Shown here: positions 1 to 48,151 of the stretch, piece by piece
Position numbering within the stretch: the stretch's first letter is position 1
Layout: every line of letters starts with the position of its first letter
NCBI GenBank assembly: GCA_017617445.1
Contig: JAFZWE010000007.1
Coordinates: forward strand, 1-48,151
DNA: 48,151 bases
DNA from: Bacteroidales bacterium
Lineage (GTDB): Bacteria > Bacteroidota > Bacteroidia > Bacteroidales > WCHB1-69
Direction: 5' to 3'
Notes under the pieces: generated by a model
The model's input: the letters and a program-made list of their open reading frames with translations, nothing else
Database searches by the model: none
Told to the model about the DNA's origin: nothing
Made by a program: the position numbers and the translations under genes

Positions 1-420
1 AACAATGGGTTGCAGAGTGCTTTTATCATAAAAAGTTCATTTGTAGCGAATTGGCTCAAACGGGAATTTCGGAGGGCATTTTTAGCGGATTTTTACTTGC
101 AAGTAGCTGTTAATCAGCAAGAAATAATTAGAAGCCACCATGTAGACAATCCAAGTCTGATGACCGTTTTGGCAGGTGGAAATCCGGAGGTTGGGAATTT
201 GCGGGAAACCTTCTTTTTCAACCAAATGCGAAAGAATTATCCCATTGTCTCTTCTCGGGAGTCGGACTTTAAAATCGGTGAATATACTTTTGAGGTCGGT
301 GGCAAGAAGAAAGGGAAAAAGCAGATTGCGGATATTCCCCATGGAGTTGTTGTTCGTGACGACATTGAGTATGGCCATGGCAATATCATCCCGCTGTGGC
401 ATTTCGGCCTGAGCTATTAG
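1..420 (+). CDS. AAA+ ATPase, C-terminal fragment (COG1373/DUF4143-like)
   Basis: The frame is open from the left edge and ends at TAG 418-420, so at most the last 139 residues are present. The visible part matches the C-terminal end of the Bacteroidales predicted ATPases of COG1373: an LAGGNPEVGNLRETFFFNQM stretch, a PD-(D/E)xK-like segment (SDFKIGEYTFEVGGKKK, then KKQI) and the family ending IIPLWHFGLSY. The P-loop half is not in the window. The first 45 or so residues do not look like the family, while residues from about 50 (DNPSLM) do, so the gene may be truncated or frameshifted near base 150. Such ATPases are common, poorly understood accessory genes. A tiny copy of this 3' end recurs at 1847-1882. 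Family assignment of the C-terminal half is firm; gene integrity is not known. Confidence 0.7.
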   Translation, partial: NNGLQSAFIIKSSFVANWLKREFRRAFLADFYLQVAVNQQEIIRSHHVDNPSLMTVLAGGNPEVGNLRETFFFNQMRKNYPIVSSRESDFKIGEYTFEVGGKKKGKKQIADIPHGVVVRDDIEYGHGNIIPLWHFGLSY

Positions 421-443
421 GGGCCATCCCCTCAACCCACTTT

Positions 444-483
444 ATCCCCTCACGGAGGGTTCATATTTCTGCTGTGAAGGGAT
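444..483. repeat. Inverted repeat before promoter, copy A
   Basis: ATCCCCTCAC (444-453) faces GTGAAGGGAT (474-483) with one mismatch across a 20-base loop. It lies between the ATPase stop and the -7 element at 504, so its right arm covers where a -33 element would sit. The same arrangement recurs at 1906-1942 although the bases between the arms have diverged. It could be an operator, or the terminator of the ATPase gene. Confidence 0.55.
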
Positions 484-503
484 AAATATTCAGGAAATAG
501 GTG

Positions 504-511
504 TATTTTTG
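504..511 (+). promoter_or_regulatory. Bacteroidota -7 promoter element (copy A)
   Basis: TATTTTTG matches TAnnTTTG. It lies 78 bases before the ATG at 590. No clear TTTG is seen at -33; that position is occupied by the right arm of the inverted repeat. The likely leader contains a run of eight C (542-549), which may be a slippage site. Confidence 0.6.
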
Positions 512-589
512 CCACGAAAAACAGGAACGATGTCGCATTTGCCCCCCCCAATCACCAATACATCAATCCTCTGAAAATCAATAAAAAAA

Positions 590-1144
590 ATGAAAAGAAT
601 CGCCATTATTACAATCATTCTGCTGAATTTCTTGGGAGCATTTGCGCAGAAAGAATCGTCCACCAAAACAGCGGCCGAGAAAGTGCTTTTCTTAATCGTG
701 TATGACAACGATTCCATTTATATCACCGACCGTGATGTAACTTCCGTAACATCGTATAAGAATGTGTATGATTACCGTAATGTGAATTCCGTAATATCTT
801 ATATTCCACTCCAATATGAGCCTTCCGAAGAACCCATTAAATCTATTGACCCCACAGAATGGGAGCCCGATGAGGTGAGAAACTATCACCTCACTGCTGA
901 AAAATTCAACCAGTTATATTCTATTTGTGTGGAAATGGGACATTCCTTCAACTTTTTTGATCAGTATGAGCATGGCAGATGGGATAGTTCTATTCATATT
1001 CTGAGACCGTGGGATGATTTTATAATCAGTGACGGATTGATTTTTTTGTTTTGCACGCCCCCCCGACGCAACTACAGACAACTATTGGCGGTGCGCAAAG
1101 ATAGTTTGTCCCGAAGGCGATGCTGGGAGCTTTACCATCATTAG
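590..1144 (+). CDS. Secreted protein of unknown function, probably frameshifted at a C7 tract
   Basis: The 184-residue product starts with a clear Sec signal peptide (MKRIAIITIILLNFLGAFAQ). I do not recognise the mature part, which is rich in Tyr, Asp and Ser. A run of seven C lies at 1058-1064. After it the annotated frame reads a basic tail ending at TAG 1142-1144. Another frame reads AKIVCPEGDAGSFTIIRQ and stops at TAA 1149-1151. That alternative frame is conserved in the duplicate at 2905-2964 (AKIVCPDGDAGSFTIIRR), and four of the five differences in the stretch fall on third codon positions. A C6 or C9 tract would join the signal-peptide frame to this ending. The gene is therefore probably frameshifted or phase variable. 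Whether it is expressed cannot be seen. Confidence 0.6.
   Translation: MKRIAIITIILLNFLGAFAQKESSTKTAAEKVLFLIVYDNDSIYITDRDVTSVTSYKNVYDYRNVNSVISYIPLQYEPSEEPIKSIDPTEWEPDEVRNYHLTAEKFNQLYSICVEMGHSFNFFDQYEHGRWDSSIHILRPWDDFIISDGLIFLFCTPPRRNYRQLLAVRKDSLSRRRCWELYHH
1058..1064. repeat. Poly-C tract (C7) inside the 590-1144 gene
   Basis: Seven consecutive C separate the signal-peptide frame from the conserved C-terminal frame of the host gene. Losing one C, or gaining two, would restore the longer frame. Confidence 0.6.
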
Positions 1145-1179
1145 ACAATAAAATAGAACATCCATAAATCCATTCCCGG

Positions 1180-1727
1180 ATGAAAAAGTTCATCCTTCTC
1201 GGTATCATTATTGCAGCATAACACCTCTGGTGTTCCCAGTTGCAGGCGCAGATTTTCAAGGGATTTAACGCCTTTTCAGTGAAAGATGAGGTGATTACAG
1301 AACAAAGCACCTCCAAATCCGAAACAAAGTCTTATATTGATCTGGGGCTGCCAAGTGGAACACTTTGGTGCAACCAGAACGAAGAGGGACTGTACACCCA
1401 CGATGATGCCGTCATCAGATTCGGAGATGCTCTGCCAACAACAGAACAATGGAAAGAATTACGGAATTCTTGCCTATGGACATGGAACGGAAATGGATAC
1501 AAAATCGTGGGCCTAATGGAGCCTCCATCATTCTACCTGCTGAGGGACGCCACCTTTGTGACGGAGCACTGGAAAGAAGCTCTGGTTATTACTGGAGTGC
1601 CTCTCCTTTTGTCAAAGACAATCTGATTTTAACCTTCGACAATCTCTTTTTTACGACATCCACAGTGATGTTTTATTACAGCAGTCCCTGCAACCAATAC
1701 TCGATTCGTCTAATACAGATGCGGTGA
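1180..1727 (+). pseudogene. Dead copy of FISUMP-like secreted protein
   Basis: This is a broken duplicate of the intact gene at 2993-4111. It starts at the equivalent ATG 1180 (MKKFILLGIIIAA), but the next codon is TAA (1219-1221) where the intact copy has TCA. After the shared stretch ending DEVITEQ, a segment of about 550 bases present in the intact gene is missing, and the sequence resumes just before YIDLGLPSGTLWC. A one-base deletion near 1510 then moves the rest into another frame (PNGASIILPAEGRHLCDG to the TGA at 1725-1727). Three independent lesions make it a pseudogene with high certainty. The remaining similarity to the intact copy points to a fairly recent duplication. Confidence 0.9.
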
Positions 1728-1846
1728 ACCGTTTCTATTCAGTAATACTATCTATCCTTTGGAATAAGTGGTACGGTGAAACATCCATTCCCCATAAGAG
1801 TTGTTTGTCAACAAACCCAAGAAATAACATATACCTTAAAATCAGC

Positions 1847-1882
1847 ATCATCCCGCTGTGGCATTGTGGCCTGACGTATTAG
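1847..1882 (+). pseudogene. 12-codon echo of the ATPase 3' end
   Basis: This reads IIPLWHCGLTY then TAG, against IIPLWHFGLSY then TAG at 385-420. It has no open frame upstream and is a leftover of the ATPase gene, marking the left end of a second duplication unit. The rest of the 275-base gap 1728-2002 holds no gene that I can see. It contains only this echo, the inverted repeat at 1906-1942 and the promoter at 1964. Confidence 0.85.
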
Positions 1883-1905
1883 TGGGTGTTATGTCGACAT
1901 CTTTT

Positions 1906-1942
1906 TTCCCTCACGAGGGTTCACATTTTGGGTGTGAGGGGA
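1906..1942. repeat. Inverted repeat before promoter, copy B
   Basis: TTCCCTCAC (1906-1914) pairs with GTGAGGGGA (1934-1942) across a 19-base loop, with one G-T pair; the inner seven pairs are perfect. It corresponds to the repeat at 444-483. The arms are kept while the loop has changed, as expected for a functional operator or RNA hairpin. Confidence 0.55.
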
Positions 1943-1963
1943 TAAATATTCAAAGAATATGTG

Positions 1964-1971
1964 TACTTTTG
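1964..1971 (+). promoter_or_regulatory. Bacteroidota -7 promoter element (copy B)
   Basis: TACTTTTG matches TAnnTTTG and lies 31 bases before the lipoprotein ATG at 2003. It sits in the same duplicated context (GATAAATATTCA upstream, GCCACGA downstream) as the element at 504-511. Confidence 0.65.
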
Positions 1972-2002
1972 CCACGATATTATTCACCTTATATTTCAAA
2001 CC

Positions 2003-2896
2003 ATGAAAGCACATAAAATCCCAACAGTGATTCTCTCATTCCTTATTTTGCTGATAATTTCTTGCGAAAAGGAAGAGCCCCTGCCAAACAGCGTGGATCC
2101 CATCAATCCTTCTGATACCACACAAACGGGTTCCACAGATACAGTCCCCTTGGACGACCCTCTCATTATTGAAATGATTCCCAATGCATTAACCGATTTC
2201 GATGGCAACGTGTACGATGCTGTGAGAATCGGTGACCAGGTTTGGATGGCTTCCAATCTCCGGACCACACATTTGAATGATAGCGTTATCATACCGATGG
2301 GTTCAGTTCCCGGTGGAAGTCGCACAGAACCCTACCGCTACGCTCCCAACAATAACGAAGCGAACGTGTCTGCTTTCGGATATCTATACAATTGGCCAGC
2401 AATGATGAATGGTGGTAATAGCAGCGCATCCAACCCAAGCATGGTGCAGGGAATTTGCCCGAAAGGATGGCACGTTCCGAGCATGGCAGAGTGGACACAG
2501 TTGGTTGAATATTGCGCGAACCACAACGAACTTTCTTGCAATGGAGATCCCTTCCATATTGCGAAAGCTTTGTCCTCCAATCACGACTGGCGTCAAAGCC
2601 CAAACACGTGTGCAGTGGGAAACAACGCAGTTACCAACAATTTCACTGGTTTCAACGCTGTTCCTGCCGGCCATTACGACGGAAGCAACTTCACATGGAC
2701 TGACACCCACTGGACGCACCCCACTATGGGTGATTTAGCTCAGTTTTGGAGTGCCAGCGCCACCAGTGAAAACGCCGCACACTGGACGGGGATGTCTTTT
2801 CAAGATCCCATTATCTCTGGATATTCTTCCCTCCCTTTTAATGGGTATTCCACTTATAAATCCTACGCTTTTTCTGTCCGATGTGTTCGCGATTAA
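2003..2896 (+). CDS. FISUMP-domain lipoprotein
   Basis: The 297-residue surface lipoprotein has a type II signal peptide with lipobox LIIS-C at Cys21, followed by acidic and basic residues (EKEE) like the export signal of Bacteroidota surface lipoproteins. A Pro/Thr/Asp-rich linker runs to about residue 65. Residues about 70-297 form a FISUMP domain (Fibrobacter succinogenes major paralogous domain): VRIGDQVWMASNLRT, YLYNWPAMM, GICPKGWHVPSMAEWTQLV, and the ending FSVRCVRD. FISUMP domains are found on secreted proteins; their biochemical role is not established. The ATG at 2003 is chosen over a GTG at 1961 because it gives a correct signal peptide and the GTG overlaps the promoter. The end of the gene overlaps a remnant of another gene (2905-2964). 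Confidence 0.85.
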   Translation: MKAHKIPTVILSFLILLIISCEKEEPLPNSVDPINPSDTTQTGSTDTVPLDDPLIIEMIPNALTDFDGNVYDAVRIGDQVWMASNLRTTHLNDSVIIPMGSVPGGSRTEPYRYAPNNNEANVSAFGYLYNWPAMMNGGNSSASNPSMVQGICPKGWHVPSMAEWTQLVEYCANHNELSCNGDPFHIAKALSSNHDWRQSPNTCAVGNNAVTNNFTGFNAVPAGHYDGSNFTWTDTHWTHPTMGDLAQFWSASATSENAAHWTGMSFQDPIISGYSSLPFNGYSTYKSYAFSVRCVRD

Positions 2897-2904
2897 ATTG
2901 GCTG

Positions 2905-2964
2905 GACGCAAAGATAGTTTGTCCCGATGGCGATGCAGGAAGTTTTACCATCATTAGACGATAA
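2905..2964 (+). pseudogene. 3' remnant of the 590-gene family
   Basis: In this frame the sequence reads DAKIVCPDGDAGSFTIIRR then TAA, matching the alternative-frame end after the C7 tract of the first secreted gene (CAKIVCPEGDAGSFTIIRQ). It has no start of its own and lies just after the lipoprotein stop. It seems to be the end of a gene whose 5' part was replaced by the FISUMP lipoprotein gene. Confidence 0.6.
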
Positions 2965-2992
2965 AATAGAACATCCATAAATCCATTCCCAG

Positions 2993-4111
2993 ATGAAAAA
3001 GTTCATCCTTCTCGGTATCATTATTGCAGCATCACACCTCTGGTGTTCCCAGTTGCAGGCGCAGATTTTCAAGGGATTTAACGCCTTTTCAGTGAAAGAT
3101 GAGGTGATTACAGAACAAGAATGGACAAATGCTGTCCAACATAGAGATGAGTACAATTGCCGTCGTGACACAATGGATTGGTATAGAAGAAAAGCAGCTG
3201 AGGTTGCGGTATTTAAAACACTGGATGATGAAGATAAGACAGCTTATGTTTGGACCGATTTGTGGCTCACGAACATCGGAATGTTTGTAGAACGCAATGA
3301 GACTATTGTCGAGATATGGCATGTCAACGAAATGGAAGCCGTTTTTGTGGAAAACGGAGTGGCAGATACCTGCCGTATCGCAGGCAGTGATTTTGGAGTG
3401 TACAGCAAAGATGGAATTTTTGTAGGATGTAAAGGGTTTGACTGTGACAACCATGTCCACCTGTTTTTTTACCAGCACATGGATGCCTCTGCGCAATGCC
3501 ATATCCGCTTGCTTGGTGAATACACTTCTTGTTCTGCCTATTTGCAGAATTATAATGATGAGAATGCACTGGCATGGTATAAGGGAAGCCTCTACTGGAC
3601 AGGATATGACCGTTACCCTGCTGGGAAGGAAACTCGGACTTTTCATAAACTATCATTCCTCCCGAGCCCCATGCCAGAAGGTGGCAAAAATACATCCATA
3701 TCTGAATCCAAGGCTTATATCGACCTTGGGTTACCCAGTGGAACACTCTGGTGTAACCTGAACGAAGAAGGGCTTTACACCCACGATGATGCCGTCATAA
3801 GATTTGGGGATGCGATTCCCACAACGGAACAATGGAAAGAATTGCGGAATTCCTGCCAGTGGACATGGGAGGAGAATGGATACAAAATCACCGGTCCGAA
3901 CGGAGCCTCCATCACTCTGTCTGCTGCGGGACGACGCCTTTGTGACGGCACACCAGAAAGAGGCGATGGTTACTACTGGAGTGCAACCCCTTTTGTCAAA
4001 GACAATTTAACACTGACTTTTGACGAACTCTTCTTTACACCATGCACGATATATCTATATTACAGCAGTCCCTGCAACGAGCATTCGGTTCGGCTGATAC
4101 GGGGGAAATAA
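2993..4111 (+). CDS. Secreted protein with C-terminal FISUMP-like domain
   Basis: The 372-residue product has an N-terminal signal peptide probably cut after LQA, before QIFKGF. Residues about 40-230 are of unknown fold, with many aromatic and Cys residues. Residues about 238-372 form a FISUMP-like module with the hallmark YIDLGLPSGTLWCNLNEEG, FGDAIPTTEQWKELRNSC, ASITLSAAGRRLCDG, GYYWSATPF and the ending VRLIRGK. It is the intact counterpart of the pseudogene at 1180-1727. It lies 96 bases after the lipoprotein gene with no visible promoter between, so the two are probably co-transcribed from 1964. Export to the periplasm or surface is inferred; the function is not known. Confidence 0.8.
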   Translation: MKKFILLGIIIAASHLWCSQLQAQIFKGFNAFSVKDEVITEQEWTNAVQHRDEYNCRRDTMDWYRRKAAEVAVFKTLDDEDKTAYVWTDLWLTNIGMFVERNETIVEIWHVNEMEAVFVENGVADTCRIAGSDFGVYSKDGIFVGCKGFDCDNHVHLFFYQHMDASAQCHIRLLGEYTSCSAYLQNYNDENALAWYKGSLYWTGYDRYPAGKETRTFHKLSFLPSPMPEGGKNTSISESKAYIDLGLPSGTLWCNLNEEGLYTHDDAVIRFGDAIPTTEQWKELRNSCQWTWEENGYKITGPNGASITLSAAGRRLCDGTPERGDGYYWSATPFVKDNLTLTFDELFFTPCTIYLYYSSPCNEHSVRLIRGK

Positions 4112-4145
4112 TCGTTTCGAGATTTCAAGTATTCCGCCAATCATC

Positions 4146-4547
4146 CTATACAAGCGTGGCGTTCCGCATCGTTTCAGCAAATCTGGTCACGCCCTCCTGT
4201 ATGCGGTGAACCGTTTTGGGCGATGGTTTCCGATAACCTGTAACATAATGGCTCAACTGTTTGCAGTTGATACCTGTGGCTTTCGACAGACCCGTCAGCG
4301 TGAACGGAGAATACCTGAGGAATGAGATAGTGTCGAACACATATTCAAATTCCAAGCTATCAAAATCAAAACTATCGCCCGCCTCTTCATATACCGCTTT
4401 CATTTCCTCCTTGCTTTTCAGGAAATCGGCCTTGGCCGCCTCTATGGTATCACCTTGACCCAGCAGCATAAAACCCAATGATTCGTCATCCGTGTAGATG
4501 TCGTAATCCAAATTTTTTCCTGTTTCAATAATGGCTCTTACTTTCAT
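4146..4547 (-). CDS. HicB-family antitoxin-like protein with C-terminal HTH, no HicA partner
   Basis: The 133-residue protein has the HicB layout found in Bacteroidales: an N-terminal alpha/beta domain (MKVRAIIETGKNLDYDIYTDDESLGFMLLGQGDTIEAAK) followed by a C-terminal XRE-like helix-turn-helix around residues 85-125 (LTGLSKATGINCKQLSHYVTG, then YRKPSPKTV). HicB proteins neutralise the HicA mRNA interferase and repress their own operon. No hicA (about 60 codons, usually just upstream) lies next to it: there is only a leader before it, and it converges with the FISUMP gene 34 bases away. It could be a free-standing regulator or an orphan antitoxin. Confidence 0.75.
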   Translation of the reverse strand: MKVRAIIETGKNLDYDIYTDDESLGFMLLGQGDTIEAAKADFLKSKEEMKAVYEEAGDSFDFDSLEFEYVFDTISFLRYSPFTLTGLSKATGINCKQLSHYVTGYRKPSPKTVHRIQEGVTRFAETMRNATLV

Positions 4548-4603
4548 ATTTTACAATTTTCTTTTTCGCAACTGAAGGCAATAGAACTATTTGACACCCG
4601 CTG

Positions 4604-4634
4604 CAAAGATAGAAAAAAAACTAACATAATGCAA
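4604..4634 (-). promoter_or_regulatory. Promoter of hicB-like gene
   Basis: Read on the minus strand, TTG (4634-4632), 20 bases and TATCTTTG (4611-4604) fit the Bacteroidota -33/-7 pattern. The leader to the ATG is about 56 bases. It is divergent from, and about 20 bases away from, the -7 element of the peroxidase gene. Confidence 0.65.
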
Positions 4635-4653
4635 TGTTTTACAATTTTTTTTG

Positions 4654-4661
4654 TAAATTTG
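4654..4661 (+). promoter_or_regulatory. -7 promoter element of peroxidase gene
   Basis: TAAATTTG matches TAnnTTTG and lies 26 bases before the ATG at 4688. A clear -33 TTTG is not visible in the T-rich stretch upstream. Confidence 0.55.
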
Positions 4662-4687
4662 CACCTTCAAACCAACACCACAAAATT

Positions 4688-5233
4688 ATGGCCACAATTT
4701 ACGATTTCAAAGCCCAGAACAACAAGGGCGCAGAGGTGGAAATGTCGCAGTACAGCGGCAAGGTCCTCTTGATTGTCAACACCGCCTCCAAGTGCGGTTT
4801 CACCCCGCAGTACGACGGACTGGAAGCTCTCTACCAGCAGTACAAAGACCAAGGACTGGTCATCCTCGGTTTCCCGTGCGACCAGTTCGCCAACCAGGAG
4901 CCCGGCTCCGACGAGGAGATTGCCGAGTTCTGCCGCCTCAACCACGGCGTGACCTTCCCCCTGATGAAGAAAATCAACGTCAACGGTCCGGAAGCACACC
5001 CCATCTACGAGTACCTGAAGGCGCAGGCCCCGACCGAGGAGTACAAGGGTTTGAAAGCCAAGGCCTCGGCGGCACTGTTCAAAACCATCAGCAAGAGCGT
5101 GGAGAAGGATAGCGACATCAAGTGGAACTTCACCAAGTTCCTCATCTCGCGCGACGGCGCCGTCATCAAGCGCTTCCCGCCCACCACAGCACCCGCTGAC
5201 TTCGAGAAAGACGTTCAGGAGATGATTGGGTAA
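4688..5233 (+). CDS. Glutathione peroxidase family protein (thiol peroxidase, Cys type)
   Basis: The 181-residue protein has the normal length for the family. It reduces hydrogen peroxide or lipid hydroperoxides. The catalytic tetrad is visible: peroxidatic Cys36 in [12 protein letters not shown] (Cys, not selenocysteine), Gln in [12 protein letters not shown], and Trp-Asn in [11 protein letters not shown] further Cys in [12 protein letters not shown] sits where thioredoxin-dependent members keep the resolving cysteine, so thioredoxin is the likelier reductant than glutathione. No signal peptide, so it is cytoplasmic. The ATG 4688 is used because translation from it begins with the usual MATIYDFKA and it follows the promoter; an upstream extension would overlap the promoter. 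The gene is monocistronic and is not obviously linked to the hicB-like gene that diverges from it. Confidence 0.92.
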
Positions 5234-5256
5234 GAGGCTAAAACGAGCCCCTGTCC

Positions 5257-5340
5257 GCCAAGTTCCCAAGCAAAAACGTGCCAAATTCCCAAATGAAAAT
5301 CGGCCAAATTCCCAAATGAAAACGCACCAAGTTCCCAAAT
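5257..5340. repeat. 23-bp tandem repeat, about 3.6 copies
   Basis: Units start at 5257, 5280, 5303 and 5326 (last one partial), each beginning with (G/A)CCAA(A/G)TTCCCAA and ending with an A-rich half. It lies between the peroxidase stop and the ATPase promoter. No coding frame is supported here. Confidence 0.85.
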
Positions 5341-5353
5341 AGGAGATAAAAAA

Positions 5354-5385
5354 TTTGCGTAATTGATTTATTTGTAGTATTTTTG
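5354..5385 (+). promoter_or_regulatory. Promoter of AAA+ ATPase gene
   Basis: TTTG (5354-5357), 20 bases and TATTTTTG (5378-5385) match the full Bacteroidota consensus. The ATG follows at 5409, giving a leader of about 20 bases. This is the clearest promoter in the window. Confidence 0.8.
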
Positions 5386-5408
5386 CCGCGAATTAAAAAA
5401 CACTCGTT

Positions 5409-6686
5409 ATGGGGACTTACAAACCGCGAATTGCCGACCAGATGTTGGTCGCGAGATTGAGGAGAAAAGGGGCTGTGCTTATCGAAGGGCCAAAATGGTG
5501 CGGAAAGACCACCACGGCCGAACAGCAGGCGGCCAGTGTCTTGTATATGGCGGATCCCATGCGCAAGCAGCAGAACCTTCAGGCCGCCAAAATTAATGTA
5601 AAGCAGCTCCTTGACGGTGACACACCGCGATTGATTGACGAATGGCAAATTGCACCGTCGCTTTGGGATAACGTAAGGTTTGAAGTTGACCATCGTAGTG
5701 GCTGGGGGCATTTTATTCTTACAGGAAGCAGCGTGCCGCCGTCCACCGACGAGATTGTTCATTCCGGCACAGGCCGTTTTGCCAAACTGAAAATGCGCAC
5801 GATGTCGCTGTTTGAATCCGGTGATTCGACGGGCACGGTAAGCCTGTCGGAATTGTTTGCAAATGAAAAGAAACCTGTTTCAGGGAACAGCCACATCGAC
5901 ATCAACCGGTTGGCTTATCTGATTTGCCGGGGCGGTTGGCCGGGCGCATTGGAGATGAGCGAAACTGATGCTCTTGCTCAAGCCTTTGATTATTACGATG
6001 TTGTTTGCGATAGCGACATATCACGTGTTGATGATGTACAGCGCGACCCGCAACGAGTGCGCTTGCTCATGCGCTCGTATGCCCGCCATCAGGGAACTAT
6101 GGCCACCATCGGCACCATTCTTGAAGATTTAAAAGCAAATGAAACAAGCAGTTTATCGGATAACACCGTTTATGATTATATCAAGGCACTCAAGAAGATA
6201 TTTGTGATAGAGGACATGCCAGCATGGAATCCTAATCTGAGAAGTAAAACGGCAATACGCACAAGCGACAATCATTATTTCATAGATCCGAGCATTGCAA
6301 CCGCCGCATTGGGAGCGAGTCCGGATGATTTATTAAACGACTTGCAAACCATGGGGTTGATGTTTGAAACGCTTGCCGTACGCGACCTTAGAGTGTATGC
6401 CGATGCTTTAGATGGAAAGGTGTATCACTACCGCGACAAAAAAGGTTTGGAATGTGACGCCGTTGTTCATCTAAGAAACGGCTCTTACGGTCTTGTTGAA
6501 ATAAAACTTGGAGGTGACAATTTGATTGACGAAGGTGCAAAATCACTTACTACTTTAGCCTCCGAAATTGACACTTCACGAATGAAAGCCCCATCGTTTA
6601 TGATGGTTCTGACAGGTATTGGCGATTTTGCGTATCAAAGGGATGACGGTGTGTATGTGGTACCGGTCGGGTGTTTGAAGGGGTGA
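5409..6686 (+). CDS. AAA+ ATPase with DUF4143 / PD-(D/E)xK C-terminus
   Basis: This is a complete 425-residue member of the COG1373 ATPases. The AAA_14-type domain has a Walker A motif GPKWCGKTT (residues 27-35), a Walker B-like LIDEWQ (75-80) and a sensor-like FILTGSS. The DUF4143 part follows from about residue 200, with a nuclease-like core: Asp350 in ECDAVV and Glu364-x-Lys366 in LVEIKLGG. Family members bind ATP and are suspected nucleases or regulators, but no substrate is established. The gene has its own strong promoter. It is complete, unlike the fragment at the left edge, and belongs to a different branch, ending YVVPVGCLKG rather than IPLWxFG. Confidence 0.88.
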   Translation: MGTYKPRIADQMLVARLRRKGAVLIEGPKWCGKTTTAEQQAASVLYMADPMRKQQNLQAAKINVKQLLDGDTPRLIDEWQIAPSLWDNVRFEVDHRSGWGHFILTGSSVPPSTDEIVHSGTGRFAKLKMRTMSLFESGDSTGTVSLSELFANEKKPVSGNSHIDINRLAYLICRGGWPGALEMSETDALAQAFDYYDVVCDSDISRVDDVQRDPQRVRLLMRSYARHQGTMATIGTILEDLKANETSSLSDNTVYDYIKALKKIFVIEDMPAWNPNLRSKTAIRTSDNHYFIDPSIATAALGASPDDLLNDLQTMGLMFETLAVRDLRVYADALDGKVYHYRDKKGLECDAVVHLRNGSYGLVEIKLGGDNLIDEGAKSLTTLASEIDTSRMKAPSFMMVLTGIGDFAYQRDDGVYVVPVGCLKG

Positions 6687-6715
6687 TAATTGTTTTTATT
6701 CTATTTTCAAAAATT

Positions 6716-7312
6716 ATGAAACGACTTTCTTTTTTCCTCACATTGCTGTCTCTTTCCTTGACGGTTGTCCATGCCCAGCATTATTGGCCGGTCACTTGCT
6801 CAGCATCAGGTTTGAAAGGAAAAGTGCATGAAGTGGTCACGATGACATACTTTCCCGAAGATTCCACCGGACTTGGTCTGAAGATGGTGGTTCAAACCCT
6901 TTTGTATTCTCCAGAAGGGTTGCTTACTCACCAATTTGAGTCTAATCCAGGAAGTGATTTCTCTACCGAATACTTTTACGATGGGGCATTATTGACAGAT
7001 GTGTATTTTAATGCCGATGGGGAATACCACGCTCGCTATTATTATTCGGATGGTATACCTTCCATGATTGTTGTTTCCTCAAAACAAGACGATTACGCCT
7101 ATTCGAATGATACCATAATGGTCTTATGCGAAAATGGCAAGCTGGAATTTGAGCCTTCAAAAGACCTTTTTACCCATGACATTTTCTTTCCCAGTTGTCC
7201 TGATACAACTCTGCTGGGATCTGAAGTTGTCTAATTTGATGAAGTCGGCAACTGGATATTTCGCAAACGGGACAAACATGCGCAAACGAGGCATATTGTT
7301 TATTGGGAATAA
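6716..7312 (+). pseudogene. Secreted protein gene split by an in-frame TAA
   Basis: The ATG at 6716 gives a signal peptide (MKRLSFFLTLLSLSLTVVHAQ) and a Tyr/Asp-rich protein of 172 residues ending SEVV at TAA 7232-7234. The same frame continues past the stop as FDEVGNWIFRKRDKHAQTR and on to a second TAA at 7310-7312. The DEVGNW(I/T)xR pattern is typical of the C-terminal repeat of YD-like Bacteroidales secreted proteins, so the first TAA probably replaces a Tyr codon. The full product would be about 198 residues. It starts 29 bases after the ATPase stop and may be read from that promoter. Function is unknown. A sequencing error is the main alternative. Confidence 0.65.
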
Positions 7313-7318
7313 CAAACA

Positions 7319-8119
7319 ATGATTTTCGAAATGAACAATAGATTTTCTGCCCCCGACGTCATCGCCTACATGGAATCCCTCCGCAATGAGAAGCAGCGGG
7401 CCGTGCTGATGCGGTTCTTCAAGACGGGACCGGGACAGTACGGCGAGGGCGACGAGTTCCTCGGCCTCAAGGTGCCGCAGACCCGCGAAATAGTGAAGGC
7501 CGCCGCCAAGGACTTCCCACTTGAGGAGGTGCCAGAGCTGCTAATGTCGCACTGGCACGAGGTGCGCCTCTGCGGACTGCTGATCCTCGTGGCAAAGTTC
7601 GAGAAACTTTGCACCAAACGACTGGCAAACAACGCGGAGGCAGCCCACCAACGGGACGAAATCCTCACCCTTTACCTGCAATACGCCGAGCAGGCCAACA
7701 ACTGGGACTTGGTGGATTTATCTACCCATAAGATTCTGGGAAACTGGTTGTTGCTTCCTACCTTCCTCGGCGGCGGCGAACTGGGCATGCACGAGGATTA
7801 CAAGGTGCAGGTGATGGATGAGTTGGCCGCCAGCACCTGCCTCTGGAAGCAGCGCATGAGCATGGTCTGCACGTGGAAAACCATCCAGCAGGGCGACTCC
7901 TGGTGGTGCCTGCGCTACGCGGAAAAGCACCTGCACCACCCGCACGACCTGATGCAGAAGGCCGTTGGCTGGATGCTGCGCGAGATGGGCAAGCGGGTGA
8001 GTGCGGACCTCCTGCGCGAATTCCTCCGTCTGCACGCCCACGAGATGCCCCGCACCGCCCTCCGCTACGCCATCGAACAACTGGACGACGAGGAGCGTCG
8101 GCACTGGATGACGGTGTGA
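7319..8119 (+). CDS. DNA alkylation repair protein (AlkD-like glycosylase)
   Basis: The 266-residue protein is built of paired helices and matches the AlkD family of HEAT-like-repeat DNA glycosylases, which remove N3- and N7-alkylated purines. The recognisable parts are FLGLKVPQTREIVK near the N-terminus, HWHEVRLCGLLILV, and NNWDLVDLSTHKILG. Trp129 and Asp133 in this last motif have the same four-residue spacing as the DNA-contacting Trp109 and catalytic Asp113 of Bacillus cereus AlkD. Length is close to the family norm. A second ATG lies at 7331 and could be the start. No signal peptide, so it is cytoplasmic. It converges with the minus-strand operon, leaving only 18 bases between the stops. 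Confidence 0.88.
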   Translation: MIFEMNNRFSAPDVIAYMESLRNEKQRAVLMRFFKTGPGQYGEGDEFLGLKVPQTREIVKAAAKDFPLEEVPELLMSHWHEVRLCGLLILVAKFEKLCTKRLANNAEAAHQRDEILTLYLQYAEQANNWDLVDLSTHKILGNWLLLPTFLGGGELGMHEDYKVQVMDELAASTCLWKQRMSMVCTWKTIQQGDSWWCLRYAEKHLHHPHDLMQKAVGWMLREMGKRVSADLLREFLRLHAHEMPRTALRYAIEQLDDEERRHWMTV

Positions 8120-8137
8120 AACAGTGATAATGTCTCC

Positions 8138-9211
8138 CTATTTTTTCCTCCAAAAATAGATACCCACCTTGCACAGCAGCTCGTGAACGTTGAATTTTTG
8201 ACGTGAAATCATCGTGTCGGGCATCAACGAGGCCATAAACTGCATAAAAGGAACACAACTGATGTATAATGTTTTGCCATCACATTTACCCTTGGCTGGC
8301 AGCATATAGGGAATGGTTCCCACACTGCAACTCGGATCGTAAGACTTGATGGTCAGTTTCTGGTTCTGACGGTTGGTGAAACTGATGAGCAGCTTAGTGG
8401 TAGTGGTGCAATAACTGCGTGGTGGCGACATCACAATGGCCGTGAGCAAACTGTCGCTCACCTGAAGAATGGTGTCTGCCAACCATTGCAAATCAGTGCT
8501 ATCGGGTAGATGATATCTTCCATAGGAGGCTTCTCCTCCAAGATCCATACACATCGCATCCAAATCAGCAGCAGTGATGTTGAACATTTCCCACGAAACT
8601 CCAGCGTCATACTGTTCGTCCAAGTGGTGCAACAGTGAATCCAGCTCCGCCGCTGAAAAACTCTTCTTAAAAGACTTGAACACCCTGTCCGATTCGTTTT
8701 CTTCATGCTTCCAAAGACTCACGCATTCTCTCTCATTGTTCTGAGAAACAAACATATCACCGTTTCTTTTATACTCAATTTTATCCTTAACACTTCCAGA
8801 ACAACCTGTAACAGTGGCTGATATACGAATAAAATCTACGGGATATTGCAGAAAATCCTTCAAGGGATGGTCGTAACGGAAAGGGGTATAAGTCTGCTCA
8901 TTGATGGCAAACAGATAAAAATGGCAACCATCTGCCAACATCACAGTGTCGCGACTTTGTTGATAAGGCAGAATATCCGTGATTTTCTCAAAAGGTGTTT
9001 CAATGCAATACCATTTCTTTCGATCACGGTCAAAGTGATAAAGGAGATTCTCTTTTTTACCGAAAAGATTGCCGTTCACCCGCACCCTCTCATCTTCGGG
9101 AATACGAATGGGCACAGAGTCGTTCTCGCTTTGCTGGGCATGCAAGGAAAAGCCCGTCGACATCATCAGCGACAGGAGTAGAAGGCGAAGGGAGGCGACA
9201 GAACTTTTCAT
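8138..9211 (-). CDS. Secreted protein of unknown function, last gene of the giant-protein operon
   Basis: The 357-residue product has a signal peptide ending SLHAQ. The mature part shows no family that I recognise. It has several Cys residues (CSGSVK, SYCTTTTK, DPSCSVG, KGKCDGK, ISCVPF) that could form disulfides. Residues about 175-245 (FKKSFSAAELDSLLHHLDEQYDAG) look helical. It starts 18 bases after the stop of the fibronectin-repeat gene, so it is the fourth gene of the operon beginning at 22184. The tight linkage suggests an accessory role for the giant protein, which is inference only. Confidence 0.75.
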   Translation of the reverse strand: MKSSVASLRLLLLSLMMSTGFSLHAQQSENDSVPIRIPEDERVRVNGNLFGKKENLLYHFDRDRKKWYCIETPFEKITDILPYQQSRDTVMLADGCHFYLFAINEQTYTPFRYDHPLKDFLQYPVDFIRISATVTGCSGSVKDKIEYKRNGDMFVSQNNERECVSLWKHEENESDRVFKSFKKSFSAAELDSLLHHLDEQYDAGVSWEMFNITAADLDAMCMDLGGEASYGRYHLPDSTDLQWLADTILQVSDSLLTAIVMSPPRSYCTTTTKLLISFTNRQNQKLTIKSYDPSCSVGTIPYMLPAKGKCDGKTLYISCVPFMQFMASLMPDTMISRQKFNVHELLCKVGIYFWRKK

Positions 9212-9229
9212 GGCATTGACAAAGGAAAA

Positions 9230-11434
9230 TCACTTCACATTTACGGTTGCCTCTTTCGATTTCTGCGAACGTTTGCCGGTGCCGAGAAACATCTGGATGG
9301 AATAGGTCACCTTCTGTCCCTGCTGAACTTGGCAGTCGGTATAAGTGGTTTCGCCGCGCTGGAAGCTGGCCAGCGCGTAGGCCGGACCGTCGTCCACCGA
9401 TTTGTAGATTACACCGTAGTAGCTGTTCTTCGATTTGTATTCGTAGGAGAATTCGAGATTTACACAATTTTTGTTCTTATTCATTGAGGCTTTCAGCGTC
9501 AGTGGGATTTCAACAACAGAGGCCCCGCGGAAGCGAACTGTGGTCTGTCCGGTCTTTCCGGAGGAGAGCTTGCCGTCGTCAAGCACTTCAATACAGTAAT
9601 TGTAGTTCTTGGCGGAGGGTTCGGGGTAGTCGGTAAACACAATGGGTTCATCGGGTTTCAACTCATCGGGAGTGATCATGCGGATGCATTTCCATTGGGC
9701 TTCATTGTCGAACTTGCGATAGATGTAGTAGTAGGCCACATCTTCGGAGGTGCTTTGCAGCCATGTGAAGGTGACGGATTCTGAAGTCTGAGTGTAATCC
9801 TTCAGCACGGCGATGCCGGGCGGGATGATGTCAGGCACGGGTACGGCCAGCGTGTCGGAAGGTTTGGAGAAGTTGTGGCTGTTGTCTTCTGCCACCACGT
9901 AGAAGTAGATGTTCTTGGTCAATGTTTTACGGGTGATAGAATCCGTAAAGACGGTGTCTTCCACACGGCGGCCGGTCTTTTGGATGAAGTCATGGTCGAT
10001 CTGATTGGCAAAATAGACACGGTAACCCAAGATGTCCTTTTCGGGGTTGGGGTGCCACTGCATGTACACGGCACCGGCAGTGTCCACCACTGCCATCAGG
10101 CCGGTGGGCGGAGTGGGCGGCACATCATCTTCAATGTTGTTGAGCTGTGACAGTGAATAGGAGAAATTGTTGTTGTTATCGACGGCGAACACACGGTAGT
10201 AACCGCGGCCACGGTCGTGGGCTTTCTTATCTACCCACTGGCGTGTTTTGGGCGGCAGCAGGTCGGAAACCTTTTCCCAAGGTCCTTCCGGATCGTCGGC
10301 AAAGGCGATGACAAAGCCCTTGAGATCCTCATCCTGCTGGTCCATAAACCAGTCGAGGGTGCAGACGGAGTTGTTTTCCGGCACAATCACATCCAGCACG
10401 GGGATGGTGGGCGGGATGATGTCCTCCATTTCAAAGGTCTCTGACTTACGCTCGGGAGCGAAATCGCCGAAGGCGTCAAAAGCCTTCACCCGATAGATAT
10501 ACTTCACACCAAGTTTCAGTGAATCAATGTAGCCGACATTGTCTTCCAAAAGCGAGGCGATATCACGTCCCAATCCCTCGTAGGTCTCTTCATCGGGGGT
10601 ATAACCAAAGATGGGGGTGCTGTTGAGAGCTTCCCAGTGGCGTCCGTTGTCGGTGCTGCGTTCAAGATAGTAGCCGGAGAGGCGGTTTTTGTGCCAGTAG
10701 ATGAAGGCGGTAAACGGCCCGTTCTGGTAAATCTCAATGGGCGGGATTTGTTCATCGATGGAACGCACAAAGGGCACACAGAGCACATCCACGATGTTGA
10801 TGGGGGTCAGCGCCATCTCCTCCGGCACGAGGCATTCAACTCGGTAGGTGTAGGTCTCACCCTTCTTCACATCCTTGTCCACGTAGCGGAGGCCCAGGGC
10901 GTCGGCCGCATCCTTGCTTATTTCAGCGGCAAGATAGGCCATCGCCTGGCGCTGGGTCTGTTCCTGCTCGCGGCGGAACACGAAGTTCTCAAAACCTTCC
11001 GACTCCTTCGGATTGAAATAGGAAGGGCCATACAAGGCTTGGGCGGCGGCTCCCACATAGAGATTGGTGGAGTCGTAACGCTGCATCATCTGCTCCAAAG
11101 TCAAGGGCTTGATGGGCTGCGGATTCAGCACTTTCGTAAAAACAGTGTCACCCTCCTTAATCTCCGAATCCGACTTGTCGCGGATGATGTTCCAGCCATA
11201 GTAGTTGGCGGAGATCCACACACCGGCATTCTGGGGCGCCCAACGCAGCACCACGCTGTCGCCATAGCTTCGGGCAATCAAAGTGAAATCATACATCGGC
11301 TGTTCATAGTCGCCGACAGCAGTGGATAGCGTGTCCTCATCAACGGGCGTTTCCACCTGTGCCGACAGCCGGAGGCTCATCATCAGACAACCCAAAAACA
11401 TCGCTATAATAATAGAACTCTTTATCTTTTTCAT
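9230..11434 (-). CDS. Secreted fibronectin type III repeat protein
   Basis: The 734-residue protein has a signal peptide MKKIKSSIIIAMFLGC... ending RLSAQ. The ATG at 11434 is preferred to a TTG two codons upstream. The body is a chain of about five fibronectin III-like beta-sandwiches from roughly residue 215 on. They share patterns such as IPP(T/G)IPVL, GYYLERSTDNGRHWE, YIYRVKAFDAFGD, GYRVYFANQID and YYIYRKFDNEAQW. Residues 30-210 are a separate domain of unknown type. Such repeats usually act as rods or adhesive modules. It lies between the giant gene (28-base gap) and the 357-residue gene (18-base gap). No type IX C-terminal sorting domain is obvious; it ends KEATVNVK. Confidence 0.82.
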   Translation of the reverse strand: MKKIKSSIIIAMFLGCLMMSLRLSAQVETPVDEDTLSTAVGDYEQPMYDFTLIARSYGDSVVLRWAPQNAGVWISANYYGWNIIRDKSDSEIKEGDTVFTKVLNPQPIKPLTLEQMMQRYDSTNLYVGAAAQALYGPSYFNPKESEGFENFVFRREQEQTQRQAMAYLAAEISKDAADALGLRYVDKDVKKGETYTYRVECLVPEEMALTPINIVDVLCVPFVRSIDEQIPPIEIYQNGPFTAFIYWHKNRLSGYYLERSTDNGRHWEALNSTPIFGYTPDEETYEGLGRDIASLLEDNVGYIDSLKLGVKYIYRVKAFDAFGDFAPERKSETFEMEDIIPPTIPVLDVIVPENNSVCTLDWFMDQQDEDLKGFVIAFADDPEGPWEKVSDLLPPKTRQWVDKKAHDRGRGYYRVFAVDNNNNFSYSLSQLNNIEDDVPPTPPTGLMAVVDTAGAVYMQWHPNPEKDILGYRVYFANQIDHDFIQKTGRRVEDTVFTDSITRKTLTKNIYFYVVAEDNSHNFSKPSDTLAVPVPDIIPPGIAVLKDYTQTSESVTFTWLQSTSEDVAYYYIYRKFDNEAQWKCIRMITPDELKPDEPIVFTDYPEPSAKNYNYCIEVLDDGKLSSGKTGQTTVRFRGASVVEIPLTLKASMNKNKNCVNLEFSYEYKSKNSYYGVIYKSVDDGPAYALASFQRGETTYTDCQVQQGQKVTYSIQMFLGTGKRSQKSKEATVNVK

Positions 11435-11462
11435 TTTCAATGATTTTTAGCAAGATGAAACA

Positions 11463-14400
11463 TTAACGACCGAAATCCGCACTGCCCGAATCCTTGATTT
11501 CAAGAGCCGCACTGCGGAGCAAGTTGGTGTGCAAAGTAGAGGTATTGTTGATATCAACATTGTAGTAGCAATTGTTGGGGACGAGCTTCGCATTGGGGAA
11601 GAAGATTCGCGACTCCTGGTTCTCGCTCAATTTCACAGCTTGGGCAATTTTCATCAGCGTACTTTCAAAATTGGGGAATTCCGAGGAGATGTAATAGACG
11701 CATACGTTGTTTTTCAAGCTTTTGCCGATTCTATTGTACATATTTTTTTGATACCAGGAACCGAACACATCGGATTGTGAGGTATAGTAGTTGTGCTTTC
11801 CCTTGTCAGCTTGGTTGCTGCGGCAATTGTAATATTTGGTGGAAGACTTGTAGTAATAAAAATCCCGGTCGAAGCCGTGTCCACCACGGTCAAGGCACTG
11901 AGCCGCGGAGCTCCACCAGTATTTGGCCCAATAGATATCTTTCAACTGCAATTCGCTGGCATAGATAAAGTCTTCATTCTTATTGTAGAACTTGAGATAA
12001 TCCCCTCGCGTGGTGTAGTAGGAGTTTTGTTCGCCCAACCAGACATCATCCAATACGGTAAAATAATGGGTGACAATGTACAACTCCGGAATATCGAACG
12101 GGAAATTGGGGTGGGAGAACTTGGCGTTCTTGTACTTGGAGGAGTAATAGTCCTTGAAGTAGTCAACTTTATGGCTCCAGCCGCGCTGGTTGAGTCTCTG
12201 TGCGTGTTGCTGGTTAAGCTGCATGAAGTCATGGAACATCTTGATGTCATTCACGATGGCATAAGTCGCGTAGTCGGTGATGGTGATGCGGTAGGTTCCG
12301 TCACCCTGTCCGAGGGAGAGTCTGGAGGTGTATTGAGGCTCAAAGTACTTGTCGTCCATGGGCAGCAGCTCCTGAGTGCTGGAGAAGTCAAGGAGGCAGG
12401 GTACATCCACCGTGGTGGGATGATAACCATTGCCGGCGCACTGTGTGAAGTCGGTGCCTCCTTTGATACGCAAGTCAATATGGGAGAAGGAGGAACTGTA
12501 GTTGGCCACGAAGCCACGGGAGAGAATGTTTTTCAACTCTTTCTTCAATGTGTTATCGGTAACTGTGGCCTTTGCGGTCTTGCTAAAGTCCGTTTCACCC
12601 TTGTCGTCGGAGTGGCGGTACTCCAGCAGCGGAGTTTTCTTGAAATCGCGTTCCATGTCAAGGAATTGCTGGAAGTACTTGGTGTGCATGGCGTGCAGGT
12701 TGGGGTCGCCGCCGTTGTTCAAGGCGAGGAAGAAGCGTGGCGGCATCGTGCACTTGGTGTTGTAGCGTTTCGGATCCTGCGGGTCGTAGGGCAGGAACAT
12801 CCAGTAGCTCCGCCAGGAGCTGAATTTTATGGTGAGACAACTGCTTCCTATACTCATTTGCCCCTTGGCCAAATCATCAGCGAGAATGTCGTAATTGGCC
12901 GGGTCTTTTCCATAGGTGTAACATCCAGTTGAAAGGCGACGGGCGATGAGTTCGCTATAGGTTTTGTAGTTGAAATCGGCCCACCAGGTCCATTCATACA
13001 CACAGTCACCAATGGAGGAGGCCACCTTGTAGCCGTTCTTCATTTGGGTACGATAGTAAGTCATAGAGTCCTTTCCGTATTCCACCTTGTTTGAATAAAT
13101 CTCCTCCATTTGTTGGTTTTTGATGTTGATGTTTTTCTTTCCGCTGGAGGAATTGTTACTGCTGTGGGCGTTCTGTGCCTGTGTGTAGGTGGAATTGGAG
13201 ATGCGCTGACTGTACTCTTTTTTCTTTTCGGTAAGTGCGGCGTTGGCCGTGGCCATCGCGTTTTGGTAGGCGTTCTTTTCCACCACAAGGAATTTCAGCT
13301 TGTGTGGACCATAACCCCGGTCGCCATACTGTTTCTTCGGCAGCTGTACTTTCACGTAGGGAACGGTGGCATTGGGATAGTAGGTGTAAGAACACTCTTC
13401 TGGATCGCCCATTTCTCCGCTATAAGTCAGAAGGTAGATTTTGAGCATCTTGCCGTTGTTGCCCAAAATGGTTTTGTCGAAGAGGTCATCTTTGCGACGG
13501 TAGAGGTATAGCATGGCGTAGGGGGTAGCATTGCTGCCGGAACCTGTGTGTACGTACTCCTCTGTCGGGAACAGACGGTCGCCGTTGTATGGCCAAGAGT
13601 ACACCACCTGATCGTTCAAGCCATAGCCTAACGCCTTGGTCTTGAAGTAGAAGGTACTGTCACGCTTGTACTGTCTCACGATTTTTTTGCCGTTGTTATC
13701 ATCATAGAAGGTGGGGTCGAACCAGTCGTAGCCATTGTTGGTGGCTTTCATGGTTCCCTTGTTCGGGCCGGATACGTAGTAGGGGTAATCTTTGCCTGCC
13801 CCATTGTCAATCTTTGACAATTCTTTGCTGGCCACTTTCGTTCTCCATTCAAACCCGCGGGCATACAGGTACAGCTTGTTGTAACAGTCCTCCACAAGAC
13901 CGCCCTCATTGGTTTCAAAGAACAGAGCGTTGGCATCGTCGCGACTGGGGGTGAATTTCATGTTTTGCAAGGTACTGGGGTTGGCATAACTCCCGTTCTC
14001 TGTTTTCTTGAGTTGGTATTTCACTTTGCTTTCCACCAGTGTGAAATAGAACTTGCGGGCATTTTTACCATCGTTATCGGCGAGATAGACTTCTTTGTCC
14101 CACGGCATATTGGAAATAATCTTGCCCACTTGCAGCGGTGACTGGAGATTGCTCTTGGTCTTGGCTGCTGCCTCTGTTTCAAAGCCCGGGGTCACATTCT
14201 GGAACAGTTTCACGTTGGCCAACGGGTCGCCAGCGCCCGGCACACAAACATCGCCCACCTTGAAGTCCACGCTGGTGCTGAATTTGAGCAGACCGCCCAA
14301 CAGGTTGATCTTGAAGCGTAACATACCGTAGGCATACGACGGATTCGGGCCACCACCTTGCAACAGAGCACCAATACCTGCGCTGAAGAGGGAGAATTCG

Positions 14401-17400
14401 CCCTTCCAGAATCCGAGGTTGATTTTCAAACCCACATCGCCCTGCAATGCGGCATACACACGACCCAACGCATAGAAATTGTTCTTTCCTATCTGAGAGT
14501 GTCCAGGACAGCCTGTGCCGCTCACATCCAGCAGGGCCACGTCGAAACCGAGGTCGGCCGTTACATGTACGTAAAGGAAGAAGTCAAGCTTGAGCGCGGC
14601 GTGGAAGGTGGAACCCATGCAGAAACCGCCGCCCTTGTCGATGGCGAGCCAGTCGGTGCTTTTCAGCTTACGGGCATTCTTCACCCCTTCATCATTGGTA
14701 TCCATTTTCTTGTCATCATTCTCCATGCCGAAGAATTTCTTCAGGTCGTTGCTGAGGGGGGGCATCTGGTAGGCAAAAGCGTTACCTGTCTGCATATAGA
14801 AGGTAAATTCGGCTTCGGCGGTGCAGACTACCATATTGAGTTGGCTCTTCAACTGCACACGTTCTTCGTATTTGGGTTTGCCGATGGCAAAGTACCAATC
14901 CGTGCTTCCTGCTTTGTGATTGCCATCTTTCTTTCTGTAATGTTTGAGCTCAAAGTCAATTGGAATGCTGGCGGTAAGGCTGAAGGAGGGCTTGCCGCTG
15001 TTGCCACTGGTGGAGGCTTCTGCGGCGTTCTCGCGGTCGCTGGCACTGTGCGAACCGAGACCCGATTTGCCGGTCAGCGCGTTCAGGGCTTTGGTCACGT
15101 TGGAGCTGGTCAACAAAGAACTACCACCATGAACGCCACCCAAGGCAGATCCCAATACTGTAGAGCTTACGCCGTCCAGAAGTTCGGAGAGGTTGATGTC
15201 GGCTTTCACTGCGATGGAGAGACGGAAGTAGTCGTAAACATCGGTTCTCTCATAGCCCATGATGGCTTTGGCCTTGACCAATGGAGAGTTGTTGTTGCTG
15301 CCGTCGCCAGGTGTTTTGGTCTTGTCCATCTTGCTCATCACGTAGGCGTTGGCATCGATGAACACGCCGGAGAAGTGCTTGTTGGAGATACGCAACGAAA
15401 CCAGACCGTCGGCGTTCATGGTGTTCTCGGCACCGGTCAGCACGAGGCTGATACCGGCGTTGGCCACCCAGCTTCCACGGTCTGGAGTGAATTCCATGCC
15501 GGAGGCGGCCATCGCATTTTCGTTGGTGTTCTTTTCAGCCTTCTTCAGCAGGTTGACCGCACTGTAACTCGGGTCTGTCAAGTCCTTCGAGGCCTTCATG
15601 TTGTAGGCAAAGCCTCCGGAGAAACCGTTGATGCTGACCGCACCGAGAGCGATGCCGCCGGGGAACTTGCAGGAACCGTCGAAGAACCACCAGGTGAATT
15701 TTCCCTTGCTGTCGCTCTTCGTACCGAAGCCCACACTCATGGTCAAAGTCACCTTGCTCATGATGGTGACGGACAGGTTGCCGCCAAAGCCATCGCCCAT
15801 GGCACCGCCGGAAATGGCGAGACCGCTGAGGGAGTTGACCTTTCCACCACTGCCAGATCCCGAACCAGAGCCGGAATTACCTCCGCCGCCGCCAGAGCCG
15901 GAACTTCCCTTGCCCGTGCTGCTGAAGAAATCAAGAACTCCATCCAGGGTAAATACCTCGAAATCAATTTTGTCCAAAGAGATGGATTCAAGTTTGGCGT
16001 CCACCTTCTTCACATGGAAATGGTTGGTAGGTTCCACGATACCCCATACGGAGAAACCGCAGCGCGCGCCGAGGTCGGTTCCTTCGGTGGCGAACTTAAT
16101 CTGGCCACCCACTTTGAAACCGAGTTTCAGGTCATTCTTTTCAAAGGTGACAATGGGGTCAAATTTGGTGAGGCTGAAAGTAAAGCCGGCGAAGGAGACC
16201 GAGCCGATAGGCTCCCCATTCTCATCCACCTGGTCACCAGCACCATTGGAGGGTGCACCGCCAAGGGTCTTCTGCGGTGAGGCAAACGACCAGTCGCCGA
16301 TGTCAAATTCAAACTTGTCAATGGAGGCATCGGCCTTGCCGCTCTGCCAGTTGCGCATGCCCATGTGCTCAAATTTCGCCAAAGCACAGTTGACAGGAAT
16401 GCCGATTTTGTCGAACGCCACATTGATCTTGCCGTTCATCGTCAGGTCAATGCGGGTACCGTTCTCTTTGTATATCTTTTTGATTCTGAAATAGGAGGAC
16501 TTGGGATCAAAGTCAACCGTGGCGAGCCACATGTCAAGTTTGAGAGTGTCCTCCACCGCCTTGATGCTGAATTCAAGGCTATCGGACCCGATGGAGCAGT
16601 CGTAGGCGAAGCCGCCGCTGAACAGCGGTACGCCGAAACCGCCCTTGATGACACCGGCCTTGTACTGATTCTTCAGGAACTTCACACTGATGGTATCAAG
16701 GGAGAAGGCCCAGCCGCCGCCCGACTTCGTGTCAGCACGGAAAATGTCGCGGGCGAAAAGTTCGGCGGTAAAGCCGTTTTTATCGATAATCAACCCCTTG
16801 GCACCGAAGTTGATACGGCTGCCTGGATAGCAATAGTGTACGGAGTCCTTAATGGTTCCGTTAATGCCGTAAGTGTAAGAAACCACCGAGTCTTTCGGTT
16901 GCTCCTGGTCGGTGAAGGTGTTGCTGATTTCATCAGAAAGGAATACCTGCAACTCATCCCAATAGAAGCCCTGCCACTCTTTGGTGGCCTTAGCGATTTT
17001 TTTCTCACGCTCTTTCTTTTGTTCCTCTTTTTCATCCTTTGGGGGTTTGGCTTCGGCACCGAGGAGATACTCCCCGTCGATGGCTACCTCCTTCGGACTC
17101 TCCGTGGAGGAGTGGTCATAGAAGATGCCCTTGCCCGTCGGCACGAAGGTGAAGCGGTCGCATCCGGCGATGGCAAACGGATCCATGGTGATCTTGGCTA
17201 CCCAGTCATCCCAATCCTTGATTTTTGCCAACAAGCTGGCTTGCACCACTTTGCCCTTGCGCGGCGTACCGTCCTTCTCAATACCCATCACATCGTTGCT
17301 GTTCATGTCAAACTGGATTTCCGCCATCATGAATTTCAGCTTACCCGTGTCAATCACAATCACTGTGCCGTCCTTCGGATCGGCGAAGTTGGACGATTTC

Positions 17401-20258
17401 TTGAAGCGCATCTTGTAGCCATCATTCAGCTCAATTTCATAGTCGCGACCCATGAAGAGCTCAATGTGCTGGCTGGAGTTGCCCAAGAAGCCCTGCTGGT
17501 CCATACAGATGTTGTTGGCCAGGAAAGGCACATAGGCGTTGTCGCTTTGTGCAGCGAAGATGGCCCAGATGTTCATCAACGCCGTCACGGGCGAGAAGTA
17601 CATGTTATTGATGGCAAAAATCACGTTTTTAGAACCGGTAATCTCCTCGTCGGTGATACTCAGCGGGAAGGTCATCACCTGTGTGGCGACATTTTCACCC
17701 ACGAGGGGTCCGAGCAGGCCGCCATACTTCTTGGCGTACTTCTCTCCATACTCCTTGAATTTGTCGTAATATCCTTTAATTTGCTCATTCTCACCTAATT
17801 TTGAAACCACTGCATTGATATCGTCATTACTCCATTCGTCCAAATCCAAGTCGTTGGTCAATGCATCCAGGTAGGTGGAAGAGTCCGTGGCTGTACTGAC
17901 AGCTGTTCCCTTGATGACCTGGTAGTCCTTGTTGATCTGCACGGAGTCGAACTTGACCTTCAAGCGTACATCCACGCCCAGCGGATGCCATACCACATAA
18001 CCGTCACCGTTATACACTTTCTTGGTGGTATCGTATTTTGCGGTTTGCATCACGAATGGGAAGTCACCGATTTTCAGCTCTACTTTATTTTGTATCAAGC
18101 TGTCTGCCTTGGGAGTGATAATATCCTTGCTCAATTTGTCCAAGGCTTTCGGGAAGCACTTCACCTTGTCGTTCAGGTCGGCGACAAATTCCGGCGGGTC
18201 TTTCAGTTTGAAAGCCGCATAATGGGATTTTCCATTATTTAACAGATTGTAATGACGAGAGGTATCCCCTATCTGTTTGATGCGCATCTCCAGGACAGCG
18301 ACATACTGATCTTTGGTCTTCAGCGTGTCAAACAGGAGGCTGTCGATGTATTCGGTGTCCGAGATGCTGTCTTTCACAAAGAAGAAGGAGGTAACCTGGT
18401 GCGGTTTCTTTCCTTTGGGCAGTTTACCCACGCTGAGTTTGTAATAGACAGAGTCGCCATAATCCACACCGGTGGCTTTTTTCCAGCGGAACGAGAAGTC
18501 GTCTCGCTTCGTCACCTCCGGAAATTCCGACTCCACCCATGTGGAGTCGTCAAGTGCCTTGTGGGAAAGATCCACGGGATAGGTGAACTGCGGCGGATAC
18601 ACTTTGTCGAGGGCGCCGCTGTCGATGCCCCACGCAAAGACAACATTGGAGGTGTATTCATCCGTACCGAACATCACCTGGTCCACAATGCTGTCATGAC
18701 TGGAGGGCATGTTATGAATGTACTCCGTGATGGTGTAGGTGGTGCGCTGGTTATAAGAGAAGAAGGTTTCCGCATGAAGGTGGAGCACATACTTGTAGCC
18801 TTTCTGCAGCGTATCGCTCCAATGCTGGGGAAGGGACATCAGCTGCACAGGATCAACGGTAAGGCTCGGATCGGGGCGGTTGCACTCAATTTCATGCTTG
18901 CAGATCGGCTGAACATTCAGAGAGTTGGATACTTCACCGCCTACATACTCATAGAGGGATGCTGTATATTTCACCCGGAAAATGGAATCCCCGCGGACAG
19001 GCATCCACCGGATCTGCAATGAATCGGACGGAGTGACCTGATAATACGGCTCGCTGCCGCCGACATAGGTGCTGTAGTGGTCGTCGGCAGGCACCAGGAC
19101 AGATTCTCCCGGCAACCTGTTGATGAGCGCGTTGACAATGGCATTGTCCTTTCCCGGCGTGAGGAAGTACGGGTCACGAATCTCCTTTATCACCTTGTCG
19201 CGGTTGTCGGATGTGGAGAAGGTAGTGCTTCCCTGGAGATCCTGAATAACCTCACCCTGCCCCCATACAAAAGCAATTACCTGGCTCTTTCCTTCATTGC
19301 CCAAAGAGACCTCGGTCAACATGCTGTTTCTCAAAGTTGCCAGCACTTGCGCTGCATACACATGACCTCGTTGCAAACGGAAATGACGGTTGGCTAACGT
19401 GTCATGGATGTAGGAGGTACGGTTCCTGTTTTCAATGGTGGCGATGGTAGCATTGTTGTTGATGGCCTCCTGAATGTTCTGGTTTTTATACACTTCAACA
19501 ATTTTCAATGTATAATTGAAATCACTGGCAGACAAACAGTTGGAAATCACTCCCGTCCATGTGAAATTCACCGAGCGCTGCAAAGGCAGTACCACGTACT
19601 GGTCGCTGCTGCGGTTGTCAGAGGATACGCTGCCACCGCCCAACAGGTTGTTGGCGGGGTTGCTGTTGTTGAGGTTGCCCGCGCTGTAGCCATTGATCGG
19701 CGAGGTGAACTCAGGAGCGGAACCGGAATAGCAAATGGTGAAAGTATAGCACACCTCCTCCCCTGCCGAAGTGGGATTGGGGTTGTTACGCCCCTCCCAT
19801 ATATAGGGTTTGATGCAGAAACGATACTGCCCTTCAGGAAGCGTTAACACATTACTGGTCAACTTACTGCGATCCACATTGGTTTCATACGCGTTGGAGT
19901 TCAAATTCCCGATAATCTGGTCAAAGTGGTTTCGATGCAACAACAGCGGCGTATTGCCGATGGTCAGCGGCGTGTTCGGCTGATACTCCTTATTGGTGTA
20001 AACGAAAAAATTCTCGTTGGTGGCTGAAAAATCACACGACAGGGAAATGGTAAAGTAGATCTGTTTCTCCTGCCCCGTGGTATTGACCATCTGAATGTTG
20101 AAATACCGCCCAGGGTCATCCAAATAACTGAATCCCGTGGGTGGGAACATTCTCACTTTGGGTGTGATGGTAGTCACGATATCGGTCTGGGCAGACACGC
20201 TGAACATCTGCAGCAGCGCGGCCATGAATACAACGACAAGGATATGTGCTCTTTTCAT
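11463..20258 (-). CDS. Giant secreted protein, TANFOR-like, 2,931 residues
   Basis: A signal peptide (cleavage near VSAQ) precedes an N-terminal domain with MFPPTGFSYLDDPGRYFNIQ, which resembles the TANFOR domain of giant Bacteroidales proteins. Residues about 200-700 hold Ig/fibronectin-like segments (SLQIRWMPVRGDSIF, FSFRWKKATG). A charged helical stretch rich in Lys and Glu lies near 1067-1095. A Gly/Ser-only linker lies near 1443-1474. Between about 720 and 2050 the sequence is beta-rich with alternating short strands, like a long solenoid or barrel-like sheet. The C-terminal third is rich in Tyr, Asn and Lys and contains YYT/YYK clusters, ending SGSADFGR. No lipobox or known sorting domain is visible. 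It sits 12 bases after the barrel gene. A surface or secreted structural role is inferred. Confidence 0.85.
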   Translation of the reverse strand: MKRAHILVVVFMAALLQMFSVSAQTDIVTTITPKVRMFPPTGFSYLDDPGRYFNIQMVNTTGQEKQIYFTISLSCDFSATNENFFVYTNKEYQPNTPLTIGNTPLLLHRNHFDQIIGNLNSNAYETNVDRSKLTSNVLTLPEGQYRFCIKPYIWEGRNNPNPTSAGEEVCYTFTICYSGSAPEFTSPINGYSAGNLNNSNPANNLLGGGSVSSDNRSSDQYVVLPLQRSVNFTWTGVISNCLSASDFNYTLKIVEVYKNQNIQEAINNNATIATIENRNRTSYIHDTLANRHFRLQRGHVYAAQVLATLRNSMLTEVSLGNEGKSQVIAFVWGQGEVIQDLQGSTTFSTSDNRDKVIKEIRDPYFLTPGKDNAIVNALINRLPGESVLVPADDHYSTYVGGSEPYYQVTPSDSLQIRWMPVRGDSIFRVKYTASLYEYVGGEVSNSLNVQPICKHEIECNRPDPSLTVDPVQLMSLPQHWSDTLQKGYKYVLHLHAETFFSYNQRTTYTITEYIHNMPSSHDSIVDQVMFGTDEYTSNVVFAWGIDSGALDKVYPPQFTYPVDLSHKALDDSTWVESEFPEVTKRDDFSFRWKKATGVDYGDSVYYKLSVGKLPKGKKPHQVTSFFFVKDSISDTEYIDSLLFDTLKTKDQYVAVLEMRIKQIGDTSRHYNLLNNGKSHYAAFKLKDPPEFVADLNDKVKCFPKALDKLSKDIITPKADSLIQNKVELKIGDFPFVMQTAKYDTTKKVYNGDGYVVWHPLGVDVRLKVKFDSVQINKDYQVIKGTAVSTATDSSTYLDALTNDLDLDEWSNDDINAVVSKLGENEQIKGYYDKFKEYGEKYAKKYGGLLGPLVGENVATQVMTFPLSITDEEITGSKNVIFAINNMYFSPVTALMNIWAIFAAQSDNAYVPFLANNICMDQQGFLGNSSQHIELFMGRDYEIELNDGYKMRFKKSSNFADPKDGTVIVIDTGKLKFMMAEIQFDMNSNDVMGIEKDGTPRKGKVVQASLLAKIKDWDDWVAKITMDPFAIAGCDRFTFVPTGKGIFYDHSSTESPKEVAIDGEYLLGAEAKPPKDEKEEQKKEREKKIAKATKEWQGFYWDELQVFLSDEISNTFTDQEQPKDSVVSYTYGINGTIKDSVHYCYPGSRINFGAKGLIIDKNGFTAELFARDIFRADTKSGGGWAFSLDTISVKFLKNQYKAGVIKGGFGVPLFSGGFAYDCSIGSDSLEFSIKAVEDTLKLDMWLATVDFDPKSSYFRIKKIYKENGTRIDLTMNGKINVAFDKIGIPVNCALAKFEHMGMRNWQSGKADASIDKFEFDIGDWSFASPQKTLGGAPSNGAGDQVDENGEPIGSVSFAGFTFSLTKFDPIVTFEKNDLKLGFKVGGQIKFATEGTDLGARCGFSVWGIVEPTNHFHVKKVDAKLESISLDKIDFEVFTLDGVLDFFSSTGKGSSGSGGGGGNSGSGSGSGSGGKVNSLSGLAISGGAMGDGFGGNLSVTIMSKVTLTMSVGFGTKSDSKGKFTWWFFDGSCKFPGGIALGAVSINGFSGGFAYNMKASKDLTDPSYSAVNLLKKAEKNTNENAMAASGMEFTPDRGSWVANAGISLVLTGAENTMNADGLVSLRISNKHFSGVFIDANAYVMSKMDKTKTPGDGSNNNSPLVKAKAIMGYERTDVYDYFRLSIAVKADINLSELLDGVSSTVLGSALGGVHGGSSLLTSSNVTKALNALTGKSGLGSHSASDRENAAEASTSGNSGKPSFSLTASIPIDFELKHYRKKDGNHKAGSTDWYFAIGKPKYEERVQLKSQLNMVVCTAEAEFTFYMQTGNAFAYQMPPLSNDLKKFFGMENDDKKMDTNDEGVKNARKLKSTDWLAIDKGGGFCMGSTFHAALKLDFFLYVHVTADLGFDVALLDVSGTGCPGHSQIGKNNFYALGRVYAALQGDVGLKINLGFWKGEFSLFSAGIGALLQGGGPNPSYAYGMLRFKINLLGGLLKFSTSVDFKVGDVCVPGAGDPLANVKLFQNVTPGFETEAAAKTKSNLQSPLQVGKIISNMPWDKEVYLADNDGKNARKFYFTLVESKVKYQLKKTENGSYANPSTLQNMKFTPSRDDANALFFETNEGGLVEDCYNKLYLYARGFEWRTKVASKELSKIDNGAGKDYPYYVSGPNKGTMKATNNGYDWFDPTFYDDNNGKKIVRQYKRDSTFYFKTKALGYGLNDQVVYSWPYNGDRLFPTEEYVHTGSGSNATPYAMLYLYRRKDDLFDKTILGNNGKMLKIYLLTYSGEMGDPEECSYTYYPNATVPYVKVQLPKKQYGDRGYGPHKLKFLVVEKNAYQNAMATANAALTEKKKEYSQRISNSTYTQAQNAHSSNNSSSGKKNINIKNQQMEEIYSNKVEYGKDSMTYYRTQMKNGYKVASSIGDCVYEWTWWADFNYKTYSELIARRLSTGCYTYGKDPANYDILADDLAKGQMSIGSSCLTIKFSSWRSYWMFLPYDPQDPKRYNTKCTMPPRFFLALNNGGDPNLHAMHTKYFQQFLDMERDFKKTPLLEYRHSDDKGETDFSKTAKATVTDNTLKKELKNILSRGFVANYSSSFSHIDLRIKGGTDFTQCAGNGYHPTTVDVPCLLDFSSTQELLPMDDKYFEPQYTSRLSLGQGDGTYRITITDYATYAIVNDIKMFHDFMQLNQQHAQRLNQRGWSHKVDYFKDYYSSKYKNAKFSHPNFPFDIPELYIVTHYFTVLDDVWLGEQNSYYTTRGDYLKFYNKNEDFIYASELQLKDIYWAKYWWSSAAQCLDRGGHGFDRDFYYYKSSTKYYNCRSNQADKGKHNYYTSQSDVFGSWYQKNMYNRIGKSLKNNVCVYYISSEFPNFESTLMKIAQAVKLSENQESRIFFPNAKLVPNNCYYNVDINNTSTLHTNLLRSAALEIKDSGSADFGR

Positions 20259-20270
20259 AGTATGTGTGTT

Positions 20271-22184
20271 TTATTTTGTTGACATCTGTTGTTTCTGAAG
20301 TTTTTGCGCCTGACGGGCGAGTTTGTGTTCTGCGCGTTCCTCTTTGGTCATCTTCTTGATGATCCTTGCAGCAAAAGCGTACGAGTAAGCCAGGGTGAAG
20401 CGGCAGTCAAGTGTGGACTGCACGCGCTGTCCAATGATCTCACGGTCGTTGAAGTTGCTGAGCGACAAGTAAAGAGAAGCAGTGTGGGCATTCTTGTAGC
20501 TAAAGTTGCTACCAATGCTGTTGCTGACGGAGAAGTTATTGGAAGCCCCTTCCAACTTCTGGACATTATAGCCGAAAGAACCGTTATAGGAGAGTGTCCA
20601 GTTGGTCTTCTCCTTTTTCAAAATCTTGTAGCGAAGCCCGAGGTTCAAGGTATGGGCATCATACTTGGCATATTGGGAAGTGGACATGGAGAAATCGTAG
20701 CCGCAGTCAAATCCGAGACGGATGGCATCAAAGTCTATCCCATAACCGATACCGAATGTCATGGTCATCACATTGGCCCCGCCGACATAGAGTTTATTGA
20801 GGTTTTGATTTTGAATGAAATTGAAGTTCAAATTAATGGAGTGGGCGTAGGTTCTTTCAAAATTAACACAGGGAGAAACCGCCAATGTATGCACTATTTG
20901 ATTGATTCTCAAACTATCAACAACTTTATAAGTTCCATCATACTGATCCTGCTTGATTCCGTTGTAATTGATTCCCAAGTTGAAATTGTTGCCGATGTTA
21001 TTGTTCCAGTTGATGGAGTAGGTGGCCACCTGGTTGGTGTACATCTGTTTTCTGTTGAGGTTGTCGCGCTGGAAATAGCCCACCGCACTGATATTGGAGT
21101 GTCCTTTGAAAAGGGAGGTGTTGATCACCGCGCCGATGCTGTGGGAGTTCTGGTTGAAGTTGGCCGCACCCAACGACACATAGTCAGGCTGGATGAAGCG
21201 GTATGTAAGGCTGGCGGAGAAATTCCTGGCCATAAAATTCATCGCAGCGTCACCGGCAAAACGGAGAATGGTGTTGTTGCGGCAAGCCAGCAGCCACTCG
21301 GTGTTATGGAGCAGTTTGTCCACCTTTTCGTCCTGTCGGACAAGTTGCGAAAATGAGTCCCTGAGGTCCTGGGTGTAGAGGCTGGCGCCAACATTGGCAG
21401 TGAAGGAGAACCACTTTTTGATGGCGAAGCGGCCCGAAAGTCCAAGCGTGATGTTGTCGTGCGGGGCGATGGAATCCTGCCACACCTGCGGCAGTGACTT
21501 GATGGCATCTTTGGCTTTCAAAAAACTGAAATCAATGAAGTTACGTTCGTTACCACCGCCTATTCTGAATCCGACGGCATCACGGCGGTACTGTGGCAGG
21601 TCAGCCTCCGGCACGTTCAACCCCAGCAGGGAGTCGGCCAGCTGCTGGAATGCCGTACGGTCGTCATAGCCCTTGATGCGGGTCGCCTGCTGGAGATGGC
21701 CACCGAACACGCCCATACGGAACTTCTTTCCCTGATATTCAGCCCCCACTCCAAGGAACGTGAGCCCCGAATAGGTGTAGTTGGAAAAGTGCATGCTGCT
21801 GTGACCGATGTGGAACTTCCAGTTGCGCCACGTGGGCATGAAACCCAGGTGGAACGTCGGCAGTTGCGGATACGAAAAGGAGGTGGTGTTATTGGCAAAA
21901 TAGAAAGAGAAAGGCAGTTGGAAACTGTAGAACGAAAGGTTGATACTCGCGTAGATATTAGCGGAAAAGGGGGTACTGCCGGGGTGGTTGGAATTGTAGG
22001 AGATGCCTGCCCCCGCGCCCACTGTCCCGCTGATCGCAAACGGATCAGAGTTCTTGATTTCATTGATGCGATCCATGATCTGGGCATGGGCAGAAAACGA
22101 ACCCGAGACAAGCAGCACCGCCGCTAAAACGACAGCCTTCCATGGGAAAAAAATATGACGATTATGGTGTAAAGTATGTTTCAT
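20271..22184 (-). CDS. Outer-membrane beta-barrel protein, first gene of the giant-protein operon
   Basis: The 637-residue product has a signal peptide (cut near SAHAQ) and then a long run of amphipathic strands with aromatic girdles: SFQLPFSFYFANN, TFHLGFMPTWRNWKFHIG, FSASLTYRFIQPDYVS, SINLNFNFIQNQN, LNLGLRYKILKK, FTLAYSYAFAAR. This fits an integral outer-membrane barrel. The C-terminus carries a highly charged tail (KKMTKEERAEHKLARQAQKL) that would point to the periplasm, which is unusual after a final strand. The ATG at 22184 is used; an in-frame GTG lies two codons earlier. Being first in the operon with the giant protein, it is a candidate exporter or anchor for it. The specific family is not recognised. 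Confidence 0.82.
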   Translation of the reverse strand: MKHTLHHNRHIFFPWKAVVLAAVLLVSGSFSAHAQIMDRINEIKNSDPFAISGTVGAGAGISYNSNHPGSTPFSANIYASINLSFYSFQLPFSFYFANNTTSFSYPQLPTFHLGFMPTWRNWKFHIGHSSMHFSNYTYSGLTFLGVGAEYQGKKFRMGVFGGHLQQATRIKGYDDRTAFQQLADSLLGLNVPEADLPQYRRDAVGFRIGGGNERNFIDFSFLKAKDAIKSLPQVWQDSIAPHDNITLGLSGRFAIKKWFSFTANVGASLYTQDLRDSFSQLVRQDEKVDKLLHNTEWLLACRNNTILRFAGDAAMNFMARNFSASLTYRFIQPDYVSLGAANFNQNSHSIGAVINTSLFKGHSNISAVGYFQRDNLNRKQMYTNQVATYSINWNNNIGNNFNLGINYNGIKQDQYDGTYKVVDSLRINQIVHTLAVSPCVNFERTYAHSINLNFNFIQNQNLNKLYVGGANVMTMTFGIGYGIDFDAIRLGFDCGYDFSMSTSQYAKYDAHTLNLGLRYKILKKEKTNWTLSYNGSFGYNVQKLEGASNNFSVSNSIGSNFSYKNAHTASLYLSLSNFNDREIIGQRVQSTLDCRFTLAYSYAFAARIIKKMTKEERAEHKLARQAQKLQKQQMSTK

Positions 22185-22267
22185 AGGCACAAATTACATG
22201 ATACCGCTGGAATCCTCACCGCACAAAACACGCAGAAGCGCCCTGACCTCCTTCAGAACTCCAATTA

Positions 22268-22275
22268 CAAAATTA
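22268..22275 (-). promoter_or_regulatory. Possible -7 promoter element of the giant-protein operon
   Basis: On the minus strand TAATTTTG (22275-22268) matches TAnnTTTG, 83 bases before the ATG at 22184. No clear -33 TTTG is found at the expected spacing. The 22191-22409 gap otherwise holds only AT-rich sequence and an imperfect palindrome at about 22320-22338; no xseB gene is seen there. Confidence 0.45.
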
Positions 22276-22409
22276 CTTGATTTATAGTTATTTAAAAACA
22301 TTTTCCCTCCATTGAAAATCTCCCCTAAATTAGGAGAGCAACTTTATGAAAAAAAAGTAAAAAAAACAATAGTTGGGGAAAATAAAACCACACCCTTTTG
22401 TTTCAGGCG

Positions 22410-23795
22410 TCATTTCACCTCAGCGGCAATCTCTCCCTCATACAAAACGATGCTGACTTCATCGCCCGAACTCAACTCTTTTGCATCAAGGACCGGCTTC
22501 CCATGGCGGGTGGTGATACTGAAACCCCGTTTCAATATGTTGGAGGGATGAAGCAATTGCAACTTGTCCTCCATATAGTGCAACGACCTCTTTTCTGTTT
22601 CCAACTGTTTCACGACAAGCAATTTGACGTTTGAACAGAGCATGTGAAGGGCATTCCCCTCTGTGGACAGAATGGATCGGGCAGAAGAGGCGATGGCGGT
22701 TCCACAGCTTTCCAGCCGTTGTTTCTGCAACTCAATCAGACGGGTACCGGCATGACGGAGAGCGGTTTGTGCCAGCAGCAACTGCTTACCCTCCCGTGCC
22801 ATCAACTGGCTGGCAATGAGGCGCACGTCTGTTTCAAACTGTTTCACTTGCCGGTTTTCCTGCTCCAGCACCTGTATTGCCGTGGAGAAGATGGCATTTT
22901 GCATCTCTGCCACGCTGTTTTCAAACTGTTCAAACCTGCCAATCAGGTAATAAGCCACCTCTGTCGGAGTAATCTGATTGGCGAAGGAGACATTTTCAGT
23001 GATGGTAACATTGGTGGAATGTCCGATGCCTGACAGCACCGGCAGCGGGAACGTCGCCACGCGGTGTGCCAGTTCATACTGGTCATAGCACCCCAAGCCG
23101 ATATCCCCACCCCCGCCGCGGATGATGGCCACGCAGTCAAAGTCCGCAGCCCGCTGCTCAATAGCGTCCAATTGGGCCAACATGGTAGAGACCGCCTTCT
23201 CCCCCTGAAGCAGCGACGGAAAGAGGACGGTGGAAAAGCGGTATCCTTTTTTATTGTTTTTCAGTGTAATAGTAAAATCGCTATAGCCCTTGCTGGTTTC
23301 AATGGAGATGACAGCAATGCGCTGGGGCAGCAGCGGCATGGACAGGCGTCGGTTGGCCTCAAAAACCCCTTCCCGCTTGAGGCGTGCGATGGTCTCCCGA
23401 CGGATACGCTCCATCTCCCCCATCGTGTAGGAAGGCTCAATGTGCTGGATATACAAGGAAAGACCATACTGCGGACTGTAATGGATTTTTGCCAGACAGA
23501 GCACCGTGATCCCATCCTTCAACGACTCACCGGTCATCTTCTGGAAATTACTGTCAATCCGTCGGTAATCATCCGCCCATATCACCGCCCGCATCTGCGC
23601 CTTCACCCGGGAACCCTCCTTTTCCACCAACTCCGGATAGCAGTTCCCTGTGGAAGGATACAGGTTCAATTTCACCATTTCCGCTTTGACATAATAAGGG
23701 AAACGATAGGTCTGACTGATCATGGACTGCAAATTCAAGCCAATCTCTGTCAGCGTATAAACTGGTGCCCCGTTGAATTTCTCCCCTTCGGCCAT
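22410..23795 (-). CDS. xseA: Exodeoxyribonuclease VII large subunit
   Basis: The 461-residue protein matches XseA. It has an N-terminal OB-fold (TEIGLNLQSMISQTYRFPYYVKAE, residues about 15-120), the catalytic core (RIAVISIETSKGYSDF, AIIRGGGGDIGLGCYDQYELAHRV, PVLSGIGHSTNVTI) and a long C-terminal coiled coil. With XseB it degrades single-stranded DNA in both directions to oligonucleotides and acts in repair and recombination. The start ATG overlaps the stop of the DUF389 gene by one base (TGATG), so the two are translationally coupled. The small-subunit gene xseB, often next to xseA, is not in the 219 bases downstream. Confidence 0.95.
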   Translation of the reverse strand: MAEGEKFNGAPVYTLTEIGLNLQSMISQTYRFPYYVKAEMVKLNLYPSTGNCYPELVEKEGSRVKAQMRAVIWADDYRRIDSNFQKMTGESLKDGITVLCLAKIHYSPQYGLSLYIQHIEPSYTMGEMERIRRETIARLKREGVFEANRRLSMPLLPQRIAVISIETSKGYSDFTITLKNNKKGYRFSTVLFPSLLQGEKAVSTMLAQLDAIEQRAADFDCVAIIRGGGGDIGLGCYDQYELAHRVATFPLPVLSGIGHSTNVTITENVSFANQITPTEVAYYLIGRFEQFENSVAEMQNAIFSTAIQVLEQENRQVKQFETDVRLIASQLMAREGKQLLLAQTALRHAGTRLIELQKQRLESCGTAIASSARSILSTEGNALHMLCSNVKLLVVKQLETEKRSLHYMEDKLQLLHPSNILKRGFSITTRHGKPVLDAKELSSGDEVSIVLYEGEIAAEVK

Positions 23796-25171
23796 CAGTT
23801 TTCAGAAATGATTTTCACGGCATCCACCGACAGGATGAAAGGAAGCATTTTCGTCAATTCCGATGTTACGCCTTCCCTATCGGCATCTGGTTTCCAAGTG
23901 ATTACCAGTGTAGGAATGCTTTTGCCGTCCGCGGTGCCTTTTCCATAATAGGTCATGCTGTTAAGGGAAACGGAAGCCACCGATTCCGCATAATCCCGGG
24001 AGATTTTCTGTGCCAGCTCAAGATTCTGCTTGCTGTCCAATGAAAGGGCGGCAATCTCCTTGTCCTTCTCCTCAATCTCTCTCTTCTGTTCGGCAAGCAT
24101 GTTCTGCAAAACGCCCGCCTGCATATCCCCGTCAATCACCACACCGGTCTGTTTGATTTTCAGCTGAGTGGTGTTAAGTCCGTACTCTTTGGCCATCACC
24201 ATGCGGATGGAGTCCACTGTGGCGGGAGGAATTTCGCTGCCCACCACCGACAATGTCAGTGTGGGGCTCTTACGGTCAAACTCCTTCTCGTAATTCACCA
24301 GCTGGACATCCTTCAGGAAACGGCTTTCCACTATGTCTTTGACAAATTTGGATGCCTGGGAATTGAACACCGTTTCACGCACCACGCTGATGGCACTGAT
24401 CAAGCTGGGGATAATCACAAGCACCGCCAACACGGCGATACCTCGCTTGGTGAGACGTTCCCGCTTGGGATCCATGAATTTATGGATGGGGAAATGGAGA
24501 TAGCGCACAATGATGAAAGTTCCGAGGGAGATGAAGAAGGAGTTGATGAAAAAGAGGTAGAAGGCACCTGCAAAATACTTGAACTGCAGGGTAGCCAAGC
24601 CGAAACCGGCAGTACAAAGGGGAGGCATCAAAGCGGTGGCAATGGCCACACCGGAAATCACAGTAAAGGGGGTGTCCTTGCGGGAGGCGGCCACAATGCC
24701 GGCCAATCCGCCGAAGAAAGCAATCATCACATCAAAAATGGTGGGACGAGTACGGGCCAGCAATTCCGACTGCGCGTCTCCCAGCGGGGAGAGAAGAAAA
24801 TAGAGGGTGGAGGCGAACAGACTGATACTCACCATCACCAGCAAGTTGCGGGCGGAACGGCGCAGCAATTCCATGTCGAATGTACCGATGGCCAGCCCCA
24901 CCCCGTTGATAGGCCCCATCAACGGAGAAATCAACATCGCGCCGATGATGACTGCCGTGGAGTTCACATTCAATCCCACAGACGCAATGATGATCGCGAA
25001 AAACAACACCCAGATGTTGATGCCACTGAATCCCACTGATTTCTTGATAGACAAGATCGTGGCCTCCACATCCGTGTCCTCCTGAATCGTAAAAAGCTTT
25101 TTCATTTTTTTCGCATACTCCCCTATCCTATCCCCTATATTTTTGATTCCCTGATTGTTAATATCTTCCAT
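23795..25171 (-). CDS. DUF389 (TIGR00341-type) membrane protein
   Basis: This is a 458-residue inner-membrane protein. A soluble N-terminus (to about residue 50) is followed by about six membrane segments in the DUF389 region: INIWVLFFAIIIASVGLNVN, STAVIIGAMLISPLMGPING, VMIAFFGGLAGIVAA, AIATALMPPLCTAGFGLAT, FYLFFINSFFISLGTF, GIAVLAVLVIIPSLISAI. A soluble C-terminal domain with a coiled-coil stretch (MLAEQKREIEEKDKEIAAL) ends the protein. The function of the family is not established. The ATG at 25171 follows a good promoter; an upstream in-frame start would overlap it. The gene is co-transcribed with xseA. Confidence 0.9.
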   Translation of the reverse strand: MEDINNQGIKNIGDRIGEYAKKMKKLFTIQEDTDVEATILSIKKSVGFSGINIWVLFFAIIIASVGLNVNSTAVIIGAMLISPLMGPINGVGLAIGTFDMELLRRSARNLLVMVSISLFASTLYFLLSPLGDAQSELLARTRPTIFDVMIAFFGGLAGIVAASRKDTPFTVISGVAIATALMPPLCTAGFGLATLQFKYFAGAFYLFFINSFFISLGTFIIVRYLHFPIHKFMDPKRERLTKRGIAVLAVLVIIPSLISAISVVRETVFNSQASKFVKDIVESRFLKDVQLVNYEKEFDRKSPTLTLSVVGSEIPPATVDSIRMVMAKEYGLNTTQLKIKQTGVVIDGDMQAGVLQNMLAEQKREIEEKDKEIAALSLDSKQNLELAQKISRDYAESVASVSLNSMTYYGKGTADGKSIPTLVITWKPDADREGVTSELTKMLPFILSVDAVKIISEN

Positions 25172-25190
25172 ATTATTATGTTTTAGCAGG

Positions 25191-25220
25191 CAAAAATACA
25201 ATTTTTTCACAAAAAGACAA
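25191..25220 (-). promoter_or_regulatory. Promoter of the DUF389-xseA operon
   Basis: On the minus strand TTG (25220-25218), 19 bases and TATTTTTG (25198-25191) match the Bacteroidota consensus, with the ATG 19 bases downstream at 25171. The plus-strand gene diverges from 25355. The intervening 25221-25354 shows no other recognisable site, and I find no TAnnTTTG for the plus-strand cluster. Confidence 0.7.
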
Positions 25221-25354
25221 CAGCGAATTCTCACCCCCGCGCCTGAGAGAAGACGCTGGAAAACGCCCCCGTTTTTTTTTGAAAATTCATACTAAAAACA
25301 TAGTAATAACGTTTAGTACGGTGTTTTACCTAAATAGCATAAAAGACATAAAGT

Positions 25355-27094
25355 ATGAAGAAACTTTTCCTGATTTTGCTCCTCTCTGCAGGCATGTTTT
25401 CCATCCAGGCCCAAAACGACAACAGAGTGTTAGTCACCATAGGCGATGAGGCCGTCACTGCCGGAGAATTCCTCAAGACATACAGCAAGAACAACAATCT
25501 CTCCAAGGCCACGGAGGCCGACCTTCGCGAGTACCTGAATCTGTTCATCAACTTCAAGATGAAGGTCAAGGAGGGGGAGATCCTCCAGTTGGACACAGCC
25601 AAAAAATTCAAAATGGAGTTGGCACAGTACCAGCGGCAGTCTTCACAGCAGTTTCTGGTGGACAAAGAGGTGACCAAGGAGTTGGAAGATGAGGTGTTGG
25701 AGCGGGCACTGATTGATCTGCGCGCATCGCACATACTCGTCAACTGCGGGGAGAACGACGCGCCCAAAGACACGCTGGCAGCTTACCAGAAAGCGTTGTC
25801 CATCCGCAACGAGATCCTGTCGGGAAAACTCACCTTTGCGGAAGCCGCGGTTGAATACTCGGATGACCCTTCCGCCCGCGACATTATCAATCCCCAGACC
25901 AACCGGCTTCACCCGGGAAACAAAGGCGACCTGGGCTACTTCTCCGTCTTTGACCTCATCTATCCTTTTGAATGCGGGGCCTACAACACCCCTGTCGGAC
26001 AGATTTCCATGCCGGTGCGCACCCGCTTCGGCTACCACCTCATCTATGTGCAGGACCGCATTCCCGCCATTGAACAGATTGAAATCGCACAGATTTACGT
26101 ATCTGACAGCACAGCCAAAGAGGGAAAGCAGATACCCGAAACGGCCCAACGACTGAAAGAAATACAGAATGCACTGCAGCAGGGCATGACCTTTGAGGAT
26201 GCCGCCAAGCATTTTTCCGAAGACAAGGATGTGCAGGAGACCGGCGGTGTACAGGAGCCCTTTGCTCCCAACCGCCGTCAGGGAGACTTCGTACGTGCCA
26301 TCCTCAACCTGAAACCCGGTGAAGTTTCACAACCCATCCCCTCACAGAACGGCTGGCATATCGTAAAACTGCTGGAGGCCACGCCCGTAGTGCTGGACGA
26401 TGACAACCGCTACAACCTCATCTCCCGCATCTCAAGAGACACCCGCTCCCATAAAAGCAAAGACTCCTTTATCGCCAAACTGAAAAAAGAGTACAACTAT
26501 GAGGAAAGCGGCCGCGCCAAAGCCATCAAGTTCTTCCTCAAGAACATGCCGGAGGAATTCTTCCAGAGCAAAGACGCCGACCTCACAAAAATCAAAGGCA
26601 TTGAAAAACTGAAACCCATGGCCTCCTTTGCAGACGTCACCATCTCTGCCACCGATTTTGCCAAGCTGATCAACAGATTCAAAGGCAGCCAAATACACAA
26701 CAACGAGTATGCCGGTTTCTTTCAAGAACGATTTGACGTTTTAGTACAGGATAAAATCATGCGCTATGAAAACAGCCGCCTGCTGGACAAGTATCCGGAA
26801 CTGAACGAGCTGGTACAGGAATTCCATGACGGGATGGTGCTCTATGAAATCAACACACTGAAAGTGTGGGCAGAAGCCGTCCACGACTCCACCGGACTCA
26901 AAGCTTTCTACGACGAAAACATCAACCGCTACATCGATCCTCAAACCAACACCCCCCAAACTCTGGAAAGCATCCGCGCCATTGTCATCACCGATTACCA
27001 GGAATATCTTGACAATCAGTGGGTCATGGAACTGCGCAAAAAATACAAACCCTCCATTGACGAAAACGTATTCTCCACCCTTATCAAAAAATAA
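25355..27094 (+). CDS. Periplasmic peptidyl-prolyl isomerase with two parvulin domains (SurA/PpiD-like)
   Basis: The 579-residue product has a signal peptide (ends SIQAQ). An N-terminal chaperone-like region (VLVTIGDEAVTAGEFLKTY) precedes two parvulin domains: residues about 122-234 (RASHILVNCGEND, then FGYHLIYVQDR) and about 241-342 (IEIAQIYVSDS, then GGVQEPFAPN and NGWHIVKLLE). The rest is helical. Such proteins fold outer-membrane proteins in the periplasm. The first domain has a long insert (PSARDIINPQTNRLHPGNKG), common in Bacteroidota members. It is the first gene of a same-strand cluster that runs to 32066, with the next start two bases after its stop. Confidence 0.9.
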   Translation: MKKLFLILLLSAGMFSIQAQNDNRVLVTIGDEAVTAGEFLKTYSKNNNLSKATEADLREYLNLFINFKMKVKEGEILQLDTAKKFKMELAQYQRQSSQQFLVDKEVTKELEDEVLERALIDLRASHILVNCGENDAPKDTLAAYQKALSIRNEILSGKLTFAEAAVEYSDDPSARDIINPQTNRLHPGNKGDLGYFSVFDLIYPFECGAYNTPVGQISMPVRTRFGYHLIYVQDRIPAIEQIEIAQIYVSDSTAKEGKQIPETAQRLKEIQNALQQGMTFEDAAKHFSEDKDVQETGGVQEPFAPNRRQGDFVRAILNLKPGEVSQPIPSQNGWHIVKLLEATPVVLDDDNRYNLISRISRDTRSHKSKDSFIAKLKKEYNYEESGRAKAIKFFLKNMPEEFFQSKDADLTKIKGIEKLKPMASFADVTISATDFAKLINRFKGSQIHNNEYAGFFQERFDVLVQDKIMRYENSRLLDKYPELNELVQEFHDGMVLYEINTLKVWAEAVHDSTGLKAFYDENINRYIDPQTNTPQTLESIRAIVITDYQEYLDNQWVMELRKKYKPSIDENVFSTLIKK

Positions 27095-27096
27095 CC

Positions 27097-27927
27097 GTGA
27101 AACACACTGCCTTCCTGCTGCTTTCAATGCTCGCACTGCTGGCCGGCTGCCAACAAAAAGACCCCGTGGTGGCCAGCGTGAGCAACCATAAGCTGTTCGC
27201 TTCGGAAGTGAAATCCCAAATTCCCTCCGGACTGCCTGCCAAAGACAGTGTGGCCCTAGCCAGCCAGCTCATCAGCGACTGGATTACCGAGCAGCTTATC
27301 CTTGACCAAGCGGAGAAGGAGCTCTCATTCAGCGAAAAAAACTTTGACAAGGAGATGGAAGCCTATCGGCGCTCCCTGCTCAAACAGCGCTATTACGAGA
27401 AAATCACCTCCGACCCCACCCGATTCCGTGTCAGCGACGACGAGGTTCGACAGGCCATCGCACAATCGCGAGGCACCCTGGTCTCCCCCAAAGACATCAT
27501 CCAGCTCAACTACATCAAACTTTCACAAACCTCTTCCCTGCTGGACGAATTCAGAGCAATACTTTCAGATGAAAACCGGCGCCTGACAGAAAAAGAACGC
27601 ATCAAATCCCTTTGCGGGGACTCCATTGAATACTTCATTGATGACGACCAATGGCTCTTTCTGGAAGATGTGGAGCTGGAAGCCAATATCGGATTTGAAA
27701 AAAATGAAGATTACGACTTCCCATCCTATAAAGAGAAAACCGTGGACAACGACATCTATCTCATCGTGTTGCTGGACTACAAATCCAAACAGACCGGAGA
27801 AGAGTCCAAAGACTATTTTGAGAGTGTTCGTACCATGTTGATCCAGAAGAAGAAAACCGAATTTCTCAACCAGCACATCAACGAGTTACTAAAGAATGCC
27901 GAAAAGAAAGGCAAAATTGCACGTTAA
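27097..27927 (+). CDS. SurA-like lipoprotein (putative chaperone)
   Basis: The 276-residue protein uses a GTG start at 27097, two bases after the stop of the PPIase gene, so it is translationally coupled. It has a type II signal peptide with lipobox LLAG-C at Cys18. The body resembles the SurA N-terminal chaperone region (VVASVSNHKLFASEVKSQIP, LISDWITEQLILDQAEKEL, RFRVSDDEVRQAIAQSRGTL) but lacks a clear parvulin domain. It is probably a membrane-tethered partner of the PPIase in outer-membrane protein folding. That role is inferred from context. Confidence 0.82.
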   Translation: MKHTAFLLLSMLALLAGCQQKDPVVASVSNHKLFASEVKSQIPSGLPAKDSVALASQLISDWITEQLILDQAEKELSFSEKNFDKEMEAYRRSLLKQRYYEKITSDPTRFRVSDDEVRQAIAQSRGTLVSPKDIIQLNYIKLSQTSSLLDEFRAILSDENRRLTEKERIKSLCGDSIEYFIDDDQWLFLEDVELEANIGFEKNEDYDFPSYKEKTVDNDIYLIVLLDYKSKQTGEESKDYFESVRTMLIQKKKTEFLNQHINELLKNAEKKGKIAR

Positions 27928-27958
27928 ATAATCCTCAAACCATTAAATCCATTTTACA

Positions 27959-29566
27959 ATGACATTATCATACACAGCACTATTCATCATCACAATACTT
28001 GCCCTCATCGGGTTTCAGATTGGCTTATGGACCATCTTCAGAAAAGCTGGGGAGGCGGGGTGGAAATCACTGATTCCTGTTTACCGGATGTGGATATGGC
28101 TGAAAAAGATTGTGCAACGGCCCTGGTGGTGGATGATTCTGATTCTCTTTCCTTTCATCGGTGTTTTCATGGTGTATTACATGATATGGGAAACCATCCG
28201 GGTGTTTGGGAAGACCAGCTATCTCTACCTTATCCCCGGCACGCTGTTCTATTTTATTTATCTCCCCTACCTCGGATTGAGCAAGAAGGAGCGTTTTTAT
28301 CTTCGCAGCGAGCTGCCCGCATTCGAGAAGAGCAGTCTGCGCGGCTGGGGAGATGCCATCATTTTTGCCATAGCAGCGGCCTACATTTTCCGCACCTTCC
28401 TTATTGAGCTGTACGCCATTCCCTCCTCATCCATGGAAAGCTCCCTGATGGTGGGAGACTATCTGGCAGTAAGCAAATATCACTATGGGCAACGCATCCC
28501 CCAAACCGTGCTTGCTGTTCCTTTCATGCACCACACCCTGCTTCTCACTGATGCGGTTCCCTCCTTTGTGGACTGGCTGGAACTGCCCTATATGCGTTTT
28601 CCGGGAACCAGCAGTGTGAAGAACAACGACCCGATTGTGTTCAACTATCCCGACGGCGACACCGTGGCCATTGAACGCCAAAACGAAAGCTACTACTCCA
28701 TTGTCCGAGACTTTGACGCCATATTGAATCCCAACGCTCCCGAAAACGAGCGGCAGTCGGTCATTCTCCAGTACGGGGAAGAATGGGCCGCCCGCATCCA
28801 GAACAAATACGCCGGAAAGAGCGCACAGGAAGCCGTCCGCGGGGAGTACACAGTCAGAGCGCGGCCTGTGGACAAGCGGGAGAACTACGTAAAACGTTGC
28901 ATTGCCATTGCCGGCGACCGTCTGGAAATCCGCAAGGGAGTGGTTTACATCAACGGGAAAGCCGCTGATGTTCCCCAAAGACGCCAATTCTCCTACCTTA
29001 TGGAGGGCAACATTCCAAAGAAATTGGCCAAAGAACTCCGCATCAATCTGGAAGACATACATCCAGTATCCAACGGAACCGTCCTATTCCTCAACGATGA
29101 GCAAGTCAAAGCAATTCAAAAACGCGGATACATTATCAACTCCTTGGTAGAAGAGGAAGCATCCTACAATTCCGACATCTTCCCGCATGACCCGCGCTAC
29201 GCTTGGAACAAGGACAACTTCGGTCCGGTCACCATCCCGCAAAAGGGAGCCACAGTGGAACTGAACGACTCCACCCTAGTGCTTTACGACCGCATCATCA
29301 AGAACTACGAGCTCAACAGCTTGGAGGTCAAAGACGGCAAAATCCTCATCAACGGCCGACCCGCCACACACTATACATTCAAGATGGACTACTACTTCAT
29401 GATGGGTGACAACCGTCACAACTCTGCCGACTCCCGCTACTGGGGATTCGTGCCGGAGGACCATATTGTGGGAAAACCCGTGTTGGTGTGGCTCTCCCTT
29501 GACAAATTCCGCTCCTGGGGTGATGGCAAAGTACGATGGAACAGAATGTTCCGCATCATTCGGTAA
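27959..29566 (+). CDS. lepB: Signal peptidase I
   Basis: The 535-residue inner-membrane serine protease cleaves Sec signal peptides. The N-terminal part carries several membrane segments (FIITILALIGFQIGLW, MILILFPFIGVFMVYYM, LYLIPGTLFYFIYLPYL) and then GDAIIFAIAAAYIFRTFLIE before the catalytic region. The nucleophile is Ser158 in PSSSMESSLMVGD and the general base is Lys312 in RENYVKRCIAIAGD. The closing box is YYFMMGDNRHNSADSRYWG. The large gap between Ser and Lys (154 residues, against about 55 in E. coli LepB) is normal for Bacteroidota versions. It lies 31 bases after the SurA-like lipoprotein gene, in an envelope-assembly cluster. Confidence 0.95.
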   Translation: MTLSYTALFIITILALIGFQIGLWTIFRKAGEAGWKSLIPVYRMWIWLKKIVQRPWWWMILILFPFIGVFMVYYMIWETIRVFGKTSYLYLIPGTLFYFIYLPYLGLSKKERFYLRSELPAFEKSSLRGWGDAIIFAIAAAYIFRTFLIELYAIPSSSMESSLMVGDYLAVSKYHYGQRIPQTVLAVPFMHHTLLLTDAVPSFVDWLELPYMRFPGTSSVKNNDPIVFNYPDGDTVAIERQNESYYSIVRDFDAILNPNAPENERQSVILQYGEEWAARIQNKYAGKSAQEAVRGEYTVRARPVDKRENYVKRCIAIAGDRLEIRKGVVYINGKAADVPQRRQFSYLMEGNIPKKLAKELRINLEDIHPVSNGTVLFLNDEQVKAIQKRGYIINSLVEEEASYNSDIFPHDPRYAWNKDNFGPVTIPQKGATVELNDSTLVLYDRIIKNYELNSLEVKDGKILINGRPATHYTFKMDYYFMMGDNRHNSADSRYWGFVPEDHIVGKPVLVWLSLDKFRSWGDGKVRWNRMFRIIR

Positions 29567-29583
29567 CACAAAAACATCAAGCC

Positions 29584-31164
<1,581 letters not shown>

Positions 31165-31172
31165 GATACGCA

Positions 31173-32066
31173 ATGAAAAAACGGATAATTATTTTTTCCT
31201 GCTTGCTGTTTGCACCTATTTATTTCCTTCGTTCTCAAACGGATAATTATTACTTTTACCATGATTACGAAGCCTGGGAGGGTGGAATTTACATGGGTGT
31301 CAACTCCTTTTACGGAGATGTCAACGACAATACAAACAAGATTTTTCCGGCCACCCCATTCCAAAAATCCTTCTATCAGGACAGACATTTCGTAGTGGGC
31401 GGATACTTTGGAAAACGCATGACCCCATTTTGGACTCTCTCATTGGACTTCAACTTTGGACGGGTGTCAGGTAAAATGAAATATGACAATCTGGCCTTCC
31501 GTACATCATGGAACACCCAGGTTACCCTATCCAACACGCTGGACATCCTCTCCATGTGCAATTTGAACACGGCTTGGGCCGTATATCCCAAAATCGGCTT
31601 TGGGGTATATGCTTTCCGTTCGCAAGTGTGGAATACGTCCACCGGAGGGATGATAAACACCTTCCCGCACGGAGAGTTTGATCCGGGAACCAATACAACG
31701 ATAGCACGCGGATACCGATGTGCCTTTGCCATGCCCATCGCATTGGGAGGCAGTTTCCGTCCGCTGCCCGAACTGCGCGTTTTTCTGGAAACAGGAATCA
31801 CTTGGGTGTGTACTGACATGCTGGATGCATACCAGTCCACCCAACGTGGATTTGAAGGAATTTGGAACACTGTGGTCGGCGTCAGCTACCAGTTCAACTT
31901 CACCCCATACAGAGGAGCCAACCCCCGGAGCGCCACCTCTAACGATGCACTTGAAGATGACGGCATCAGCAAGAAGTACAAGAAAATGCGCTGGAAATCC
32001 AACCTCGGAACCGGCAAGCCCCGCTACAGTACCTCCAGTTCTATCAAAAAACACAAGAGAAGATAA
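31173..32066 (+). CDS. Outer-membrane beta-barrel protein
   Basis: The 297-residue product has a signal peptide (MKKRIIIFSCLLFAPIYFL, then RSQ). It then shows strands WEGGIYMGVNSFYGDVN, HFVVGGYFGKRMTPFWTL, LDFNFGRVSGKM and YPKIGFGVYAFRSQVWN, and a final strand VVGVSYQFNFTP followed by a basic tail. This is typical of small Bacteroidota outer-membrane barrels. The starting ATG at 31173 lies 8 bases after the YfcC gene. No function can be assigned. It ends the plus-strand cluster and converges with the large surface-protein gene. Confidence 0.78.
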   Translation: MKKRIIIFSCLLFAPIYFLRSQTDNYYFYHDYEAWEGGIYMGVNSFYGDVNDNTNKIFPATPFQKSFYQDRHFVVGGYFGKRMTPFWTLSLDFNFGRVSGKMKYDNLAFRTSWNTQVTLSNTLDILSMCNLNTAWAVYPKIGFGVYAFRSQVWNTSTGGMINTFPHGEFDPGTNTTIARGYRCAFAMPIALGGSFRPLPELRVFLETGITWVCTDMLDAYQSTQRGFEGIWNTVVGVSYQFNFTPYRGANPRSATSNDALEDDGISKKYKKMRWKSNLGTGKPRYSTSSSIKKHKRR

Positions 32067-32189
32067 CACGCTTTCCCATTCAGCTGGATCTCGCCAGCCT
32101 TCCTTCAATGGTATGATTGGAAAAAAATCAAAACCACATCATCGCCCATCTTGGGCACGAAACCTTTGGCTTTTATATCAACGAAACAA

Positions 32190-32219
32190 AAAGGGAGTGC
32201 CATCATAGACACTCCCTTT
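32190..32219. terminator. Bidirectional intrinsic terminator
   Basis: AAAGGGAGTG (32190-32199) and CACTCCCTTT (32210-32219) form a perfect 10-bp stem with a 10-base loop, between convergent genes ending at 32066 and 32243. Read on the minus strand, the stem is followed by a T run, so it mainly ends the surface-protein gene. The remaining 32067-32189 shows no gene. Confidence 0.85.
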
Positions 32220-32242
32220 GGATTATAGGAAATTGCCATCTT

Positions 32243-35200
32243 TTACTCCACTTTCACACAACGGAGGCTGCAGCCGTCCTTTTTGCTCTGGGTGAGGAGT
32301 TCATCCTCACAAACCGCGCATTGCACAGATGAACCCATGACAGGATTGGCCGCCGGCGTGCAAGTCCAGAAACGAGCCATGGTCATCAGACTCTCGTAGG
32401 TGTCTGTAGCATTGACATACATACCGCCGCCACGCGCATCAAATCCCCTGGACGGCTCTGCGCCCACCAGACTGCTCACCCAATGGTCGGCATTAGTGGA
32501 CTTGATGTACGGCATACCGCCGGCACCCTCTACGAGCTGGAGGAAGTCTGTGTTCGTGGGAATTGCCCATCCGTCCGGGCAGACTCCCTGAACGTGTCCG
32601 AGAACCACTGCCGGTTCTGCGGCATCGTCATCCTCCGTCACTCCCATGGCGGTGTACCAAGTGTAAAGATTGCCATAGATGGCCTGCAAGGAGTCGCTGT
32701 TGTCGTATTTGCGGATACCTGAAACTGCGCGGGTGCTGCGGCTTTGGGCCACACGCACATTCTCGCGTATCCAGCAGTTGCCGCCGATACGGGTAACTGG
32801 GTAAGAAATGCCGTTGATGATGACCTCACTGCACTCCGGATAGCTGAGCATGATACGCTGTATGCAGATGAGACTGTCACCGCCGCAAGTATCCTTCACA
32901 TGCCATTCCACCACATAAGTAGTGTCCTCAAGACCTTCCGGAATGGCATAGCGGTTGTTGTCCGTCAATCCTTCGCCCTTCAAAAACAGCGGCATGGCCG
33001 GGATATTGTTAGTCCAAATGGGCTGGTGAAGGATGACCAACGTGTCGATGGCACCATATCTCAAAGTGATGGATGTGTCATTGGGGCAAGTATAGGTCAC
33101 GCTGCCCGGCTTTTTCACAGAGGGTTTCACCGTGAAAATAACATTATCGCTGGCCGGACAGTCGTGAGCGTCCAAGATGGAAACTGACACAGTATATTCC
33201 TGATCGCCATCATTGACACCTGTCTGTGCCACCGTGGTAGAAGCATCTTGCATATCCGTGGCATCACCGCTCCACATATAGCGATAGGGACTGGTGCCAC
33301 CGTTCACGGTAACGCTCACCGGGTAGCTACCCTGATTCGGACAGAGATTAGACGGGGTGACGATTTCGGCAGTCAGCTCAGCGATTTCAGTAATCTCAAA
33401 AGGAACTTCCACACTATAGTGGAGTGAGTCGGTAACCACCACAGTATAGTTGCCGGCTTCAATCCCCTCAAAAGTATATGGGCTGCTATGTTCAACAGCA
33501 ACACCATCCATAGCGAAGGTGTACTTGCCATTGTTGGCCTTGCCACCCGTCACAGTAATTTCAGCAGTACCATTGTTCCCATTGCGGCAGAACACCTGTG
33601 TGGTAGCGGCTTCCGCCTGCAACTTCGGATAGATGTACAATAAACTATCCAGAACTCTAAAACTGACATCCACATAGTTATTGTTGTTATTTTGGAAGTA
33701 TGACGGACGTAAATACATATTGAAAATATGGAGTGCATCGGCCGACCCTGTACCATGTGCAACCGTGTCATCGGGCATGCCAGTGAAACTGAAATCGTCA
33801 GTGCTGTATAAATTAACCGGATCAGTAATTGACACACCATACCCTGTCACTCTCTGGTCGGTGCCATTGTATTCCACCTCCTTGCCATGCTCCTGGATCA
33901 TCACGACAACACCGGGACGCGGGGTAATTTCCTGCTTAAAGTCATAGATTACATTGTAATTGGTGATGTCATCACTTGTAGCGAAGTCTGTGGTTATTGT
34001 GGTATAGTTTGTCAATACTGAATCAAGGTAAATGGCTACATCTCCACGCTGGCTCGTCACCACACCGGCGGTGATGGTCGCACCGTTCTGCAGACCGCCG
34101 ATCACCCAGCCCGTACCGGTGGTAGGCTCTCCGCCAGGGGTGTCACCAGCCGCTGTCGTGCCATTGTCAAGCCCGTCAGTTGGCACCGTATTCACGAAAT
34201 TATATCCGTCATACACCTTGGTATTGTCAAGGGAGATTGCCAGATCGTGTTTGGTGATCTCGAGCGTTCCATAGTTTGTAGTGAATGTACCGCCATAGTT
34301 GTTTTCCATGTCTGGCAAGTTGAAGGTGTACACATTGTTGTTAGCTGCATTGTCTCTATAGTTCTTGATTCCAGCAAACGTCGGCACAATGGTAACAATG
34401 TCATTGGTGGGCAAACGGAACTGGAGTCCATCAGTGCCCTCTATGGCAGGGATATTCGTGCTGCCATAGGTCACTGTGTACTCCTGTTTCGTGTGCGTTT
34501 CGCCGTCATACACCCAACTGCCGCTGGCAGAGGCAATGGTGACATTCGTCATATCCTTTGTCACCGTCAGGGTGCCATTCTGGTAGGTAATGTCATAGTT
34601 GGCCGTCACTTCCTCATCGGAGGCATTGTAGATAACACAGCCGCTCGGCACATTGTCGCTGCTTCCAGCAGCAGTCTGACTGCCCGTCACGGTAACCGCA
34701 TGAATATGATCGGTGGAGACTAAGGAAGTTCCATCAGCGATGGAGTAACCGTTGTCGGTCAGTGCTGTGCCGTCATACACTTTTTCATTGCTGTTGGCTT
34801 TGATGGTCAAAGGTTTCTGGGTCACCACCACACTAAGTTCAGCGCTTTCTGTTCCGCAGTTGGGAGTCTGATTGCTTTCGGCGACCACAGTGATGGTATA
34901 GTTGTGCACAACAGGCTGCACTGCCGTGATTTTTTGAGTCATGGCATCATACGCGAAACCTGCCGGCAGTGTCGGGGCAATCACGTTGGAATGAGTGTTG
35001 GTGATTTCTACCGGAGTGATAGAGTTTCCGTACACGATTGACTGTTCATCCAGAGAGACCGAAATGGTGGGGAGCGGGTTGATGTGGATATTGGCGATGT
35101 GAATGCTGTCGCTGCCGCAGTCGTTGCCCACCTTCACACTGTAATCAAAATCACCGCTGGCATCGGTGAATGGGGTGAAGCTCGCACCGTTCGCGTCACT

Positions 35201-38200
35201 GATTGCCGTGCCATTTTTGTACCATTGGTATGTCGGTGTGCCGTGACCACCTGTGACGCTTACATTCAGCTCAGTGAGTGTGGTCTCGTCTTTGCAATAA
35301 GTGGCATCACTGCTCGTTGAACTGACTGCGAACACGTTATAAATATGGATGTTGGCGACATGGATACTGTCGCCGCCGCAGTTGTTATATACTTTCACAC
35401 TGTAGTCAAAATCACCGCTGGCATCGGTGAGCGGGGTATAGGTGTCAGTGGTTGCACCGCTGATGGGAGTGCCGTTCCTGTACCACTGGAAGGTCGGGGT
35501 GCCTTCACCGCCAGTGATGCTCACGGACAAATCGCTGACCATGGTTTCATCCTTGCAATAATTGGCATCGCTGCTCTCTGTACCGACCTCCACCGTAAGG
35601 TATTGCCACCTGGCATAGAGTATGATCACTTCCCCTTGCTCCGCAGTGAGATCGTTGAAACTCTGTTCATTGGTGTATTCCACATCGCCGCTAGGAGTGG
35701 TACTCCAACCAAGGAAGCTGTAGCACGGACGGCGGAAGTCATTGGTGGTGAGGGTCTGTGGCTCATCGTAGGTGAAGTTCATATCGGCCATCGTACCCGT
35801 GACATTATCGCCATTGGGGTCAAAATGCACGGTATAAGTAAGGGGAATCCAGTTGGCATACATGGTCACAGTGCCGTCGGTCGCAAAGGGGATGGAGGTT
35901 ACGGGGATGGTCAACTCGTCATCCTCATACCAACCTTCGAGTGTTTGGCCGGTAGGTGCGGTGACATGCGTGCTGATGGCGGCATAAATGGCATAGCCGT
36001 CGGGGTTGTGGGCATCCAGGAAATAGCTATTGTCCGTGAAAGGTGCATAGCTGCCGACGAGGTCAGCGTAAGTAGTAGTGGTATTGTTGTTGGCTGTGCT
36101 GACAGTGACACCCATAAACACTGGATTCACAATATTGTCGAGATTGTTGGGCATCTTCGGCACCACAATGCCGCTTCTCTCCTCCCATTGGTTTCCAAGA
36201 ACAGCAAGAAAATCCGCGATACTCATGCCATTTTCATACCTGCCTTCATTTTGAAGCACCGATGATCCGGCCCTGCTATTGTAAAAGCAATTGGTAAGAT
36301 TTCCCCGAACATAACCACTCACAAAGATGTAAGTATCTTCGTTCGACTGACTCATTATTAAAGATGAAGGCATAAACAGGCAATTCCTTAGGTTTGCCCT
36401 TGCATAGTCGCGCGTCCAACCCACCATGCCACCTCCTTCGTAATTGCTTGTATTATACCTTATAATTCCTGTAAATAAACAATCTGATAAATTAATCGTA
36501 GCGTTTGATTTAACACACGCCACCATGGCTCCTGCGTCCACCCAATCCGAAGCCGAATAGTTGGAGATGATGTTCACATTACTCCAACAGTTCCGGATGG
36601 TGCTGTTTCCTTCAACGTATGATGTAATTGAAGCAGGACGATGTCTGCTGAATCTGATTGTTCCATCCAATTTCAAGTTTTGTATTGTGGCATCGGCAAT
36701 GGCTGTAAAAGGAGCCAAATCCTCGTATCCGCCTGAAAGGTTGAGTGTAATGGTATGTCCGCAACCATCGAAAGTACCCCTGAATGCATGGTATTCATCA
36801 CCCACGACCCTCACTACTCTGATGTCAGCAGCCAATTTCACAGTTTTCCCCTGATAGGTATTGCCATTGCTCACTTCTGTAGCGAAAGCGTCCCAATCCT
36901 CATCTGTGCGAATGATAAGATCCGCATCGTTCAAAGCCTCGGATTTTAGGATGAAGGGTTTGCCAGCCTCAATCGTGGTGGCATCGGCAAAGGTCATGGT
37001 CAGTGTGCCATCATTATAAGTCGAGCCATCAAGGGTTTTCACCGTGGCATTCTGAAGTGGAGTCCCTGTGAAATCGTTCAGGTCAAAAGGCAGAACAAGC
37101 GTATTCCAAGTGTCGTTGCAATAGATTATATGGTTGGAGAGGACCACAGCGTAAGTCGTTGAGCTGGCGGCAGCGGTTGTGATGGCATTGTTGTTGTCAG
37201 TATTTTCAACCAATACAAGCGTGCGCATCCACTTGGCATAAAGGTTGATCACGGCTCCTTGCACTGCAGAAAGATTGCTGACACTTGCTTCGTTGGCATA
37301 TTCTACATCACCATCGGGGGTGGTGCTCCATCCAGCGAAAACGTAGCCGGAGCGACTGAAACCGTTGGCGGCGAGATTCTGCGCCTCATCGTAGGTGAAG
37401 GTCTGGTCAAGCATCGTACCGGTGGCACCTGAGCCTCTGACAAAGCGGACGGTATAGGTGATGGGAGCCCATTTGGCATACATGGTCACAGTGCCATCGG
37501 TAGTGAAAGGGATGGAGGAGGCTGGAATCGTCAAATCATCATCCTCATACCAACCATCAAGTCTTTTACCGGTAGGTGCAGTGACATGCGTGCTGATGGC
37601 AGCATGAACCGCATCACCGTTGGGGTTGTGGGCGTCCAGGATATAGCTATCGCCCGTGAACGGCGCATAATTGCCGACAAAGTCAGCATTGGCGGTCGTG
37701 ACGTTGTTGGTGGCAGTGCTGATGGTGACGCCCACGAACACGGGATTCTCAATATTACTGACTGAGTTCGGCATCTTGGGCACCACATTGCCGCCAACCA
37801 CCTCCCATTCATCGCCAAGTGCGGTGGCCAAATCTGCAGAGGACATTGTACCTACTGCAGTACCTTGAACATTGCCCAGCTCACGGGTATAATAACAATT
37901 TGTCAATGTCGTCCCATTTGTATTTCTATAGAAAGTAGTTGCGCCAGTTAAGCTCACCGTCATCTCAGCAGGGGCAAAGAGAGAGTTGGATATGATGGTG
38001 CTACCACTGCCGCGTTTCCAGTTGACAAGACCAGCACAATTAGTATTATTTGATCCAAGTAGCGATCCGTCGAAAAGACAATTATTCACAATAAGTGCCC
38101 CTGCCTCTTGTACGCCCACGATGCCGGCTAAAGCAGCATTGTCACCTTTTGTACTAGTTATGGAAACACTGCTATGGCAGTTCTCTATCTGCGTACTTCC

Positions 38201-38809
38201 ATAAACTCTTCCAGCTATACCAGCATTCAGGAAATTATTACTGGAGATGGTGCCACTGGTATGCAGATTGCGAATAGTGGCTCCGTTAAGACAAGGGAAA
38301 GGAGCGTCATAAGCTCCGGCTGTCAGGTTTACGGTCAGCTCATGTCCGCAACCATCGAAAGTACCGCAGAATGGATGTCCTTCGTTACCCACCATCGTAG
38401 TGACACTGATATCGGCGACCAGCATCACGGTCTTGCCTTGGTAGGTATTGGTGCCATTGTTCACCTCTGCAGCAAAAGCATCCCAATCCTCTGCCGAATT
38501 AATGATAAGGTCCGCATTAGTAGATTTGAAAATATAAGGTTTCCCTGCCTCAATTGCAGTGGCATCTTCGAAAGACATGGTCAAAACACCATCATTGAAA
38601 GACGAGCTTTCAAGGCTCTTCACCGTGGAATTCTCAAGTGAGGTGCCTGTGAAATCATTCAGGTCAAATGGCAGGCAGATGGTGTTCCAGCTATAGTCGC
38701 GATAGATTGTGCGGTTGGCAAGGGACACAGCATACGGCTCCGAAGTTGCGGCAGCAGTGGCGATGGCACCATTGTTGTCTGTGTTGTTGTATAACGTCAA
38801 CGAGTTCAC
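32243..38809 (-). pseudogene. Mosaic surface protein, C-terminal 2,188 codons after an in-frame TAG
   Basis: This frame directly continues the 38810-40282 gene. Its first codon is GTG next to the TAG, with no signal peptide or promoter, so it is probably not translated alone. Modules in order (residues counted from 38809): 1-100 a WNTICLPFDLNDFTGT module; 100-330 GLUG-like beta-helix; 360-490 InlB/Listeria-Bacteroides repeats (GYVFAGWSTTPDGDVEY, YAKW); 500-1060 a second copy of all three; 1070-1260 two Ig-like domains (CKDETMVSDLSVSITGG, FQWYRNGTPISG); 1280-1670 MBG/YDG-type repeats (KVYDG); 1730-1900 SprB/PKD-like domains; about 1996-2188 a FISUMP domain (RIGGNCWIRENVR, GVCPDGWAIPTNTDFLQL). 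Together with the upstream part it would be a surface protein of about 2,679 residues. Confidence 0.8.
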
Positions 38810-40282
38810 CTAAGTGGCAGTGTAGGATCGATTCCCCATTGAGCCTGTGGGGATAGTGACATGCGTGGAAGAACCGCTGATATCGGCACCCGTCCATCCC
38901 ACAAAGTAAAATCCCTCACGGGTGGGATTGACGAGTGTGATGTCATCGCTTTCCACGTTGTAAATCGTCGGATTGGCAGTTGCAAAAGTGGCGTTTTCCA
39001 CTCCGCTGTAGGTAATGTTATACGCTATCAGTGTCCACATCGCCTTGACTGTGACATCATTATCAGGCATCACGAAGGTGTAAGTGCTGCCACTTTGAGT
39101 AACAGCAATGTCGTTATTGTTGGCGTCTTTCACACTGTATCCGACGAAGGGATTATCATAACCCGCCGGTACGCTGCCATGTCCAAGTGTGACAGTAGTG
39201 CCGGAGATGGCACAAGCCCCATCGCCTTGGGTGAACACATCGGTGCCAGAGACCGTAGCCCCTGTAAGGAGCGTAATCCCTAAGGCAGCCCGTAATGTTT
39301 TACCATCAATTTTTGAAAAATCAGAGATGGTGCCACTAAGCAGCTCCGTGCCGTTGTAGAGGGATTTGCCATTGGCGACCCGAACCGTTGAAGCCCCGTA
39401 TTTTATTGAAGTGATGTAGTCGCTTCCTCTGGAGCAGCTGAGGGTGACGTTGCCGCCTCCACCGCCCCATCCATAACCGATGCCATTGTTATTGCCTCCG
39501 CCTGTAGCATTGATCTGACCACCGGTGATGGTGATGGTTCCTCCTCCACCGCCGTAGTTGCCGTGCGAACCCGCCCCAATGCCAGCAGACCACTGTCCAC
39601 CCTGTATGGCTCCATTGGCCGTTACCTTGCCGCCAGTAATTATAATTGTACCATTATCCTGGCTATAACCCGAACCTATGCCCGCTCCTGCACCAGAAGA
39701 ACCGCAAGCGCCACCCGTTGCAGTGATCTGCCCTCCATGGATAGTGATAGTGGATGCAACTCCATTGTGTCCGGAGCCTATCCCAGCACCGCCATTCCAA
39801 CCGGTTGCAGTGACTTTGCCGCCATGTATGGTGATATTCCCCATTGCTGATGACTCATGCTCATTTCCACCGATGCCGGAATGACCGCCGCTGCGCCCAT
39901 TTGCAGTAAGTTGACCCGTCCCATTGGTTTGACCATGAATAATAAGTCTTGTTCCACTGGGCACATATATGCCACTCGTTGCATTTAGGTTCCTTCCGTC
40001 AACGAGAATCAGATGCACCGTACCCTTAACTCTAATACGGTTGGTATTGGTGACATAGCCATCCACCACATACCATGTCTCAGTGTTATCACTCCCCATT
40101 TCTGTGGTTGCATTGGTAATAGAAGTGCAACTTGCCGCGATTTTTGAATCAAATGAGTTTGTTGAAGCATTGTATTCAAGGTATGGCACCTGTGCCTGCA
40201 TGGTCTGAACGTTCATCGCGAAAAAACAGCATAACAACATCGCAAAACAACGTGTCATAGCGGGTAAAATTCTATTTTTCAT
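38810..40282 (-). CDS. Mosaic surface protein, N-terminal part (490 residues) ending at an in-frame TAG
   Basis: The signal peptide (MKNRILPAMTRCFAML... ending MQAQ) is the same as in the gene starting at 44843. Residues about 35-130 lead into a right-handed beta-helix of Gly-rich turns with the repeated patterns ITIHGGKVTATG and GAGIGSG, up to about residue 290; similar repeats occur in carbohydrate-binding secreted proteins. An InlB-like repeat closes it (NITYSGVENATFA, GFYFVGWTGADISGSSTH). The protein stops at TAG 38812-38810, right after VTIPTGSMGNRSYTAT, where such repeats normally have Trp (TATW). The downstream frame continues unbroken for 2,188 codons. The gene is therefore very likely a nonsense-truncated form of a 2,679-codon gene. 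Confidence 0.8.
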   Translation of the reverse strand: MKNRILPAMTRCFAMLLCCFFAMNVQTMQAQVPYLEYNASTNSFDSKIAASCTSITNATTEMGSDNTETWYVVDGYVTNTNRIRVKGTVHLILVDGRNLNATSGIYVPSGTRLIIHGQTNGTGQLTANGRSGGHSGIGGNEHESSAMGNITIHGGKVTATGWNGGAGIGSGHNGVASTITIHGGQITATGGACGSSGAGAGIGSGYSQDNGTIIITGGKVTANGAIQGGQWSAGIGAGSHGNYGGGGGTITITGGQINATGGGNNNGIGYGWGGGGGNVTLSCSRGSDYITSIKYGASTVRVANGKSLYNGTELLSGTISDFSKIDGKTLRAALGITLLTGATVSGTDVFTQGDGACAISGTTVTLGHGSVPAGYDNPFVGYSVKDANNNDIAVTQSGSTYTFVMPDNDVTVKAMWTLIAYNITYSGVENATFATANPTIYNVESDDITLVNPTREGFYFVGWTGADISGSSTHVTIPTGSMGNRSYTAT

Positions 40283-40423
40283 ATTGTCAAATTTTTACAC
40301 TCTGATTCAAATTAATTCAAATTGGCAAAATTACAATTTTTCACTGTTACATTTTTTTACTTTTGTAATTTTTTTTTTACACTAAAATGTTAATTATACG
40401 ATATTAGCATTCAATATGTTACA
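40282..40423 (-). repeat. Duplicated leader, copy 1
   Basis: The leader and promoter region is nearly identical to 44843-44983 and runs into about 90 further identical bases coding for the signal peptide. Shared landmarks include ATATTGTCAAATTTTTACAC and TTAATTATACGATATTAGCA. Differences are clustered around the -7 element. Confidence 0.85.
40326..40333 (-). promoter_or_regulatory. -7 promoter element of the split surface gene
   Basis: On the minus strand TAATTTTG (40333-40326) matches TAnnTTTG, 44 bases before the ATG at 40282. The gap 40283-40577 (295 bases) holds this promoter, an AT-rich leader almost identical to that of the next gene, and the terminator at 40521-40558. No gene is seen in it. 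Confidence 0.6.
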
Positions 40424-40520
40424 CATTTTTTTGTGCAAAAAAAGTCAACTCCCAATAACCCATGAATTCATTGTCGCCAAGTTGTAGCACCAATTTGTCT
40501 TCGTTTGCCAATAGAAATCA

Positions 40521-40558
40521 TAAAAAAACGGCCGGCTTCTAAGGAAACCGACCGTTTT
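40521..40558 (-). terminator. Intrinsic terminator of the 1,421-residue surface protein gene
   Basis: AAAACGGCCGG (40525-40535) pairs with CCGACCGTTTT (40548-40558) with one mismatch. On the minus strand the stem is followed by seven T. It lies 20 bases past the stop at 40578. Confidence 0.85.
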
Positions 40559-40577
40559 ATTGCAAAAATTTCAGATT

Positions 40578-43500
40578 TTACTGGATTCTCACACAGCGGA
40601 GGCTACAGCCGTCCTTTTTGCTTTGGGTGAGGAGTTCATCCTCACAAACCGCACACTGCACAGATGAACCCATGACAGGATTGGCCGCCGGCGTGCAAGT
40701 CCAGAAACGAGCCATGGTCATCAGACTCTCGTAGGTGTCTGTAGCATTGACATACATACCGCCGCCCCGCGCATCAAAGCCCCTGGACGGCTCCGAACCC
40801 ACCAAACTGCTTACCCAATGGTCGGCATTGGGGGACTTGATGTACGGCATACCGCCAGCTCCCTCTATGAGCTGGAGGAAGTCTGTGTTTGTGGGGATTG
40901 CCCAACCGTCCGGGCAGACGCCCTGAACGTGTCCGAGAACCACCGCCGGCTCAACGGCATCGTCATCCTCTGTCACTCCCATGGCGCTGTACCAAGTGTA
41001 CAGATTGCCATAGATGGCCTGCAAGGAGTCGCTGTTGTTGTACTTGCGGATTCCCGTAGCGGCACGACTGCTGCGGCTTTGAGCCTCACGCACATTCTCA
41101 CGTATCCAGCAGTTACCGCCGATACGAGTGACCTGGTACTCCATGCCGTTGATGATGACCGAACTGCACTCCGGATAGATGAGCATGATCCGCTGTGTGC
41201 AAATGAGGCTGTCACCACCGCAGGTATCCAGCACATGCCATTCCACCACATAGGCGGTGTCTTCAAGACCTTCCGGAATGGCATAGCGGTTGTTGTCCGT
41301 CAACCCTTCACACTTCAAAAACAGCGGCATGGTCGAGAGATGGTTGGTCCATGACGGCTGGTGAAGGATAACCAGCGTGTCGATGGCACCGTACCTCAAG
41401 GTGATGGTGGTGTCATTGGGACAGGTATAGGTCACGCTGCCTGGTTTCTTCACAGAAGGCTTCACCGTGAAAGTAGCAGTGGCAGTAGTCGCACAGCCGT
41501 TTTGGTCGGTAACCCCCACCGTGACAATGTATTCCTGCTCGCCGTCATTGGCGCCAATCTGGTTCACTGTCGTTTCATCGGCATCCACAGGTGTTGCATC
41601 GCCACTCCAAACATAGTTGTAGTTGGGGGTGCCGCCACTCACGGTAACGCTCACCGGGTAGCTGCCTTGGTTCGGACAGAGGTCGGATGGTGTGACAATA
41701 TCAGCAGTTACATCCACCACATCAAAGATATGGATGTTGGCGATATGGATACTGTCGCTTCCGCAGTCGTTATATACTTTTATGCTGTAGTCATAATCTC
41801 CGCCGACATCCGTCAGCGGGGTGTAGCTCGCCCCGTTCGCGCCGCTGATAGGCGTGCCGTTCTTGTACCACTGGCAAGTCGGTGCACCTTCGCCGCCGGA
41901 GATGCTCACAGACAAGTTGGCGACCGTGGCCGCATTCATACAGTAGCTGGCGTCGCTGCTCGTTGTGCTGACCTCCACCGTAAGGGATTGCCATTGGGCA
42001 TAGAGCACAATCTCCTCCCCTTGCTCGGCAGTGAGGTCGTTGAAACTTTGTTCATCGGTGTATTCAACCACTCCCCCAGAAGTGGTGCTCCAACCAAGGA
42101 AGCTGTAGCACGGACGGCGGAAGTCGTTGGTGGTGAGGTTCTGCGGTTCGTTGTAGGTGAAGTTCATGTCAGCCATTGTGCCAGTGACATTGTCACCATT
42201 TGGATCAAAGTGGACAGTATAAGTAAGTGGAATCCATTTGGCATACATCGTCACACTGCCATCAGTGGCAAAGGGGATGGAGGTGACGGGGATGGTCAAC
42301 TCGTCATCCTCATACCAACCTTCAAGTGTTTTGCCAGTAGGGGCAGTGACATGCGCGCTGATGGCGGCATGAATGGCGTCGCCATCGGGGTTGTGGGCAT
42401 CCAAGATATAGCTGGCATCCGTGAACGGCGCATAACTGCCAATGAGGTCGGCATAAGTGGTCATGACGTTGTCGGTGGCATCGCTGATGGTAACACCCAC
42501 GAACACCGGATTTTCAATGTCAGGAATACTGTTTGGCATCTTCGGCACAACCTGGCCGCCTCTCACCTCCCAGCCGTCGCCAAGACATGCAACAAGGGTT
42601 TCATTGGGCAGAGAACTTGCATCAATACCCTGTGTACCGCCACTTGTCTTAGAGTAGCAATTGGTGATGGTTGCATTACTACCCGCAAGGTTTATATAGT
42701 TTTCACAGCTATAGGTCCCAGCAGCAACGCAGTTCGTTATGCTTGAATAATTATGGTCGCCCCATCCATAGATGATACCCGTTGCTGAAGTGGCACCACT
42801 GATATTGCCTGAAAAAAGACAATCTTGGATGGTGGAATGTGACGACAGGGCGTGACCGAGGATACCTCCGCAATGGCTATGACCACCGCCACTACATATA
42901 ACATCAACAGCCACTTCGCAATTCATTATAGTTCCGACGGTATTACTCGCTATGAAACCCACGAGTCCTGCACAGTGCAGGTTTCCTCGCACCGTACCCG
43001 TAGTCTTAAGATTTTTGATAGTAGATCCGCTGATGTAGCGGAAAGGTGCTGTGCCTTGGTTGTCTTCGTCCGTTATGTTGACATTTAACGTGTGTCCTCC
43101 CCCGTCAAAAGTCCCGCAGAAAGCGTTACCTTGTACGTTGCCAGAAACAGTGCCGACCATGGTTGTCACACTGATATCAGCGTCCAATCTCACTACCTTG
43201 CCTTCGTATGACTCGATTCCATTGTTCACATTGGCAGCAAAGGCATCCCAATCAGCCTCTGAACGAATAACACAGTCAACCCCATCCAATTTCACGATAT
43301 AGGGCGTTCCTGCTTCAATCTCGGTGACATCAGTGAAGTTCATTGTTAAGATACCATCACTATAAGTTGAATTTTCCATGGTTTTCACCGTGGCACTCTC
43401 AAGCGGTGTACCTGCAAAATTGTTCAGGTTGAAAGGCAGGCAAATGGTGTTCCAACTGCCGTCCCGATAGATTGTGCGGTTGTTGAGAATTACTGCATAA

Positions 43501-44843
43501 GGATCCGCGCTGGCTGCAGCGGTTGCAATGTCACTATTGTTATCGGTATTGCCCACCAATGCAAGCGATTTCACCCACTTGGCATACAAGGTCACCACAT
43601 CTCCTTGTTCAGAGGAAAGACTGCTGACACTTTGTCCGTCAGCGTACTCTACAGCACCACTGGAAGTAGCACTCCATCCAGCGAAAAAGAAACCGGGACG
43701 ATTGAAGACATTGTGGGAAAGGTTCTGCTCTGCACCGAAGGTGAAAGTTTGGTCAGACATTGTGCCTGTAGCATCTGCAGCATTTTTGTTAAAACGGACC
43801 CTATAAGTGATGGGCTGCCATTTGGCATAGAGGACCACATCTCGTCTGATGGAATAAGTTTGGGAAGCAGTATAGTTCGTGCCCGTTCCGTCGGGCAGGG
43901 TGTTCCAGCCTGCAAAAACATACCCGGTACGTTCAAGATTTCCTGTATTACCAACAATTGTGACGGTCGAACCAAGCGTATAAGTAGCAGCGCCAGGAGC
44001 ACTTCCACTTGTTGCGTTATTGCTGTCGTATGTATGTGTGACATCACCTTGCAAATGAGTTCCACAATAAATGCAGTGGTCCGTTCCAGAATGGCTCGTA
44101 CATTGTCTAACTGAAGAAGTTTGAATCGCAAGAGAATTTATGCGATTTTCGTAGTAAACAGGCGTTGAGTTTCCATTGATCCTCACACACATCCCATCGG
44201 CAATAAAAATATCGGCTTCATGTGTATCTCCACAAGCAGAACCACGGCCAATGGATCGTGCATCCCCATTCCTCCCTGTCGCAGAAATGTTGCCTCCGTA
44301 CATGTTTATCGTTCCTCCACCGCTGCAAATGCCTCCACCAATGCCTGCTGCCCATTCGCCACTGGAGGAGGTGATATTCCCTCCGTGGAAAGATATAGTA
44401 CCCAGATTATTACCAACATACCCATCCGTTCCAATTCCTGCAACTTGACCAGTAGGTAAAGCAATCAAGGCTCCTGTTCCACCCGCCTGACAATAGATGT
44501 TCAACGAATGATCGCCCTGCACGACAATACCATGTCTGGCTGTCAGTGTTGCACCATCGCAGAGAATAATATTCGCAGAACCATACACATAAATGCGATC
44601 CTCCACGCTAACATTGCTATTCACAACATACCAGGCATTGCCCAATGCCGTCGTGTTACTTGCAAAAACAATACAGCTCTCCGCTGTCAACACATCAAAA
44701 TCGGGTGCTGTCGAGTTGTACGACAAATATTGCACATTGTGCACAATCGTTTGTGCCTGCATGGTCTGAACGTTCATCGCGAAAAAACAGCATAACAACA
44801 TCGCAAAACAACGTGTCATAGCGGGTAAAATTCTATTTTTCAT
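40578..44843 (-). CDS. Mosaic surface protein with FISUMP C-terminus, 1,421 residues
   Basis: This is the intact relative of the split gene. The signal peptide ends MQAQ. Modules: beta-helix with ISFHGGNITSSSG and INMYGGNISATG turns (about 100-250); InlB/Listeria-Bacteroides repeats (267-428; RTGYVFAGWNTLPDGTG, YAKW); a WNTICLPFNLNNFAGT module (about 430-560); GLUG-like segment (about 595-728; CAGLVGFIASN, HCGGILGHAL); more InlB repeats (770-948); an Ig-like domain (950-1038; CQWYKNGTPISGANGASY); a PKD/SprB-like domain (1041-1128); and a FISUMP domain (1231-1421; RIGGNCWIRENVREAQS, GVCPDGWAIPTNTDFLQL, ending SLRCVRIQ). No lipobox and no clear type IX sorting domain. Surface display is inferred. 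FISUMP and its neighbour are close copies of those in the adjacent genes. Confidence 0.88.
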   Translation of the reverse strand: MKNRILPAMTRCFAMLLCCFFAMNVQTMQAQTIVHNVQYLSYNSTAPDFDVLTAESCIVFASNTTALGNAWYVVNSNVSVEDRIYVYGSANIILCDGATLTARHGIVVQGDHSLNIYCQAGGTGALIALPTGQVAGIGTDGYVGNNLGTISFHGGNITSSSGEWAAGIGGGICSGGGTINMYGGNISATGRNGDARSIGRGSACGDTHEADIFIADGMCVRINGNSTPVYYENRINSLAIQTSSVRQCTSHSGTDHCIYCGTHLQGDVTHTYDSNNATSGSAPGAATYTLGSTVTIVGNTGNLERTGYVFAGWNTLPDGTGTNYTASQTYSIRRDVVLYAKWQPITYRVRFNKNAADATGTMSDQTFTFGAEQNLSHNVFNRPGFFFAGWSATSSGAVEYADGQSVSSLSSEQGDVVTLYAKWVKSLALVGNTDNNSDIATAAASADPYAVILNNRTIYRDGSWNTICLPFNLNNFAGTPLESATVKTMENSTYSDGILTMNFTDVTEIEAGTPYIVKLDGVDCVIRSEADWDAFAANVNNGIESYEGKVVRLDADISVTTMVGTVSGNVQGNAFCGTFDGGGHTLNVNITDEDNQGTAPFRYISGSTIKNLKTTGTVRGNLHCAGLVGFIASNTVGTIMNCEVAVDVICSGGGHSHCGGILGHALSSHSTIQDCLFSGNISGATSATGIIYGWGDHNYSSITNCVAAGTYSCENYINLAGSNATITNCYSKTSGGTQGIDASSLPNETLVACLGDGWEVRGGQVVPKMPNSIPDIENPVFVGVTISDATDNVMTTYADLIGSYAPFTDASYILDAHNPDGDAIHAAISAHVTAPTGKTLEGWYEDDELTIPVTSIPFATDGSVTMYAKWIPLTYTVHFDPNGDNVTGTMADMNFTYNEPQNLTTNDFRRPCYSFLGWSTTSGGVVEYTDEQSFNDLTAEQGEEIVLYAQWQSLTVEVSTTSSDASYCMNAATVANLSVSISGGEGAPTCQWYKNGTPISGANGASYTPLTDVGGDYDYSIKVYNDCGSDSIHIANIHIFDVVDVTADIVTPSDLCPNQGSYPVSVTVSGGTPNYNYVWSGDATPVDADETTVNQIGANDGEQEYIVTVGVTDQNGCATTATATFTVKPSVKKPGSVTYTCPNDTTITLRYGAIDTLVILHQPSWTNHLSTMPLFLKCEGLTDNNRYAIPEGLEDTAYVVEWHVLDTCGGDSLICTQRIMLIYPECSSVIINGMEYQVTRIGGNCWIRENVREAQSRSSRAATGIRKYNNSDSLQAIYGNLYTWYSAMGVTEDDDAVEPAVVLGHVQGVCPDGWAIPTNTDFLQLIEGAGGMPYIKSPNADHWVSSLVGSEPSRGFDARGGGMYVNATDTYESLMTMARFWTCTPAANPVMGSSVQCAVCEDELLTQSKKDGCSLRCVRIQ

Positions 44844-44983
44844 ATTGTCAAATTTTTACACTCTGATTCAAATTAATTCAAATTGACAAAAATACAATTT
44901 TTACTGTTATAAATTACTACTTTTGTAATTTTTTTTTACACTAAAATGTTAATTATACGATATTAGCATTCAATATGTTACAT
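44843..44983 (-). repeat. Duplicated leader, copy 2
   Basis: Counterpart of 40282-40423. The gap 44844-45166 (323 bases) holds this leader, the -7 element at 44887-44894, an AT-rich spacer (about 44984-45110) with no recognisable gene, and the terminator at 45114-45146. Confidence 0.85.
44887..44894 (-). promoter_or_regulatory. -7 promoter element of the 1,421-residue gene
   Basis: On the minus strand TATTTTTG (44894-44887) matches TAnnTTTG, 43 bases before the ATG at 44843. The paralogous element at 40333-40326 differs (TAATTTTG), so the two promoters may differ in strength. Confidence 0.6.
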
Positions 44984-45113
44984 AATTATCAGCAACGAAC
45001 GTATTTTGCATGGCATAGTTGCCTGATAAAATAAATAAACTATCACAATCATTGAGCAATCGGCAGAAAGAATAACAGATTCCCGTTTTCAACACATTGT
45101 ATTACAAAACAAA

Positions 45114-45146
45114 AAAACGGCCAGATTCAAAAAAACCGGCCGTTTT
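45114..45146 (-). terminator. Intrinsic terminator of the right-edge surface protein gene
   Basis: AAAACGGCC (45114-45122) pairs perfectly with GGCCGTTTT (45138-45146), with seven T following on the minus strand. It has the same stem as the terminator at 40521-40558, so it was copied along with the gene's 3' end. Confidence 0.85.
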
Positions 45147-45166
45147 CGTATAAATTTCAAAAAAAA

Positions 45167-48151
45167 TCACCGAACCTTTACGCAACGGATGCTATGGCAA
45201 TCCTTTTTGCTCCGGATAATAAATTCTCCGTCGCAAACCGCGCATTGCAAAGTGGAACCCATGGCAGAACTGCCAGGTACCGATGAGCAGGACCAGAAGC
45301 TGGCCATGGTCATCAAACTCTCATAGTAACCTGTCGCATTGGAATACATACCACCACCGCGGGCATCAAAGCCGCTGGCGGGTTCGGAACCCACCAAACT
45401 GCTCACCCAATAATTGGGGTTGGTAGAACGCACATAAGGCATTCCTCCTGCACCTTCCAACATGTGGATATAGTCCTCATCCGTGGGGATAGCCCAACCG
45501 TCGGCACATGCTCCCTGTACATGACCATCCACGTATGTAGGCGTAGCGGCATCATCATTTTCAGCCACGCCGAGGGCCGTGTACCAACTGTAAAGATTGC
45601 CGTAGATGGCTTGCAAAGAATCGCTGTCATTATATTCACGGATTCCACTGACAGCCCGTGTGGAACGAGTCTGTGTCAGTCGCAAGTTCTCACGGGTCCA
45701 ACAGTTGCCACCAATACGCTTGGAAGGATAAGTATAGCCATTGAGCACCATCGGTGAGCATACCGGATAGGTGAGTACAATGCGCTGCGTGCAAATCAAT
45801 GAATCTCCTCCACATGTATCAACCAAATGCCATCTCACGATGTACGTGGTATCCTCAAGTCCCTCGGGTATTCTGTAACGATTATTGGCAGTTGCCCCCT
45901 CAAGAACCAGAGTCAGCGGCATATCCGGGATATTGCTGCTCCAGGTGGGTTGATGAAGGATGACCAAAGTATCAACAGCACCATATCTCAACATGATGGA
46001 TGTATCGTTGGAGCATGTGTAGGTAACACTGCCTGTCTGTTCCACAGAAGGCTTCACTGTGAAGGCAGCAGATGCCATGGCCAAGCAGCCGTTAAAGTCG
46101 GTAACTGTGATTGCAACATTATAGGTATGCTGACCGTCATTGACACCGTTTTGAGCCACCGTCGTGGCATTTGCATTCACATTGGCGGCATCGCCGCTCC
46201 ATTCATAGCTATAGTCAGGTGTACCGCCATTCACCACCACACTCACTGGATAAGTGCCCTGGTTCGGACAGAGATCAGCCGGAGTGACGATGCTGGCCGT
46301 AAGCTCTTCTATTTCGCTGATGGTGAAGTTCACAGTGACTTGATATCCCAATGAGTCGGTTACAACAACACTATAATTACCCTCAGTCAGGTTGCTGTAT
46401 GTATGAGGAGTGAAATACTCTTCATTTGGTGCTCCCTCAAACGAGAAGTAATACTTGCCATAATGTCTCTTGCCACCTGTCACATCAATTCTAGCAGTAC
46501 CATTATTCCCAGTGTGACAGAACACCAATGTTGTCGTAGCTTCTGCCTTCAACTTAGGATAAATGTATAACGCACTGTCCAAAATAATGAAGGAAACACC
46601 GGTGAAATTCGGATTGTGGTTAGAGAAGTCCGTGGAATGCAAATTCATATTAATGATTGTAAGGACATTTTCACTACCCATATCAGATACAACATCATTA
46701 CCCGTGAAAGTGATGTCAGATTCGCTATACAACGGATCATTGATGCTCACGCTGTAACCCGTGACAGTTTGTACTGTGCCGTCATATTCCACTTCTGCAC
46801 CATGTTCCTGGATGGTTACAACGACATTCGGACGTGGTGTGATGCTGAACACTCCCGTTTGAGTCGTCACCGTGTAGTTCGGGTTGGAGGCAGGATCCAC
46901 CGTCACTGTGATTGTGTAATTCCCCATATTCTGACCTGCTGCGCGACTCAAGCTGTACACCGGTGCCACTCCGCCGGCAGGGACACCCGTCACTGTCGCC
47001 GTCAAAGCGGGATCAGTGGAAGGATTATTGTCATACACCTTCGTCTTGTTGTCTGCAGCAATGGTGATGGCAGCGGGAGTAATCTCCTGCGTGAAGTCGT
47101 AGGTCACGCTGTAGTTGCTGATGTCGTCACTTGTAGCAAATGCCGTCGTGATATTTGCACCCATATTATCGGTATAGATATCCACAACACTATTCGGGGT
47201 CGTCACCACTCCAGCCGTCAGCGTCGCTCCGTTCTGCAGACCCGTCGTGCTCACCGCAGTTCCGTTGTAATTCGTCACCAACGGAGTGCCATCATACACC
47301 TTCGTGTCGTTGATGGTGATGGTGAGCTCTCTCAGCGTAATCACCTGTGTAAAGTCGTAGCTTACGCTGTAGTTGCTGATGTCGTCGCTCGTGGTGAACG
47401 CCGTGGTGATGGTCATCTCGTCGCTGGAGGTCGGAGCCGTAGTGCCCGTGTAATCGTAGGTGTCCACATCCTTCGCGCTGCTCGTCACCACGCCGCTGAT
47501 CGTCGCGCCGTTCTGCAGGCCGCTGACGACGTAGCCGTTGCTCTGGCCGTTCGTCGCAGCAGTTATCGTGCTCACGAACTGCAGACCGTCGTACACCTTC
47601 ATCGTGTCGAGGGTGATGGTCAGCTCTCTCGGAGTGATCACCTGTGTGAAGTCATAGCTTACGCTGTAGTTAGTGATGTCATCGCTGGTGGTGAACTCCG
47701 TCGTGATGGTCATCTCGTCGCCGGAGGTCGGAGCCGTCGTTCCTGTGTACTCATAGGTGTCCACATTCTTCGCGCGGCTCGTCACCACACCGCTGATGGT
47801 CGCGCCGTTCTGCAAGCCGGCAATCGTGTAGCCGTTGCTCTGGCCGTTCGTCGCAGCAGTTAGCGTGCTCACGAACTGCAGACCGTCGTACACCTTCGTC
47901 GTGTCGAGGGTGATGGTCAGTTCTCTCGGAGTGATCTCCTGCGTGAAGCTGTAGGTCACGCTGTAGTTGGTGATGCCGTCGCTCGTGGTGAACGCCGTGG
48001 TGATGGTGGCGGTGCCCGTCGTGCCGTCACCCGTGTAGGTCGCCACATCCTTCGCGCTGCTCGTCACCACGCCGCTGATCGTCGCGCCGTTCTGCAGGCC
48101 GCTGACGACATAGCCGTTGTTATGGCCGTTCGTCGCACTGCTGAGCGTGCT
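45167..48151 (-). CDS. Mosaic surface protein with YDG/MBG repeats and FISUMP C-terminus, 5' end beyond the window
   Basis: The frame is open to the right edge, so at least 994 residues are present and the N-terminus is missing. From 48151 to about 47080 it consists of YDG-type repeats (ELTITLDTTKVYDG, GLQNGATISGVVTS, DDITNYSVSYDFTQ). An MBG-like domain follows (ITIAADNKTKVYDNNPSTDP, GNYTITVTVDPASNPNYT; about 47090-46830). Then come a VTIQEHGAEVEYDGT domain, an SprB-like domain (TTLVFCHTGNNGTARIDVTGG, split here as a single region near 46540-46300), a PKD-like domain (46290-46060) and the FISUMP domain (about 45740-45167; RIGGNCWTRENLRL, ACADGWAIPTDEDYIHM, ending SIRCVKVR). This is a probable adhesin or matrix-binding surface protein; the ligand is unknown. 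Confidence 0.85.
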   Translation of the reverse strand, partial: STLSSATNGHNNGYVVSGLQNGATISGVVTSSAKDVATYTGDGTTGTATITTAFTTSDGITNYSVTYSFTQEITPRELTITLDTTKVYDGLQFVSTLTAATNGQSNGYTIAGLQNGATISGVVTSRAKNVDTYEYTGTTAPTSGDEMTITTEFTTSDDITNYSVSYDFTQVITPRELTITLDTMKVYDGLQFVSTITAATNGQSNGYVVSGLQNGATISGVVTSSAKDVDTYDYTGTTAPTSSDEMTITTAFTTSDDISNYSVSYDFTQVITLRELTITINDTKVYDGTPLVTNYNGTAVSTTGLQNGATLTAGVVTTPNSVVDIYTDNMGANITTAFATSDDISNYSVTYDFTQEITPAAITIAADNKTKVYDNNPSTDPALTATVTGVPAGGVAPVYSLSRAAGQNMGNYTITVTVDPASNPNYTVTTQTGVFSITPRPNVVVTIQEHGAEVEYDGTVQTVTGYSVSINDPLYSESDITFTGNDVVSDMGSENVLTIINMNLHSTDFSNHNPNFTGVSFIILDSALYIYPKLKAEATTTLVFCHTGNNGTARIDVTGGKRHYGKYYFSFEGAPNEEYFTPHTYSNLTEGNYSVVVTDSLGYQVTVNFTISEIEELTASIVTPADLCPNQGTYPVSVVVNGGTPDYSYEWSGDAANVNANATTVAQNGVNDGQHTYNVAITVTDFNGCLAMASAAFTVKPSVEQTGSVTYTCSNDTSIMLRYGAVDTLVILHQPTWSSNIPDMPLTLVLEGATANNRYRIPEGLEDTTYIVRWHLVDTCGGDSLICTQRIVLTYPVCSPMVLNGYTYPSKRIGGNCWTRENLRLTQTRSTRAVSGIREYNDSDSLQAIYGNLYSWYTALGVAENDDAATPTYVDGHVQGACADGWAIPTDEDYIHMLEGAGGMPYVRSTNPNYWVSSLVGSEPASGFDARGGGMYSNATGYYESLMTMASFWSCSSVPGSSAMGSTLQCAVCDGEFIIRSKKDCHSIRCVKVR
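47329..48151 (-). repeat. 297-bp tandem repeat within the surface protein gene
   Basis: The landmark CTCTC(G/A)G recurs at 47329, 47626 and 47923, exactly 297 bases (99 codons) apart, with the remaining sequence largely conserved. The third unit is cut by the window edge. A shorter, more diverged unit lies at about 47071-47328. The repeats are noticeably richer in G and C than the rest of the gene. Confidence 0.9.

What the first reader, a model, noticed from the sequence alone, without database searches (positions are those of the whole stretch)
8138..22184. Four-gene operon for a giant secreted protein with its own outer-membrane barrel
Seen: a 637-residue beta-barrel, a 2,931-residue secreted protein, a 734-residue FnIII-repeat protein and a 357-residue secreted protein lie on one strand with gaps of 12 to 28 bases, behind a single possible promoter. 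All four have signal peptides; none has a lipobox or obvious type IX sorting domain. Known: TANFOR-type giant proteins exist in Bacteroidales but have no established function. Inference: the barrel could export or anchor the giant protein, with the FnIII protein as a rod or linker. It may be an undescribed surface assembly.
Basis: partly seen in the sequence, partly recalled or inferred. Interest (0 to 1): 0.75.

Follow-up and report, generated by a model that had tools for sequence, protein, structure and literature searches.

The report
Barrel partner for TANFOR giant proteins
A gut-type bacterium carries a gene set, also found in distant relatives, that pairs a giant exported protein with its own outer-membrane barrel and a helper protein, which gives a testable idea of how such giants are held or moved at the cell surface.

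Summary
The four same-strand genes are real, with the stated places and gaps. Three of them, barrel (B), 2,931-aa giant and FnIII protein (F), are a conserved cassette; the 357-aa gene is not (found in 1 of 49 sources, the window itself). The giant has a divergent TANFOR domain (T) fused to a ~1,340-aa core that other genomes encode fused or as a separate gene. Of 15 TANFOR places found in 198 genomes of the order, 14 have B on the same strand within 100 bp; one has none on its contig. T and B distances correlate (r 0.80, 15 loci), far above T-F (0.30) or either with SprA (0.20, 0.08), so B looks like T's cognate partner. B matches no Pfam, NCBIfam or PorP/SprF family. All 128 B-bearing genomes of 296 have the T9SS translocon SprA; none of the 68 SprA-less genomes has B (kinship inflates this). 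Most likely the giant leaves by T9SS and B holds it, as SprF holds SprB.

The parts
20271..22184 (-). Outer-membrane barrel B, 637 aa, cognate partner of the TANFOR domain (inferred)
   Evidence: Open frame; 28 amphipathic beta segments against 16.0 +- 2.9, beta-signal in 18 of 40 family members; directly upstream of the giant in 9 of 9 close loci; no Pfam/NCBIfam match
11463..20258 (-). Giant secreted protein, 2,931 aa, divergent TANFOR domain + core + tail
   Evidence: Open frame; relatives
19689..20207 (-). Divergent TANFOR domain, giant residues 18-190
   Evidence: hhalign probability 96, E 1.9e-9 against distant TANFOR-like N-termini; iterated profile; TIGR02542 itself does not hit
14019..18035 (-). 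Conserved core C, giant residues 742-2080
   Evidence: Matches whole 1,394-1,524-aa proteins of other genomes and the middle of other TANFOR proteins
11466..14006 (-). Fast-evolving tail, giant residues 2085-2931; no toxin domain found
   Evidence: Identity profile; tails homologous among nine relatives
9230..11434 (-). FnIII-type secreted protein F, 734 aa, third member of the cassette
   Evidence: Open frame; fn3 E 0.0011; directly downstream of the giant in 8 of 9 close loci, the ninth ending inside the giant
8138..9211 (-). 357-aa secreted protein in the same run of genes; not part of the conserved cassette
   Evidence: Open frame; found in 1 of 49 sources and in 2 of 198 genomes, the other copy on a contig without the cassette
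22268..22275 (-). Possible Bacteroidetes -7 promoter element of the run
   Evidence: Pattern TANNTTTG, only slightly enriched over shuffles

Best explanation
Barrel, giant and FnIII protein are one functional cassette. The barrel is the cognate outer-membrane partner of the giant's TANFOR domain. The giant enters the periplasm by Sec, crosses the outer membrane with the type IX machinery (SprA), and is held at the outer membrane by the barrel through its N-terminal TANFOR domain; the FnIII protein joins the assembly. It would work like SprF with SprB or PorP with PG1035, but with a barrel of another family and an N-terminal instead of a C-terminal docking domain. Shown here by sequence: the conserved cassette, remote TANFOR membership, specific co-evolution of TANFOR with the barrel, co-occurrence with SprA. 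Inferred: contact, export by T9SS, surface location, role of F.
For: B within 100 bp on the same strand at 14 of 15 TANFOR places of the order and upstream of the giant in 9 of 9 close loci. B in 28 of 31 genomes with TANFOR or core (p 2e-27). T-B distance correlation 0.80 against T-F 0.30, B-F 0.31, SprA-T 0.20, SprA-B 0.08 (n 15), robust to leaving out loci; partial correlation given SprA 0.73 (n 18, 0 of 5,000 permutations). A relative of B sits beside a TANFOR-like protein in a second operon. T9SS: 128 of 128 B genomes have SprA, 0 of 68 SprA-less genomes have B; SprB-repeat giants, most with a T9SS sorting domain, in the same distant loci; sorting-domain proteins after F in 3 of 3 close loci scanned. 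Precedent: PorP/SprF barrels hold type B cargo (PMC9143113 abstract).
Against: No T9SS sorting domain on giant or F. One TANFOR gene has no barrel on its 12.2-kb contig. SprA is so common (187 of 198 in the order) that co-occurrence says little there, and in the phylum sample 16 of the 20 SprA-less genomes listed are one family. Ten of 36 order-level barrel hits have no giant or TANFOR hit within 20 kb (several are contig ends). T and B are neighbours, so linked inheritance alone raises T-B, though F of the same loci does not follow. The CHASE2 operon suggests that a TANFOR-like domain may dock from the periplasm. No structural or experimental evidence.
Confidence: 0.5

Rival explanations
1. 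The barrel itself is the export channel: a two-partner-like system in which B recognises the TANFOR domain and passes the giant through the outer membrane, independent of T9SS.
For: Dedicated, co-evolving barrel beside the giant; no sorting domain on the giant; no PorP/SprF gene near the cassette (0 of 34 hits in 7 genomes).
Against: B was never found without SprA (0 of 68 SprA-less genomes). No Pfam match, so no POTRA or Omp85 domain detected. T9SS cargo proteins lie beside many cassettes.
Confidence: 0.22
2. A periplasm-spanning assembly: the TANFOR domain docks to the periplasmic face of the barrel and the giant stays mainly in the periplasm, for example as a scaffold, transport or signalling structure.
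For: In the second operon a TANFOR-like protein stands with a FecR-domain protein, a B relative and an inner-membrane CHASE2 cyclase, which suggests docking between the membranes. No export signal beyond a signal peptide is seen.
Against: Co-occurrence with SprA and with T9SS cargo genes. Published TANFOR proteins carry toxin domains that make sense outside the cell (PMC7073777).
Confidence: 0.18
3. The giant is a polymorphic toxin of the published TANFOR class, and the 357-aa protein is its immunity protein.
For: TANFOR proteins are described as polymorphic toxins with C-terminal toxin domains and adjacent immunity genes (PMC7073777). The tail evolves fastest. The 357-aa gene is peculiar to this genome's cassette.
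Against: No toxin domain by Pfam or NCBIfam. The tail is homologous in all nine giants compared, no swap. Close relatives keep the giant without the 357-aa gene; its only relative in 198 genomes is unlinked. Four other TANFOR proteins scanned with Pfam gave no toxin domain (4 of the 15 TANFOR places).
Confidence: 0.07

Closest known systems
TANFOR-domain proteins, proposed polymorphic toxins (TIGR02542; Jana, Salomon and Bosis 2020, PMC7073777)
   Same: Large secreted protein with an N-terminal TANFOR-like domain; FnIII, SprB and T9SS-sorting-domain genes near such genes; T9SS in the genome.
   Different: Domain too divergent for TIGR02542; no toxin domain and a conserved tail. The paper's text does not contain the word barrel, and the barrel partner is what is added here.
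PorP/SprF barrels with type B T9SS cargo (SprF-SprB, PorP-PG1035; PMC9143113 abstract, PMC10202324 passages)
   Same: A dedicated barrel encoded beside a large exported protein in T9SS-bearing Bacteroidota.
   Different: B is about 550-640 aa, not about 300-350; no profile similarity to 12 PorP/SprF sequences (hhalign probability 1.2-2.7); the giant has no type A or B sorting domain, and the co-evolving domain is N-terminal.
Two-partner secretion (TpsB/TpsA; recalled)
   Same: Barrel plus giant exported protein in one run of genes.
   Different: No POTRA/Omp85 domain in B by Pfam; a third gene (F); only in genomes with SprA in the sample.
800-930-aa barrel of the CHASE2-cyclase operon (no name found)
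   Same: Homologous barrel (hhalign probability 99.9) beside a TANFOR-like secreted protein.
   Different: Extra N-terminal part, FecR and CHASE2-cyclase partners, no giant and no F seen in the four loci examined.

Membership tests
TANFOR domain family (TIGR02542) | Match to model TIGR02542 | tested here: not met
   No match at E <= 1 nor in the own genome at E <= 0.001
TANFOR domain family (TIGR02542) | Homology of the N-terminal domain to TANFOR domains | tested here: met
   hhalign probability 96, E 1.9e-9 over 119 columns against five distant N-termini, two of them TIGR02542-positive below cut-off
TANFOR polymorphic toxins | C-terminal toxin domain | tested here: not met
   No Pfam or NCBIfam toxin domain; tail conserved among nine relatives. 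A toxin fold unknown to these libraries is not excluded
TANFOR polymorphic toxins | Adjacent immunity gene | tested here: inconclusive
   The 357-aa gene is not conserved with the cassette; function unknown
T9SS cargo | C-terminal sorting domain type A or B | tested here: not met
   No PF18962, PF13585, TIGR04183 or TIGR04131 match at E <= 1 in any of the four proteins
T9SS cargo | Type C sorting domain | not tested
   No model of it was searched by name
T9SS cargo | T9SS present in the genome | tested here: met
   SprA 2,541 bits and two PorP-family genes in the own genome
PorP/SprF barrels | Match to TIGR03519 or similarity to the family | tested here: not met
   No NCBIfam or Pfam match; hhalign probability 1.2-2.7
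Two-partner secretion (TpsB) | POTRA and Omp85-type barrel domain | tested here: not met
   No Pfam match for the barrel at E <= 1
Outer-membrane beta-barrel (fold class) | Signal peptide, many amphipathic strands, C-terminal beta-signal | tested here: met
   28 segments against 16.0 +- 2.9; beta-signal in 18 of 40 family members, not at the very end of the window protein. No structure model was possible

The most novel reading that the evidence does not exclude
B-family barrels and TANFOR(-like) domains are a general receptor-ligand pair of the Bacteroidota outer membrane, an undescribed export or anchoring route. One branch handles giants with FnIII proteins in T9SS-bearing cells; another feeds a FecR/CHASE2-cyclase signalling unit. 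If so, the TANFOR domain is the targeting signal of that protein class, and its receptor is now named.
Probability: 0.4. Interest if true: 0.85.

Novelty: new variant of a known kind. Interest (0 to 1): 0.68.

Why it matters
How TANFOR proteins reach the outside is open: the 2020 paper could only point to T9SS from SprB and sorting-domain neighbours. Here a barrel gene stands directly beside 14 of 15 TANFOR genes of the order sample and evolves in step with the TANFOR domain, much more than the FnIII gene of the same loci does. That names a specific partner and makes the question testable by one deletion or one complex structure. It also points to sorting-domain-free giants with a dedicated barrel in rumen and gut Bacteroidales.

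Tried and rejected
Sequence searches against solved structures gave nothing usable: giant and barrel by phmmer (the giant's best, E 0.0074, covers its Gly/Ser-rich stretch), B, T and C by profile (0 hits each). The barrel as a PorP/SprF relative was rejected. Genomes with the cassette but without SprA were sought and not found. A toxin tail was looked for and not found. Homology of core and barrel was tested and rejected (hhalign probability 0.5). Pfam DUF6603 on the core is weak (E 0.01, 14.9 bits, cut-off 27) and no paper in the library names it. Promoter and terminator scans gave no more than shuffles. Limits of method: ORFs in fetched loci are longest open frames from the first start codon, filtered for overlap by length (in L096 this hid the barrel behind an opposite-strand ORF); signal peptides were judged by a crude script; Fisher tests treat genomes as independent; the 18 and 15 loci of the co-evolution test are the order-level loci with T and B (and F), without the window clade, L071 (barrel cut by a contig end) and L072 (weak internal T match).
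Full report
WHAT IS THERE. On the minus strand lie a 637-aa barrel (B, 20271-22184), a 2,931-aa giant (11463-20258), a 734-aa FnIII-type protein (F, 9230-11434) and a 357-aa protein (8138-9211), 12, 28 and 18 bp apart. None has a Pfam or NCBIfam match above a curated cut-off. B has the sequence pattern of an outer-membrane barrel: 28 amphipathic beta segments against 16.0 +- 2.9 in 500 shuffles (largest 25), and 18 of 40 family members end in an aromatic beta-signal by a strict pattern.

THREE GENES, NOT FOUR. A search of genome contigs with the giant gave 8 loci, all titled Bacteroidales or Bacteroidetes MAGs or uncultured isolates, 4 of 8 naming rumen, cecum or faeces. A whole-genome search of the order added G120 of the same family. 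In these 9 loci B is directly upstream of the giant on the same strand in 9, and F directly downstream in 8; the ninth, L039, ends inside the giant. The 357-aa gene was found in 1 of 49 sources scanned with an iterated profile, the window itself, and in 2 of 198 genomes of the order, the second copy on another contig than the cassette.

THE GIANT IS A DIVERGENT TANFOR PROTEIN WITH A CORE. TIGR02542 does not find it, but aligned N-termini of the window clade match five distant TANFOR-like N-termini with probability 96 and E 1.9e-9 over 119 columns; of these five proteins L049 is TIGR02542-positive at E 2.7e-15 and L047 at E 0.0008, both below the curated cut-off. Residues 742-2080 form a core (C). 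In 16 of the 32 ORFs that match it C stands without TANFOR, in proteins of 1,394-1,524 aa; in others it is fused to TANFOR. Fused versions (L043, L049, L050, L087, L093, L095, L100) and split versions in one locus (L044, L047, L056, L059) both occur, a usual sign that two parts work together. Not every TANFOR protein has C: 15 T-matching ORFs do not, some of them fragments. The tail (2085-2931) is homologous in all nine giants compared but evolves fastest; no toxin swap was seen.

THE CASSETTE IS WIDESPREAD. In 198 genomes of the order the counts are: core-bearing giant 22, TIGR02542 13, F 29, B 31 genomes. B is in 13 of 13 TANFOR genomes (p 2.7e-12) and 19 of 22 core genomes (p 1e-15); F is in 21 of 22 core genomes (p 8e-21) and 8 of 13 TANFOR genomes (p 6e-5); of 31 genomes with TANFOR or core, 28 have B (p 2e-27). 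The 16 TANFOR hits are 15 places. All 15 were read: 12 as L060-L071, two as L049 and L059, one as L136. In 14 of 15 B stands on the same strand within 100 bp of the gene; L136, a 12.2-kb contig of G184, has none. F is in 9 of the 12 loci L060-L071. In the 19 loci seeded on the core (L041-L059), B is in 10, F in 14, both in 9; several are contig ends. Ten of 36 barrel hits in the order have no giant or TANFOR hit within 20 kb. A barrel profile found B or relatives, long barrels included, in 128 of 296 genomes of the phylum. Of 16 stretches that I fetched around strong barrels (L086-L101), 13 hold a TANFOR-like gene (E <= 1e-3) and 8 a clear F; L088, L090 and L097 have no TANFOR-like gene.

CO-EVOLUTION SINGLES OUT B AND T. 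For 18 loci with T and B, distances correlate at 0.73, and still at 0.73 after removing SprA distances of the same genomes (T-SprA 0.17, B-SprA 0.18; 0 of 5,000 permutations). Linkage alone does not explain it: in the 15 loci that also have F, T-B is 0.80 but T-F 0.30 and B-F 0.31. Leaving out sets of 2 to 4 loci keeps T-B at 0.63-0.77 (rank correlation 0.53-0.68; at most 1 of 2,000 permutations). In the trees the two cassettes of G184 fall in different parts of both B and F trees; L049 has a barrel among T-type loci but an F among fused-type loci, so parts can be reshuffled. The test does not model a tree explicitly, and F may align less well.

A SECOND OPERON WITH A RELATED PAIR. B is homologous (probability 99.9) to 800-930-aa proteins. 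In the four loci examined (L114-L117) the order is: 366-399-aa secreted protein, about 240-255-aa protein (FecR domain in 2 of 2 scanned), long barrel, 719-754-aa protein (CHASE2 + cyclase in 3 of 3 scanned). My TANFOR profiles flag the first protein in 2 of 4 loci; the four aligned match the TANFOR profile at probability 79, E 1.6e-5, over 131 columns, against controls of 0.1 (FecR protein), 0.1 (PorP), 0.1 (B) and 22 (F, 36 columns). So a TANFOR-like domain beside a B-family barrel seems to recur in another setting. In my reading this supports T as the docking domain for B, and hints that docking could be on the periplasmic side.

LINK TO T9SS. The own genome has SprA. Of 296 genomes of the phylum 228 have SprA; B is in 128 of these and in none of the 68 others (p 1e-20; for the 57 strong barrels p 5e-8). 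Kinship inflates this: 16 of the 20 SprA-less genomes listed belong to one family. In the order none of 11 SprA-less genomes has a cassette gene, which says little when 187 of 198 have SprA. In distant loci I scanned 6 neighbouring large proteins (others were left unscanned): SprB repeats in 6 of 6; a T9SS sorting domain above cut-off in 4, just below in 1, and one is cut by the locus end. In close relatives, sorting-domain proteins follow F in the three loci scanned (L032, L033, L034); L037 has a similar ORF by eye, and L035, L036, L038 and L040 have other ORFs there. Giant, B, F and the 357-aa protein have no sorting domain. B is not detectably PorP/SprF, and none of 34 PorP-family hits in 7 genomes lies within 300 kb of a cassette.

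INTERPRETATION. Shown: a conserved B-T(C)-F cassette, remote TANFOR membership, specific co-evolution of B with T, co-occurrence with SprA. Inferred: B binds T; the giant is exported by T9SS and retained by B, as type B cargo is by PorP/SprF (PMC9143113, abstract; PMC10202324, passages); F is a further member. Export by B itself and a periplasmic assembly remain open.

LITERATURE. PMC7073777 was seen as outline, parts 1 and 2 of 6, one results section and passages. It proposes TANFOR proteins as polymorphic toxins and T9SS substrates; 'barrel' and 'SprF' occur 0 times in its text, and its neighbourhood analysis used conserved-domain models. Searches for TANFOR (3 papers), its model names (1 paper), TANFOR with related terms, T9SS with PorP/SprF and toxin terms and a combined search (0 papers) showed no description of the barrel partner; only open-licence PMC papers were searched, and supplements were not. 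PMC11796102 (one passage) lists TANFOR as a trafficking domain.

Noticed in passing
L114:6244-13186, L115:5411-12062, L116:4975-11668, L117:7313-14226: Conserved operon of a TANFOR-like secreted protein, a FecR-domain protein, an 800-930-aa B-family barrel and a CHASE2-cyclase; a search for papers with CHASE2, FecR and adenylate cyclase listed 2, neither about this by title or abstract start.
   Followed up: partly
L041:13761-14705 and 10 further loci: A family of about 300-324-aa secreted proteins (H) in 11 cassette loci, next to the barrel or the core in many; the one scanned (L041) has no significant Pfam or NCBIfam match.
   Followed up: partly
window 32243-48070: Run of very large repeat proteins; the one scanned (32246-38809) has a Fib_succ_major domain, Listeria-Bacteroides repeats and an SprB repeat. 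ORFs 38810-40282 and 40578-44843 begin with the same 31 residues.
   Followed up: no
window around 38810: ORF 38810-40282 ends where ORF 32243-38809 begins, and the neighbour paralogue 40578-44843 carries both parts in one frame: it looks like one gene that is broken, or an assembly error.
   Followed up: no
L033:19915-20397, L034:21105-21605, L037:21197-21679: Small (160-166 aa) proteins 41-105 bp behind F in close relatives; T9SS sorting domain in the two scanned. The window has the 357-aa gene there instead.
   Followed up: partly
window 15840-15923 (giant residues 1446-1473): Gly/Ser-rich linker inside the core, absent in L036 and L040, perhaps a boundary between two halves of the core.
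   Followed up: no
L136:5981-10909: The one TANFOR gene of the sample without a barrel on its contig; a 1,978-aa open frame precedes it on the same strand.
   Followed up: partly
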